DNA of 64,000 nucleotides from Micromussa lordhowensis (lineage: Eukaryota; Cnidaria; Anthozoa; Scleractinia; Lobophylliidae). The position numbers were made by a program, and so were the translations under genes. The DNA is taken from the NCBI GenBank assembly GCA_964020085.1, contig OZ026603.1, forward strand, positions 9,862,426 through 9,926,425. Reading direction: 5' to 3'. The notes below the pieces were generated by a model that searched no databases, was not told the DNA's origin, and saw nothing but the letters and a program-made list of their open reading frames with translations. Positions 1 to 64,000 of this stretch are shown piece by piece. Positions within the stretch are counted from its first letter, which is position 1, and each line of letters opens with the position of its first letter.

Positions 1-1560
1 ATATTTACGCTCGTTGCCGTGCCTAGAAAACGCGACAGGGGAAGTTTCTAAAACGGGAAATTGACTTCTTAGTATATCAGACAAGGTTTTCTAATAAAAA
101 AAAATGAGTTCCGTTCCAAACATAATTTTTACATAGTGAAAACTTCGCTATCCTAAATAACGATAAAATCGTTATTCCACGTGTAAACTAAACAACTAAT
201 CCATTAACGAACACGACGTATTGGTTAATTACGCTATAAATTTTATTAAAGAGTTAGAAAGACGTTCTCTGGTTAAAAGTTTAAAAACACGAGCTTTCGA
301 TTGCCAGTCTGCAATCTTTAAGAGTGAAGTGTAAAGAGCGGAGGTAAAAATAAAAATACAAAAAGGTGAGAAAATAACGAACGAATAAATAAATATACAA
401 ATAACGTGGATAACAGCGTTATCGACAGAGGCAATTCACGCGTAAGAAAAACGCTGGAATCTCGGCACAGTGCAATTACTAGCCAGGCAGACAATAATTC
501 TAAGCAGTTGCCAAGACAATACTCAATTTTGTTATAATGTTATCCATGTTATTTGCATTTTATTGTCACACAAGTATTTCTTTTGTATTTGTATATTTAT
601 TTATTCGTTCGTTATTCGTTCTTTATTCTTTTTTTACGTTTAGTTTGCTATATTTTGCGGGCGTTTTTAATAAGACAATTATTCCACTCGCCCTTGTTGG
701 ATATACCATCTCGTACCCAACGCGCGCTTGTGGAATAATTGTTAAATATACTAAATAAGGTGTTTAAAAGTTGTGGAATAGAACACACAGTCATTGATCG
801 AGCGGTTAATAGTTCAGGTGACTATTTTCTTGTAGTGGTTTGCAGCTAATACAAGTTCCACCTTAGCAATATCTACCCTCATCAAAAAACACATCTATTT
901 AAATCGGATATAGCTTTCTCGAACCACCTCCTTTCGGTGTACGTAAAGCTGAATCATCAACAGTAACTGAGCTAGTTTCGTTTCTAACGCAGCTGCGCTC
1001 TTTGGATGCTTTTCACACACCATTGTTAATTTGGATCCGGCGGCCCGTTTTTGAGTTTCAGGAAATTTCCAGGGATGGATGGAACAGTATTTTCTGGAAT
1101 TTCCGAAAAGAGGCGAGCCTTTTGAGGTATACCGTAATTTTCGGAAATATCTTATCGGGATTTGATCGGAACTCCGGAACTTTCGGTTGAATGGTTCGCT
1201 TTTCGGAAATTCAACAATTTCCGAGCTTTCTGGAAACTTTCCCGGGAAATTTCCGTCCTCGTATCGAAATGTTTGGTTGGAATGGAAAGCGCCTGCGGTT
1301 TTTATTCACTTAAGGTAAAAATGGTAGTTATCTGAGATTAGTGGAGTGTTTTCTGTGTGTATCTGTATTGCAGACAGTTGAATATGCATAAATGTACATT
1401 CAAAACCTGCTCGTAGTTAAAGCGATCTGCGGATTACAGTAACGATACTACAATCTGCTTTGAAAGTACGTTAACAACATCTTGTCGCCTGAGACCGGGT
1501 TCCTTAAATGTCTTACACAGATAATAAACTGTCAGATTAGGCGCGAGAGACGCTAGTCTA
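1..1560. other. Non-coding stretch upstream of the nested transposons
   Basis: No convincing exon was found on either strand; open frames here are short and low in complexity. The stretch is AT-rich and holds one foldback hairpin (listed separately). At 1060-1260 the words ttccgg, cggaaat and tttcgga recur, suggesting an old degenerate repeat. If element A was once complete, its left end and SAM-encoding exons should lie here, but no inverted copy of its terminal repeat (attcaattcaat-type) is visible. Confidence 0.6.
675..742. repeat. Small foldback hairpin with CAATTATTCC termini
   Basis: The arms acaattattccac (675-687) and gtggaataattgt (730-742) are exact complements. The inner part pairs only loosely. 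The termini resemble those of the foldback at 52198-52307, so both may belong to one foldback MITE family with diverged interiors. Confidence 0.65.
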
Positions 1561-1599
1561 TCCAACATGGCGCCAGCTGGGGTTTTCTCGATTTCTAAC

Positions 1600-3408
1600 A
1601 AGCCAAACAGAGGGGGAGGATAATGGATCTGAGTTCTATGAAAAAATCATTTCTGAATTCCCTGCAAGTGTCATAGTAGAGCCTACAGAAATGTTGCGAT
1701 ACTTGCAGAGGAAGATAGTGAGAGGTCGACCATTGGACATGACAGATGATGCAGCAATACTCATGGGAGACACTAATTTCATTGCTGTTGACCGTGACAA
1801 CATCTTGGACACAACATTTGAAGAGCTAAAAACAGTACAGGATCCAAGAGTAACCTTTCAAGTTGATTTTTATGGTGAAATGGCTCAGGACAGTGGAGGT
1901 CCTAGGAAGGAGTGGATCAGACTTTGTAACCAAAACATCAAGACAAAATACTTTGATCATGGACTTAAGAACACTTAGCAGAGGAGTACTTTTTCGTGGG
2001 ACAGATGGCTGCTATTGCACTTCTGCAGAATGGTCAAGCACCAAAGTATTTTTCTGAGGATCTCTTGAATGATATTTTTGTCAGTGAAGAGAGAGAATTG
2101 TCACCATGTGTCTTGAAACTTCGTCAAGGGCTAGACAGTCTGGGGATTCACATGTTTGGCAGGAAGTTCCCATTGCTCCTTTACTTGCTGAGGCCATCAC
2201 AGAATAATGCCAAACTAACAGTTCCAATTCTGATTCATCTTCTGAAACCCAAGTTTTCAGAGCAGGGGTGTAACAGTCTAGTTCATGAGAAAGCTGTTTA
2301 TGGGAAGTTTGTTAAGTACATGAGAGAAGTAGCAAGTGGGCGTCGGGTTGTCAGTTTAGAAAACATCTTGGAATTTGTGAGTGGAGCAAGCGAGGAACCA
2401 ACCCTGGGTTTTGAAATACAGCCTTGCATTGAATTCGTGGTAGCAGTTGTGTCTGAGGCAGGAGCAAACTATTGTCACACTGAACATAACTGCACTGGAG
2501 AAGAGGTGGATATGAAGATGTTGAATTATATGAGAGTTTTTATGGTGGTTAGAACTATAGGTATTTTGAAGTGATCAAAAGTTCAACTACCCATAGATGA
2601 AAGAATGGCATTTAAACTCATACAGGAAAAGATAAACCCACTAGTTGCTGCCTGAGGTTGTGTAATTTTACACCTAAAAAGGACCTCTGAGGCCCCCTTA
2701 TTTGGACACGTATGTACCACTGACTAGCCAAAATCATTTTTCTCTTCATGTGGGACATGCTCAGCTCTCGGCCTGTAAGTCATTGAAATGGGCAAATGCC
2801 ACTAGTAGGGGATGGGGGAACTCCTATATATATTTAGGATAGGAGTGCTTGACTGTCATAAATTTTGTTAGGAACCCCTACAAGGTAGCAAGATCCTTTT
2901 ATGTGGGTGTGAATTGAAATTTATTCACCCTTGGAGGTACAAATGTTGAATAGACATTCTTTAACTGATGAGTTGTGAATTTCCTATGTAAATATGACAA
3001 AATCAAAAATTTTGTTGATTTTCAAATATCTGACTGACCCAAAGAGGTACCAAAACTGCTTTTTTAACCTTTAATAGGTAGGTGGAACATCCCTCTCCTT
3101 TTGATATGGAACTCCTCCCCCCCCCCCCCCCAAATTGGGCAAATGGCATCATGTTTTTCACTTGGCATGTTAATGTAACTTAAAGGTGAAATGTGTCAAT
3201 AAAATTAAAGTATAACCTTTTTCTTTTTCAATTACTGAAGGTACCAAAGAAGAAGAGGAAAATTGCCGACTTCATTCCGAAGTCCCACACTTGCTCTAAT
3301 ATGCTACAACTTCCATATGGTTCTGCAACCATACCTCTGCCATCTGATGAGGAATTGTTCGAAATCTATGATTTAGCCTTCAAAAACTCTTATTTCGGCA
3401 TTGTGTAA
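1600..3408 (+). pseudogene. HECT E3 ubiquitin ligase pseudogene of element A
   Basis: Codes for the C-terminal HECT ligase domain of a transposon-linked family often annotated G2/M phase-specific E3 ligase-like. The frame runs from about 1600 through NFIAVDRDNILDTTFEEL and SGGPRKE to a stop at 1976-1978. It resumes one frame over (AEEYFFVGQMAAIALLQNG), so a single-base deletion near 1968 broke it. A second exon (3241-3408) follows an intron at about 2441-3240 and contains the catalytic cysteine in SHTCSNMLQLP, then an acidic/aromatic tail ending at TAA. No SAM or zinc-finger part is seen upstream, so the 5' end is missing. It faces the integrase pseudogene at 3877-5380, as in element B. Intron positions differ entirely from the homologue in B. 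Confidence 0.85.
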
Positions 3409-3876
3409 AATGCCATTAGGGCTCATTTTGTGTTGAACTTTTGAAGAAAGGGTAAGATTCCAGAAAGCTTTGTATTATACTGGTGACTGCAATTTACAAA
3501 GCAGAGGAACTATTGCAGATTAGTAACAGAAACTACTTTTTTGTTTACAGAAACAGTCAGTGCTTGTTGAAATTTGAAAAGGTTGCGTTTTTGTAAGGGT
3601 TGCTTCATGAATTAGCACTTGTTGGTGAGGATATTATTTTGTGAGTGGAAAATGTTCCTGTTGTAAACTCCTAAGTTTGAGTATGAACGTCTAGAAAGAA
3701 ATTGTAGATTGTACACAAGTGTCAAATGAAACCATATCTGAATCTCCCTTCCAGGGTTTTGGCTCACTAACCAGGACATAATGGGGCATAGTTCAAAAAG
3801 AAAATATGAGAACCCCCTGGTAAACCACTGATATTTTACAATGTTAAGCAAATTTGCTACAGATTTACCAATATTG
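3409..3876. other. Spacer between the convergent genes of element A
   Basis: Non-coding 3'-to-3' spacer between the HECT and integrase pseudogenes. No gene or repeat was recognised. Confidence 0.5.
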
Positions 3877-5380
3877 TTACAAGTTATATTGCTCTAATTT
3901 TTGCACTACAACTTCAAGAGACTGAGTATAAATGTCTATACCAAAACTAGATGACTCTTGCAAAGGATCAATAGAGTTTGATAAATGGGTTGTGAGTTCA
4001 TCATTATTGATGTTTGATAGCTGAGCAGGAAACACCTCAACATTGTTGTCAGATTCTTCAGGTGTCTGTCCTTCAGGATCTTCACCATAAAATGTCAAGT
4101 CTTCAGGGTCATCATCAAGGTTGCCAATTGCAAGTGGATTGCATGGATTCATCATTCCATTCCACCACATCTGATTTGGGGACCAGTCGTGCTCAGTTTG
4201 AACAGGATGGTCATTGAAAGTGACCATCCATTCAGATAAAGCACAGTTTATTCTTCTTAAATAGACATACTGCAACATGAACATGTGGATGGGATTTTCT
4301 ACATCCAAAAGCCCAGATTGTTCCAATGCGTAAAATGTGTAGTAAAATACATGGCAAATACATCTGAAAACATCCCTCCAGAGCCTTTCAATTCTCTGGT
4401 TTCTGGTCGATGACCCAGCAATAAAACTACCCCGACCCTCCCCACGCACTGCAACCATAGCATCACATACTGCAGTGTTCTCCACACCATAGTCTACTCT
4501 AATGCGGGATGGCCACAGTCCACCATCTCGTACTATAGCGTTTTCAAAGAGACCGAGAACTGTCGAGGAAAGATTATTTGTGCTGCAATGAATGAATTAA
4601 TGAGTGATGTCCATCTAGGTGCCACAACGAATTTGGCCAAGGGACAAAGTACATTCTTCGTGATACTAAAGCACCCCACCTCAAAGCTCTGTTCCTCGGA
4701 TCTACCCTGTTCAGGCTCTCTCTGATGCGCCTTCTTTGCACAGTGTACCCCATTGCTCTAAAGTGTCCTCGTAGATAAGTTTCACCCGTGGTTGACCCAT
4801 GTCGTGCAATGAAGTCCAGAATAATACTGTCTATTTCTTCATCGTTCATGGTGCTGAAAAGGGACAAATGTTCTAGGTCAAATAAACGAACTCGGCGCAT
4901 GATTGTCCAACGAGATACCCTGAAAATCCTAGCAATCTTTTCCCACGTGAAGCCTAGCCCTCGTAAATCCTCTAGTACCTCGGGCGGAATATCTACCGAT
5001 GGTCTACCTGGGCGTCCATTCTTTACTGTTTCACAAGGGACAGTTGTAACTCGCGATGGCCTTGATATACTGTTTCCAAAGTGTTGGCGGAACTTCTCCA
5101 ATAATTCAGAAAACACAACTCTTAGATCGTTTAACTGTTTTACATCAGTTTCGTCGGTAACTATGTTCGCCAACTGACTTGGTAATCTTACCGTTCTCTC
5201 TAAGAGATCTATATGAGTTAAAACCTCAGATATGTGGCGTTCACTCCAAGCAAATGAATTTTGACTTAGAATTTCCTCGGTCCTGCTTATAACATGCTCA
5301 AAGAAGCTCTTCACCTCAGAATCTTCACTCTCCTGCATTTCATCCGCCATCTTTGCCATAAGTCCCAGCTCCCCACTCAA
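3877..5380 (-). pseudogene. Integrase-type DDE transposase pseudogene of element A
   Basis: The N-terminal part (5380 down to about 4574) has a helical region, then a helix-turn-helix (GRPSVDIPPEVLEDLRGLGF, WEKIARIFRVSRWTIMRRVR) and the start of an rve-type integrase core (NSLWHLDGHH, first Asp). The frame then ends, and the core resumes in another frame near 4560 with NNLSSTVLGLFENAIVRDGG, WPSRIRVDYGVEN (second Asp) and [12 protein letters not shown] (Glu). About 25 residues between the first Asp and this point are missing, so a small internal deletion disabled the gene. This subfamily of integrase-like transposases is common in fish and corals and resembles IS3EU/Ginger-type enzymes; the superfamily name is tentative. 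Unlike the copy in B, no SAM domain is seen at the N-terminus. Confidence 0.85.
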
Positions 5381-5401
5381 ATTTTCCCCCTAGACCCAGA
5401 C

Positions 5402-5487
5402 CCCCAAATTGAATGAATGAGTGCGAAGATTGAATGAATAAAGACGGATTGAATTGAATGAATATGAAAATTGGATCGAATGAATTG
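5402..5487. repeat. Terminal tandem repeats of element A, left remnant
   Basis: Degenerate repeats of the words attgaatgaat and gaattgaatgaat begin just after the 5' end of the integrase pseudogene. This is where B's own minisatellite TIR lies relative to its integrase. The array resumes at 17591 beyond element B, so B inserted into it. Confidence 0.75.
5482..5487. repeat. Left target-site duplication of element B (gaattg)
   Basis: The hexamer gaattg directly precedes the TIR and recurs directly after the right TIR at 17585-17590. The surrounding DNA is rich in gaattg, so a chance match cannot be excluded. Confidence 0.6.
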
Positions 5488-6096
5488 TATGGAAAGCCAT
5501 TACTGCCTTATGTTATCACTAATCATAACGCTTTGAAGTTTTGTCATTATTTAATGTAGTTTTGTAATGATGTGGTTTCGATACATCGTTATGTGGTGCG
5601 GTTTCGGAATTATGCTTTGTGGTTTTGTCATCACATGATGATGTTTGGTGATTATGTTATGTGATTCCTTCTTTATGTTATGTGGTTTTATCATTATGTG
5701 GTATGGTTTTATCATTTTGTGTTGAAGTGACTTCATTATGTGCTGTGGTCTTGTCATTATGTGTTGAGGTTTTCTCATTATGTGTTGCGGTTCCTTCTTT
5801 ATGTGGTTTTTTCATTATGTGCTGAGTTTTTATCATTATGTGTTGAGGTTTTGCCATTATGTGTTGCGGTTCTTTTGTTATGTAGTTTCGCAATCATGTG
5901 CTGAGTTTTCACCATTATGTGTTGAGGTTTTATCATTATGTGTTACGGTTCCTTCGTTATGTGGTTTCGCCATTATGTGTTGAGGTTTCACCATCATGTG
6001 ATGCGGTTCTATTTTTGGCAATTCGAGTCTACTTCCGGTGTCAACCATTATTACCCAGGACCCTCTCATCTTTAAAAACCCGTTTAACCAGTTTTT
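5488..6096. repeat. Left terminal inverted repeat of element B (minisatellite TIR)
   Basis: 609 bp matching the reverse complement of 16976-17584. Most of it is a degenerate ~21-bp tandem repeat; read on the minus strand the unit is like cacataatggcaaaacctca. The last ~100 bp before the HECT gene are unique. The long open frames within it (QHIM and THNDKT motifs) are repeat artefacts. Confidence 0.92.
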
Positions 6097-6168
6097 CTGT
6101 CCAAGTACGGTTAGACACTTCGTGTAGCATACTTGACCTACATTTCACCCTTCCGCGCGAAAACAATC

Positions 6169-9100
6169 ATGGAAGGCATCTTGAAAGAGGTCGGCTTGGA
6201 TTCTTTGATTCCACAATTTTCAGCTGAAAGAATTGAGCCTGCAAATGTGGCAGCATTGACGGATGAAGAGCTTTCCCGTTTAGGCGTGAGAACCATTGGG
6301 GATCGCCTTCGTCTCCGTGATCTTTGTACCGCCTCTGAAAAAGAACGTACTCGTGAGTCAGTGGCATCGAATGTTCTCCAGGAACGCATGGCTCTGTTTA
6401 ATGGCCGTAATAGTAGAAGGGCTGATCGCAAAAGAAAGGCAGTCGCGAAAAGGAGTTGGACAGTTAGTTTCGTTTGCGTTGCTGATCGCTACCAAAGCAA
6501 AATTCCCACGTCTACTGAGAAACAAGTTCTTTTCCAGGCAGGCCTCGGTATTAAAAAAATCAAGCTCGACTTAGAAGACGACGAACACGGCGTCTTGGAA
6601 AAGATAACTTGTGGAGACAAAGGTGATGATGGTGGAATTAAAGGTTTTCCTCAGTTGAAGGAGTGCGGAGGGTTCGAGATCATGTATTGCATTTCTGGAT
6701 GCAAGGAACTGAAGCCATTAAATTGCTGCTGGAGTGCCAAAGAACTAAAATCGAATGTTGGTGCACAGGCAAAACTGTACCTACGGCCAATTCAGAAAAA
6801 TCTTTCCACAGTTAGTTTAGTGCCACAAAACATGTCGAAAGTGAAGGAAAGGTGTAACATCTGTCATAAAGAAGTGCTTATGAAGGACCTTCGAGCCCAT
6901 GTTTTCATGTGCAAATCAAAAGAAGGTCTTCTTAGCTCAGATTCTGATGAAGAGGGCTTGAGAGACCCTGCCTTCTCATTATGGAGGTTGCCAGGAAGTA
7001 CCACTTTAAGGCAACAAGGGCAATGCCAGAGTCCAAATAATGCTGGAAGCTCTTCATTGTTTGGGGACCCAACTGTATCTGCTGCAGTGGTTAACCTTGT
7101 TGATGATTCAAGTAACGCAGCCTTTCGTCCAGGAGAGGTGCCAGAAAGTACCACATCAGAGCAACAGAGCCAACCCCAGAATCCAAGTGATTCTGGAAGA
7201 TCTTCAGTGTTGGGTGACCTTACAGTGCCTGCTGCAGTGGTTAACCTAGATAATGGTAATGACAACCAGCTGGATGAAGTTAACACTGCAGCATTATCTG
7301 TTGATGATATTGTGGGCAAGGTAGTGGCCTATTGTCTGGCAAATAACATTCACAATCCAGTTGAAATTCTAAGGTGCCTTCAGAAAGAACTAGTAATTGG
7401 TCAGGCTCTTGAAGTTACAGATATCACACAATGCAAGAGTGGTCCGACAAATTTCATCTTACTCAACAGAGACAGTATACTTGATACAGCATTTGATGAG
7501 TTAAAATCTTATAATGACTATCGCTTAACTCTGGAAGTCCAGTTTTATGATGAGGTAAGTGCTATTTTTATTCAGGAAACATAGTGCTATGTTGTAAAAG
7601 CATTCTTGCTAATCGTAATATGCAAATACAACTGTAATCTAATAATGTTTAAGAACAACACAGTTACTTAAAAACTTATTGAAGCAGTTGCGGAATTTAT
7701 GAATTTACAATATTGTCCAGACAAGCTACATATAGGACTAGGCAAAACGTTTCAGGGCATCAGCAGGGCATCATCACATGACTTATGTCCTGAACATGAT
7801 GATCTTTTTTGCACTGAAATGTTGGTTTGCAACTTCAATTAGAAGAATAGTATGCAGTAAAAGGGCACGATGAAGTAAGCAAGATTGATAATTTTAAATT
7901 AGGCTCCTCGATATTATCATTTCAGATATTCTGTTTATTATTGAGTTGAATCTATACCTACCTACCTACCTACCTACCTACCTACCTACACTGTAATGCT
8001 TTAAAATATCATAACACTTTTTTAAACACCTTAAAATACCATAATTTTAGTGCAAAATAGTTTATTTGATCATCTTTAAATGCAAAGCCTCCCCCCCAAA
8101 TAGCTATAAACTAAGTGTTAAATGTTTGCTCGTGAAGCACTTCATTTTTATTTGTAATTTATTTATCGTAGTTAGCAGCAGATTATGGTGGGCCACGAAA
8201 AGAATTTTTCAGACTTGTTCTCACTGAAATTAAAAGGAAATACTTCGACCAAGGAATCCGTGAGCATCTTTCTGAAGATTACTATATGGTGGGACTTATC
8301 ATGGGTAAGGCACCTTGTCTCCACCACTCAATCTAAAAACACAAAAAAAACTGTTCATTATGTTTTATTACCCTGCTAAATTCAAGCAATGTTTGGTGTT
8401 TCTTTTCTTTTGCAAAAGTGGGAAGAAGGTATAAAAATGATTTAATTTCTCTTGTCTGGCATCATAGATTTGTGTCCTATCTCATACTGAAAGAAAAAAA
8501 CATTTCCAGAATTTTGTTTTGAAATGTGACTAAAAATGCCCTTTCGATAACTTTTAAAAGACATTTGGGTAAAGTATTCTTATCAATTTCAAATTTATGG
8601 TAATTAAATGTGCCACGGTTATCAATGAGTAGCCTCATAGTATGGAAAGGGAAGACTATAAAAAAGAAGATACTCATTCCTATTCACTTGCTAGAAACCT
8701 GAAAGGAAGGTTTTTGGAGATCCTACCTTTCCAACCCATTCGAGCTTGGTTTGATATTTAATAAACCAAGTCTATCAGGACTTCGTTGTGGGTTAGTTCA
8801 AGGCTAGAGCTGTTCTGCATGTCTCATTAATAATGAAATGCAAACATCACACTTTGTCCAAGGGGCCTTTTTTGATTGTGCACTATTTTTTCAAGAAAAT
8901 GTGTGGCTGAGCATTTTGATATGTATATCTTTTCTTGAAATATTATCCTGATTTAGGACTGAGTGTGGTTCAAAATGGCAAAATTCCCAAATTTCTGAAT
9001 CAAGAGATGCTGGAGGGGATTTTCCAGAAACCTGAAGCAACTTTGTCTCCTTCTCTCTTCAACCTGCGAAAGGGTCTTCAAAAGACTGGCATTTACCAGG

Positions 9101-10254
9101 TGAGGAAAGTGTCTCCCTTAAGATCCTTCCTTGTATGTCTTGTATTTCAATTTAGGCTTGGTTCAATTTTTAGTTTCCATTGTTTTCATGGTAATGTACA
9201 ATAATGAGTATAAAAGACAGGAAAATAAAATTCGAGCTAAGGATGCAATTGAACCACAGCATGTACATATACATGTATATGGGTATATAGGTATAACCAC
9301 AACATACATATATATGGGTATATGGGTATATATTGATGCATAAAATTTGGTCATCAACAGGTAGTCTAATGGAAACTTAGGAATGAAATGTACTTATAAT
9401 ATTGTACACACACCACTTATCGTCCACATCTTTAACTTCAGATTTGTGAAGCAATGCCAGAATTTCTGTACCTGTTTAGGCAAGAAGAATGTGTACTGAG
9501 TGTGAAAATGCTCACAACCTTGCTGAAGCCCAGCTTTAGTGAATCTGGTTCTAACAAACGGCGTTTCGAGAATGAGGTGTATGCTTCATTTACCAAGTAC
9601 TTAAGAGAAGTAGCTAGTAAGTGAATTAACTGATGCATCTCAAGGCTAGACTTGAAGCCTAGTTTGCATGAAATCTGAAAACAGTCAGGTCATGGTATAT
9701 ATTTACTAAGAGCCCCTCAGAATTGATAGGTCCAGATTTTGTGCAGATTAGGCTTTGAGTCATGGCTTAATTGAATAAATTAAGATGCCTAAGAAACATA
9801 ATTTCATTTTTATTTGTTTAAATCATGTGAGTGTAAAAATGAACTTTGTGTTAGATTATGAGAACTTAGCAAAACCTTGGTGTACAACTCATACATATAG
9901 CTTAAAATGCTTATTTAGCACTAGGGAACAGTATTTATGGTAATAAACTTGGTTGTAAATGTATCTGTGTCCTATTCAATCCTAAAAAAAATAGGTGGCA
10001 GAAGAGGTGGTCTAAACCTAGGCCATGTATTACAGTTTGTGACAGGAGCTGATGAAGAACCAGCTTTGGGATTTGAACTCCATCCATCAATGGTCTTCAC
10101 TGAAGTAAAAAATTCCTTCATCCCAACAGCACATGCATGTAGTAATGTAATGTATTTGCCACATGGAACCCCAAATGTACCTCTTGTAGAAACCGAGTCC
10201 CTGTTTCAGCTGTATGACTATGCATTTAACAATACACATTTTGGTAAAATGTAA
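6169..10254 (+). CDS. SAM - UBZ4-like zinc finger - HECT E3 ubiquitin ligase
   Basis: Five exons, 6169-7554, 8172-8304, 8957-9099, 9442-9616 and 9995-10254, with GT-AG introns and matching phases; predicted 698 residues. An in-frame upstream ATG at 6133 exists, but 6169 starts directly on the SAM domain. Residues 1-60 form a SAM domain (VGLDSLIPQF, DEELSRLGVRTIGDR). Near residue 229 is a C-x2-C-x11-H-x3-C finger (CNICHKEV...HVFMC), the spacing of the Rad18 UBZ4 ubiquitin-binding finger. From about residue 440 to the end is a compact HECT domain (NRDSILDTAFDEL, YGGPRKEFF) with the thioester cysteine in AHACSNVMYLP. It probably ubiquitinates a substrate using an E2; the substrate is unknown. 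It is the partner gene of the transposase in B. The reading frame is intact. Confidence 0.88.
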
Positions 10255-10523
10255 GTTATTTGCAGTGGTTTGGTCTACTTGTAAGAGATCCTTACACATG
10301 TAACAGCCTATTGGGGGGGGGGGGGGGGGGAACCCTGTTCACAACCAACCTACTATGGCAGGCATACAAGATATTCCTTTAAAAATTAGACTTGTTTTGG
10401 AGTAACTGTATTTCTCTTTGTCGTAGTAATAATAATACTAGGCAGTTACATGTGGCCAAAAACAAGCAAAGCCTAATCTCATTTGTCGATGAACTGTTTC
10501 TGTGGAAAAAATAATGATATTAA

Positions 10524-10525
10524 AT
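10524..10525. repeat. AT target-site duplication of the ISL2EU element, left copy
   Basis: AT lies immediately before the left TIR and again after the right TIR at 14951-14952. A 2-bp AT duplication is characteristic of the ISL2EU superfamily. Confidence 0.8.
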
Positions 10526-10579
10526 AGCACATTTGCATGATGACGTCATGCGCGCACTGCATTCTGGTAGTTGTAGTCA
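10526..10579. repeat. Left TIR of the ISL2EU element
   Basis: 54 bp pairing with 14897-14950. It includes the palindrome gatgacgtcatg, which holds a CRE-like tgacgtca at about position 17 and may serve as a transposase-binding or promoter site. Confidence 0.92.
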
Positions 10580-10597
10580 AACTCCCGGGAAGTTCGA

Positions 10598-12916
10598 ATG
10601 ATGGCGGCAAACGAAGTGTGCGAAGCGGATGTCAATAATTCGAACAACAAGCGTTTTCGAACAATCTTAACAGAGGACGATGTTCCTGGGGCATCTTTAA
10701 AGGGAAGGAAAGCTGAACAGTTAAAAAACGATGAGTTGAAGCGTTGGTTGAAATGTAGAGGGGCGAGTGTATCTGGAACTCGTATGCAACTACTTCAAAG
10801 GTAAACTTCAAAAGTGTGCAGTGCTTTTCCATTCCTGCTTCTCCGTCATTGAATTTTCTAATCATATTTTATTTCTAGGGTTAAAGATTATATTTCTAGC
10901 GGACTACATAACAAGGTAATTGATCCTGATGGGGGAATTCACTCCAATAAAAAGCAATTCGAGAATAATGGCAATGATGGTGTTAACAAAGCAGTTGAGT
11001 GGCCCAAGGAAGGCTGGACCTTAAGCCTAGACAACGCTCCGGAGTTTCAACATTGTTTTATCTTTTCTTACCTCTCTGGAGGGAGAAACAGCGAAGAAAA
11101 AAGACGAGGGGCGTTTAAAAGTAAACGAGAGGGATACGCTTTGTTTAAGGCTTCCCATGTCGTCGATGTTAAATTTAATAGCTCACATGACGATTTCTGT
11201 TTTTTTGAAGCAAGGGTTAAGGCTTCTATGACCAGGAATAAGGTATATAGAACAAAAGTTCGACAGAATAAGACGGGCGAAGTGATGTCAGCTCAATGCA
11301 CCTGTAAAGCTGGTGCTAACGGATATTGTAAACATGTTGGAACATTATTATATACCATACTTGACTTCTCTGAAAGTGACCTCAAGCAAATTCCTACAAA
11401 TACTTCCTGCACAGAGAAGCCTCAGCAATGGCATAAACCCACCCAACGAACTTCCAACGTTCCGATTCTTTTCAAGGATATACTGATGATCAAGCATGAT
11501 TATGATGCAGACAAACGACAGAAGACTGATAAAAGAATTCAAAGAAAAACTGATAAAGAAGCATATTCATCGTGTCCATCCTTTGCTCAACGTGTTACAA
11601 AGGAGCAGGTAATGGACCTGTGTAAAGAATTAAAAAAAGTTGCCAAAGGAATCAAATGCAGTGATTATCAATTTGTTAGAAGGCAATGATTGCGAACCTG
11701 TAACTGTGAAAAAGGTAGAAGATAACTTTGCCAAACATGCTGTCCATGCTGATCATGACTATGTTCCTGGAAAACGTAAGAGAGATGCAACTCAGACGGA
11801 AACAGAAGCTTCCGTGAATTAAATCACCTGTTCATGAAAGATTCAATTCACTGTTCTGAGGGAAATGGGTGTGAGCCACTAGATATAAACTTTTCATCTC
11901 ACTTAGTCATTTCCCATTCTGTAATAATTTCCAACTTACCTGAACCAGCTATGGAAACGTGCATGGCTGTACAAACTGGCATTGCTATGATTAATGAAGA
12001 AAACTTGGAGGTTGCTAGTGTTCAAAGTAATGATGACTTTACAATACCCAATCCCTCACAGAGTTACCCCGATGACTTGGATTTAACTGAGGAAAACTTT
12101 ACAATGGTCTGTAAAGAGTGCATGAAATCCATCAAAATAAACGAAGATGGTATCAGCACTGTTGAGGAGAAAACAAGGGGGCAATCTAGCAACTCAGAGT
12201 GGTTCAAATACAGAAATGGGAGACTGACTGCATCAAAATTTGGTGAAATCAGTAATAGAAGAGTAACTACACCACCTGATAGGCTTGTAAGGGATCTGTT
12301 TCAGTACAAAGTTAGGCCAAGTGTACCATATCAGTGTAAAGTTGGGTTGGAAATGGAACCAGTCATTATAAGTAAGTATATTGAATATCAAAACATCAAT
12401 GGCCATGGTGGTATCACTGTGAAAGAGAAAGGCCTTGTTATTGATAAGGAAAATCCTGTTCTGGCCGCAAGTGTTGATGGTGAAGTAACTGATCCAACAA
12501 ATAAATATCATCCAGTGGGAAATATTGAAGCAAAATACAAGTTATTCCCATCAAAGTTAAAGGAACAGGTGGATGAAAGAGTTCCATTATTAAAAACTCT
12601 TGCACAGCACACCAGGAATTTCTGCTTGGAGATTACAGACTCGAAACTCAAACTAAAAAAAAAACATTCATACTATATACAAGTTCAGGGGGGTATGGCA
12701 ATAACTAGGCAGTCCTGGTGTGATTTTGTGGTGTATACTACTTTCATGAACCATGAGGACATACACATTGAGAGAATTTACTTTGACCCAACATTCTGGG
12801 AAGGACTCAAGAAGAAGCTTCTTGACTTTTATCTCTATGCCATGGTTCCTGAACTACTTACTGGCCGGGTGAAGAGAGGAATCCCTATGTACCCAAAGAT
12901 CTTTTCCTATAAATGA
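10598..12916 (+). CDS. SAP - SWIM zinc finger - YqaJ exonuclease protein of the ISL2EU element
   Basis: Exon 1 starts at ATG 10598 (a second ATG follows at once) and encodes a SAP DNA-binding motif (LKNDELKRWLKCRGASVSG) up to a donor near 10801. The intron ends at ttatttctag near 10879. The next exon carries a SWIM zinc finger, CTCKAGANGYCKHV, near 11300. The 3' part (about 11834-12916) is a lambda-exonuclease-like YqaJ domain: EWFKYRNGRLTASKFG, GLEMEP, AASVDGEV, NIEAKYK and YYIQVQGGM supply the expected Glu, Asp, Glu-x-Lys and Gln. Between about 11640 and 11834 the frame changes twice with stops, so there is either an unresolved intron (a good donor, caggtaatg, lies near 11607) or frameshifts. 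It probably trims DNA during transposition; that role is inferred. Confidence 0.82.
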
Positions 12917-13497
12917 CTGAATTTTTTGGAAAAGAAATTGTGTCTACAAGATATAGAGTTACACTAGTATGAGTACAGTTAATTCAGTGCCAACAGATAT
13001 ACATATAACCACTGAACCGTTGTTTGGTTGAGTTCATGATATTCATATATTAAGCCTGTTGTATTTAAGCATTTCCACAGAAAATTGATTTTCATGATTT
13101 CTGTCAAAGTCCCCTCTACTACCAATAATAACAAATCAAAGTAGCTTGTTATAATAAAAATCAAGTGTATATAAGGGTTTCCAACATAAAAAAAATGAGA
13201 AGGGGTTGGACGCAAAAGAAAATTATGTAGTTAGTATTTAGAGAGGGAGTCATATCAGCTTTAAGTTAACTGGTTTTCATGTAGGTCTCTATCCAGGTAG
13301 AACATTGCAATTTGAAGTGTTAGTTTTTGAGGAGGGAAGAAAACTAGAGAACCCTGCGAAAACCCATGGAGCAAGTAAGAGAGTGCAAACTTGACCCACA
13401 TATGGCAGAGGGCTGTAAATCAAGCCACATCACATTGCTAGAAATAGAGCACTCTCATCACTGCATCATCCCTACTACCCAAAATTACAAATAATTG
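12917..13497. other. Spacer between the convergent ISL2EU genes
   Basis: AT-rich 3'-to-3' spacer inside the ISL2EU element. No gene was recognised. Confidence 0.5.
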
Positions 13498-14885
13498 CTA
13501 TACAACTAGTGGTGGCCCCTTAAAATTGGCCAGTGAACAGCAGACTTTCCAGATTTTGCCAATATCTTCAGACATAGAATTTGGTAATATCTGTTTGAGA
13601 ATGTTACAGTTTTTAACTCTTTCAATAGCCCTTTCAACATTTATGCGTACAGATGCAATCTCTCTTGTTTCATCCTCTTCGTCAGGATTTAGCTGGTCCT
13701 TACTTCTCATAAATGGTGCGATATTAAGGTAAGCTTTCCTTGGGGCTAATAGGTCTTGGATTTCAAAACCACGATCTGCCATTACTGAATCCCCCTCTTC
13801 AAGAAGCTGTAGAATACCACAATCTTCAACAATAATTTTGTCACTGCAATGGCCTCCATACAGATCAGAAATAAAAGTTAAGGCACCAATAGGTGCTATT
13901 GCAACAAGGCCCTTGGCTGTATTGTGGGATTTATATGTAGAGTAAGTAGCAGATTGTGCACGGAAACATGAGGGCTTTTCAATAAATAATTCATTGCAGT
14001 CCAGGATAACTCTTGTGAGTGGGTATTTTTGCTGAAAGACTTCAGGCATTGTTTCTTCAATGGTCTTTTTGGTAGCCCAGACAGGAAGTTGAATTAACCT
14101 TGAATAAAGTAAATCAAGCCAGGTAGCAAAAATCCTTGAAACCTCCGAGACACTCATATTATAGTTATCAGCCAATACTTTCTCCGGGATATTAACCCTC
14201 AATCGACACAATGTTAGAAAAAGCTCATCTTCGGGTTCTAAGGAGCGCTTTTGTCCCCTCTTTTCACTTTCAGGTAATTGTATCTTAGCATAATCAGAGC
14301 CCCAATAATTCAGTCGATGGCAAATATCATAGGCATTTAGGAATTTGAATAACGCCACAAACTGACCATAGGTCAAGCCAGTGTAATAAGACATATCTTT
14401 GTCTGAATCTTTAAACCGCCTCAAACCAAATTTGAAGATGGCCAGATCATGTTCCAATGATTCTTTTAAGTGCAGGACGTTTTGCAGTTCATCTCTCAGT
14501 CGTTCAATCTGTTGTTGTGTACCATCACGCTCCGACTCGTCATTTTCTGTTGTGCTTGAAGCTGCTGAACTGAATGTAGCCGGTGTCTCTTGACTAGATG
14601 TTGAAGGCCCGTGTAAAATGACCTTTCTCCTTGGTTTGGGTGACGGTCTTGGATGGGACTTTGCCAAAGGAAAAATAACAGGAACATTGTTCATGTAGTT
14701 TTTTTGGCCTCCTTCGAAATGCAAGCTACATACCCGGTGTCCAGTGCCGGGGAAAAATTCTTCCTCGATATTTTGTGCAACCAGCGTTTCCGCAAATTCT
14801 TTTCTTTTGGGAAACCATAGAACGAGAGATTCACGCCTCTTTTACTGTTGCTAAAACACCCTGGAACACAGCAAGGAGACTCCAT
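13498..14885 (-). pseudogene. THAP - DDE transposase of the ISL2EU element, one frameshift
   Basis: Starts at ATG 14885 with a THAP zinc finger (CCVPGC, FYGFPKEKNLRKRWL). The second metal pair, CSLHF, lies in another frame just downstream: one C appears lost in the run near 14735, which would otherwise join the frames. Beyond it the frame stays open to 13498: a Pro/Ser-rich linker, a coiled coil, a helix-turn-helix (NYNMSVSEVSRIFATWLDLL) and a DDE_Tnp_4 core. Its acidic triad is in VILDCNELF, VMADRGF and NVERAIERVK. PIF/Harbinger-related ISL2EU enzymes have this order. All catalytic residues remain, so the copy was inactivated recently. Confidence 0.87.
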
Positions 14886-14896
14886 TTTGTTTTTGC

Positions 14897-14950
14897 TGAC
14901 TACAACTACCAGAATGCAGTGCGCGCATGACGTCATCGTGCAAATGCGCT
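14897..14950. repeat. Right TIR of the ISL2EU element
   Basis: Reverse complement of 10526-10579 with two mismatches, followed by the AT duplication at 14951-14952. Confidence 0.92.
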
Positions 14951-14952
14951 AT

Positions 14953-15546
14953 TAGCCCACTGACAGGACTATGTCTAATCAAATTATGGATGTGGTTGCC
15001 AATGAAATGTTTCTGTTACTGAATGATAGTTGTTGTAATAATGTAAGGGCAGTTAGGAGATAAGGGGGATTCATAAGAGCTACCGATTTCACATCCATTA
15101 CTTGGAATCTTTAGGTGTCTGTTAAGTAATCCTTATGTACTTTCCTCAATTCGTATAGGCCGTCTTGTCTTTTTTCCTGTCTAGTTTTCAACAAAACCTT
15201 TCACTTAAACTCTTTGCCTATTAAACTTTCAAAACAGACAGACGTTATAACCCTATCACACTGACTGCCCCCATTTATGGTCAAAAGTCTCACAGTGGCA
15301 CATTGTTTTAGATTGCATAAGTCTTGTTGATATTATTCTCTACCACGGATTCTTGTTTGGAGTAGGTGTTAATATTTGTATGTCAATGCAGAATGATTTA
15401 AGGCCCTGTAAATTGCAGGTTGTTTAATCATAACCGAAAAGAGCTACTGGTACCTATAAATGTTATCACTGTGTTTTAAAATGTATTAATTACCCTACAT
15501 GAACTGATATTAAAATAAAGTTCCGTTCTTGTTCTGGTCTCAGATC
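14953..15546. other. Element B spacer, right of the ISL2EU insertion
   Basis: About 590 bp of non-coding DNA between the ISL2EU right end and the stop of the B transposase. With 10255-10523 it forms the original spacer between B's convergent genes. No further gene was seen. Confidence 0.55.
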
Positions 15547-16932
15547 TCAAATGTTCAGTACATTCTGCATGATTATTTCAACTGCTTTCAGGTAATGTTC
15601 CACTCCATAATTTTCTGACGACCAAGGGGAAGGAACTTGACTAGCCAGTTGTGATTTACATTGATCAGTGAGGAAAATTGAAAGAGACTCTAGAATGGGC
15701 CTGCTGTCATCCTCCCCCTCGCTGCTGTTGTCTATAATTCCTTCTACTCCATAATATTCTGTGGCTGATCCCACTAATTCAATACCTAACGGATTTTGTA
15801 GTTGCCCAGAGACCCACAAACGAATCGGTGAAGATCTTGTTGTGCGCATCCTGTGGCGTGACCAAGCACTGCTCCAGACTTTCAACTTCTCATTTATTAC
15901 TGGTAAATAAACAAAATGAAGAGCGGCAAGATGAATCTCATTCAAAGGATCAAGAAATCCTTCATCTTCCATGAAGTAAAACAGTCTATAATATAATCCT
16001 AAAACACCCTCAAAAACGTCTCGCCACAATCGTTCGATTCTTTGATTGTGTGTACTTTTTCCAACTATGGCACTTCCTCGATCTACCCCTCTTTTGAAAA
16101 TCATGTAGTCTGCAATATCGACGTTTTCCATGCCCTTGTCAGTTCTGATTCTGCTGGGTAACCCAAATTCATCTACAGCAGACAAAAAACATTTTAAAAT
16201 TGTATCAGCCTTGTTGTTGTCTGTGCATGATAGCATGACGGGCAGGCGGCTAAAGCCATCAATGCCCCCTATAACTACTAGATGCCAACGCACAAGTTTA
16301 TGGTTAGTGTCAATATGCCATAGGTGATTGGGACCTTGAACATTATAAGTCCGGCGGCGGAGACGACCTCTTCTTCTATTTTTAACACCTTCATGATCAA
16401 CTCTATGAATGCTGTCGCGGAGTCTCATCCTTTGCATCTTTATTCCCCGATCTTCAAGTATTTGCTTCAGCATTCCCTCTCCACAAGAGGGAAATTCCCT
16501 GGTAATTTTCTTCACGACATTATCTAGATCTCCGTCTGATATTTCTGTGAACTGTAACTGACTGAGGCCGTAACGACCCATCCGGCGGTAAACTGTACGT
16601 TCAGAAACAGAGAGTAATGTTGCAATGTCCTTAATTTTGAAGCCATCCTCCAGATAACCCTCTAAAACTGACTTTGAGATAATATACTCAGGTGCACCGC
16701 AACCTTGCGTTCCAAGATTCTTTAGCGGTGGATTGTTTCCAAACGTTAGAGACTCTAACCTTAAATTCATCATTGAGCTTCGATCATTTATGCCTAAGCA
16801 TTCCAGTTCTTTAATAGACAACTTACATATTTGATCCACCGTTACTTTTTCCCGTTGAAAGTTTTCAAGAAGATGTCCAAGATGCAGCTTTTCAAGCACT
16901 CTTGACAAATAAGCGTTCGATTCTCCCGCCAT
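15547..16932 (-). CDS. SAM-domain integrase-type DDE transposase of element B
   Basis: One uninterrupted frame of 461 residues from ATG 16932 ([11 protein letters not shown]). An upstream in-frame start at 17034 would lie inside the TIR and is less likely. Residues ~8-62 form a SAM domain ([26 protein letters not shown]). Next come an HTH ([20 protein letters not shown]) and an rve-type integrase core: [12 protein letters not shown] (Asp), [23 protein letters not shown] (Asp) and [13 protein letters not shown] (Glu). The triad is complete. It lies 44 bp inside the right TIR, the usual place for the transposase of such elements. The SAM domain matches the domain type at the start of the partner HECT protein. 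Confidence 0.9.
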
Positions 16933-16975
16933 CTTGTTACTTTGGAAGCGCAGGCACTGGGTCCGCACGGAAAAA

Positions 16976-17584
16976 AAAAACTGGTTAAACGGGTTTTTAA
17001 AGATGAGAGGGTCCTGGGTAATAATGGTTGACACCGGAAGTAGACTCGAATTGCCAAAAATAGAACCGCATCACATGATGGTGAAACCTCAACACATAAT
17101 GGCGAAACCACATAACGAAGGAACCGTAACACATAATGATAAAACCTCAACACATAATGGTGAAAACTCAGCACATGATTGCGAAACTACATAACAAAAG
17201 AACCGCAACACATAGTGGCAAAACCTCAACACATAATGATAAAAACTCAGCACATAATGAAAAAACCACATAAAGAAGGAACCGCAACACATAATGGCAA
17301 AACCTCAACACATAATGACAAGACCACAGCACATAATGAAGTCACTTCAACACAAAATGATAAAACCATACCACATAATGATAAAACCACATAACATAAA
17401 GAAGGAATCACATAACATAATCACCAAACATCATCATGTGATGACAAAACCACAAAGCATAATTCCGAAACCGCACCACATAACGATGTATCGAAACCAC
17501 ATCATTACAAAACTACATTAAATAATGACAAAACTTCAAAGCGTTATGATTAGTGATCACATAAGGCAGTAATGGCTTTCCATA
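16976..17584. repeat. Right terminal inverted repeat of element B
   Basis: Reverse complement of 5488-6096 with equal length. Here the plus strand reads as cacataatg-type ~21-bp repeats. Differences noticed from the left copy are a few single-base changes. Confidence 0.92.
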
Positions 17585-17590
17585 GAATTG

Positions 17591-17823
17591 GACATTGAAT
17601 TGAATTAATAGAAAAATTGAATTGAATGAACACAGAAATTAAATTGAACCAATATCGAAACTGAATCAAAAGAATACAAAAATTAAATTGAATAGATCTG
17701 AAAATTGAATTAAAAGAGTAAAGATTGAATAGAATGACTATTGGAATTGAATTGAATGAACGAAGATTAAATTGAATGAATAGGAAAATTATATTGAATG
17801 AATAAGGATTAAATTGAATAAAT
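17591..17823. repeat. Terminal tandem repeats of element A, right remnant
   Basis: Continuation of the attgaattgaatgaa array from 5402-5487, now beyond element B. Joining 5487 to 17591, less one gaattg copy, restores a continuous array. It is cut again by a MITE at 17826 and attgaatattg resumes at 18429. Confidence 0.75.
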
Positions 17824-17825
17824 AT

Positions 17826-18180
17826 TGCCGGTTTTCACATGACGTCACTAAAATTCAAACTACAAAACTATTGATCCTATTGATATTTTACTTTAATGAG
17901 GTATAAGAGCAGCTGAAAACTAATATTTAGACGATTTTTTGTCCCGAATGGGTTCTTGGTTTTGCTATAGGTTATGCTTGAATTTCTAAGCTTTTGCGTG
18001 ACGCTGCAGTTACATGACGGCCGGGTTGTTTAAAAAGTGACTTATTTCGGGACTTATTTCGGGAAATGTGGCTATCTGAACGGGTTCTTGTATTAGGAAA
18101 AGTATTATTTTAATGTTTTTGAGTTCCTCGAGAGATAAATTTACGCTTTTGTAATAAAACTCAGTGACAGATGTTTCTGT

Positions 18181-18211
<31 letters not shown>

Positions 18212-18426
18212 AGATGGGCACCAACATGGCGTCCCATACAAATCTCTATAAATTTGGATGGCACACTTCTGCGAATAGCGCGCGAATTAAAAGCAGCAGA
18301 GACCTGATTCTTGGCGAGGTTGTTTATATTGCAATCATCTATCGTATCCCAGATTCTTGAATTTATTTATTGAACGGTTACGATTTTTAGTTTTGATCAC
18401 GTGACTGATGAAAACCGAGAATAGCA
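17826..18426. mobile_element. 601-bp MITE with TGACGTCA-containing end and AT duplication
   Basis: Begins TGCCGGTTTTCACATGACGT and ends in the inverted core tgaaaaccg...agca. AT occurs on both sides (17824-17825, 18427-18428). A related, inverted copy is at 37324-37931. Both carry a perfect or near-perfect 38-bp palindrome (here 18195-18232). The AT duplication and the ATGACGTCA motif 13-14 bp from the end match the ISL2EU element in this window, so it is probably an ISL2EU-type non-autonomous element. Confidence 0.75.
18195..18232. repeat. 38-bp perfect palindrome inside the MITE
   Basis: From gccatgttggtgcccatct into its exact reverse complement agatgggcaccaacatggc. The related MITE at 37324 has the same palindrome with a different self-complementary centre. 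Confidence 0.9.
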
Positions 18427-18429
18427 ATA

Positions 18430-20224
18430 TTGAATATTGCTACATTTGGCTTGGCATACCACCCCCCTCCCCCTCAAAAAATATAGAATAGGGCAACAGA
18501 TTTCACGAATGTTTTAACGAATTTTTTACGCTATAAAACGCACTTTCTGCGAGAAAAAAAAGAGTTTTACAGGATTCAATTTTTTTTTCAATAATCCCCC
18601 TTCAACGTTGGCTCCAATACTAATCTGTTTTGTTGAACAAGCCCCGCCATCTCGGTCATCTATAGTTGCGTGACAACTAAAATCGAATGTTTGAGTCATG
18701 CACTAATGGCACGCTCTCACAGAAATTAACACCCAAATGTAACGTTTTCAGTGTTACCAGAACGTATTTGATGTACAGCCACTTTATAAGGCACTCAGTT
18801 ACCTTTCCAGCGATACACTCATTCACATTAAGTCTGGCAGTTAGCGGTTTCCTCGGATTAGGTTTATTCTCTAAAATTGCAAAGCAAATCAACTAAGGTT
18901 TTCTTCTCGCGTTATGGACTGGCCTGAATTACATAGCAAATATATTCGATCCCCATTAAGATTTTCTATAGACACGAAAACTGGCATGATTGAATTAATT
19001 TATATTGTGCAAACTATGGAAGCCATTTGTAACAAACAGCGACGGCGACGGAAGTCAGCTTCTCATCATTGAATTAAATAATATCCCTACCTATAGAACT
19101 ACTTACCCGTCTACTTATTATATCCAGTGGCAGTTTGCTTCAGCAAAAGTGAAAACTCACGCATTTTATCATCAAGAAGACTATAACGTGCAAGTGAGTT
19201 CACCGGTCACCAGCCACTGTTGAAGAATTGTTTGCCTGCGCGTGACTTTGCGGTAATTTAAGCTGGGTCAAAACATTTTGTGGGGGAGTAGGAGGGGAAT
19301 GGAATACCATGAATTTCACCTCAGGGAAAGACGACGTTTTTGCGCGAAAAAGCTGAGAAAACCATTATTGTGAACGACTTTCCCCTTGCATTCGCTTTGA
19401 TTTCATAACGTTACGTAGATACCTTCCCACAACAAGGTGTACTAAAATAAATTACAGGCCAAGAGTAACGAGTTCGCGATTTAGGGAGGATGTTAACAGG
19501 CTAGGGCAGAATTGGGAGGTCATAGGCGACATGAGGTAAATACGCTGTTCAGTGGAGGGTAGACGAGATGCTGCGATGATTATCCGGCCAACAGCTACTG
19601 TAACAGGCTCCCGGTAACCGCAAAAAGAAAATTAGCTCAATCGGGAGCCTGTTCACAGGCTATAGGGATTGAGTACAATCTTTCTGTAGCTACAGATTTC
19701 AGGCCAGGAGCGCTCTGGGAACCCACTTGCCTGCGCAATAAGCGTTCCCTTTTTTCCCCATTCTGGCCGCGCGCAAATTAGAAAAGCACCTGCATGCGTT
19801 GTCAATCGAACTACAGGTAATAGCTAGGGTGTTGAGAAGTTGAACGATTGCTACCGTCGCAGGCTAGGATCGTAACCGGAATAACTCGAAATAGATCTTT
19901 TCCCTGCTTTTTTAACCACCCAAATTGATCAGTAAAGCCCAGCTGACTTCGTCCTCCACACTCCGAGAAACGCACCGAATAAAAGGTTTTAAACTTCCTT
20001 AATTTTAAACTCAAGCGTAAACGGAGTTTACAAAATTGTTTATTACATTTGTTATCATTGGTGCTCTGATTTCTCTAGTTCCCTCTTAGAGCTGCCATAT
20101 CGGAAACCTTGGTTTATCAGCGGACAATAGGACGTGGTTTTGCAACTCTATTGACCAATTAGAGCGCGCGTAGTATCACAATTATTTTATATTTAACACA
20201 TAAAGAAGCCTAAGCCGTGTATTT
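18430..20224. other. Non-coding intergenic stretch
   Basis: No credible exon on either strand. It holds a C-rich run (18463-18475) and a short inverted pair, acaggctcccg (about 19601-19611) and cgggagcctgt (about 19641-19651). Short open frames look random. Confidence 0.5.
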
Positions 20225-20345
20225 AGCAATTATTGAATGAGGCTGAGTAGGATATGAAGAATTCTGCAGAACAAGGAGGGTGTTATCCACAGAGGCCGCA
20301 GGTTGATAATACCCTCCCAGATCTGCACAAAAAAAAAAAAAAAAA
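20225..20345. repeat. MITE fragment related to the 36532-36640 foldback
   Basis: gcaattattgaatgaggct, then gaattctgcagaacaagg and ggagggtgttatccacagag match the inverted arms of the foldback at 36548-36636. It ends in a poly-A run at about 20330-20348. Confidence 0.6.
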
Positions 20346-20565
20346 AAATTGTGCATTTGCCGTTCTCTGTTCGGTCTCTCGACCTTTTTGTTGCTTCACT
20401 TGTGTTTATAAATGGCACTTCATGTTGTGTCATAAAGAGGAAGTTTTAGTAGAGCTGAGCCATTAGACTGTGCTATAGCAAATTTTAAAGGTCATAGCCG
20501 GTCTACATGGTTTCCGCTGTTATCGGCATGTTGCTTTGCCGAGTTTGACACCTCTGTGATTTACC
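20346..20565. repeat. Dispersed repeat, copy 1
   Basis: Resembles 25937-26141 in direct orientation: both read gcatttgccgttctctgttc-like and later gactgtgctatagcaaattt. No coding potential was seen. Confidence 0.7.
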
Positions 20566-20798
20566 ATGTGTTTAGGCATTGTTTAGGCTCATTTCTAATG
20601 CAAGATATGTCTCCAAGAATTTGCTTTCAAGGGATAAAATATGAATTTTACGATAACTGCAGACATTCTCGCGCGCTCATTGGCTAATTTTTATCGCCAA
20701 TATGCGGACAGACACATGAGCGGGCAATTCGACCATTTGTTATCGTAAAAAACAAATTGATGTCAGTTTTTAATGAGTCTGTCCTGTTATTGACAATG

Positions 20799-20881
20799 AA
20801 TTTCGTCATCACATTGTCAAAGTAGTCTGCGGATATCGCCTCGTGGATCCACAGCTACTTTGACAATTTGATGACGAAATT
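20799..20881. repeat. Foldback hairpin beside the R repeat
   Basis: Arms 20799-20825 and 20855-20881 pair over about 27 bp with one mismatch (tttcgtcatcacattgtc against gacaatttgatgacgaaa). The loop is 29 bp. Confidence 0.8.
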
Positions 20882-20890
20882 TATGATCAA

Positions 20891-20943
20891 CAAGAACCGC
20901 GGTGCGGTTGTAAACCGCGCTTTAAAAAAACGTGGTTACTTAC
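20891..20943. repeat. Repeat R, unit 0, first fragment
   Basis: Matches the start of the ~720-bp R unit (agaaccgcggtgcggttgta, then cgtggttacttac). The unit continues at 27483-27495 and 28514 onward. It was split first by element C and then, 13 bp on, by element E. Confidence 0.85.
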
Positions 20944-21590
20944 TATGGCGTTATATCCCCGCCAAAAATCGACTTTTGTTTTTGACCTTTAAGTTTCCAT
21001 TTCAATATTTAAGTTTACAATTTAGATTACAACTTTTAAGGAAAACATTCTTCCTCTAAATGCAACCTTATACGTTTGTAATCATTTGAAGTGTTAAGAT
21101 ATGCGTCATATCCCCGCCAAAAATCAAGTTGTGCTCTCAACATTCAAGTTTTAGCTTTAACAATTATGTTTACTATTTCGAAATCAACATTCGAATACAA
21201 AACCGTTTCTTTGCGTTTGACATCATATCTTTCCTTGATCACTCCCATATTCCAATAAAAAAACACGAACCAACATTCAAGTTTTCCATTCAACAATCGA
21301 CTTTTCGCTTCAGCAATAAAGTTCTTGCCTCAACATTCATCCTTTATGGTTTAACAAACAAGATTGTCCGATGAAGAACAATACCACTTTGAAACTGAGG
21401 TCTTCGCTTTTATGAAATACCGAAGAAGACTCGAAGATACGCAAAGCACAACTTTTGTATTCAACATTGAAGTTTTGATTTGAACTTCACGCTTCACTGG
21501 ACACACCCAAGGTCAGGCAATGAGGCATGCGCACTGTGAGCCTAACCACAATGCCCTAACGGAGGATTTACCAAAGCACATGGCTTAGCG
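20944..21590. repeat. Left TIR of element C
   Basis: Inverted copy of 26821-27477. The right copy has an extra ~10 bp (tataccgacg) near its inner end. The 81-residue frames in both TIRs are mirror copies and unlikely to be genes. Confidence 0.9.
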
Positions 21591-22036
21591 CCAGGCGGTG
21601 TGCGTCACGAAATTCGACCAATCAGAATGCGGTATTTTTCAGTAGTTTTTGTGCGCGAGAACATCAATTTTGTGAGGTCAGGCTGTCTAATATTTCGTCT
21701 TTCTCCAAGTCCGTGTTCTATTTTATGCGGTTCAAATTCTTTTTAAAGTAAGAGGAATAATTTGGCTTAGTACTGGTTACGTTATTTTTCAAGTTGAAGA
21801 GTTTGTTCGCATTTGTAGCCGTTTCAAAAGTTACGACCTCGTGGCTGCCGCCATGTTGTTTTGATCGTAGACTTTACTACTTTTCTTGAGGTTATAGCTA
21901 CTTACTGTTGCCAGTATTTTCCATTTTTTTTGCTCGCTAAGTTAGCTTATCCTTTCAACTTTAAAATTTTCGGGGTCTACCCGGGTCTACCCCTTATGGT
22001 TTTCCCGTTGCAAGCCGTTGAAGTAAGAGAGATTCT

Positions 22037-22171
22037 ATGAAGAGATCGAGTAAACCAAGTGGCTCAACTCCCGGGAAACCGGCTGGAAAAGCCAATCGAA
22101 GGGAAGCTGGAGGTCAGTCAAATATAAACCTCTCATACAGGAGGAGTCTTTTCAACTTCAAACCAGACAAG
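22037..22171 (+). CDS. Possible first coding exon in element C (basic, Ser/Pro-rich)
   Basis: ATG at 22037 opens a 45-codon frame (MKRSSKPSGSTPGKPAGKAN) that ends exactly at a good donor, aag|gtaaag. No downstream exon was identified on the plus strand, where the opposite-strand HIRAN gene lies. It could be the 5' exon of a lost or very divergent transposase, or chance. Confidence 0.3.
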
Positions 22172-22219
22172 GTAAAGAACTGTAATTTGTAATTATTTTG
22201 TGCCTCAATTAAAGCGTTT

Positions 22220-23111
22220 TCATATTGTATTTTTCTTGGCATGGCACAAAATACACAGCATAATTTGCCGGAATGAATTCTTATTGTTAGCATTTTCGAA
22301 CAGATGTTGTAAAGTTAAGTAATAACCAACTTGTAAATAGTTTACTCTAAAGCGAATGCGTGCAACTGTTATTTTCAGATTGTTTCTCTGTAATAAAGGG
22401 TGGAGATCACTTGTCAGTTCTGTTGCAATATAACCAACTTTTTCCCAGCCTCTGTGGTAGCTAATATAAACAGCTATTACTTGCTGGTCATACTCATTAT
22501 CGGGCTCTGGCTGAAGCTTTGCTTGTACTGGTTTATCCTCCTCCAAACTTTCATAAGCCTTTTTCAGGGAAATTTGCCTGCCTTTATAGGCCACTCCAAG
22601 CACTTTAAATGGAACAGTATGTTCAGTATCTGAACAATGACTGTCCTCCTCAATTGGGTAATCCGTGTCTGTTTCAGACAGTCTGAATTCCCATAGGACT
22701 AAATACATACTGTTTTCTATTTCGATATAACATGATTTTGAACAGAGTATTTCATCTCCAGGTTTTACACGCCCACTGTCTTCTGTCCTAATCAGCACGG
22801 GTAATGTTGTCCTTCTGTTTTTAGCAGTTCCCTTCCTAAATTCTATTGTCAGGACAGGAAAGGATGGAATGATCCACTCAGTGTTTTCTTGCTCTAGGCT
22901 TTCAAACTTTAAGGTCAGGTGTCTAGACTGCCACAAACCATCCTAAAGGGAAAGTGGTACAAAATAACATTACGCTCCACACATTTGAATTTGATGTTTA
23001 ATTTTAAGAACTGCTACAGTGTACCTCGGTGTGCAACCACATGATTCAAGATAACCAGTGCCTGTTAAAAGAGAATTCAGACCGACTTACAGTATCAAGA
23101 AACTGTGCCAT
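22220..23111 (-). CDS. HIRAN-domain protein of element C
   Basis: Exon 1 (23111-23091) encodes MAQFLDT and ends at gtaagt. Exon 2 (22942-22220) follows a tttag acceptor in phase 0 (DGLWQSRHLTLKFESLEQEN); predicted 247 residues. The C-terminal half, from about VPFKVLGVAYKG through EPDNEYDQQVIAVYI to KVGYIATELTSDLHPLL, is a HIRAN domain. In HLTF/Rad5-type proteins HIRAN binds 3' ends of single-stranded DNA. The N-terminal half is acidic and unassigned. With the neighbouring flap-nuclease homologue this suggests handling of replication or repair intermediates for the element. Confidence 0.8.
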
Positions 23112-23216
23112 TTTCATGCACTTTTTTTCTCAGAGTAAGATAGACTGTCACACTTTCTCTCGTACAGTTGTACGCGTCTTTGTGTGGCCTCTGCTTCTGT
23201 AGGCAAAGGACAGGAC

Positions 23217-23562
23217 CCCTGGGGGGTACTTAACAAAATTTGATACTGGGAGGCTCCACCCTGAGGTCCAACCACTTACCATTTTATACAGATGTATACC
23301 ATTTTGGCAGGAAAGGTACCCCCTTTATATACCTTTTATTGTAAGGAAGTCCTCTTCTCATTTACATGTAGTGCTTAATAAATAAACTCGTACAGCCATA
23401 ACGCCCTTTTAAATACCTATATGACCGATTTCCCTACCTTTTTATATACCTCAACTTATGAAATCCTTACCCTTTTATATACCTGAAGCCTGAAAAAGGT
23501 ACCCCTTTTGGGCGGAGACTCCCCGTATAGGCCATTATAGGGAGTACACCCCCTCCCCCCTC
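23217..23562. mobile_element. MITE between the HIRAN and nuclease genes
   Basis: The ends ctggggggtact and agtacaccccc are loosely inverted. The interior is rich in taccctttatatacct-like repeats. No duplication was defined. Confidence 0.5.
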
Positions 23563-24185
23563 CACAGGACCATTTTCAATTAACAGAGAAATGGCTTTTG
23601 TAAAAAGTGGAAGTACATTACAGCAAAGAAATTAATTGGCCCAAAAATTAAGGATACATCACTTCATAGTCTCAATTATCTTATTTGTGGAGTGAAGAGG
23701 AAAAGGAATGACGCAAAGAAGCCACATTTTGTTGCAAACAGGGTAACTGTGAAATGACGAAATATGTACATTGTATGATGAATTGTGAACTGTAGTACAG
23801 GAAAAATGTTGATCTATCTATTTCTTTGGTGGGAAGTGGAAAAGTATCCTGTATGGTAGTCCTGTCCTTGGGATCAACATTACCAACTGCTAGGTTTACT
23901 GCATATTCTTTTGAAAGAGTGCTATTGTAATGTTAAGGAATAGCAATATATTTTATTCAACACAAGTTTTCAGTAAGATCTAGCCGGTCATCAGGTTCCC
24001 AAGTTGCTTCATGGGAGAAGACCAAATCAGAGCTTGGTCCAGGAGAACAAAGAGAAATGAAGGGAGGGGGCACGTGGACATCTTTTGATGACGCCTGACA
24101 GCATCAAAGAGTGCCCACAGGCTCCCTCCTTTTCTTTCAGACCCCAGACCATGTAGCTCTTTTAGACATTCATACATGAAGCACG
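23563..24185. other. Element C spacer downstream of the nuclease gene
   Basis: A minus-strand frame at 23980-24192 (LKELHGLGSERKGGSLWALF) has protein-like composition but matches nothing recognised and has no clear splice partner. It could be a 3' exon of the nuclease gene or a fossil. Confidence 0.35.
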
Positions 24186-25764
24186 TCAACAAATATTATT
24201 AGGTGTTGGTATAAGACTGAAATAATTCAATATTATTGGATACGCCCCACATGAGTTCAGGAATGTTTCTGCAGTAGTAGGTTCTGGCCAAGGTGTTAAT
24301 GGTGCAGTTGCCATAAGAGCAGGATTGAGAATCGTCTGATGATGGAATACTGCCTTAGCTCTTTGAAAGCCATCAGTATAGTCTGTGGGAGCATTTTTGT
24401 TTTTCTGTAAGACATCTAAAAAATATTCCTTTGTTACAAGCTTCTGAGCTGTATGAATACCAACACCATGTACATTTTGCTGGAAGTCACACCCTGCAAC
24501 TATGCACATATTGAGGAAATCATCTTGTGTCATTGACAAATGACACAAGACTTTTTCAATTTGAATAACATGGCATGCACCACTGAGTTGTAACTTGAAC
24601 AAAACCTGTAACAAAACAAAGAGAAAATAAGAGGTTCAGAGTGTCTTCTGTGTTAACAGAAGTCATTTATTGGAAGTCTACATCGAATTACATGCAATAT
24701 TACTCCCTCTTACAAATCCACAAGATACATTGGGAGAAAATTTTCGAATAAAAATTTCCAGAAGGATTTACAGTTCTGTGTAGGACGATGTCATTGTTTT
24801 GAAGCAATAAACAGGATAACTGTCAGTTACAAATGGCATGATTTAATCATTTTTACCGCTTGACATCCATAAGCAAGAAGGTCTGAATCCTCAGAAATGG
24901 CGATGTCAGCATAACAATGTTTAACAAGATAGGCTATTTGTGCAGCGGCCTCGTAGGGAGCTACCACATAATCAATAGCCTTTTGAAGTACAAGAAAAGT
25001 ATTTTACTTGGAATGAAGTTTTATATTCCAAAAGCTTAAAGCTAATCTAAACAATTGAATATTAATGCAATAATGTGGGGTTTGAAGTCGTGTTGAGCCA
25101 TCCATGTACTAACAAGAACTCTACTCTGGGGAAGCACCTCATGAAAAATTAAGGACTCACTTGGATAAAATCGCACACCAGGTCGTGGCTGATTTCAGTG
25201 GCTGCAGCTACAGCTTTCTTTGCCTCCGTTTCGTTTCCACTTCGCCGGAGTTGCTCGGCTTTTTCCTTCTGTTGCTCTCTTTGTCTACAAGAATGTTCAT
25301 CCATTTAAATATTTGCGACCACAATATATTGAAAACGAACATTTGGCTTGGAAATTTGGGGTTAAGATTAAGATTAAGATCACATGCAATATTTTTGCTC
25401 ACCTTGCTCGTTTTACGCGCACTCCTTCCTTGGCCGGTAGAGGTAAGCCATCAAACACAACCAACGGGCGAATGTTGTTTTTCTCCAGCAAATCCAGGAA
25501 GGAAATGTAGATCTCTTTAACCCTAAGATGAAAAAGTAAACTACAAATAGGCGAAAACAATAAAAGAGCTCTAATAAGCGGAATATAAGCTTAAAACATA
25601 AAAAATTATCACCTTCGATTGTCGCCGAACTGGGAATAACTCAAAGCAATGGCCTTATGTATCCAGCAGGAAGCGTCTATGGCAGCTACTTGACCGTAAA
25701 AATTTGTTAAATTGCTCTCCTCAGTGACAGCTTTGAGAAAAGGAAGCAAAGTTTGGATGCCCAT
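24186..25764 (-). CDS. EXO1/FEN1-family flap nuclease of element C
   Basis: Five exons (25764-25613, 25522-25403, 25284-25161, 24979-24857, 24605-24186) with GT-AG introns and compatible phases; predicted 312 residues. It starts [13 protein letters not shown] like EXO1. XPG-N contains [11 protein letters not shown] (Asp30) and [16 protein letters not shown] contains [13 protein letters not shown] and [12 protein letters not shown] helix-hairpin-helix follows [16 protein letters not shown]. In PYEADAQ of EXO1 the Asp is a metal ligand; here it is Ala, so activity may be reduced. The other acidic ligands are present. It lies within a TIR element next to a HIRAN gene and is likely cargo or an accessory for transposition. 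The long C-terminal tail of host EXO1 is absent. Confidence 0.85.
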
Positions 25765-25886
25765 TTCAACTTCACTGTAAGTTCGCGAGATGTTCACTCG
25801 GTCGCGACCAGAGGCAAATGAGCGATTTCCACACTTTTACCCAGCACCCTTTGTGGGTCGTGACGCACACCGCCTGGCTTAGCGCC

Positions 25887-26821
25887 GTGTAAAATGAGGT
25901 TGACTAGCCTACACGACTCCTACGGTTCGTGACATTTGTACATTTGCCGTTCTCTGTTCGGTCTCTCGACCTTTTTTGTTGCTTCACTCGTGTTTATGAA
26001 GGGCACTTCAGGTTGTGTTATAGAGGGGAATTTTTAGTAGAGCTGAGCCGTTAGACTGTGCTATAGCAAATTTAGAGTTCATTGGTCTGCATAGTGTCCG
26101 CTGTTATCGGCATGTCGCTTTGCAGAGTTTGACACCTCTGTAATGGGTGTCACGAAAACTCAGACCCCGAAACCTCAGACCCCGAAAACTCAGACCCCTC
26201 AAAATTAAAAAATAAAAAAAGGAAATTCGTCTCAAGTGTTTTATATATCATCTGAATTGCTCTCCTATGGTCACGCAATGTTCATATGCAACAGCAATAA
26301 TAAGGCGAGATATTTATCTTGTCCGGTTGATCGCCGGCGCGTCGATCAAAGAGTGTAAGACAAATAAGGTTCAAAACAGCAGCCGACACTGTTTCTCAAA
26401 TCAGTTTTCAGACTTTTTTTCAGATCCGAAAACTCAGACATCTTGAGATTTAAAAAAGAGATTAAACTCGTATCAGTTCTCATTACCTTGATCGTCCTTT
26501 ATGAACGATGATCTCAAGCAACAGCCAGAAAGTAGAGATTTTTATCTTCGCTGGTATATCGTTATATTGTGTGGTGATTGCGTGACAAGAGTCTTCGAGC
26601 TCTATGGATACAAAACGGATTTATGAATAATTCTTACAGCGACTCTGAATAACACTTGTTACAACGACACTGTCTTTTTATTTCTTCAGTAAAAACGTGG
26701 CCACAAAATGTAATCAGAATTTATGTCGGCTACTCTTCGAAACATCGATTGTCGGTTTTTCACTGTTTTTTAAATCGACGAACCGTAGGAGTCGTGTAGG
26801 CTAGTCAACCTCATTTTACAC
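25887..26821. mobile_element. Nested inverted-repeat segment at the inner edge of C's right TIR
   Basis: Perfect 44-bp inverted repeats, 25887-25930 and 26778-26821, start GTGTAAAATGAGGTTGACTA. The loop includes a copy of the 20346-20565 repeat and a triple cgaaaactcagacccc. Sequence beyond both arms continues C's TIR, so this looks like an insertion in C. The edge ggcttagcgcc appears inverted on one side and no clean duplication was found. Confidence 0.65.
25937..26141. repeat. Dispersed repeat, copy 2
   Basis: Direct-orientation relative of 20346-20565 (acatttgccgttctctgttc; gactgtgctatagcaaattt). Confidence 0.7.
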
Positions 26822-27477
26822 GCTAAGCCATGTGCTTCGTCGGTATATGGTAAATCCTCGGTTAGGGCATTGTGGTTAGGCTCACAGTGCGCATGCCTCA
26901 TTGCCTGACCTTGGGTGTGTCCAGTGAAGCGTGAAGTTCAAATCAAAACTTCAATGTTGAATACAAAAGTTGTGCTTTGCGTATCTTCGAGTCTTCTTCG
27001 GTATTTCATAAAAGCGAAGACCTCAGTTTCAAAGTGGTATTGTTCTTCATCGGACAATCTTGATTGTTAAACCATAAAGGATGAATGTTGAGGCAAGAAC
27101 TTTATTGCTGAAGCGAAAAGTCGATTGTTGAATGGAAAACTTGAATGTTGGTTCGTGTTTTTTTATTGGAATATGGGAGTGATCAAGGAAAGATATGATG
27201 TCAAACGCAAAGAAACGGTTTTGTATTCGAATGTTGATTTCGAAATAGTAAACATAATTGTTAAAGCTAAAACTTGAATGTTGAGAGCACAACTTGATTT
27301 TTGGCGGGGATATAACGCATATCTTAACACTTCAAATGATTACAAACGTATAAGGTTGCATTTAGAGGAAGAATGTTTTCCTTAAAAGTTGTAATCTAAA
27401 TTGTAAACTTAAATATTGAAATGGAAACTTAAAGGTCAAAAACAAAAGTCGATTTTTGGCGGGGATATAACGCCATA
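26821..27477. repeat. Right TIR of element C
   Basis: Reverse complement of 20944-21590, followed by the CTTAC duplication. Confidence 0.9.
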
Positions 27478-27495
27478 CTTACACTGTCTGCGAAG

Positions 27496-28507
27496 TATGC
27501 TCGTCGGAATGTGACAAAATATCAAGTTTACCAGGTTTTCATGTCAACGAAAAATTTACACATCAAGTCATTTACTTTTACACCAAGTCGTCTATTTTTT
27601 ATGTCAAGGTGAAAATTTATACATCAATTGTATTAGATTGTTATCAATTGCCAATTTTTTAACGAAAGTACATATTTGTACATCAAGTTACTTGCTTTGA
27701 TATCAAGTTTCCTATATTTGTATCGAATACAATTTTTCCCTTGCCTTTCACAATTTCGTCGAACGAATAAAAAAGAATTTCTTCATTCCCAACGTGGAGG
27801 AATTTTTTGAAACTATTTTGGACCACTTCTGGAACGCACTGTTGATCTTTGCCTTGAAAAAACGTTTGGATAATTTCGTTGTCTGGAGGGCTGTCGGGAG
27901 CGGTAATTTGTATAGCCATAGTTGTTGTTTGGGTTGAATTCTGCAGCAACATTCTGAGCTACACGAGTGCTATTTGAACTTAGTGGTGCTTCTCGACTTC
28001 GAGGAAGCATGAACCGTTGATTAAGTTCTTCGTTGGTACTGTTTGCTCTATTTGGAACCGAAACAGAAGCACTTTGAGTGTTAGCTCCGCCATTACCGGT
28101 TTCAGTTCTGTTTACATTGTGAATTATCCTACGTACAAGTTCCTCTAGATTCTCACTTCTTTCCGCCGCCATTGTTTTCCCGTACGTTTTCCCGCCAATA
28201 CATGTGGATCAGGCATGCGAGCAGGAAGCTACTCACCAGGCCTTCTTGATTTATAAACTTGGCGAACTTGGCATGAAAATGTTTGCAACAGAAACATTGA
28301 AATATCTTCTTTCGCTTTGATGTACAAATATGTACTTGAGATTAAAAATTGAAAATTGATGACAATCTAATAAACTTGATGTGTAAATTTTCACCTTGAC
28401 ATAAAAATTAGACAACTTGATATTAAAGTAAATGACTTGATGTGTAAATTTTTCGTTGACATGAAAAACTGGTAAACTTGATATTTTGTCACATTTGGAC
28501 GAGCATA
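27496..28507. mobile_element. Element E: 1012-bp TIR element with GCGAAG duplication
   Basis: The TIRs begin TATGCTCGTCSRAATGTGAC and extend about 190 bp with some divergence. They are built of repeated words such as catcaagt and gacaaaatatcaag. GCGAAG flanks both ends (27490-27495 and 28508-28513). Intact R units read ctgtctgcgaaacgtgac, so the insertion point is exact. It contains a small minus-strand frame (27813-28172) and looks like an internal-deletion derivative of a larger element. Confidence 0.85.
27813..28172 (-). CDS. Small protein in element E, function unknown
   Basis: 119 residues from MAAERSENLEELVRRIIHNV. After a short helix it is Ser/Asn/Arg-rich (YRSRQPSRQRNY, RQRSTVRSRSG), a disordered basic tail. 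A second frame at 27683-27952 overlaps it. It is not recognised; it may be the N-terminal piece of a deleted transposase. Confidence 0.35.
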   Translation of the reverse strand: MAAERSENLEELVRRIIHNVNRTETGNGGANTQSASVSVPNRANSTNEELNQRFMLPRSREAPLSSNSTRVAQNVAAEFNPNNNYGYTNYRSRQPSRQRNYPNVFSRQRSTVRSRSGPK

Positions 28508-28513
28508 GCGAAG

Positions 28514-29140
28514 CGTGACTCTCCTGCCCTTCAGCAAATATACGAAAAAAGGAGTATCTGATTACATTCTTTGCATAGCGCGAGTTTAGCGTGACTTGTA
28601 ATCGGAGAATTTTGTTTACGTCTAATGAAAAAATACCTTGACCTTTTAATATAAATTTTACAATAAGGCTAAGTTTTAACTTTCTTTCCCCAGAAAATTC
28701 CACCATTGCTTCTGGCGAACTATACACGATCTTACATTTATCACCGTCAGCGTATTCCATGGCCAGACGAAATACCTTTTTAGCGCACTGAATATTCCCT
28801 TTGAAAGTGAACAGAAACAATGCAAACATTCCAGATTACAAAATGTTCTGTTTTGCACGCAAAACGAGAATACAGCTTAACTCTGGATAATTTCAGCCTT
28901 ACTAGCCAGCAGCTGGTCCCAAATTAGATGCTTTATCCTTGCAAATGTCCTGACGCCCATCGCCGAAGGCCGCCATTTTTTTGTGTAAACAGTTAATTCG
29001 CTAACTTGACAAAACCCTCCTGAGGGGGAGATATGACGAAAAAAGCTGAGAAATTGCCGGTAATTGGCTGATGATGACATCATCCGTTGAAGACAATTGG
29101 CCGTGGGAGTTTGGGTCTCATCCGCGGAGGTCTGCGTCTG
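28514..29140. repeat. Repeat R, unit 0, main part
   Basis: Continues the R unit after element E (cgtgactctcctgcccttca). It includes ccaccattgcttctggcgaa and gatgacatcatccg, matching the units at 29141, 33012 and 33731. Repeated small frames (MEYADGDKCKIVYSS) come from the repeat itself. Confidence 0.85.
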
Positions 29141-29850
29141 GTCGCGGTGCGGTTGTAACCGCGCTTGAAAAAAAACGTGGTTACTTAAACTGTCTGCGAA
29201 ACGTGACTCTCCTGCCCTTCATCAAATATACGAAAAAAGGAGTATCTGATTACATTCTTTGCATAGCGCGAGTTTAGCGTGACTTGTAATCGGAGAATTT
29301 TGTTTACGTCTAATGAAAAAATACTTTGACCTTTCAATATAAATTTTACACAAGGGTTTTTGACGAGCGCTAAGGCTAAGTTTTAACTTTTTTTCCCCAG
29401 AAAATTCCACCATCGCTTCTGGCGAACTATACACGATCTTACATTTATCACCGTCAGCGTATTCCATGGCCAGACGTATACCTTTTTAGCGCATTGAATA
29501 TCCCCTTTGAAAGTGAACAGAAACAATGCAAACATTCCAGATTACAAAATGTTCTGTTTTGCACGCAAAACGAAAATACAGCTTAACTCTGGATAATGTC
29601 AGCCTTACTAGCCAGCAACTGGTCCCAAATTAGATGCTTTATCCTTGCAAATGTCCTGACGCCCATCGCCGAAGGCCGCCATTTGTTGTGTAAACAGTTA
29701 ATTCGCTAACTTGACAAAACCCTCCTGAGGGGGAGATATGACGAAAAGAGCTGAGAAATGGCCTGTAATTGGCTGAGGATGACATCATCCGGTGAAGACA
29801 ATTGGTTGATGAAGACATCATCCGCGGAGGTCTGCGTCTGGTGACACGAA
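29141..29850. repeat. Repeat R, unit 1
   Basis: Full ~700-bp unit from cgcggtgcggttgtaaccgc to gcgtctggtgacacgaaaac. It is head-to-tail with unit 0. No transposase or conserved protein is encoded. Confidence 0.85.
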
Positions 29851-30071
29851 AACGAAAAAAAAAAAACCCCGTGCAGAGCAAGAACCGCGCTCGGCCCATG
29901 GCCGCGCGGTTAAAAAAAACAAGAAGATCATAGATCTTTTAACCGCGCTTTGAAAGTTAAACTGTTTTCTTAGCACTACAAATGCAAAGCAGGGCACTTC
30001 CAAGGCAGAAGGCAGTCCTTTTTTTGTCAAAAAGAATCTATTCAATGTTTCCCCACCAAATTTCATATGTT
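29851..30071. repeat. R-flanking tail with gtgcagagcaagaaccgcgc motif
   Basis: Contains one copy of the ~59-bp unit that is tandem at 35458-35606 (aaccgcgctcggcccatggc). Otherwise non-coding. Confidence 0.55.
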
Positions 30072-30138
30072 GTCGTGGCGCAGTCGAGTAGGCGTTCGCC
30101 TGCCAGGATAGAGGTTGTGAGTTCGAATCCTGTGGATG
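30072..30138 (+). repeat. tRNA-Gly(GCC)-like SINE head or tRNA pseudogene
   Basis: Begins gtcgtggcgcagtcgagtag (A-box like) and ends in a good B box, gagttcgaatcc. The segment ttcgcctgccag resembles a Gly GCC anticodon arm, but the 3' side of that stem (gatag) does not pair well. It is followed by T-rich DNA. A SINE head is more likely than a working tRNA gene. Confidence 0.55.
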
Positions 30139-31238
30139 TTGAATTTTTTTTCCTTTTGTTTTTCTTATTGCCGAATCGAAGTGAAACCAGTGGATCCGTC
30201 TCTTGAATCTTTTAATTCGGAGGTAATTTATTTTCTTCTTTGTACGGTATCTTGGATATTAAAAAGTATTTCTGTCACACGGCCGATTAACCGAGCTGAT
30301 CTGCATTTGATTTTATACATCAATGCAAAATGATTTACAGTTTTGTTGACTGTAGCCCGGGTTTACATTTCATCTGCTATCAGGTTGATGCAAGTTTGTA
30401 TTTAGGCAGATTTTTTGACATAGTCAAGATTTGTATTTTGCAAAATGGTAAATAAAACATCGTTTTATGTAGCGAAAAAGAAAAATTACCCATTGGAAAC
30501 AATAGAGATTGCGTGATTCAAAGTTGGCTCAGTGCCTGGATTGAAAGAAATTTTATTACGCGGGATGACGTAGTCAGCCAGCGTCTTAAATTCGGGAGCG
30601 CATTCCTTTGGATTTCTTGGGAGTCAAAAATTTCCTTGTTTTTTTAAACTTTCCCGTATCCCGAGCCCGTCCCGAAAAAATTGTGTGATTTTATTGGCTG
30701 CAACTACGAATCACGTGCAAGTCAGGTTGGACTCACATCAACCATTCAAGCAGGAAAAAGTTGTTTCGTCAGCAAATAAAGCCAGGTAACTGCGTAGAGT
30801 GATTGTTTGACATTTACTTCGGATAATTGGTTTGTTATTTTATTCGTTTCGAAATTGTGTGGTTAAACGTGAATAGCTGCACAGAGTGTGGTTTTTAAAA
30901 CTGTGGTTAATAATTTGTCACCGAACCAACGAGTTCAAGTCGAGCCAACGAGTTCATAAGCGAGTTCACAGTCGTCGAACCAACAGGTTCACCATATCTA
31001 ATCGAACCAACGAGTTCATTGATAATTCAAGCTGTGAGTAGCCACTTGTAGACTTGTTGAACGAGTACACTTGTTGTGAAAAATTATTCAACACGAAATA
31101 AATATTGAAGCAATTTAAACACACTGCAACTGAGAGTACAGATATCGAAAAGTTGAGTCAAAGTACCCAGGTGTTAAAATGTTAAAGTACACACTCTGTT
31201 GAAGCTATCATTGTTGAATCGCACAATATTCTACTGCT
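30139..31238. other. Non-coding stretch with an ACCAACGAGTTCA repeat
   Basis: The word ccaacgagttca (or a close variant) recurs four times at 30920-31020. Otherwise AT-rich with no gene recognised. It could be leader sequence of the frame at 31254 or part of an old retroelement. Confidence 0.45.
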
Positions 31239-31253
31239 TTGTCGATCCTCACC

Positions 31254-31607
31254 ATGTTGCTTTTACTGTATGTGATATCCATTTTGACATTACATAACCA
31301 GAGTATTGATTTCGCTAATGTTAAAATTTCTAATCGATGTGCGTACGATTTCCAATGTTTTCCTATTCACATTGAGAGATACAGGGGAAAGTATTTGTTG
31401 AGAAGAATACCTCATGCTTCACATGGAAGCTTTAATCCTTACGTCATTACTAACAAAGAAGCGCACATTATAAATGGCAACATGTTCGGTAACGTAACTA
31501 AAGATAAGACCAGAGCTATCAGTGAACAGTCACAACAGACAACTAAAGATCGAAGACATTTCATGAACTATAATGTTTTACTCATGCAGGAAAGTTCTCA
31601 TGCGTAG
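31254..31607 (+). CDS. Hypothetical short secreted-type protein
   Basis: ATG at 31254 opens 117 codons beginning MLLLLYVISILTL, a plausible signal peptide, then a polar region with two cysteines (NRCAYDFQCF). No family was recognised, and the surroundings are repeat-rich. It may be a first exon or a chance frame. Confidence 0.3.
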   Translation: MLLLLYVISILTLHNQSIDFANVKISNRCAYDFQCFPIHIERYRGKYLLRRIPHASHGSFNPYVITNKEAHIINGNMFGNVTKDKTRAISEQSQQTTKDRRHFMNYNVLLMQESSHA

Positions 31608-32512
31608 TAGACTGTTTTCTTGAACTTACATTTGCCGTTTTTAAAGACTCTTTAAACTGTATTGAGCGTAATGAGTTTTTTCAAAAATTATCAGATGTCA
31701 TGCGTTCCTCCCCACGAACGGGGAGGAACCCGTGACAAGCCTAAGAACGTCTGCGTGGGAGGCCAGGTATACAGTAGTTACAAAGAGTTGCACCATATTT
31801 TCCCCTCATATCAACGTCAATCTTTCTCAACAGGACAAATACCCGCCGAGCAAAGGCTACATTTTCACACTGTGAGCTACCTTGCGAAAAGTAGCCTCTC
31901 CCAACAACCCTTCAATGCCCGCAATTCGTCACGCAATTCCTAAGCAAAATTGATCGTCAGTTCTGTCGTCAAATGGCGCGACTTTTGCGTGAATAAAAAA
32001 ATTGCCACAACTCTGATCTCCTAGTACACAACGCTCACACAATACTCAACCAATGCGGTCAAGAACACGAAAAAATCCTTTGTCCGCAGAGGCTACTTTT
32101 TCGCACCATAGCTCACCAACAACGTGAGGCCTCTTCTTCCAAGTTTATACCGTGCAAAGAAACCCGTTTAAAAAATGGCGGTTTCATGTTGAAGTAAATG
32201 AAAATGGATATTTCCCAAGGTAAATTAGTCTCATGAACGGTCCGGACCCACACACCACGCTCATTTCTCCCGGAATGGGTCATTTACCACAATAATATTC
32301 TCCCTCCAACCGTAACTATTATTAAAGGTCTTCATGCTCACTTCATTCTCATCATGTCTTCTTGGCTTTTATAGCTTTCACAGTTGGAGTACTCAACATC
32401 TCCGTCTCTCCTGCACACATTTGTTGTTGATACACTACTCAACCTTCCAACGCCATCCAACATAATTCTTACTAAACCAATACATCCCGCGTAAACGCCT
32501 TAAGGCGTCTTC
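31608..32512. other. Non-coding stretch with a short GC-rich hairpin
   Basis: Contains the hairpin gttcctcccc-acgaac-ggggaggaac at 31704-31729, followed by gaacgtctgcgtgggaggc, as in a dispersed MITE. No gene was seen. Confidence 0.5.
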
Positions 32513-32515
32513 TTG

Positions 32516-33008
32516 TTTCACATTCTTTGCATAGCGTGGTTGCGTTATTGGTAATCGGAGATTTTGTTTATCTGTAGCTCGAAGGAGAATATATATTTGC
32601 ATATGTTCAAAGGGTTTTGACGAGCGCCGAGGTTTTATTTTTCTCCCAGAAAACTCCACCATTGCTTCTGGCGAAATAAACACGATCTTATTTATCACCG
32701 TAAGGGCATTACAGTAAATACGGTTTTATTTATCACCGTGAGCCCATTCCATGGCTGACGCCAGACGTTCCTTTAGCGCACTGAATATTCCCTTCGAAAG
32801 TGAACATGCAAGCAAAACGAAAATAAAGCTTAACTCTAGATAATTTCAGCCTTAGTAGCCAGCAACAGGTCCTAAATTACATTATTTATCCTTGCAAATG
32901 TCCTTGTGGTAATATTTCAACAGCTTTTTTTTCGGCCAATAAACATTACCGGTTGCGTGATTCAGAGTTTGGCCGAGCAGAGAGCTGGTTCAGCTCTCCG
33001 ACATGACA
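32516..33008. repeat. R-related repeat block, copy 1
   Basis: Nearly identical to 34944-35437. Both contain tttgcatagcgtggttgcg and end at ctctccgacatgacaaaa. It resembles R in its middle (ccaccattgcttctggcgaa), so it is a diverged R subfamily. Confidence 0.85.
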
Positions 33009-33011
33009 AAA

Positions 33012-33730
33012 CAAGAACCGCGGTGCGGTTGTAACCGCGCTTGAAAAAAAACGTGGTTACTTACACTGTCTGCGAAACGTGACTCTCCTGCCCTTCATCA
33101 AATATACGAAAAAAGGAGTATCTGATTACATTCTTTGCATAGCGCGAGTTTAGCGTGACTTGTAATCGGAGAATTTTGTTTACGTCTAATGAAAAAATAC
33201 TTTGACCTTTCAATATAAATTTTACACAAGGGTTTTTGACGAGCGCTAAGGCTAAGTTTTAACTTTTTTTCCCCAGAAAATTCCACCATTGCTTCTGGCG
33301 AACTATACACGATCTTACATTTATCACCGTCAGCGTATTCCATGGCCAGACGTATACCTTTTTAGCGCATTGAATATCCCCTTTGAAAGTGAACAGAAAC
33401 AATGCAAACATTCCAGATTACAAAATGTTCTGTTTTGCACGCAAAACGAAAATACAGCTTAACTCTGGATAATGTCAGCCTTACTAGCCAGCAACTGGTC
33501 CCAAATTAGATGCTTTATCCTTGCAAATGTCCTGCGCCGAAGGCCGCCATTTGTTGTGTAAACAGTTAATTCGCTAACTTGACAAAATCCTCCTGAGGGG
33601 GAGATATGACGAAAAGAGCTGAGAAATGGCCTGTAATTGGCTGAGGATGACATCATCCGGTGAAGACAATTGGTTGATGAAGACATCATCCGCGGAGGTC
33701 TGCGTCTGGTGACACGAAAACGAAAAAAAA
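33012..33730. repeat. Repeat R, unit 2 (empty site for C and E)
   Basis: Complete ~720-bp unit, reading ggttacttacactgtctgcg without interruption. It supplies the pre-insertion sequence for elements C and E. Confidence 0.88.
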
Positions 33731-34397
33731 ACAAGAACCGCGGTGCGGTTGTAACCGCGCTTGAAAAAAACGTGGTTACTTACACTGTCTGCGAAACGTG
33801 ACTCTCCTGCCCTTCATCAAATATACGAAAAAAGGAGTATCTGATTACATTCTTTGCATAGCGCGAGTTTAGCGTGACTTGTAATCGGAGAATTTTGTTT
33901 ACGTCTAATGAAAAAATACTTTGATCTTTCAATATAAATTTTACACAAGGGTTTTTGACGAGCGCTAAGGCTAAGTTTTAACTTTTTTTCCCCAGAAAAT
34001 TCCACCATTGCTTCTGGCGAACTATACACGATCTTACATTTATCACCGTCAGCGTATTCCATGGCCAGACGTATACCTTTTTAGCGCATTGAATATCCCC
34101 TTTGAAAGTGAACAGAAACAATGCAAACATTCCAGATTACAAAATGTTCTGTTTTGCACGCAAAACGAAAATACAGCTTAACTCTGGATAATGTCAGCCT
34201 TACTAGCCAGCAACTGGTCCCAAATTAGATGCTTTATCCTTGCAAATGTCCTGACGCCCATCGCCGAAGGCCGCCATTTTTTGTGTAAACAGTTAATTCG
34301 CTAACTTGACAAAACCCTCCTGAGGGGGAGATATGACGAAAAGAACTGAGAAATGGCCTGTAATTGGCTGAGGATGACATCATCCGGTGAAGACAAT
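33731..34397. repeat. Repeat R, unit 3, interrupted by a MITE
   Basis: Head-to-tail with unit 2. Broken at gaagacaat by the MITE at 34398-34727, after which tggttgatgaagacatcatc continues the unit to about 34780. Confidence 0.88.
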
Positions 34398-34727
34398 AGA
34401 CCTTTTTACCGATACGGCGGCCATCTTGAATTCTATTGTTTTGACTGAGAAATTATGGGCTGCCGAGGGGGCAATCGCAGGAAAATTTATCGTCTACACA
34501 GCTTTCAGGATAAATTTTTACTGCTTGTCTCTCATATTCCATAACAAATATTACAAGCGTTACATCTTTCCGTCACGATATTTGGCAGTTGTTCCTATGG
34601 TTATCGAAAAATTATTGTTAAAAGTTATCACGCCACAGTATTCTTTTTAATTATTTCTCATCTGCCCCCTGGGCATCCCATAATTTCCTCGGAATTCAAG
34701 ATGGCCGCCGTATCGGTAAAAAGGTCT
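34398..34727. mobile_element. 330-bp MITE with AT duplication in repeat R
   Basis: TIRs AGACCTTTTTACCGATACGG pair with the far end over about 36 bp. AT is duplicated (34396-34397 and 34728-34729). The undisturbed unit at about 33665 reads gaagacaattggttgatg, which equals the flanks joined with one AT. The AT duplication and AG start fit the ISL2EU type. Confidence 0.88.
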
Positions 34728-34943
34728 ATTGGTTGATGAAGACATCATCCGCGGAGGTCTGCGTCTGGTGACACGAAAACGAAAAAAAACAAGAAGTTGA
34801 AAACAACTTTTAACCGAGCTTTTAAAATTGAACTGTTTTCTAAGTATTTAGCAACAGCGTTTTGCGAGTAAACATTACCCATTGGAAACAATAGAGATTG
34901 CGTGATTCAAAGTAAGCTTAGTGCCTGGATTGAAAGAGATTTT

Positions 34944-35437
34944 ATTTCACATTCTTTGCATAGCGTGGTTGCGTTATTGGTAATCGGAGATTTTGTTTAT
35001 CTGTAGCTCGAAGGAGAATATATATTTGCATATGTTCAAAGGGTTTTGACGAGCGCCGAGGTTTTATTTTTCTCCCAGAAAACTCCACCATTGCTTCTGG
35101 CGAAATAAACACGATCTTATTTATCACCGTAAGGGCATTACAGTAAATACGGTTTTATTTATCACCGTGAGCCCATTCCATGGCTGACGCCAGACGTTCC
35201 TTTAGCGCACTGAATATTCCCTTCGAAAGTGAACATGCAAGCAAAACGAAAATAAAGCTTAACTCTAGATAATTTCAGCCTTAGTAGCCAGCAACAGGTC
35301 CTAAATTACATTATTTATCCTTGCAAATGTCCTTGTGGTAATATTTCAACAGCTTTTTTTTCGGCGAATAAACATTACCGGTTGCGTGATTCAAAGTTTG
35401 GCCGAGCAGAGAGCTGGTTCAGCTCTCCGACATGACA
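34944..35437. repeat. R-related repeat block, copy 2
   Basis: Direct repeat of 32516-33008, with only minor differences noticed. Confidence 0.85.
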
Positions 35438-35457
35438 AAAAAAAAAAATTAAATAAA

Positions 35458-35606
35458 CCCCGTGCAGAGCAAGAACCGCGCTCGGCCCATGGCCGCGCGG
35501 TTAAAAAAAAAAACCCGTGCAGAGCAAGAACCGCGCTCGGCCCATGGCCGCGCGGTTAAAAACCGAAGGCAGAGCAAGAAACCGCCCAGCCTACGGCTGC
35601 GCGGTT
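35458..35606. repeat. Tandem repeat, about 59 bp x 2.5
   Basis: Two close copies and one diverged copy of gcagagcaagaaccgcgctc followed by ggcccatggccgcgcggtta. Each copy can fold through ccgcgc / gcgcgg. Confidence 0.8.
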
Positions 35607-35659
35607 TAATAACAGGACAGACGCATGAAAAACTGACGTCAATTTGTTAAATTCACCAT

Positions 35660-35774
35660 GTTTCGCCATTTCGCTCTTTGTTTTTTCGCTCACTAAAAAT
35701 AACATAATATCGTCCAGTGCAGCGGGCTGCACTTTTGACGTCATTTTGACGTCATCGGTTCAATAATCTGAAGC

Positions 35775-35807
<33 letters not shown>

Positions 35808-36313
35808 GCGAAGATTCTTTCCAAATTTGGTGAACAGCAGCCGGTTATGGTAAATTATGCGTGTGGTTTTAATCAATCAGAAACGGGGAAATATTTTGAA
35901 TGAATAATAATTACGGGTTAGAGACTGTTGTGAGTGTTGTGTTTTCAAATACACGCACGCGCTTACTGTACAATGAACGAGAAATTTTCAATACTGAAGC
36001 TGAGTGCAGTATTGAACATTTCGATAGACTTACAATGCTTCCCACCCCACCTGCTTGAATGAGAAAAAATTAACACTGTACAGTTTTTATGCGCTATTGT
36101 AATAACGCACTGTCAATTTTGATATCGCTAGGTAACGGGAACTCACGTGATCAATTTTAACCAATGACGCGTGCGGATTTTAGACAGTGAACGAAGATTG
36201 AATATTAATACTTATTATTATTCATTCAAAATATTTCCCCGTTTCTGATTAAAACCACACGCATAATTTACCACAACCGGCTGCTGTTCACCAAATTTGG
36301 AAAGAATCTTCGC

Positions 36314-36346
<33 letters not shown>

Positions 36347-36490
36347 GCTTCAGATTATTGAACCGATGACGTCAAAATGACTCCAAAAGTGCAGTGCGCT
36401 GTAGATTATTGAACCGTTGACCGAGAAAACCTTGGGACGATATTATGTTACTTTTAGTGAGCGAAAAAACAAAGAGCGAAATGGCGAAAC
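35660..36490. mobile_element. MITE with ~250-bp inverted arms
   Basis: Arms begin GTTTCGCCATTTCGCTCTTT. The left arm (35660-35910) pairs with the right (36225-36490), and both contain gcacttttgacgtca. Part of the loop (36080-36210) recurs inverted at 38520-38650. No target duplication was found. Confidence 0.75.
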
Positions 36491-36547
36491 TCCTTTAAGA
36501 ACGGGGAAATATTTTGAATGAATAATAAAGCAATTATTGAATTCGGC

Positions 36548-36640
36548 TTTAAGAATTCTGCACATCACGGAGGGTATTATCCACCTCGGCCTTCGGCCTC
36601 TGTGAATAACACCCTCCTTGTTCTGCAGAATTCTTCATAC
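36548..36640. repeat. Foldback hairpin (gaattctgca arms)
   Basis: Arms aagaattctgca...ggagggtattatcc and ggataataccctcc-like inverted partner (gtgaataacaccctcc...tgcagaattctt), meeting at ggccttcggcc. It is related to the fragment at 20225-20345. Confidence 0.75.
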
Positions 36641-36951
36641 CCTACTAAGCCTCATTCAATGAAGCCTTGGAGCCAAGGCTGGCTCATAGCTGCCGGAGCT
36701 TATCCCGGTTTCTGTAACATGAAGCGGCTAGAAGTATTGCAAGTCACTCCCCCGCAATTTATGTATTTATGCTCGGTGCGTTGGGAATTACGTGTCGTAT
36801 GGAGGTTATGTCATGCGTACATGCAGCATTCAGGCGTGTTTATCACGCTTATTGTTTCGGTTCTCGTTAAATAGGTTCACCACGTTTTGTGCTCTCACTT
36901 TAGGTCATTTCAGTGCCTATAATCGATCGTCGCTTAGTTTTCTCTTTTATC

Positions 36952-37326
36952 ATGTCTGATAAAGAAGGTGAGGAGGATCCAAAAGTTATCTCTGTTGGGT
37001 CTTTTGAAGATTTAAGGTCTTACTTTGATCAAAAATTTTCACATTTAAAGCGTGAGCTTTCTGACGATCAACTCAAATCGTCTTCATCCTTGGTGAAGAA
37101 GCTTAAGTCCGAAACGAACTTAAGCTTCAAGTTTAGTGGCAACAAGAAGCAGTTCCACTTTAATACTGAGACTTTGGAACACATCACCCAGAGCCTTTCT
37201 TTCGTCGATTCGCTGAAATCTCTTGTCGACCTTGAAAACTCCGAGAATCATCAAGTTTCAGCGTTGATTCTTAAACTCGACGATTCCCTCAACGCTGTTT
37301 CTAAGGCCATAAAGCGAAGAAATTGC

Positions 37327-37357
<31 letters not shown>

Positions 37358-37385
37358 CCAAAATAAAAAATCTAAACCGTTCAAA

Positions 37386-37421
<36 letters not shown>

Positions 37422-37496
37422 CATATGCAAAGACTCTCGCCAAGATTCAGATCACAGCAATTTTTCTCATGGAAGATATGCGAAGAAACGTTTTCC

Positions 37497-37530
<34 letters not shown>

Positions 37531-38167
37531 CTGGTGCCCATGTACATGGGCACCAACATGGCGGCCGGAAACCAGCAGAAACATCTGTCACTGAGTTTTG
37601 CTACGAAAGAGTGAATTTATCTCTCGAATAACTCAAAAACGTAACAATAGTACTTTATTCTAATACAAGAACTGTTCAGATAGCAGAATTCCCCGAAATA
37701 AGTCACCTTTTAAACCAACATAACAGCTCTCTCGCCCCGTCATGTAAATGTCACGTCACGCAGAAGCTTAGAAATTCAAGGGTAGTCTATCACTAAACCA
37801 AGAACCCATTCGGAGTGAAAATATGTATGAATATTAGTTTTTAGCTGCTCTCATACAGCATGAAAGTAAAATTTCAGGAGGATCAATATTTCTGAAGTTT
37901 AAAATTTAGTGACGTCATGTGAAAACCAGCAATAAGCTCATCAGAATTGAGGATAAATCGGAAGCTGGTTGCGCTGCAGTTGACGAGTATCTTTCTGACG
38001 AAGTCGCTTCTGGTTCTGAAGACGAAAAGAAGATCCGTGCTGCTGAGCGGAGAGCGTTGCGAAAGAAGAAGAATGCTCGCATTGCGAAGCCGGGACAGAA
38101 GTTGAGTATTCTTATTTGTACTTTTATTCGTTTCCTTTGCCCGTTCTTTAGTTTCTTTAGCGTTTAG
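36952..38167 (+). pseudogene. Gag-like ORF1 fragment of a tyrosine-recombinase-type retrotransposon
   Basis: Starts MSDKEGEEDPKVISVGSFED and continues with a coiled-coil-like region (FKFSGNKKQFHFNTETLEHI) to about 37320. It resumes at 37934 with NKLIRIEDKSEAGCAAVDEY and an acidic-then-basic tail. This layout recalls the first ORF of cnidarian DIRS-like elements; the assignment is from memory of the family and is tentative. Removing the MITE at 37324-37931 and one AT rejoins the frame exactly as KRRNKLIRI. After about 38100 similarity ends, so the rest of the element is missing. Confidence 0.55.
37324..37931. mobile_element. 608-bp MITE inserted in the gag-like frame
   Basis: TIRs TGCTGGTTTTCA (37324) and its complement at 37931. 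AT duplication at 37322-37323 and 37932-37933. The right half is an inverted relative of the MITE at 17826-18426, including its 38-bp palindrome at 37532-37569 with one arm mismatch. Confidence 0.82.
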
Positions 38168-38307
38168 CAGGTCGCATTATAGCACTGCTCGACCTATTCC
38201 TCCTATACAATAAATTCATTATTGTGTATTGCCTCTGTTTTTCATCATTACAGAGTTAATTATAAGAGCATAAATAAGTTATTTTCGGTACGCAGTTTAG
38301 TAAATAA

Positions 38308-38495
38308 TGTTAGGTTTCCCCAACAAATAGCAGGTACCCATTTATACACCTGGGTGGAGAGAGGCACTGTGAAAGTAAAATGTCTTGCCCAAGAACACAA
38401 CACACTGTCCCTGGCAAAAACACTGTCCCGGCTCGAACCCGGACCGCTCGCTCCGGAGTCGAGCGTACTAACCATGAGGCCACTGTGCCTCCCAC
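38308..38495 (-). mobile_element. tRNA-derived SINE (MetaSINE-like)
   Basis: On the minus strand a tRNA-like head reads ggcacagtggcctcatggtt and later ccgggttcgagccggg (B box). The body reads cttgggcaagacattttact and ends ccaggtgtataaatgggtac. That body resembles the conserved central domain of MetaSINEs as I recall it. It lies in the array of MITEs downstream of the caspase gene. Confidence 0.65.
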
Positions 38496-38519
38496 AACTC
38501 AGCCTCATTCAATAATTGC

Positions 38520-39341
38520 TAAATATTCAATCTTCGTTCACTGTCTAAAACCCACACGCGTCATTGGTCGAATTGATCACGTGAGTTCCCGTTACCTAGC
38601 GACACCAAAGTGACAGAGTGCGTTATTACAATAACACATAAAACGATTCACATCAACCTCCCCTTAATCGGACCGCGAAAATCGAAAGATGTGGAAATTG
38701 TAGAGGAGAAAAGAAATTTTTATTTGTGGTATATCATTATATTTCCAGCAATGTGATACTAAGACAATTAATTTACACGCCACTCAGGCTCTATAGTAGA
38801 CATAAAAAATATATGACACTAAAAATACTAAAATGCATACATCATTGTTATATCAAGTTGAATAATCGAACTACTGATATAATAGTCGTTTACGGATCTT
38901 CAAGGCTTTTTATTTTTAAAAACTTAACATCTTAGATATTCCCTAAAATAATAGGCTTGTGCAATTAGTGATCAAATCTACAACTCGCTTACGATCGCCG
39001 TGTACTACACGAAAAATATAGCCTAGACGATTTCGTCTATATACCATTTTCCACAAGGCGAGCCGCGCTAGCTACAAAAATCGCTTGTGACAAAGTTGTA
39101 TAATAATAACCTTTATTTAAAGAGGGTAACACCTATTACTATAAACGTTTTCTCCCTAGTGGCCCTCTAAAAACAAAAATATTGAATAAATCTATAAAGC
39201 TATTTCTTGTAATTTGTGGGCCCAAATGTCCAGTTTATTATTAATAAAAGACAAGTTATCTATGCTATTAAGTTTTGAAATACAAAATTTGCAAAGTACG
39301 TAACCTGACTGTAAAAAGAGCAAGACTGTCCCTTTATATTT
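38520..39341. other. Non-coding stretch 3' of the caspase gene
   Basis: 38520-38650 is an inverted copy of the loop of the MITE at 35660-36490. The rest is AT-rich; 3' UTR of the minus-strand gene is likely at the right end. No separate gene was recognised. Confidence 0.5.
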
Positions 39342-39976
39342 CTATGTCAGGTACACTGTACCCGTGAAGTTATGAACTGGATCAGGAATAGTGATGTGAT
39401 TTTTTTCGTAAAACAACTTTTTTGCCTCTGACAAAATATCCAAGATATCAACTAGCCGCTTTGAACCGTGTAACTTGATGACGCTTAGAAGGGTAGAAAT
39501 GTACCCCTTTCTGTACGGAACAAACAAACATAAGACGTCTTCTCCGACAGGCAATTTCACAGAGAGTGATTTTTCGTCAAGAGGCTCACCAGCTTGACGT
39601 GCTGTAGTTGTCTGGTGGCCTTGAATAATGAAAATCTTTGGCACTACTTGCCAGTTGAAAAATTCCTCAAATCTGAATTTGGCTATAAGTTTAGTAACAC
39701 TCAAGGAGCTCCCATCGAAGCTTTCTATTTCCCAATCCTTAGTGACACTGGATTGTATAAAGCAAACAAAACGATTGTAATAGCGATAATCTCTGCTAGC
39801 TACAGAACGTATTGCCTGTTCTAAGTCATCATTTGTTTTGCATACTTTTTCATCCACATCAAACCCGAGGTCTTTGAAAACACTTTCAAATTCCTCTTTT
39901 TCTTCGCCAAGAGCTTCAAGTTTCTGTCCAGTGACGATAACCTGACAAAACCCTTTGCTTACTCCGAAACCTAGAC
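39342..39976 (-). CDS. Terminal exon: caspase domain without catalytic residues
   Basis: Starts after an acceptor at 39977 with LGFGVSKGFCQVIVTGQKLE (usual caspase start) and DLGFDVDEKV. The strand normally holding the catalytic His (SHG) reads FVCFIQSSVTK. The QACxG cysteine site reads FIIQGHQTTTARQ. A p10-like part follows (LPVGEDVLCLFVPYRKGYIS), then a stop. Both catalytic positions are substituted, as in pseudocaspase regulators. No interruption is seen, so loss of activity looks tolerated rather than decayed. Confidence 0.85.
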
Positions 39977-42900
39977 CTACAAAGAAAGGAAACAGTAAAA
40001 AACAAATTGTTTAATACAAAATTGGTTTCGTGGAATATGCGGAGTGCGGAGTGTAGCAAATGACTGAGGAGCGTTGAAAACACGGAGTGTAGAAAATGAG
40101 GAGTGCAGAAAATGAGGAGTGTGGAAAACGCAGAGTGTAGAAAATCAAAAAAAGTTAAAAAATCGATAATTGCCCTGAAAAAAAAAAGTTGTCCGCCTTT
40201 CAAAATTATAACCAACCCATTAATTTCGTGCGATTAATTGGCTACTTTACGTCACGTGCTGTAAATCACCGGACAGTTATCACGCAATAAACCCCGCCTG
40301 CGTCAGTAATATCAATCCTGAAGTGGAGTTTCCCTATTAAATTGAACTAAACTCAATCGCTGAAAAACCTCCAGTCCTAGCTGCCCAATATTTTGAAAAA
40401 ATACTATGTGAGAAGATGACATTTTCTACACTCCGCATATTCCACTGAACCTAAAAAAATTAGCACCAATCATAACTAAATAAACCTTAGCACGGTTCTT
40501 TTACACTACATATATTCATAACCCCCGACCTTCCGCGGCCCAAATGCTCCTAGATTGATATTCCTCGCTAACATGTGTGCCTACATGTCGCTGCCAAGGA
40601 TCTAACTAGCCAACCTTATGCTGATGACCTTCAAAGTAACTTCAATCCTCCATAGCAAAAAACATGGCGGTTGTACATTTTACCACAATACCATGTGAAC
40701 CTTACAGTGCCCATAAAGTACAAGGAAAGCCATATTTTTGCAATGTTTCTCCCTGTGCTAACGAGCTTGCTAACGAGTATATGTTCGGTTTGAACATGTT
40801 AGCACTTTTCTGTACGTTTTTACTAGTGTTGTTAGAGTTTTCGTCCGCTAAGGCTTATGGTAAATGTACCAGTCGCCTTTTGTTTTTCGTACGGAGGATA
40901 AAATTACTTTGAAGGTCATCAGAATTACTTTGACGGTCATAATATTGATACTTTGAACCAAAACTATAACCATGCGCGCTGTCAGATGACTTTAACGAGT
41001 ACGCACCAAGCGATCTCTTGACCTCACTGGAGAGTGAGAAAGAAAAACGCGTCCAGCATCTAAAAGTATCCAGGAATAGATAACATAGCCAGTAAAACTG
41101 ACCGACCGAGCTATAACTCCTTCTAGCTACGCTGTTGCTCGTTAGAAAAGGGTAAGCAGCGATCGCGAAATACCAAGTTACGTACATATTGATGAATTGT
41201 CAAGTACAATTGTTTCTAAGGGTTTCATTCCTTCATTTTACCTTACCGTGTAACTCCATTTCGAGATGGTCCACACTTCTTTTAAGCTCTGTGTTCTCCT
41301 TCTCAAGGTTTGATATCCTCTCCAAATAATCTAATATTTTATAACGAGAAGATAAAAACAGCTATAAGCTTGGGTCAATAAACAAGGAGTCTTAAGAGTT
41401 TGGTTTCCTTCCTTGTTGCGCCTTAAAGTTTACTTAGGTTTGTCACTACCATGATTATGTTAATTAATATTTACTTTCTTCGATTTTCCAGTTCATAAAC
41501 ACATGAAAATAAGGGGCTCACACGAGCTTAATAGCAATTGGTTTTACTGGTTTTAGTAAAGGAACACATACTGTTTCCTTTCAGAGAATAACCTTTTTAA
41601 AAGTAATTTTGCAGAGAAACTCATTAGTTTGGGAAGCTATTGTAGGACAGCGTTACAATCAATAGTTCTGTACTAGTAATCGTTGGCCGGTGAAATGACA
41701 CCATGTGTATAATGTTACAATCCGATTCACTGTAGGTTTGTAGTAGCATGCAATGTATCAAATCAACGTCATACCAAAAAACCCTTAGCTCGATTCTTTT
41801 ACACCACATATATTCATAACCCCCGACCTTCCGCGGCCCAAATGCTCCTAGATTGATATTCCTCGCTAACAACATAGTTGCGCGTTAGTAACCGAAATAA
41901 AAAACACCGCATTCTGTTCAAGTGTTCGCTTATAACAGCAAAATAAAAAAGAAACAATACATTCCTCGTTGAATACCAAGTAATAACTGCTCGTTTCCTT
42001 TGAAAGACAGATGAAATTTGAACAATGGACATTGTTTAATTAAAAAGAGCTTGATCGAAGGCTAAATTCACAAGCCACTTGACATTGACAAAGGACAAAA
42101 ATATTCCTTTTGATTTCATATATTAACCTATTACATATGACATACCAGATTCATCCCTGCTGGAGAAAGACTTTAGTTTCAAGTAGGGTCGATGAAATGG
42201 ATAGGCACCAGTGAGTCCACCGTAATGATATTGGGCTCTTCTTTCTTCCATATCCATTCGAATATCATGAAATTCACGTTGTATGTCTAACAGCTCGTTA
42301 TAGGAAGGTCGTCTTTTATGCCAACTTTCGAGTCTCTCCTCCATCTTCTTGATTTCCTCGTCAAGTTTGTAAAAGCTGACCATCTCGTCTTCAAATAAAA
42401 AAACAATGAACGCAAAGCGTTTGAAACCTGAAGCTTCGCACTAACTGTTCAGGGAGATGTTTGTGACGCCCTGGGGCCGGGTTGATCGAAAGCCGGTTAA
42501 CGCTAATCCAGGGATCAAAAATTAACCGAAGTATTAATTTTTCTTGTACACAAATATTTTTCATTGCTTAGGTTTTGTGTAGTTTGAAATTGCTCAAACT
42601 CAAAACTGCAGGGCAAACAATATAAAACGAAAGCCTCTCCGAAAGTTACAAAAACTGAAATCCAAATTCTCACTAGTCCTGGGTTAGCTTCATCGGGCTT
42701 TGAACAACCCAGCCCAGATCGTGTGCCTACATGTCCCTGCCAAAGATCTAACTAGCCAACCTTATGCTGATGACCTTCAAAGTAACTTCAGTACTCCATA
42801 GCAAAAAACATGGCGGTTGTACATTTTACCACAATACCATGTGAACCTTACAGTGCCCATAAAGTACAAGGAAAGCCATATTTTTGCAATGTTTCTCCCT

Positions 42901-45900
42901 CTGCTAACGAGCTTGCTAACGAGTATATGCTTGGTTTGAACATGTTAGCACTTTTCTGTACGTTTTTACTAGTGTTGTTAGAGCTTTCGTCCGCTAAGAC
43001 TTATGGTAAATGTAGCAGTCGCCTTTTGTTTTTCGTACGGAGGATAAAATTACTTTGAAGGTCATCAGAATTACTTTGACGGTCAATTGTTTCTAAAAGT
43101 TTCATTCCTTCATTTTACCTTACCGTCAAATCTTCTTTTCTGCCCTGTGTTCTCCTTCTCAAGGTTTGATATCCTCTCCAAATAATCTAATATTTTATAA
43201 CGAGAAGATAAAAACAGCTAAGCTTGCTGAATAAACAAGGAGTCTCAAGAGTTTGTTTTCCTTTCTTGTTGCAACTTAAAGTTTACGCACCATGACTATG
43301 TTAATTAAATATTTACTTTGCACGATTAACAAATGAAAATAAGGGGCTCGCATGAGCTTAATAGAAGTTTGTTTCTAGTAAAGGAACACACAATGTTTCC
43401 TCTCAGAGAATAACCTTTTTAAAAGTAATTTTGCGGAGAAACTCATTAGTTTGGAAGCTTTTGTAAGACCTCGTTACGATCAATATTTGTGTACCAGTAA
43501 TCGTTGGCCGTAGCAATGTATGAAATCAGCGTCATACCAAAACAAAACCTTAGCTCGATTCTTTTACACCACATATATTTATAACCCCCGACCTTCCGCG
43601 GCCCAAATGCTCCTAGATTGATATTCCTCGCTAACAACATAGTTGCGCGTTAGTAACCGAAATAAAAAACACCGCATTCTGTTCAAGTGTTCGCTGAAGT
43701 CTTTTAGCAGCAAAATAAAAAAGAAACCATAAATCAATAACTGCTCATTTCCTTTGAAAGACAGATGAAATTTGAGCAAATCGTTTAATTAAAAAATGTT
43801 TGATCGCAGGTTAAATTCACAAGCCACTTGACACCGACAAAAGACAAAAATATTCGAAGAGATATTTTTGATTTCATATATTAACCTATTACATACGACA
43901 TACCAGATTCATCCCTGCTGGAGAAAGACTTTAGTTTTGTTACGTTTTATATGAACTTCTTTAATGAATTCACGAATGAATCGACATACACTTCTCAAAA
44001 TTCAGCAATGTGCGGCAATTTACGCCCGCCCGAGAGTTCTTCTGAGCAAAAAAAACACGCAATAACAAAATGTCACGTGATCAAAAACGTGATGACAAGT
44101 CCAAATTCCTTATGTAACGCTACACGTGACAAGTTCAAAATATCCGTTACAAGTTTCAAGTAGGGTGGATGAGATGGATACGTACCAGTGAGTCGACCGT
44201 GAAGAAATTGTTTCTCTCTTTTCACCACATCCAGTCGGATAAAATGAGTTTCACGTAGTATGCCCAACAGCTCGTTATGGAGAGGTTCATTTCCATGCCA
44301 ACGTTTGAGAAGTCTCTCCTCCAGCCTCTCGATTGTCCAGTAAACCTTGCGGCCATCGTGGAAGATGAAGCCTTCAAATAGAAAAACAATCAATGCAAAT
44401 CGTTTGAAACCTGAAGCTTCACACTAATTGTTCAGAGAGATGTTTGCGACGCCCTGGGGCCGGGTTGATCGAAAGCCGGTTAACGCTAACCCAGGGATCA
44501 AAAATTAACCGAAGTATTAATTTTTCTTGTAGGCAAAGAGCAAACATTATAAAACGAAAACCTCTCTGAAAGTTACAAAAACTGAAATCCAAATTCTCGC
44601 TAATCCTGGGTTAGCTTAATCGGGCTTTGAACAACCCAGCCCAGGTGGTGTGCCTCCATGTCCCTGCCAAGGATCTAACTAGCCAACCTTATGCTGATGA
44701 CCTTCAAAGTAACTTCAATCCTCCATAGCAAAAAACATGGCGGCTGTACATTTTACCACAAGACCATGTAAATCTTACAGTGCCCATAAAGTACAAGGAA
44801 AGCCATATTTTTGCAATGTTTCTCCCTGTGCTAACGAGCTTGCTAACGAGTATATGCTTGGTTTGAACATGTTAGCACTTTATTGTACGTTTAAACTAGC
44901 CGTTGTTAGAGTTTTCGTGCGCTAAGGCTTATGGTAAATGTACAAGTCGCCTTTTGGTTTTCGTACGGAGGATAAAATTACTTTGAAGGTCATCCTAATT
45001 ACTTTGACGGTCATAATTTTGATACTTTGAACCATAACTATAACCATGCGCGCTGTCAGATGACTTTAACGAGTACGCACCAAGCGATCTCTTGACCTCA
45101 CTGGAGAGTGAGAAAGAAAAACGTGTCCAGCATCTAAACGTATCCAGGAATAGATAACTATAGCCAGTAAAACTGACCGACCGACCTATAACTCCTTCTA
45201 GCTACGCTATCGCTCGTTAGAAAAGAGTAAGCAGCGATCGCGAAATACCAAGTTACGTACATATTGATGAATTGTCAAGTACATTTGTTTCTAAGGGTTT
45301 CATTCCTTCATTTTACCTTACCGTATAACTCCTCTCTGAGATCGTCCACTCTTCTTTTCAGCTCTGTGTTCTCCTTCTCAAGGTTTGATATCCTCTCCAA
45401 ATAATCTAATATTTTATAACAAGAAGATAAAAACAGCTAAGATTAAGTCAATAAACAAGGAGTCTCAAGAGTTTGTTTTCCTTCCTTGTTGCGATTTAAT
45501 TAAATAATTACTTTGTCCGATTTTTCAGTTTATAACCACATCAAAATAAGTGGGTCACATGAGCTTAATAGCTGTTGTTTTTAGTAAAGGAACACATAGT
45601 GTTTCCTCACAGAGAATAACCTTTTTAAAAGTAAATTTGCAGAGAAACTCATTAGTTTGGGAAGCTTTTGTAAGACCTCGTTATAATCAATATTTGTGCA
45701 CCAGTAATCGTTAGCCGGTGAAATGACACCACGTGTATAATGTTGCAATCTGATTCACTGTAGGTTTGTAGTAGTCATACCAAAAAAAAACCTTAGCTCG
45801 ATTCTTTTACACCACATATATTCATAACCCCCGACCTTCCGCGGCCCAAATGCTCCTAGATTGATATTCCTCGCTAACAACATAGTTGCGCATAAAAAAC

Positions 45901-48900
45901 ACTGCATTCAGTTCAAGTGTTCACTTTTAACAGCAAAATAAAAAAAGAACCATAAATTTCTCATTGAATACCAAGCAATAACTGCTCGTTTCCTTTGAAA
46001 GACAGATCATGTGAAATTTGAACAAATTATCTAATTTAGAAACGCTTGATCGCAGGTTAAATTCACAAGCCACTTGACACCGACAAAAGACAAAAATATT
46101 CGAAGACATGTTTTTGATTTCATATCAGATTAACCTATTACATGTGACATACCAGATCCATCCCTGCTGCTGGAGAAAGACTTTACTTTTAAGTAGGGTG
46201 GAGGAGATGGAGGGGTACCAGCGAGTCGACTGTAAAGATATTTGCCTCTTCTTGCTACCATATCCATTCGAATGAAATGAATTTCACGTTGTATGTCCAA
46301 CAGCTCGTTATGGGAAGATTTTCTTCCATGCCAACGTTCGAGTCTCTCCTCCAGCCTCTCCATTGTGTCAACATCGTCGTGATAAAAGGACTTCTCGACT
46401 TCAAATAAAATAACAATCAACGCAAAGCTTTTGAAACCTGAAGCTTCGCACTAACTGTTACAGAGAGATGTTTGTGACGCCCTGGGGCCGGGTTGTTCGA
46501 AAGCCGGTTAACGCTAACCCAGGGATCAAAAATTAACCGAAGTATTACTTTTTCTTGCATGTAAATATTTTTCATTGCTTAGGTTCTGTGTAGTTTGAAA
46601 TTGCTCAAACTCAAAACTGCAGGGCAAACAATAGAAAACGAAAGCCTCTCGGAAAGTTACAAAAACTGAAATCCAAATTCTCGCTAATCCTGGGTTAGTT
46701 TCATCGGGCTTTAGTAACCCAGCGCAGGTGGTGTGCCTACATGTCCCTGCCAAGGATCTAACTAGCCATGCTGATGACCTTCAAAGTAACTTCAATCCTC
46801 CATAGCAAAAAAGATGGCGGCTGTACATTTTACCACAATACCATGTGCACCTTAAAGTGCCCATAAAGTACAAGGAAAGCCGTATTTTTGCAATGTTTCT
46901 CCCTCTGCTAACGAGCTTGCTAACGAGTATATGTTTGGTTTGAACATGTTAGCACTTTTCTGTACGTTTTTACTAGCGTTGTTAGAGCTTTCGTCCGCTA
47001 AGACTTATGGTAAATGTACAAGTCGCCGTTTTTTTTTCGTACGGAGGATAAAATTACTTTGAAGGTCATCAGAATTACTTTGACGGTCATAATATTGATA
47101 CTTTGAACCATAACTATAACTAACTATAACCATGCGCGCTGTCAGATGACTTTAACGTGTACGCACCTAGCGATCTCTTGACCTCACTGGAGAGTGAGAA
47201 AGAAAAACGCGTCCAGCATCTAAAAATATCCAGGAATAGGTAACATAGCCAGTAAAACTGACCGACCGACCGACCTATAACTCCTTCTAGCTACGCTCTT
47301 GCTCGTTAGAAAAGGGTAAGCAGCGATCGCGAAATACCAAGTTACGTACATATTGATGAATTGTCAAGTACAATTGTTTCTAAGGGTTTCATTCCTTCAT
47401 TTTACCTTACCGTACTCCTCTAAGAGAACGTTGACTCTTCTTTTCAGCTCTGTGTTCTCCTTCTCAAGGTTTGATATCCTCTCCAAATAATCTAATATTT
47501 TATAACGAAAGGTAAAAACAGCTAAGCTAAACAAGGAGTCTTAAGAGTTTGGTTTCCTTCCTTGTTGCGACCTAAAGTTTACTTAGGTTTGTCACTACCA
47601 TGACTATGTAAATTAAATATTTACTTTGTAAAGAAAAAAAAAATTTACTTTGTCCGATTTTTCAGTTCCTAAACACAGAAAATAAGGGGCTCACATGAGC
47701 TTAGTAGTAGTTGGTTTTAATAATGGAACGCATACTGTTTCCTAAGACATTTTGTAAGCATCGTTACAATCTCTGTACTAGTAATCATGACACCACGTGT
47801 ATAATGTTGAATCCGATTCAATGTAGGTTTGTAGTAGCAATGTATCAAAACAGGGTCATACTTTTAGAATGCGCAACTGGAATAGTCGTTGTTGAAGCAA
47901 AGACCATGGGCTGAGGTTTAGTAATGGAATGTGGAGCGAGCAAAGAGGCGGATTCAGGTGTAGGGAACTTTTCTTTTGCTGTTTGGTTCTCTTCAGGTTC
48001 GTGTCCTTCAAGCAATTTTTCAAAAATAGCTGAAAAACTATTCAAGGTTTTTAAAAACTTTTCTCTAAAAAAGGACTTCAACCCCGACTGGTATCAGGTT
48101 GTCGTAATACATTAAGGTTCAATTAAAATTATTACCACCAAAATTGGTTACGATAAAAACTATCGATAACAAATCACGACGTTTCGACCCCTCCGAGGTG
48201 ATTTTTAGTGCGAGTTGAAATATATAAAATTAGCATAAATATGTTTCTTACAGTAAAAAATACTTTAAAATGTCACGAACGGTAGACTGCAATAAAATAT
48301 GTGAGATGTGATAAAATATTCACGAAGTTGAAAAGGCGACCTAAAACAATGAGAAAAAATGACACAATACTAATAAGCATAAAAAACTGATCTAAACAAG
48401 TGATTTAGCGCGCATGAAATCATACTGTTTGTTCAGTGCTGGTTTTAGTTCTTTGATAAAAAACATTTCGAAAATAAGACAGTCAAATTTGTTCTGACAC
48501 TTCCTAAAAATTCTAAAACTTTGCTCAATGTCATCTGGCTTCTTGTCACGTTGCTTCCTAAGGTAGTGTCCAAATGCAGATTCTTTGTGTTCTTCAATTC
48601 GTTGATGTATTGTTTTCCGCAAGAATTTTATGTCTACAACTCCATAAATAGCTTTTACCCAGAATTAGCACATAATAGACTAGGTCCATCCCCTCCTTCA
48701 AGATTCTTATAACAATGTCACTCAGTAAGCGACATCTGCAACTACTAACATATCCAAATAGAATACGATAAGGGACAAGTAAATAATACATGGTTTCTAG
48801 TTTCTTTAGTATCTTGACAAAAAGAACCAGTTAGGGACCGTTCATTTTTTATGAGATAGGGGGGGGGGGCTGGTGGGATTGAGGGGGGGGGCCATGAAAA

Positions 48901-51900
48901 AAAAACTGGTCTTAAAGGGGGGAAGAAGCAAAGACTTTGAAAAACATTTAACTATAAAAAATTGCGATAAAATACTTCTAAACATGATAAAAAGTTAAAA
49001 AGTTTAAACACGACGTTTCGATGTACATTACATCATTATCAAGTGAAATAAAAATGAAAGCTAATTACTATAAATACAAAAATGGACAATAGATAATTAA
49101 TATAGTAGCATAGAAGAATGCTAAAACAGAAACTTAAACAAAAAGTTTCGCACGTATAGAGTCCGCTTGCGTATTTAAGCAAGGCTTAATTTTCTTGATG
49201 AACAGCATTTCAAAAATTAAACAATCAAATTTGCTCTGGCACTTACGTAAGATCTTAAAATGGCCCTCATTCAATAAGTGTTTATTCCCGTGAACTTCAA
49301 GAAAATGCTTGCCAATAGCCGAGTTCTTGTGTTCAGCAACGCGTTGAAAAAGGTGTCTGGCTGTGTAGCCGACATAATCTGCATCGCACAGATCACATGA
49401 AAAATGGTAAACAACGCATTGCTGATTCACAATCGACGGCTTAACTTCCCTAGGCTTAAGATCATTCTCCAATTTCCTGCTCACAAAAACTGGCTCTAAT
49501 GTGGGGCGAATCTTATTACTTAGATCGTGAAATTGCCTGCGAACCGCATTGGCAGCTACTTGATCCTTAAAAGGAAGAATAATTCTGATCTTACAACTGC
49601 CTTCAGGCCTCTCCTCCACCGCCTGCTCCGACACACTACGAACAAAATTACTAATGATGGAATCTATGAGAGCTCTAGGATAATCTAGGCGACTGAAAAT
49701 TGAGCCCAATTTGTTACATTCTAAAATGAAAGCTTGTGTTGTAGAACATAGAGCGTACGCGCGATGTAACATTGTTTTAACTAAAGACACCTTATATCGC
49801 TTGTCAGTGTGGCTATGGAAATGCAATAGTAAGCCACTGTTCGTTTGTTTCCTGTAAACTTGAGTTTCAAGTTCAGTCCCACTCTTGATGACTTCAATGC
49901 CAATAAAAGGAATCCTACCACGGACAGGGAGTTCCATTGTAAATTCCATGCTGGGATGGAGGCCATTTAGAGTATCGAGAAACTCGGAGGCAGCGTCAAT
50001 GCTAGGCATTTTAGCCAGGGTGTCATCCACGTAACGCTTATACAGATCAGGTATCAGACCATCGCGGGAGAGCTTCTCTTCTAGGTGACACATAAACACA
50101 TTTGCCATCAGAGGGCCAAGAGGGGAGCCCATGGCCACCCCATCAGTCTGTTCGTACAGTTGACCATCGAACTGGAAAAGTTGGTTGGTTGTAGCAATTT
50201 CCAGTAATTTCGCAAGCTGATCCTTTTGTAAGTTGAGGCCATAGGTCTTGTTGAACCAATCGTCAGTGAACGCTTTGTGGACTAGGATGTTAATCGTCTC
50301 ACTCAAGGGCACATTAGTGAAAAGCGATATCACATCATAGGAGACTAAGATGTCATCCTCATTCACGGAGATGGTACGGATTTCATCAGCAAAAGCAAAG
50401 GCATCAGTGATTGTGTAGTCATTGGTGGACAGTGGCTTAAGTTTCTCTTCAAGCCATTTGGCGAGATTGTAGTTGTAGGTGCCAGTTGCTGATAAAATGG
50501 GTCTCATACTCAGTGTGGTTTTATGGGTCTTCGGAAGGCCATACAAGTGTGACAATCTGGAACTCTTTGGAGAAAGCGAGTTGGCGATCTCTTTAGGTAA
50601 AATTTGATGCAAGGCTGTACGCAACTCTTTCTCTTTCTGTAAGAGCGGATGGAAATGTTTAGCTGGACGTCCACGCCTCTTTGGTTGCTTTTCATCAACA
50701 TGTACAAACTTAGAAGTGTTATCGATTGAAGCGGCGCTTAAAAGACGGATGTATTAAAGGGGGGGCCATCCAAAAAAATATCGTCTGTAAGGGGGGGTCA
50801 CTCAAAAAATTACCCTAAAATATTGTAAGAAAAGCATCTATGATGATGCAAAATTTTCTACCAAAATGCCCAAAATTGCATTTCTGAGGTTCTAAAAATC
50901 TAAAATTTCCCGGGGGAGCATGCCCCCTGGACCCCCCTAGTTTGTAATGGATGGAACAATATCAATTCAAAACTACTTGAGAATGTTCACTCCCAACAAT
51001 AAACAGTACCTTGTTTATCAAAGGAAAAGACAGATTACCATGGCCAGTGCACATGTAAATATTTAAAAATTATTTCAACTATTTTCAATTTAAACTGCAG
51101 TAAATCTACAAATGTTGCCAGAATGGCGTAAAATAGCGTTTCTGAAGTTCTGAAATTCTAAATTTTCTCGGGGGAGAATGCCCCCGAACCCCCCTAGTTA
51201 GGGCACTTGTTGGGTTAAAAATAGTCAGATTACACAAAGGACATATCCCATAGGCGAAAACGGTGATTCAGAAAGAACTTTTTGAAACTGCAGTTTTTGT
51301 GTTTAACTTATAAGGTAGAGTTTACTTGATCATTCTGTTTGCTTTGCTTTCGACTTCTTTTTTTTTTTTTGGGGGGGGGGGGGGGTCATAAAAAAAATTT
51401 AGGTTTATAAGGGGGGGCCAGGGAAAAAATATCCGGTTAAGAGGGGGGGCCATCATATGCTACAGAGACTATCTACCAAATCCCACCAGCCCCCCCTACC
51501 CCATAAAAAATGAACGGTCCCTTAGGGCTTGGAATATGGCCTATTTTAAAAAGGATTTCATTGGTAAAAAGAATAGAATACAGTTCTTTATACTGAAAGG
51601 ATCTTAAGAAGGGTTCGCTAGAAAACTCTCATGGGCAAAAAAAAGGCTTCTGAAATACAGTTATCTTCCAGATCAAATTCTTCCGCCATATTGGCCCATT
51701 TCCTTTTCAGACTTAAACTATATCCAAAACACTATAATAGTCACGGCATTTAAAGTTCTCCGGATCAAGAACGACGGTAAAAGTAAGTGGATGTTTACGT
51801 AGATTGAATGGCACTGCATGTCTCAATCCTGTCCAGGTCAAAAATTATTCAAAACCTTTCTCCTTCAAAAGTGTTAAAGGAGTCAATATTTGTCTTATCA

Positions 51901-54900
51901 CTAAGTAGATCTTTGGTATACTTAATACCTTTTGATAAATATCGTTTATAAAACACACTTTTACCGTCAATCTTTATTTCTCTGTTATTCCATATAATAT
52001 ATTTTTATTATTCAACAAATTGTAACACTATCTAAATATGGTCATGATGCTCTTCGATATCTGTCATCCGTAGGTAACAGATATCTGGCGGTATACGTAG
52101 CTTCGTACGTTGGAAGAAAAAGTGAAGCGAGAAAAATGTCGACAGAGAGATTTAAAAATGTTAGGCTGTTTTGTTATCAACTTGTAGAATAATAAAACAA
52201 TTATCCTGCTCAATCTCGCGGAATATTGTCTGATTTTAGCAGACTCGGCCTACGGCCTCGTCGGCTAAGTATCAGACGATATTCCGCGAGATTGAGCAGG
52301 ATAATTGTTAAATATTCGCCATCACAATCATCAAGGTCTCGTAATTCTGACCAAGAATATTTAATTGTCAACGGCATAGTTACAATTAAATACAAACAAT
52401 CCCCGGTGACTACTTAAGAGATCATTAAGATAAAGTTTCCAAAAACTGCTACAGCTATCATCAATTTTCTTTTAACCAACTTAAGGAGGCTGGCAACAGT
52501 TTCCAGCACTTTTCTAACAGCTATACTTTGAAGGATAAATACTAGGACTGTTTAACAAGTGGTGCTACAATAATGGTATCAAAACACTGCCCAATCATTG
52601 GTGAACATGTTGCTGTCAAATTTGTGACACAATAGGTTACCATAGCAACAGTATGACCTGCTAAAAACACGCTTAAGCCAAAATTAAGGGTGTTTTTAGC
52701 AGGTCATACTATTGCTATTCATCCTTCAAAGTATAGCTCTTAGAAAAGTGCTGGAAACTGTTGCCAGCCTCCTTACCTTAAGGCTTTAACCATGCTTTCA
52801 TAATCAACCGTTTTGATGCCGCCAGAACCGTTGGGCGCATAAGTGGAGCGTCTAGTAACCTTATCTTTCCCATTCCATAGGAAATGAAACACCAGAGTAT
52901 TAAATTCGTTTATAATTTCGGGTGGAGTAGTGGAGAAAACAAACTTAAAACTACCAGGGGAGACCGATCTAGAATAAACTGATTTTATAGGCATGTACCA
53001 AAGATGCATTAATTGTTGTAGACATATAGTTAACACGAAAGGTAAAAAAAAAAATCATTTTAAAACTAAAGCCAACATTAAAAGATAGAATGACAAAAAC
53101 TTTCTAATATTTACAAAGTTCGCGCCTGTGCCTTGCACAAGCCGTCTGAACACAAGCGAATTCATCACTTGGTGTTTACCGCAAAGAACACCGCCATTGC
53201 TGTGCTCCGAAATGAGCAACTAATTAACAGTTATTCAACAGGTACAGCCTTACCGTCTATGAAAAGCTTTCCTTTTGTAAATCGCAGTTTCATGCCTTGG
53301 TCAAACGCCTCTTCCATGATTGGGAGTGCTTTTTTCCGGAGTTCGAAGTCATAAGAGGTAAAGTCTTCCACAAATCTAACCGAGCACAACGCTTGCTTGT
53401 TTTTCTGATTCTTGGTAACACGAAGTAGATCTCACTTGAAAGGTCTGCTATATATTTTGAGTTATAGAGTTCTTCAAAGACAAGAAGAGTGAAATAACTT
53501 CGTATAATTGATAAACAGTCTTCACCATCAGCACGAACTCAACACGACGCGTCTTTACTCCATCATATCCAGTCCTGCTCATTACATATGTTATTGCATT
53601 GTACCGTTCGTGACATTTTAAAGTATTTTTACTGTTAAAAACATGTTTATGCTAATTTCATATATTGCAACTCGCACTTGAAAATGACCTCGGAGGGGGT
53701 CGAAACGTTGTGATTTTTTATCGTTAGTTTTTATTGCAAAATCAATCTCAAAGAAATTACTCATGAAAACTGGTTACGTTCGGCATAAAAAAATATCTGA
53801 ATGCAATTTGAGAACGCGATTACTTACCCTGGCCGCTGTCATCACTAATGTCTTTTCCTTTCTCGATTGGCGTAGTAAATTCTCCGGCCGCGGGTACATC
53901 TCCAAAAACAAATTCTGAAACGGTATCCTTTGCTGCTTCAACTAGGCTTGCACGTTTACCTGCAACGTCTCCAGGCAGTAAACGACTTTGCTCAGATATT
54001 GCTGTAACATCAGAAGCAAATCACATGTAAAATGATCACGAGGTAATGAAGCTTGATGATCAACCACTGAACTTTGTTTATTGAATAAAGGGGGCAAGTT
54101 TCTAAAGAAACTGTGGTGCTGCGTCGATGGGAGTATAATTTGGTTTTATCAACTGGGTTGATAATGTGAATTGGCCACCGTAAAGAGATTCGGAAGCTGA
54201 CGTTTCGAGCGTTAGCCCTTCGTCGGAGCGAATCCATAAATCCATTGAAGTTTACCGGTCCCCACTGAGATCCCAATAATTGGGGACACCGATAGATAGA
54301 TAGTCCTTGAATGAACCTAAACAGGGTGCTGGAAGAAAGGAGTCGTCTTTCACATAAAAAATGGTTTGAACCCAGGAGTATCAGTAGTTCGTGTAGTGTG
54401 ATCGTCCGGGTGAGGATACATGTAGTTATGAGAAGAACTGTTGTTGGTGACTGACATTTCGACCACCTGAGCGGAAGTCATCTTCAGAGTCAAGTGAATA
54501 GTGTTAACCAGTCTATGGTCTGTTGAAAGTGATTGGTCAGTTTGGCCTTGATGGTATTGGCGGTAAGACTCGTGTAAAGTCAGTCTGTTTGAGGTCCGCC
54601 TATTGTTAGTCAAATTAAGTCGGTCTGTTAGAGGTCCGTTTGAGGCAACCCTAAAACCACAGGTGGCCCAAGCTCGATATATGAGTAGCTCTATGTGGAC
54701 CTTTGCATTGTTACGTGACTCGAGCGATTTGCATATTTATAAAGATTTGTATGGGGAAAGAAGTAAACCCGAAAAAAAACGAAAAATTACCGTTGAATTA
54801 CAATAAAAACCGCTTACCTGAATTCCAGCTCCGCTTTCTTTGTGTGCTGTGTGATTTTTTAACTGATTTAGAGCGGTTTAGCGTAGTTTAGGTTCCAACG

Positions 54901-57900
54901 GTTTCTTCTCTCTATATATATAGAACAATCACACCCTCCTGCCTACCCTCGGGCCTTCATTTGCTCACGCCATCGTTTACGCCGGCCAATCCGAACTCGT
55001 TCCAGAAGTCGAAATGGCGTAAACGGCGTAAACGATGGCGTGAGCAAATGAAGGCCCGAGGGTAGGTAGGAGGGTGTGATTGTTCTCGGGGTCATTTTAC
55101 CTTGGTCCACCGTGTGAGTGAGAAAATTTACCTTTAGGCCGGGTCGCTAAGCCATTTTTCAAACGGCCGTGCACTGGACATCCGAATAAAGCCGTTTTCG
55201 ATGGAGCTCAACGGACAAGATTGTGGAAATCGCGGAGAAATAATTTCCTTCCTGTGCCGACGGCGACTATCTCCCGAGGGCCACGTGGAGTTTTGAGGCG
55301 ATCGGAGCCTTTGGAAGGAATTTATGGCCGTTCTCCTTCAGTTGATCCGGTCGCCGTTCGAGCTCGAGTGTCCTACCTTGTAAAGATATATATAGAGAAG
55401 AAACCGTTGGAACCTAAACTACGCTAAACCGCTCTAAATCAGTTAAAAAATCACACAGCACACAAAGAAAGCGGAGCTGGAATTCAGGTAAGCGGTTTTT
55501 ATTGTAATTCAACGGTAATTTTTCGTTTTTTTTCGGGTTTACTTCTTTCCCCATACAAATCTTTATAAATATGCAAATCGCTCGAGTCACGTAACAATGC
55601 AAAGGTCCACATAGAGCTACTCATATATCGAGCTTGGGCCACCTGTGCTAAAACCAGGAAGGGTGGAATCACGGAATCATGGAATGGTGGTACCAGGGTG
55701 GAAAAAGGCCCTGGGCGGAACGATGGAATCACGGAACGGCGGAAAATCACCCGAAACCCTAAAAGATGGAAAGGCGGAAAGGCGGAAAATCTCCCCAAAT
55801 CCTGAAAGACGGAACTATAAATCCCGTCTTAGGATAAGACGGCAAGTAAAAAGAGAAACTGTAAAACAAAACCGCTTTAAAAGGCTAATGCTAGAAAGCA
55901 ACAGATCTGCGGAAAATTGCGTCCCCCCCCCCCCTCTCCCCCCAAAAAAGGGTTAAATAATTAACAATTATTGGACGAGGTTGAGCAAAATATCGTGATT
56001 TGACAGTGGCGAGCAGACCGATTATTTGCCGAAGCCGAAGGCTGAGGCAAATAATTGATCTGCGAGGCACTGACAAATCACGATATTTTTGCGATAACCG
56101 AGTGTGTGCCGACCTTTAAGATTTGGCGCGATTTGTCGTCGCAAATTTCATCGGCACGTGACACACAGCCTTTCAAATGGACATTGATTTTAATATAACT
56201 CTAACCTACGTACACAACCAGACGATTTTTTCACTTTTAGTTAAAGTATTGTATTGTATTGTCGTTTCTGTGGCTCAAAATGAGCGAGCGATTTGGTGGG
56301 TTTTCGCCATTTTGAGCCACAGAAACGACAATACACAGCAACTGAGGTAGCTTTACGTTTATTTTGAGCTTTAACATAGACATTACTCGACATAAGTTTA
56401 CGATATGAAGACCTTCAATATTCCCATACATTTTTTTATATTTCGAACTTACAAGCAGACACGGCGCTTGTATGGGCTCCCTGTGTTTGTACTGTAGGTA
56501 AGCCAGTTAACGTTGTGGTTTGTCAGTTGATGATGTACAGCGGTGTGATTGTTTCGTTGCTCGTTTGTGTTCAGTTAGTCTCATGTTAAAGGTTTCTGCC
56601 GGTCTCACCAAGGTAAGAAGCCTGCTCCCTGTCTATTAGGTATTTTAGGTTTTCTTTCACTTAAAGCCAGTGCTAGGGTTTCAAGCCCTCAACAGTAGCA
56701 TTAGCAGTCTCTGAAAAGTCCACTTGAAAGTTTTGCCCGTATAATTTAGTTTTCCTACACATACCGATGAAGGTTTTTTTAAGTGACAAGCAGGAATATT
56801 TCTACCCCTTACGGTCAGCTACGATTTACACTTAAATATTTATAGTTTATAGTACTACGCACCCACCTGAATGACCCCCGAGGATCTGTTTGCCTTTCTC
56901 GTACTCCTCCTCAGAAATAAAGGTTTTCAACCTCACCTCATCGAGGCCAAGTTTCTTCAATACCTCTGCTGTTACAAGAATTTCCTGGGCGATTGCATTG
57001 AGATGGCCGCTGCAGTAATCTTCCCACAGTCCTTCTAGAATCTGTAATGAGCTGCATTCAACCGTTATTAGCAAACTACCCACATCGTGGTTACGCACAA
57101 AAACATTTAGTTTATATCTCAGATATTGTAAGAACAATTCAAACGTTTGTTTAAATGATAAAATCACCGTCCAGATTTCTATCTCTGTTGGAGTATTCAG
57201 TGGATTTAGTTGAAGCTCTCCAGAGTCAGAAACCTCATCCTCTGCCCGTTCCTGGTCACGGACAGGTATGACACATATCCCACGTGACTCGCCAGATTCG
57301 CCAGGGATCTGGTTTAACATAATTGGTAATCCAGCCTGCCTGATGCTCTCAATGGTATTGACAACAAGTATGGCTGTCAGAAAACAGAAAACAACAGAGA
57401 TTTTTTACTTGACTACCTGGTGGATTTTCAGTTTAGTTATCGGTTGTTTATAAAGTATCTTTATTTATTACTTTAATAATTATCATAAGTTTTATATTTT
57501 AAAATGCGGATAAACCCCTAACCGAGGACAAATACACTAAAATATCAACTGCGGGCATTCGTTTTAGCTCAAGGAAAATATGATGTAGAGCATGGGTCTT
57601 TTCAGCATCGTGGACAAATTCCCAAAGCAGCAAAGATTAAAAGAATACCCTCGTGGAAACAACACGAAGGTTTCTGAGGTTTGAGAAAGTTTCCCGCAAA
57701 TGTGACGTGAAATGTCATCATGAATAAGACTATTCACAATTTCTTCAGCATAAATCTGTACAAGACTGCGCCTCATTAGGACTCAATTGTATAAAACCTG
57801 ACAACTGTCCCATAAGAATTAAAACCAAGCCGTCATGTAATCTCAGCTTTTGATGGGTAATCAAGTTTTTAAGAGCAATTTAAAACAATTAAATAAATAC

Positions 57901-59839
57901 GTCAGTCAATCTGAGTATCATCGTGCGCCTTTATCTTAAAACTAGGTATACCTATCGATAGAGTGCCAACGAGCGAATAATTTGTGCTATAATAAGGGGT
58001 TTATTAATACAGCATAACGGATTTTTGGTTCTCTTCTGTTGCAAACATTACCGAGAGAACATTATTACGCGTTTACCGGCCGGTAACGTTCGTCACGCAA
58101 TCCCTGAATATCAAGAGTATTGGAATGTATCGCTGCTCGGTCGAACTTTCAGTTCAATATGATGGGCAAAGTCAAAGTCAAAGTGAACACGCTAGTTTGA
58201 TTGATGAACACGACTCGTTTAATTCTGTAGCAAAACAGATCCGATTTGTGTTTTGAACACTGGATTCGACTGTATGATAAACACGCTCGTTCAGTTCTGT
58301 TCGGAAACACTGCCGACTCAACCTTCAGTTCGATATGCTAGATTTCAACACTGGATTTGCTCTAGTGGTTCGACTGGTGAACACAATCTTTTCAAAATGC
58401 TGCCCGATGGAACTTTCAGTTCGATATAGGTAAACAGAGAAGGAATACACTGTTTCGATTCATGAACACGCTCGTTCAATTCTGTGGTGAACACGCTGGT
58501 TCGTTTTCGTGTCGAATTTTGTGTCTTGGATTTGCTCTTGTCTGACAGTTTTCCTGAACATTCGAATTAGAAGAAGAGTTTTGTAAAGGGTACGCTCCCC
58601 AATTGAACTTTGATTTCGATAAAGTGAGAGAGGAAACACACTGGCTCGATATGTTCTGAGACTATGAAATTGTTCAGTTGGATAAACACAACAGCAAAAA
58701 AAACAATGATATTCCACGAGACAAGTCTAGATGTAACGCGCCTCCTGATTGGCTAAAAACTACAATAGCTCGAATAGTTCCGTCCTTGCAATTGGCTCAA
58801 ACTGAGCCATTGTTCATAGTCATAGTCATAGTCATAGTCATAGTTACATCTTACACCTTACAGTTACACTTTCAGAGCTCGATCGAGAATTTTTTCGCAT
58901 ACGCCATTCTTCCCGCGGCACTATTCTCTGCCGCCTCGCCAGCCGAGCGTCTTCGCTCGGCTGGCTCGTTGGCAATAAGAGTTACAATTACTTGCTAGCA
59001 AACTTGCTAACAGTTTCTCTAGAAAATAATTCTGATCGACTCGTATCGCCCACTATTCCCCTGTTCTCCTGGAAAGCGTTCCCAGATACTCTTATCGTAA
59101 TATTATCATCCTAAATCAAATAGACAATAATTAACTAACCCTGCATGGGTCGTTGAGACAGCTTAGCGAACCCTTCCTTCATCTCTTCTCTAAGTTCCTT
59201 CACCTCAGCTTTAACATCCATGTCTTGCGTGTACCACGTGTCAAGTTCTTCAATATATCTTTCCTCTTCTGGTGTTAGTGGATTAAAAAGAAAATCATCA
59301 ATGGACTTCTTCCACTCATCTTTCTTTTCATGACTTATACCCGCAGCAATTCTTATGAGGGCCTCGCTTATTTTCCCCCAGAGGTCACCAAACTCGGTGT
59401 CAGTTATTTCCATCGTCTTGCTGTGGCCATATACTTCATTACGATAGTATTTGATACGTACTAAATCTGCTTCAAGACTATGGTCTGAGCCGTTTGGCAA
59501 ATCGTCCCATCCTCTGGGCCCGGGAGGAGGGGTAAGGTTGCATATTGTCCTTAACAACCTGAAGATTAAAGTGATGTCAAAATCGGTCGACTTGCCATAC
59601 ACCCCTGGGGATGGGTTCAGGCATTTCCACATCGGTGTGGTAAGTCTCGCTCCCCTCAGCTGTGTCTGTATGATAGGGTCACTCAGCCTCAAGGGAAGAT
59701 CAGCCGGTGAATGAATGGAATCAAATGTCTCCCTTAACAGCCTCAGTCCTCCACACATCAGAAGTCGTGTTAACCTCTGAAAATTTGCTTTAGTACTGGT
59801 CGAACGTAACGCGTCTTCTGCATCTGCGAGGGACGCCAT
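39342..59839 (-). CDS. HEPN (DZIP3-like) - TRADD-N - coiled-coil repeats - inactive caspase gene
   Basis: Gene model of 12 exons: 59839-59140, 57373-56867, 54001-53828, 48062-47862, then b1 47491-47411, a1 46398-46153, b2 45405-45322, a2 44371-43904 (broken), b3 43186-43124, a3 42388-42146, b4 41330-41247, and 39976-39342. Every junction is phase 1, and the exons join in frame. Without a2 the product is about 1005 residues. The order is an RNase-type HEPN domain, a TRADD-like N domain, linkers, repeated coiled-coil modules and a C-terminal caspase fold without catalytic His or Cys. By analogy with death-signalling adaptors it is likely cytosolic and acts by assembling complexes. Whether all exons join in one transcript is inferred; the exon at 47862-48062 is the least certain. 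Confidence 0.72.
40026..40448. mobile_element. MITE with ~19-bp tandem repeats in the last intron
   Basis: Ends ttcgtggaatatgcggagtg and its inverted partner cactccgcatattccactga. The left half holds degenerate gaggagtgtrgaaaat repeats. No duplication was defined. Confidence 0.65.
41247..41330 (-). CDS. Exon b4: coiled-coil module
   Basis: 84 nt, phase 1-1, encoding YLERISNLEKENTELKRSVD and a variable tail (HLEMELHG). Heptads of Leu/Ile fit a parallel coiled coil. It is the last module before the caspase exon. Confidence 0.75.
42146..42388 (-). CDS. Exon a3: Glu/Arg-rich helical module
   Basis: 243 nt, phase 1-1. It starts DEMVSFYKLDEEIKKMEERL, continues SYNELLDIQREFHDIRMDME, and ends with a Pro/Tyr segment (YPFHRPYLKLKSFSSRDESG) at donor gtatgt. 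No known domain was recognised; probably coiled coil plus linker. Confidence 0.75.
43124..43186 (-). CDS. Exon b3: shortened coiled-coil module
   Basis: 63 nt, phase 1-1 (YLERISNLEKENTGQKRRFD). It is 21 nt shorter than b2 and b4 but still in frame. Confidence 0.65.
43904..44371 (-). pseudogene. Exon a2, disrupted by a small MITE
   Basis: Encodes FIFHDGRKVYWTIERLEERL and on to HPPYLKL, where a 214-bp element (43938-44151) interrupts it and introduces a stop. The final KSFSSRDES part and the gtatgt donor remain beyond the insertion. Removing the element and one 5-bp duplication leaves 249 nt, a multiple of three. The exon may now be skipped without a frame change. Confidence 0.78.
43938..44151. 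mobile_element. 214-bp MITE in exon a2
   Basis: Imperfect TIRs TGTTACGTTTTATATGAACT and, from the other end, TGTAACGGATATTTTGAACT. AGTTT is duplicated at 43933-43937 and 44152-44156. The sister exon a3 reads gactttagtttcaagtaggg, which is the empty site. Confidence 0.82.
45322..45405 (-). CDS. Exon b2: coiled-coil module
   Basis: 84 nt, phase 1-1: YLERISNLEKENTELKRRVD then DLREELYG. Confidence 0.75.
46153..46398 (-). CDS. Exon a1: Glu/Arg-rich helical module
   Basis: 246 nt, phase 1-1. MERLEERLERWHGRKSSHNE and LLDIQREIHFIRMDMVARRG lead to a Pro-rich segment (PPSPPPYLKVKSFSSSRDGS). Confidence 0.75.
47411..47491 (-). CDS. Exon b1: coiled-coil module
   Basis: 81 nt, phase 1-1: YLERISNLEKENTELKRRVN then VLLEEYG. 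Confidence 0.75.
47862..48062 (-). CDS. Probable linker exon before the repeated modules
   Basis: 201 nt, 1-1 phase with acceptor tttagag and donor gtatga. It encodes a helix (FLKTLNSFSAIFEKLLEGHE) and a Pro/Ser/Thr-rich stretch. Phase and position fit the gene model, but no homology was recognised. Confidence 0.45.
48120..48620 (-). mobile_element. Penelope-like element remnant: GIY-YIG C-terminus and 3' end
   Basis: The frame 48622-48392 (HQRIEEHKESAFGHYLRKQR, KFDCLIFEMFFIKELKPALN) matches the C-terminal part of the intact Penelope-like protein at 49134-50624. The 3' tail contains ggtcgaaacgtcgtga, and a similar tail recurs in opposite orientation at 53590-53735. Confidence 0.78.
48834..51521. 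mobile_element. Harbinger-like element with TTA duplication, containing a Penelope-like insertion
   Basis: TIRs begin GGGACCGTTCATTTTTTATG and are G-rich further in. TTA is duplicated at 48831-48833 and 51522-51524; a 3-bp TWA duplication is the PIF/Harbinger hallmark. It encodes no transposase. It interrupts the zinc-finger end of the LINE and is itself interrupted by the Penelope-like element at about 48925-50750. Its G runs (48862-48893 and 51371-51386) could form G-quadruplexes. Confidence 0.82.
49134..50624 (-). CDS. Penelope-like reverse transcriptase with GIY-YIG endonuclease, 5'-truncated
   Basis: Open frame of 496 residues; the same frame continues upstream to about 50750 (KRRGRPAKHFHPLLQKEKEL), where similarity ends. 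RT motifs: SHLYGLPKTHK, SYDVISLFTNVPL, GVAMGSPLGPLMANVFM and the catalytic YKRYVDDTLA. The C-terminus is a GIY-YIG nuclease module (CVVYHFSCDLCDADYVGYTA, HLFQRVAEHK) ending KLFV-stop. The 3' flank holds tcgaaacgtcgtg. The frame has no stop, so the insertion is fairly recent, but the missing 5' part makes it non-autonomous. It lies inside the Harbinger-like element. Confidence 0.92.
   Translation of the reverse strand: MRTALHQILPKEIANSLSPKSSRLSHLYGLPKTHKTTLSMRPILSATGTYNYNLAKWLEEKLKPLSTNDYTITDAFAFADEIRTISVNEDDILVSYDVISLFTNVPLSETINILVHKAFTDDWFNKTYGLNLQKDQLAKLLEIATTNQLFQFDGQLYEQTDGVAMGSPLGPLMANVFMCHLEEKLSRDGLIPDLYKRYVDDTLAKMPSIDAASEFLDTLNGLHPSMEFTMELPVRGRIPFIGIEVIKSGTELETQVYRKQTNSGLLLHFHSHTDKRYKVSLVKTMLHRAYALCSTTQAFILECNKLGSIFSRLDYPRALIDSIISNFVRSVSEQAVEERPEGSCKIRIILPFKDQVAANAVRRQFHDLSNKIRPTLEPVFVSRKLENDLKPREVKPSIVNQQCVVYHFSCDLCDADYVGYTARHLFQRVAEHKNSAIGKHFLEVHGNKHLLNEGHFKILRKCQSKFDCLIFEMLFIKKIKPCLNTQADSIRAKLFV
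52198..52307. repeat. 110-bp foldback in the LINE fragment
   Basis: Arms caattatcctgctcaatctc and gagattgagcaggataattg pair over more than 35 bp around a ggcctacggcctc centre. It separates two LINE pieces. Confidence 0.85.
52484..52773. mobile_element. 290-bp MITE with TA duplication
   Basis: TIRs AGGAGGCTGGCAACAGTTTC pair over more than 30 bp. TA flanks both ends (52482-52483, 52774-52775), as for Tc1/mariner-type elements. It interrupts the LINE frame after MVKALR. A second inner pair, gcaacagtatgacctgctaa and its complement, lies near 52645-52715. Confidence 0.82.
53590..53735 (+). repeat. Penelope-like 3' tail, inverted relative to 48120-48300
   Basis: ccgttcgtgacattttaaag, catgtttatgctaatttcat and gtcgaaacgttgtga match the reverse complement of 48135-48300. 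The two tails face each other across the LINE. Confidence 0.75.
53828..54001 (-). CDS. Linker exon 3 of the HEPN-TRADD-caspase gene
   Basis: 174 nt, phase 1-1, with acceptor gttacag and donor gtaagt. It encodes AISEQSRLLPGDVAGKRASL and VFGDVPAAGEFTTPIEKGKD, a hydrophilic linker. No domain was recognised. Confidence 0.7.
54150..54613 (-). repeat. Two Penelope-like terminal remnants with hammerhead-like cores
   Basis: On the minus strand, ccgacgaagggctaacgctc followed by gaaacgtcagc (about 54192-54226) and gatgacttccgctcaggtgg followed by tcgaaatgtcag (about 54452-54485). Both look like the stem II plus GAAA part of hammerhead motifs known from Penelope-like ends. Small frames here are remnants. 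Confidence 0.55.
54658..55647. mobile_element. 990-bp TIR element with 7-bp duplication and internal foldback
   Basis: ~265-bp TIRs begin CACAGGTGGCCCAAGCTCGA. CTAAAAC flanks both ends (54651-54657, 55648-55654). The centre (54926-55085) is a separate foldback with ~60-bp arms (cacaccctcctgcctaccct). No transposase is encoded. The CAGGTGGCC end recalls hAT, but a 7-bp duplication does not fit it exactly. Confidence 0.8.
55655..55830. repeat. Low-complexity GGAATCACGGAA-type repeat
   Basis: Degenerate repeats of ggaatcacggaa and ggaaaggcggaaa. No gene. Confidence 0.6.
55965..56095. repeat. Foldback near caattattgg
   Basis: aaaatatcgtgatttgacag (55987) pairs with the later cactgacaaatcacgatatt. 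The centre is ccgaagccgaagg. Its left end recalls the other CAATTATT foldbacks. Confidence 0.65.
56256..56336. repeat. 28-bp perfect inverted repeat, hairpin with 25-nt loop
   Basis: 56256-56283 and 56309-56336 are exact complements (tgtattgtcgtttctgtggc... and its inverse). In size it resembles a short foldback MITE or a precursor-like hairpin; nothing shows it is expressed. It lies in an intron of the HEPN-TRADD gene. Confidence 0.85.
56867..57373 (-). CDS. Exon 2: TRADD-like N-terminal domain
   Basis: 507 nt, phase 1-1, with acceptor ttctgacag and donor gtgggt. It opens ILVVNTIESIRQAGLPIMLN. The core GSLLITVECSSLQILEGLWE, DYCSGHLNAIAQEILVTAEV, LGLDEVRLKTFISEEEYEKG is the TRADD-like N domain found in cnidarian and lancelet death-signalling proteins. 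In TRADD this domain recruits TRAF proteins; here the partner is unknown. Confidence 0.82.
57374..59139. other. Intron 1 of the HEPN-TRADD-caspase gene
   Basis: Non-coding apart from the splice sites. It holds a catagt hexamer microsatellite (about 58816-58850) and the GC-rich hairpin gccagccgagcg-tctt-cgctcggctggc (58938-58965). Words such as ttcgat and gaacacgctcgttcaattct recur through 58140-58480, an old degenerate repeat. Confidence 0.65.
59140..59839 (-). CDS. Exon 1: DZIP3-type HEPN domain
   Basis: ATG at 59839 (MASLADAEDALRSTSTKANF); the exon ends CAG-G at a gttagt donor, phase 1. The core contains LTRLLMCGGLRLLRETFDSI, LTTPMWKCLNPSPGVYGKST, FDITLIFRLLRTICNL and the HEPN active-site-like YYRNEVYGHS (Arg ... 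His). This matches the DZIP3-like HEPN family common in cnidarians. An acidic helix (DVKAEVKELREEMKEGFAKL) closes the exon. A ttctag acceptor at about 59858 suggests a 5' UTR intron. HEPN domains are often RNases; that activity is not shown here. Confidence 0.85.
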
Positions 59840-59859
59840 GTCGTGAAATACTTGTTTCT

Positions 59860-61009
59860 AGAAAAAGACAGCAACACAAAACTTTCAAAAATTTGACCAG
59901 AAATAGTTTAATTAACAGCGTTTACTGAACTGACCTTGTGTTATTTGTCAGGGGTCGTCACGGAACGCTACGAAAGATAATATAGCATGCAAATTTCTAC
60001 CGTTGTTTTAGGTTTCTTGAGAATCTTTAAAATAGGTTTCTGATCATGGCATGCCTAGTTTTATAACAATAGCATAACTGTATGTCAGCCAACGCTATGT
60101 ACCAAAGGCCTTAAATCAGCGGAAAACGAGATATTTTCTTGGCCAAATTAGTTAAACGAAGATAGACGGACGTACATTAGTTTTATCACGTCCACGCGTC
60201 AATGGTTTTTCTTCGTTGGCGAAGCTGATTCAGTCTAATCATGATTCGCGGTACAAATCGTAAAATCAAAGTACTGACGCATTACGTGCAATGATACAAA
60301 GACATTATATGTTCCATTGCACCATAAGAACGTTTATAGCAACAAATACTGGACAGTATGAGTAATTCCGATCTGAGCCGGAGTGTTGGAACGTTGGAGT
60401 GTTGGGGCAAGACGGGAGATGTTTTTAAACATTTCATACACGTTAAAAAATAAAACAGTTCACCTTAAGACATTCAGTGTTAGGTTTGTCACACACTCTT
60501 TCAGAGTCCTTGGATTCTTTTCTCCTGTTCTTCGCGCTGGAAACAACAAAGTACGTGCAATTGTTATCCAGATAAGCTTATATTATTAGAAATATACTTT
60601 ATAGTTTTAAACAGATTGTTTCGTTTAAGACAACGCGGCAATATATACCTTGTGTGGATGGAATATTATGAATGTGGAATGGCGTGGTGTAGTATACTGT
60701 ATATATAATATCAAAATGTGTAAGATTTCTTACCTAAATTAAATCGACCATGGATGGATGTTGAAAAGCGGAAGTAATGCAAAGGTTCACGGGATAGGGA
60801 GCGAAACAAATCTAGGCACGTAACACGTGCAAACCAAGAGTCTGAGTCCGAGACGTCCATTTCGCAAAGCGCTCCACTGTGCACTCTTTTCAGTGTTTGG
60901 CAGTGAAACTAGTAGAGGCATCGCTTCAATCTCTTTGATCCTTTCCGCTAAAATCGTGAGTAAGTACCGGTTATTCGACTCGATTCAAATTGTGTATAAT
61001 TTACCTTAC
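59860..61009. other. Non-coding region upstream of the HEPN gene
   Basis: Likely 5' UTR intron or promoter side of the minus-strand gene. No other coding exon was recognised. Confidence 0.45.
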
Positions 61010-61152
61010 CAGGAGCCGATTACCCGGAGCCTCCATCTCCCATACAAGCCCTTGGAGTCAACCGGGAAAGCCTGTTCTAAAAATAATTCTTCGTCGGAAA
61101 GGGTTGACTCAAGGGTACAGCACATATGGAGGCTCCGGGTAATCGGCTCCTG
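61010..61152. mobile_element. 143-bp foldback MITE with 7-bp duplication
   Basis: TIRs CAGGAGCCGATTACCCGGAG pair over 26 bp with the other end. ACCTTAC is duplicated at 61003-61009 and 61153-61159. Confidence 0.85.
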
Positions 61153-61392
61153 ACCTTACTAAAATTTTGCAGTCTAAAGCCGGGCTGCGCGTTGGAACTT
61201 TGCTGCTTTTTAGGCCCCAGTCACGTCGACTTGTGAATTGGCAGCTAACATTAATGTGGCCTGTGCAGAACCTACGGATTTTTTTTGAAAGGGTTTAATA
61301 AACACCATATCCTACCCCGACCCCCATGTAAAAAGGACGTGGGTGCTCGCCGTATCTTTTTGGTTGAAAATCGTGGGTTTGGTAGCTCTTAA

Positions 61393-61797
61393 GGCGGGGG
61401 TAAACGTGAATTTAAGTGAAATTTTGGTACGTTTAAAGAGAGGTTGAAAGGGAAAAAAGGGTTATGGAACACCACCAGACAGTTGCCCGACCGCACAATG
61501 GCACCCCAGGTTGTTGGGCAACTGTTTGGAGTGTATCTACCAATTTTTAATTTCAAACTCTAATTTTAAAACAACAACAAATCTTCAAAATTTCCTATTT
61601 CCATCAATTTTACTAATCCTTTGAGAAAAACTATTTCTCTCCAAATACCTAAAAATCACAAAAAATTTACAAAACAACCCAAAACATAGATATGTGATAT
61701 GAGCAGAGAGATTCTTGATTGCTTGAAACGTAAACAAGATATTTGCATTAAAAACATAATACCCAGCCAAAATACGGCTTTCATGTTTACCCCCGCC
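61393..61797. mobile_element. 405-bp MITE with TTAA duplication
   Basis: TIRs GGCGGGGGTAAACRTGAA, flanked by TTAA at 61389-61392 and 61798-61801. TTAA is the target of piggyBac and Kolobok elements; which one applies is not resolved. Confidence 0.82.
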
Positions 61798-61801
61798 TTA
61801 A

Positions 61802-62540
61802 GCTTTTCAGGCTTAAGAGGTCCACAGCAGGAGATTTTGTGGTACCTTTTAGGATCATGTACCAAAACAATATGACAGGAGCTAATTTGTTGTTTTAGAA
61901 TTGGTACCTCTTAGGTGTGAAAAGCAATTTAAGCCACGCCCTTGAAAAAGAATCTTGGTAACTCTTAGGGGTTCTTTTCAAAATTTCCTACCAGCAGTTC
62001 TGTCCTACTTATATGGGTGTCCGGCCCTCGGATCCTATAAGGCAGGTATACTGAAGTATCCTGTTAGGATGTCTCGAACACAGATCGAACCAAATCACAA
62101 ACGTAGTACGGTGGCCCGTAAGGGCCATCTGGAATTGGAGTATATTTTTCTTTTTGCCAAAATATTACTGTCGATTTAGTTTGGGTCTCAGTAACCCGAG
62201 ATCACGACTTATAACACGAGATCTCGATTTAGTTACGCCAGAGTTAATTGAGACGACTCTCTTAGAAGTGAAATTTGAAGGGAGGAAATTAGCCCTCCAA
62301 CCAAAACAAAAAGAAAGCAAACTTGCCTTTTGTCACAACATATCAACCATCAGTCATAACATATCAACCATCAGTGCCAAATCTAAAACAAATTCTCATG
62401 AAAAAATGGCATTTAATTGAACAACAACTATTACTGAGCGAAATCTACAGAGATCCGCCCCTCATTTCATACGGTTAGCCGGGCTGGTGTCAGTTTGCCG
62501 GGATCTCGGCACGTTTGTTAAACGCAACAAAAATCAACTC
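61802..62540. other. Non-coding stretch
   Basis: No gene recognised. The phrases gaggtcc, ggtacctcttagg and gtaactcttaggg recur at 61820-61980. The words aacatatcaaccatcagt are tandem at 62337-62374. Confidence 0.45.
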
Positions 62541-62666
62541 CGCGATTACATGACAACCGGGCCAGCCCGGTTAGCGAGATCCCGGGATCGCGGTGCCGGG
62601 ATCCCGGCCCGGCACCGCGATCCCGGGATCTCGCTAACCGGGCTAAGATTTTTCCATGTAATCGCG
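62541..62666. repeat. GC-rich 126-bp palindrome
   Basis: 36-bp perfect inner arms (62564-62599 and 62609-62644) begin agcccggttagcgagatccc, with a 9-nt spacer. Outer 12-bp arms are cgcgattacatg and catgtaatcgcg. Runs of gatcccgg dominate. It is far more GC-rich than its surroundings and is probably a foldback MITE. Confidence 0.85.
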
Positions 62667-64000
62667 TTTGCCGGGCCAGCCCTGCTTATTAAGCCGATGA
62701 GAGGGACCAAATTGGGTTTCTGGGAAACCAGACCCGGTGTAAAATAAACGGCCCCGGTCAATAAATTCTCCTCCGTATTAAAACAACGGCCCCCAAATTA
62801 ATCGTACCCCTGTATTATTCGGAGAAAGCGAGCCCGACTTGGAACGGGTACGCCAGTCGGCACTGGGGCCCGAGGTTTTTAAGTCGCAAACCGGGCTTTA
62901 TTAACCACGGCCCAGTGCCGAGGTTCATTTACCGCGGGCCCGTTCAAGATACCATTAAACTGCCCGTCATGTACTTTTCCAAAATCGAGCCCGATATTAG
63001 GCCCGATTCCGTCATGACACCGACCGGGCTCGCTCTTGGTTCGAAAATCGGAAAATCGTGTAACTTTCGTGTAACTTTCGGAGAACTTATTATCTTACTT
63101 TCACCACCTGGTACTCCTAAATTGTTGTTGGGGAGATTCTTCTTTGGTAAGATATTCATAAAATTAAGAGTACCCCGACTTTTTGAATTTCCAGCGCGCG
63201 CGTTATAATTTTCCCAAAAATTTGCGAACATGTCACACCTCTTCTGCAACTTGCATTGTTTTTTCGGTCATCAGCGTTGTCTTGTTATTATGCTTTCTTC
63301 AAGGGGGGATGGGGGGTGGTGGCCATTGTACAAATGCGCCATTTTCCGGGGAAAAGATCAAAACACTTTTTTCCCTTTCTCTTACATTCTTCGCTTCTTC
63401 GCTGGAGACAACGGAAATACTTTTCACTCCTCTCGTAATTTTTTTTCTGCCCGAATTTATCACCACTGTTACGTTTTTAAATAAAACGCGATCCCCACGC
63501 TCATTCATTTGATAGAGCTGCGAAATCAAGGGTAGGTTTTTTACTAAAATCTCAAAAAAAAAAGATTCTTCTCAGTCGCATTATAATTTTCTCAAAAACA
63601 CAGTTTCATTAGGTCGGACACAATGATGAAAACAAAAACGGTTTTCCATTTGTCACAATTTATTTCACTGATAAAAAAAAACCATGAAATTGTACGTTTA
63701 CTGAACTGTTGCAAGTTTCAATGTAATAATGCTCAATTTTCTCGCCATTTGGCCGATGCAGTTTCCGAAATGTAAGTGTTTTTGACGATGTTCAAATATA
63801 CTTAAGCTCTTTGGAACTTTCTCGCTTGGTTTCTACCTAGTTTTACTTTGTTCATCAGTCCTTCAATTAGGAACGTGTCCAAAGCATATATTTATTTAGT
63901 AGTATCATAATTTTTCCTGATTGAACCTTAACCTTAAACCTTAACCTTTATTTACACTATTCTGTACAAGCAAAGAAAGGAGGAAAGAAAAAACAAAGTA
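62667..64000. other. Non-coding end of the window
   Basis: 62700-62950 has short inverted words such as gcccagtgccgagg and cggcactggggcc, hinting at another MITE. Open frames are short and overlap on both strands without recognisable domains. The G-rich run ggggggatggggggtggtgg lies at 63303-63322. Confidence 0.45.

Follow-up and report, generated by a model that had tools for sequence, protein, structure and literature searches.

IS3EU DNA transposons have been described as having TA..TA ends and a 6-bp target-site duplication (PMC10045372, PMC12730594). The term HECT occurs nowhere in the main text of these two articles, and a search of the literature, Repbase lying outside it, found no HECT-carrying DNA transposon. 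Ubiquitin ligases are usually viewed as tools with which the host acts on mobile elements. Here we describe element B, found in a 64,000-nucleotide stretch of the genome of Micromussa lordhowensis (hereafter the window), and compare it with its copies and more distant relatives in this genome.

Organization and classification of element B

The 609-bp terminal inverted repeats (TIRs) of element B are identical at 605 of 609 positions, its termini read TATGG..CCATA (i.e. TA..TA), and a 6-bp direct repeat, GAATTG, abuts both ends (Table 1). The left TIR consists mostly of degenerate tandem units of ~21 bp. The first-pass annotation had proposed a unit bounded by nearly identical TIRs with two open, convergent genes, an integrase and a HECT ligase, and this proposal is confirmed: the minus-strand integrase frame is uninterrupted over 461 aa, the ligase is predicted to be spliced into a stop-free product of 698 aa, and the convergent arrangement is found again in divergent relatives. 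Given its TIRs, 6-bp duplication and open integrase, element B was recently mobile. Its ends, its duplication and the type of its transposase match those of IS3EU, and element B therefore very probably belongs to this group.

Table 1. Features of element B and its surroundings (window coordinates)
Feature	Position	Strand	Remarks
Element A	about 1612..5359	.	second, divergent integrase-HECT pair; limits approximate
Left target-site duplication	5482..5487	.	GAATTG; from sequence
Element B, DNA transposon	5488-17584		TIR-bounded; host Micromussa lordhowensis
Left TIR	5488..6096	+	end TATGG; 605/609 identity to right arm
Ligase exon 1	6169..7554	+	SAM (about 6181-6315), conserved middle region, C2HC finger (6853-6912), linker, HECT start
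Ligase exon 2	8172..8304	+	HECT N-lobe; GT..AG introns, open frame, AREL1/UBE3A alignment
Ligase exon 3	8957..9099	+	HECT; GT..AG introns, open frame
Ligase exon 4	9442..9616	+	HECT; GT..AG introns, open frame
Ligase exon 5	9995..10254	+	HECT C-lobe, Cys661 (10138-10140), C-terminus FGKM, Phe at -4, stop TAA
Nested ISL2EU-type transposon	10526..14950	.	TIR AGCRCATTTGC.., 2-bp duplication AT
SAM-HTH-DDE integrase/transposase, 461 aa	15547..16932	-	open ORF, Pfam, motif
Right TIR	16976..17584	-	pairs with 5488-6096
Right target-site duplication	17585..17590	.	GAATTG; from sequence

In Pfam the integrase matches rva_4 ("Integrase core domain", 5.7e-76) and rve (1.8e-7), HTH matches were also obtained, and the catalytic triad, assigned by motif, is D208, D265 and E300 (DD34E). 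The 19 Pfam rows for this protein include no zinc-binding integrase N-terminal domain (HHCC); HTH and SAM are found instead. The SAM domain matches SAM_1 weakly (0.004, under the cut-off) and tankyrase chains at about 0.008, and is known from sequence alone, as the single-sequence structure model (pLDDT 37) was useless. A retrovirus-like integrase was rejected in view of the TIRs, the missing HHCC finger and the failure to recognise a reverse-transcriptase ORF between the TIRs.

The second gene, a putative HECT E3 ubiquitin ligase, has five exons and GT..AG introns in a structure predicted from the DNA rather than from RNA, with zero stops. Its product matches Pfam HECT (1.2e-8, 35.4 bits versus a curated cut-off of 23.9), and the motif PTAHACSN, which contains Cys661, aligns with PTAHTCFN of AREL1; a HECT domain with its catalytic cysteine had been noted earlier. 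The match to SAM_1 (3.3e-4, 21.4 bits) falls below the 23-bit cut-off. A search of the PDB with a single-sequence AlphaFold model of the first 77 residues (pLDDT 74.8) returned SAM-containing entries in all of the best 50 of 187 matches, with a best E of 0.016 (none <=0.001) and a best-match probability of 1.00, and the modelled N-terminus conforms to a five-helix SAM fold. UBZ4 fingers follow the spacing C-x2-C-x11-H-x3-C, which the ligase finger CNIC-x11-H-x3-C fits, all Pfam finger matches being under cut-off. The exact Rad18 UBZ4 spacing noted earlier holds only for the element B family as far as seen (only the window copy and L009, among ten sources scanned, several of them without the finger region), but it is not conserved in the relative L021, whose finger has H-x4-C.

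Two further features of the window had been overlooked. One is the nested transposon (4.4 kb), which carries SWIM and YqaJ ORFs on the plus strand and a DDE_Tnp_4 gene on the minus strand, and which is missing from copies L009-L012 and seen only in the window copy. The other is element A, also convergent, in which a HECT gene on the plus strand (pieces about 1622-3408) faces an integrase on the minus strand (pieces about 5359-3877), with both frames broken. That element A is itself TIR-bounded was rejected: 14.4 kb contained four short inverted repeats (20-61 bp), none flanking both genes.

Close copies of element B

TATGG..CCATA ends are found in the window copy and in L009, L010, L011 and L013, and L012 has one end only. 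Four of the five two-ended copies have 6-bp duplications (GAATTG in the window, GAAGTG in C6, AAAACG in C4, TTAATA in C10); the fifth, L013, has no matching one. Wherever the HECT gene is kept in two-ended copies of this family it lies inside the TIRs, and a location outside them, considered earlier as evidence against a joint element, was not observed. The integrase is open in four copies, and of these the window copy alone has a complete HECT gene. L010 and L011 (C4, C10) share a 1.8-kb deletion that destroys the HECT gene, at different sites and with different 6-bp duplications; they therefore transposed after the loss, when neither encoded an intact ligase. This speaks against an obligate partnership of the two genes. 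It follows that the ligase acts in trans or is dispensable; it is not needed in cis.

Integrase-HECT pairs in divergent relatives

Convergent HECT genes also accompany integrase relatives at about 80% integrase identity (L048, with broken genes), at 61% (L046) and at about 39% (L049/L054). L049 is a 6,404-bp element with 382-bp TIRs (96%), TATGG..CCATA ends, gagcaa duplications and both genes intact inside; in L054, a second copy of this family, neither frame is interrupted in the part read. The 83 integrase places and 91 HECT loci form five convergent pairs within 2.2 kb, versus 0.08 pairs expected by chance within 3 kb; the pairs at C4 and C5 belong to a single family, and the remaining three are on C2. 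Recurrence of the pair in divergent lineages led us to reject a single-copy accident.

Most of the 83 integrase places were not shown to have a HECT partner. With 1.5-kb flanks, 25 integrase loci outside the B family yielded ligase-gene sequence in 7 cases and a HECT C-lobe in 2 (L023, L027), and a rescan of five of the 25 gave one weak C-lobe remnant (L030). These counts bear on the concern, raised earlier, that most related elements might carry the integrase without HECT. L021 and L034 retain the SAM-to-finger part of the ligase without HECT, L053 shows no HECT in 5.9 kb of sequence, and tblastn gave no ligase match at L051. For L058 and L059, Pfam found no HECT match in the N-terminal ligase ORFs, the evidence for HECT there being C-lobe matches; the N-terminus of the L059 ligase looks UBA/CUE-like by eye, which we do not claim, as Pfam gave one sub-threshold match (GIP1_N). 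Six pattern matches in viral contigs included none encoding a relative. The HECT cysteine and the Phe four residues from the C-terminus, both of which we take to be catalytically significant, are retained in all six lineages with the ligase C-terminus read (window B, A, L046, L048, L049 and L050). As several related transposons carry the same pair, protein tagging may well belong to their way of life.

Between the window copy and L048, dN/dS is 0.14 for the integrase (445 codons) and 0.11 for HECT (216 codons), the L048 genes being broken and dS partly saturated (1.0 and 1.8); judged by these ratios, both genes are under purifying selection between the two families. Among ~99% identical copies, three HECT comparisons, each with few changes, give 0.6 to 1.8 and reveal no constraint, and four integrase comparisons give 0.19 to 0.71. 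With high probability, the HECT gene has been kept by selection as a partner and is not stray cargo.

Possible roles of the ligase

The explanation that we hold, on balance, to be probable as a whole is an IS3EU-type cut-and-paste transposon with a long-maintained HECT partner acting in trans and with SAM contact in the B clade. The integrase would bind the repeat-rich TIRs and insert the element with a 6-bp duplication, as its family membership implies for both binding and chemistry. The convergent ligase, a long-maintained partner by its recurrence and purifying selection, would in trans ubiquitinate the transposase complex or host proteins at the element; the former is nearly an even prospect and the latter a possibility that we would not lead with. 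Perhaps the ligase lets a stable post-integration complex be extracted, or limits the level of transposase.

On the simplest reading for the B clade, the ligase would be drawn to the transposase complex through SAM-SAM contact. The ligase SAM scores 55-95 against four integrase SAMs (shuffle maxima 33-40), a similarity that is no proof of contact, as all SAM domains are homologous. The observation that both proteins start with SAM is valid for the B clade, but in the single family outside it that was read completely SAM was detected in neither protein; in L049, a Pfam scan of three ORFs detected no SAM. Recruitment of the ligase to the transposase by SAM-SAM contact is plausible, and our proposal that such a tether operates in the B clade is tentative.

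The ligase might instead be an anti-silencing factor that ubiquitinates host repressors or chromatin proteins for expression of the element, a role comparable to that of TET/JBP in fungal IS3EU, with the integrase SAM serving only transposase oligomerisation. TET/JBP genes of fungal DNA transposons, including IS3EU, are described as a proposed aid to methylation escape (PMC12730594), and a host-directed factor works in trans, consistent with the spread of HECT-deleted copies. Moreover, L049 has HECT without a detected SAM, so the usefulness of the ligase does not depend on SAM. The anti-silencing role, which we consider possible but doubtful, leaves unexplained why both B-clade proteins carry a SAM domain and why these domains resemble each other. 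It is unlikely that the ligase limits host damage by marking excess transposase for degradation, its loss being tolerated or raising the mobility of deleted copies: HECT-deleted copies with an open integrase have indeed moved, but raised mobility cannot be read from two insertions, and the window copy, in which the ligase is intact, likewise looks recent (TIRs 605/609). That HECT is functionless passenger cargo, i.e. fragments of host E3 genes that were captured and then transported time and again, would fit the loss of HECT from copies, the lack of HECT constraint in recent ones and the many distant integrase loci without HECT in the sequence read, but is made very improbable by convergent placement recurring beyond chance, low dN/dS across families, retained catalytic residues and long open ligase frames in both L049-family copies.

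The retention of a ligase in a DDE transposon across divergent families would allow a direct test of whether ubiquitination is built into transposition (complex turnover) or serves as an anti-silencing weapon. It would also matter for the sorting of E3-like genes, as some HECT genes in such genomes may be transposon rather than host genes.

Comparison with known systems

Disassembly of the Mu transpososome by ClpX is a protein-remodelling step on the complex of MuA transposase with DNA. By functional analogy only, with no homology and by a presumed ubiquitin route, a SAM-tethered HECT ligase and host extraction machinery might disassemble the integration complex as a eukaryotic, element-encoded counterpart of ClpX; HECT would then be the general second subunit of animal IS3EU, and one clade would have gained SAM later as an upgrade. 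We regard this extended scheme as distinctly improbable. AREL1 and UBE3A/E6AP, for which structures have been solved, share with the element B ligase the N-lobe and catalytic C-lobe motifs (best phmmer E 1e-7), but they are host proteins, whereas the element B ligase is transposon-encoded and has an N-terminal SAM and a C2HC finger. ISL2EU elements carry YqaJ, and the nested element resembles them in its DDE_Tnp_4 transposase, YqaJ gene and 2-bp duplication, a passenger unrelated to element B.

The fungal TET+ IS3EU elements are described as having a second, protein-modifying enzyme gene opposite in orientation to the transposase, as in element B, but there it is an alpha-kinase and a TET/JBP dioxygenase rather than a HECT ligase, and the hosts are fungi (PMC12730594). 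With IS3EU/GingerRoot, as described in Repbase and in the two articles (PMC10045372, PMC12730594), element B shares TA..TA ends (TAYGG..CCRTA in the fungal set), the 6-bp duplication and an rve-type DDE transposase without the HHCC finger; it differs from them in having a HECT ligase as its second gene and SAM on both proteins.

A two-gene transposon and its copies

Element B is bounded by terminal inverted repeats (TIRs) that are built mostly from degenerate repeats of ~21 bp, and is immediately flanked on the left and right by a duplicated GAATTG. Its integrase matches the Pfam family rva_4 (5.7e-76), together with an HTH domain and, weakly, SAM; the catalytic triad, assigned by motif, is D208, D265 and E300. 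The ligase gene comprises five exons on the plus strand with GT..AG introns, whose joining into a stop-free protein of 698 aa is a prediction from sequence without RNA support, and for which Pfam reports HECT above and SAM slightly below the cut-off. The first-pass annotation, which placed a convergent open integrase and HECT gene within near-identical 609-bp TIRs, agrees with what we found: both frames are open in the window copy, and the arms are identical at 605 of 609 positions.

Features of the window and of loci fetched from the same genome
Feature	Position	Strand	Observation
Element B	5488-17584		starts TATGG, finishes CCATA
Integrase ORF	16932 to 15547	minus	461 aa, uninterrupted
Nested ISL2EU-type transposon	10526-14950		inside element B; own TIRs, 2-bp AT duplication
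Window copy of element B			integrase and ligase both open
Copy L009	C6		ligase open, 11 amino-acid differences; integrase frameshifted
Copies L010, L011	C4, C10		integrase open; ligase lost through one common deletion, breakpoints identical
Copy L012	C12		left TIR absent in 9.1 kb fetched; integrase open; ligase exon 5 only
Copy L013	C9:31.75M		2.3 kb long; lacks both genes and a clear duplication
L014, B-like TIR repeats	C14:14823000-14827000		several arrays, ~70% identity; neither gene of element B matched
Second TIR element	20944-27477		630-bp arms, 100% complementary; ends TATGG..CCATA; short duplication CTTAC
ORFs of second TIR element	within 20944-27477	minus	HIRAN domain (Pfam 1.2e-9)
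Flap-nuclease-like stretch	24189-24635		by eye; among the minus-strand ORFs of the second TIR element
Direct-repeat array	40478-47616		long; units about 2 kb
Reverse transcriptase	49134-50753		Pfam 4.1e-8; GIY-YIG match slightly below cut-off; resembles a Penelope-like element
Insertion in L050	L050:3897-7359		flanked by inverted repeats of about 97 bp (73% alike); separates the integrase from its HECT gene
HECT gene of L059	L059:4850-5815		faces integrase; N-terminus UBA/CUE-like by eye only, without Pfam confirmation

The nested transposon carries SWIM, YqaJ and DDE_Tnp_4 ORFs, with stops between the first two and the DDE_Tnp_4 transposase open. Four other copies (L009 to L012) are continuous over the insertion point, the empty site being visible in L009, and element B minus this insertion measures about 7.7 kb, the same size as the C6 copy.

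Strong TIR matches occur at six places in the 581-Mb genome (11 of 20 rows), the remaining nine rows being 68-71% alike. The L010 and L011 copies share their deletion but have different duplications (AAAACG and TTAATA), and therefore both transposed after the ligase was lost. Of the four copies whose integrase is open, a single one retains a complete ligase. The ligase either works in trans or is dispensable for movement, and it is not required in cis. The earlier proposal that the two genes move together stands as far as both lie inside the TIRs of the window copy, but not for L010 and L011, which moved with the ligase destroyed. The L014 repeats are possibly an old non-autonomous relative.

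HECT genes beside related integrases

The clearest independent example of both genes inside matching TIRs, the arrangement that the first-pass annotation suggested looking for, lies in the same coral genome. This element, L049, spans 6,404 bp; its TIRs measure 382 bp and are 96% alike, its ends read TATGG..CCATA, and gagcaa stands on either side. Between the TIRs it holds a ligase with an open frame of 748 codons (660 aa from the likely start Met) and an integrase, the N-terminal portion of which possibly forms an exon of its own. At L054, a second copy of the family, the frames are open as far as read, and no TIR pair was found.

The genome search for integrases gave 88 rows (85 of 870 candidates scored), merged from fragments into 83 places, and that for HECT 91 loci (131 Pfam hits before merging; 129 of 234 candidates scored). 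Ten rows pair the two within 10 kb. Five of them are convergent and separated by 0.9 to 2.1 kb; the remaining five, tandem or divergent, are 4.8 to 7.2 kb apart. By chance 0.08 pairs would be expected within 3 kb, to be read with the partial non-independence of the five convergent pairs (two belong to the L049 family, and contig C2 accounts for three). As the window's own HECT exons are absent from its output, the Pfam HECT search misses members.

Among 25 integrase loci outside the B family (L021-L045, 1.5-kb flanks), ligase sequence beyond the integrase's own SAM was found at seven: L023 and L027 have the HECT C-lobe, L021 and L034 the SAM-to-finger part with HECT absent in the sequence read, and in L026, L028 and L029 the only ligase part is a SAM region of ligase type, located on the opposite strand. 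When the fetched loci were scanned with a C-lobe profile, no further C-lobe appeared in the 25, and rescanning five of them with added queries gave a weak remnant in L030. As to whether most relatives lack HECT, a C-lobe in two of 25 loci plus one weak remnant are lower bounds, because the flanks are short.

Ten relatives were read farther downstream (an eleventh, L052, was partly masked and left out of the assessment). Six (L046, L048, L049, L054, L058 and L059) were picked because HECT was already indicated, and four by integrase. Of the latter, L047 has a weak C-lobe piece (E 3.9e-7); L050 has a C-lobe (Pfam 1e-5), with a separate element inserted between integrase and HECT gene; L051 gave no ligase match by tblastn, and one of its ORFs resembles by eye the L049 ligase N-terminus; the 5.9 kb read of L053 gave no ligase match. 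All pairs seen among the relatives are convergent.

Between two families both genes are under long-term constraint. In the comparison of the window copy with L048, a broken copy, integrase dN/dS is 0.14 over 445 codons and HECT dN/dS 0.11 over 216 codons, at partly saturated dS of 1.0 and 1.8; copies ~99% identical, with few changes, give 0.19 to 0.71 (four comparisons) and 0.6 to 1.8 (three comparisons), respectively. The HECT catalytic residues are retained, with the Cys and a Phe four residues before the C-terminus in all six lineages whose C-terminus was read.

SAM domains and the zinc finger

A single-sequence structure model of ligase residues 1-77 (pLDDT 74.8) was searched against PDB with matches kept to E 10; the best 50 of 187 matches are all SAM-containing entries, headed by tankyrase, BICC1 and ANKS6, and none of the 187 reaches 0.001 or better. 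The N-terminal SAM of the integrase is predicted from sequence. The ligase SAM scores 55 against that of its own integrase and 77-95 against those of three related integrases, all above the shuffle maxima (33-40; 500 shuffles each).

In the B clade, SAM is present in the integrase and, wherever the N-terminus is visible, in the ligase, and Pfam detects none in the three L049 ORFs scanned; the SAM-SAM recruitment suggested at first reading would therefore be confined, as far as seen, to one clade at most. HECT, rather than SAM, appears to be the more general partner of the integrase. The C2HC finger assigned earlier to UBZ4 has that spacing in element B, but one relative's finger is one residue longer, so that ubiquitin binding by this putative module is uncertain.

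Possible role and relation to known systems

Element B is a mobile two-gene unit. In our preferred reading the ligase acts either at the transposase complex or on it: it would ubiquitinate this complex or host factors, with SAM tethering possibly contributing in the B clade. Nearly as likely, and ranked just below action at the transposase complex, is a host-directed anti-silencing factor.

Our literature search found no paper joining HECT and ubiquitin ligase with a DNA transposon and terminal inverted repeats, nor IS3EU combined with HECT, although a Repbase entry could already record a HECT gene; PMC9926710 is among the papers naming "HECT domain" together with transposase. IS3EU elements are described in PMC10045372 as ending in TA..TA, making duplications of 6 bp and lacking an HHCC motif. 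PMC12730594 gives TAYGG..CCRTA ends for a fungal set, and describes an alpha-kinase gene that runs against the transposase, TET/JBP lying in between. In all features compared, element B agrees with the IS3EU superfamily, a placement made by features and not by a tree.
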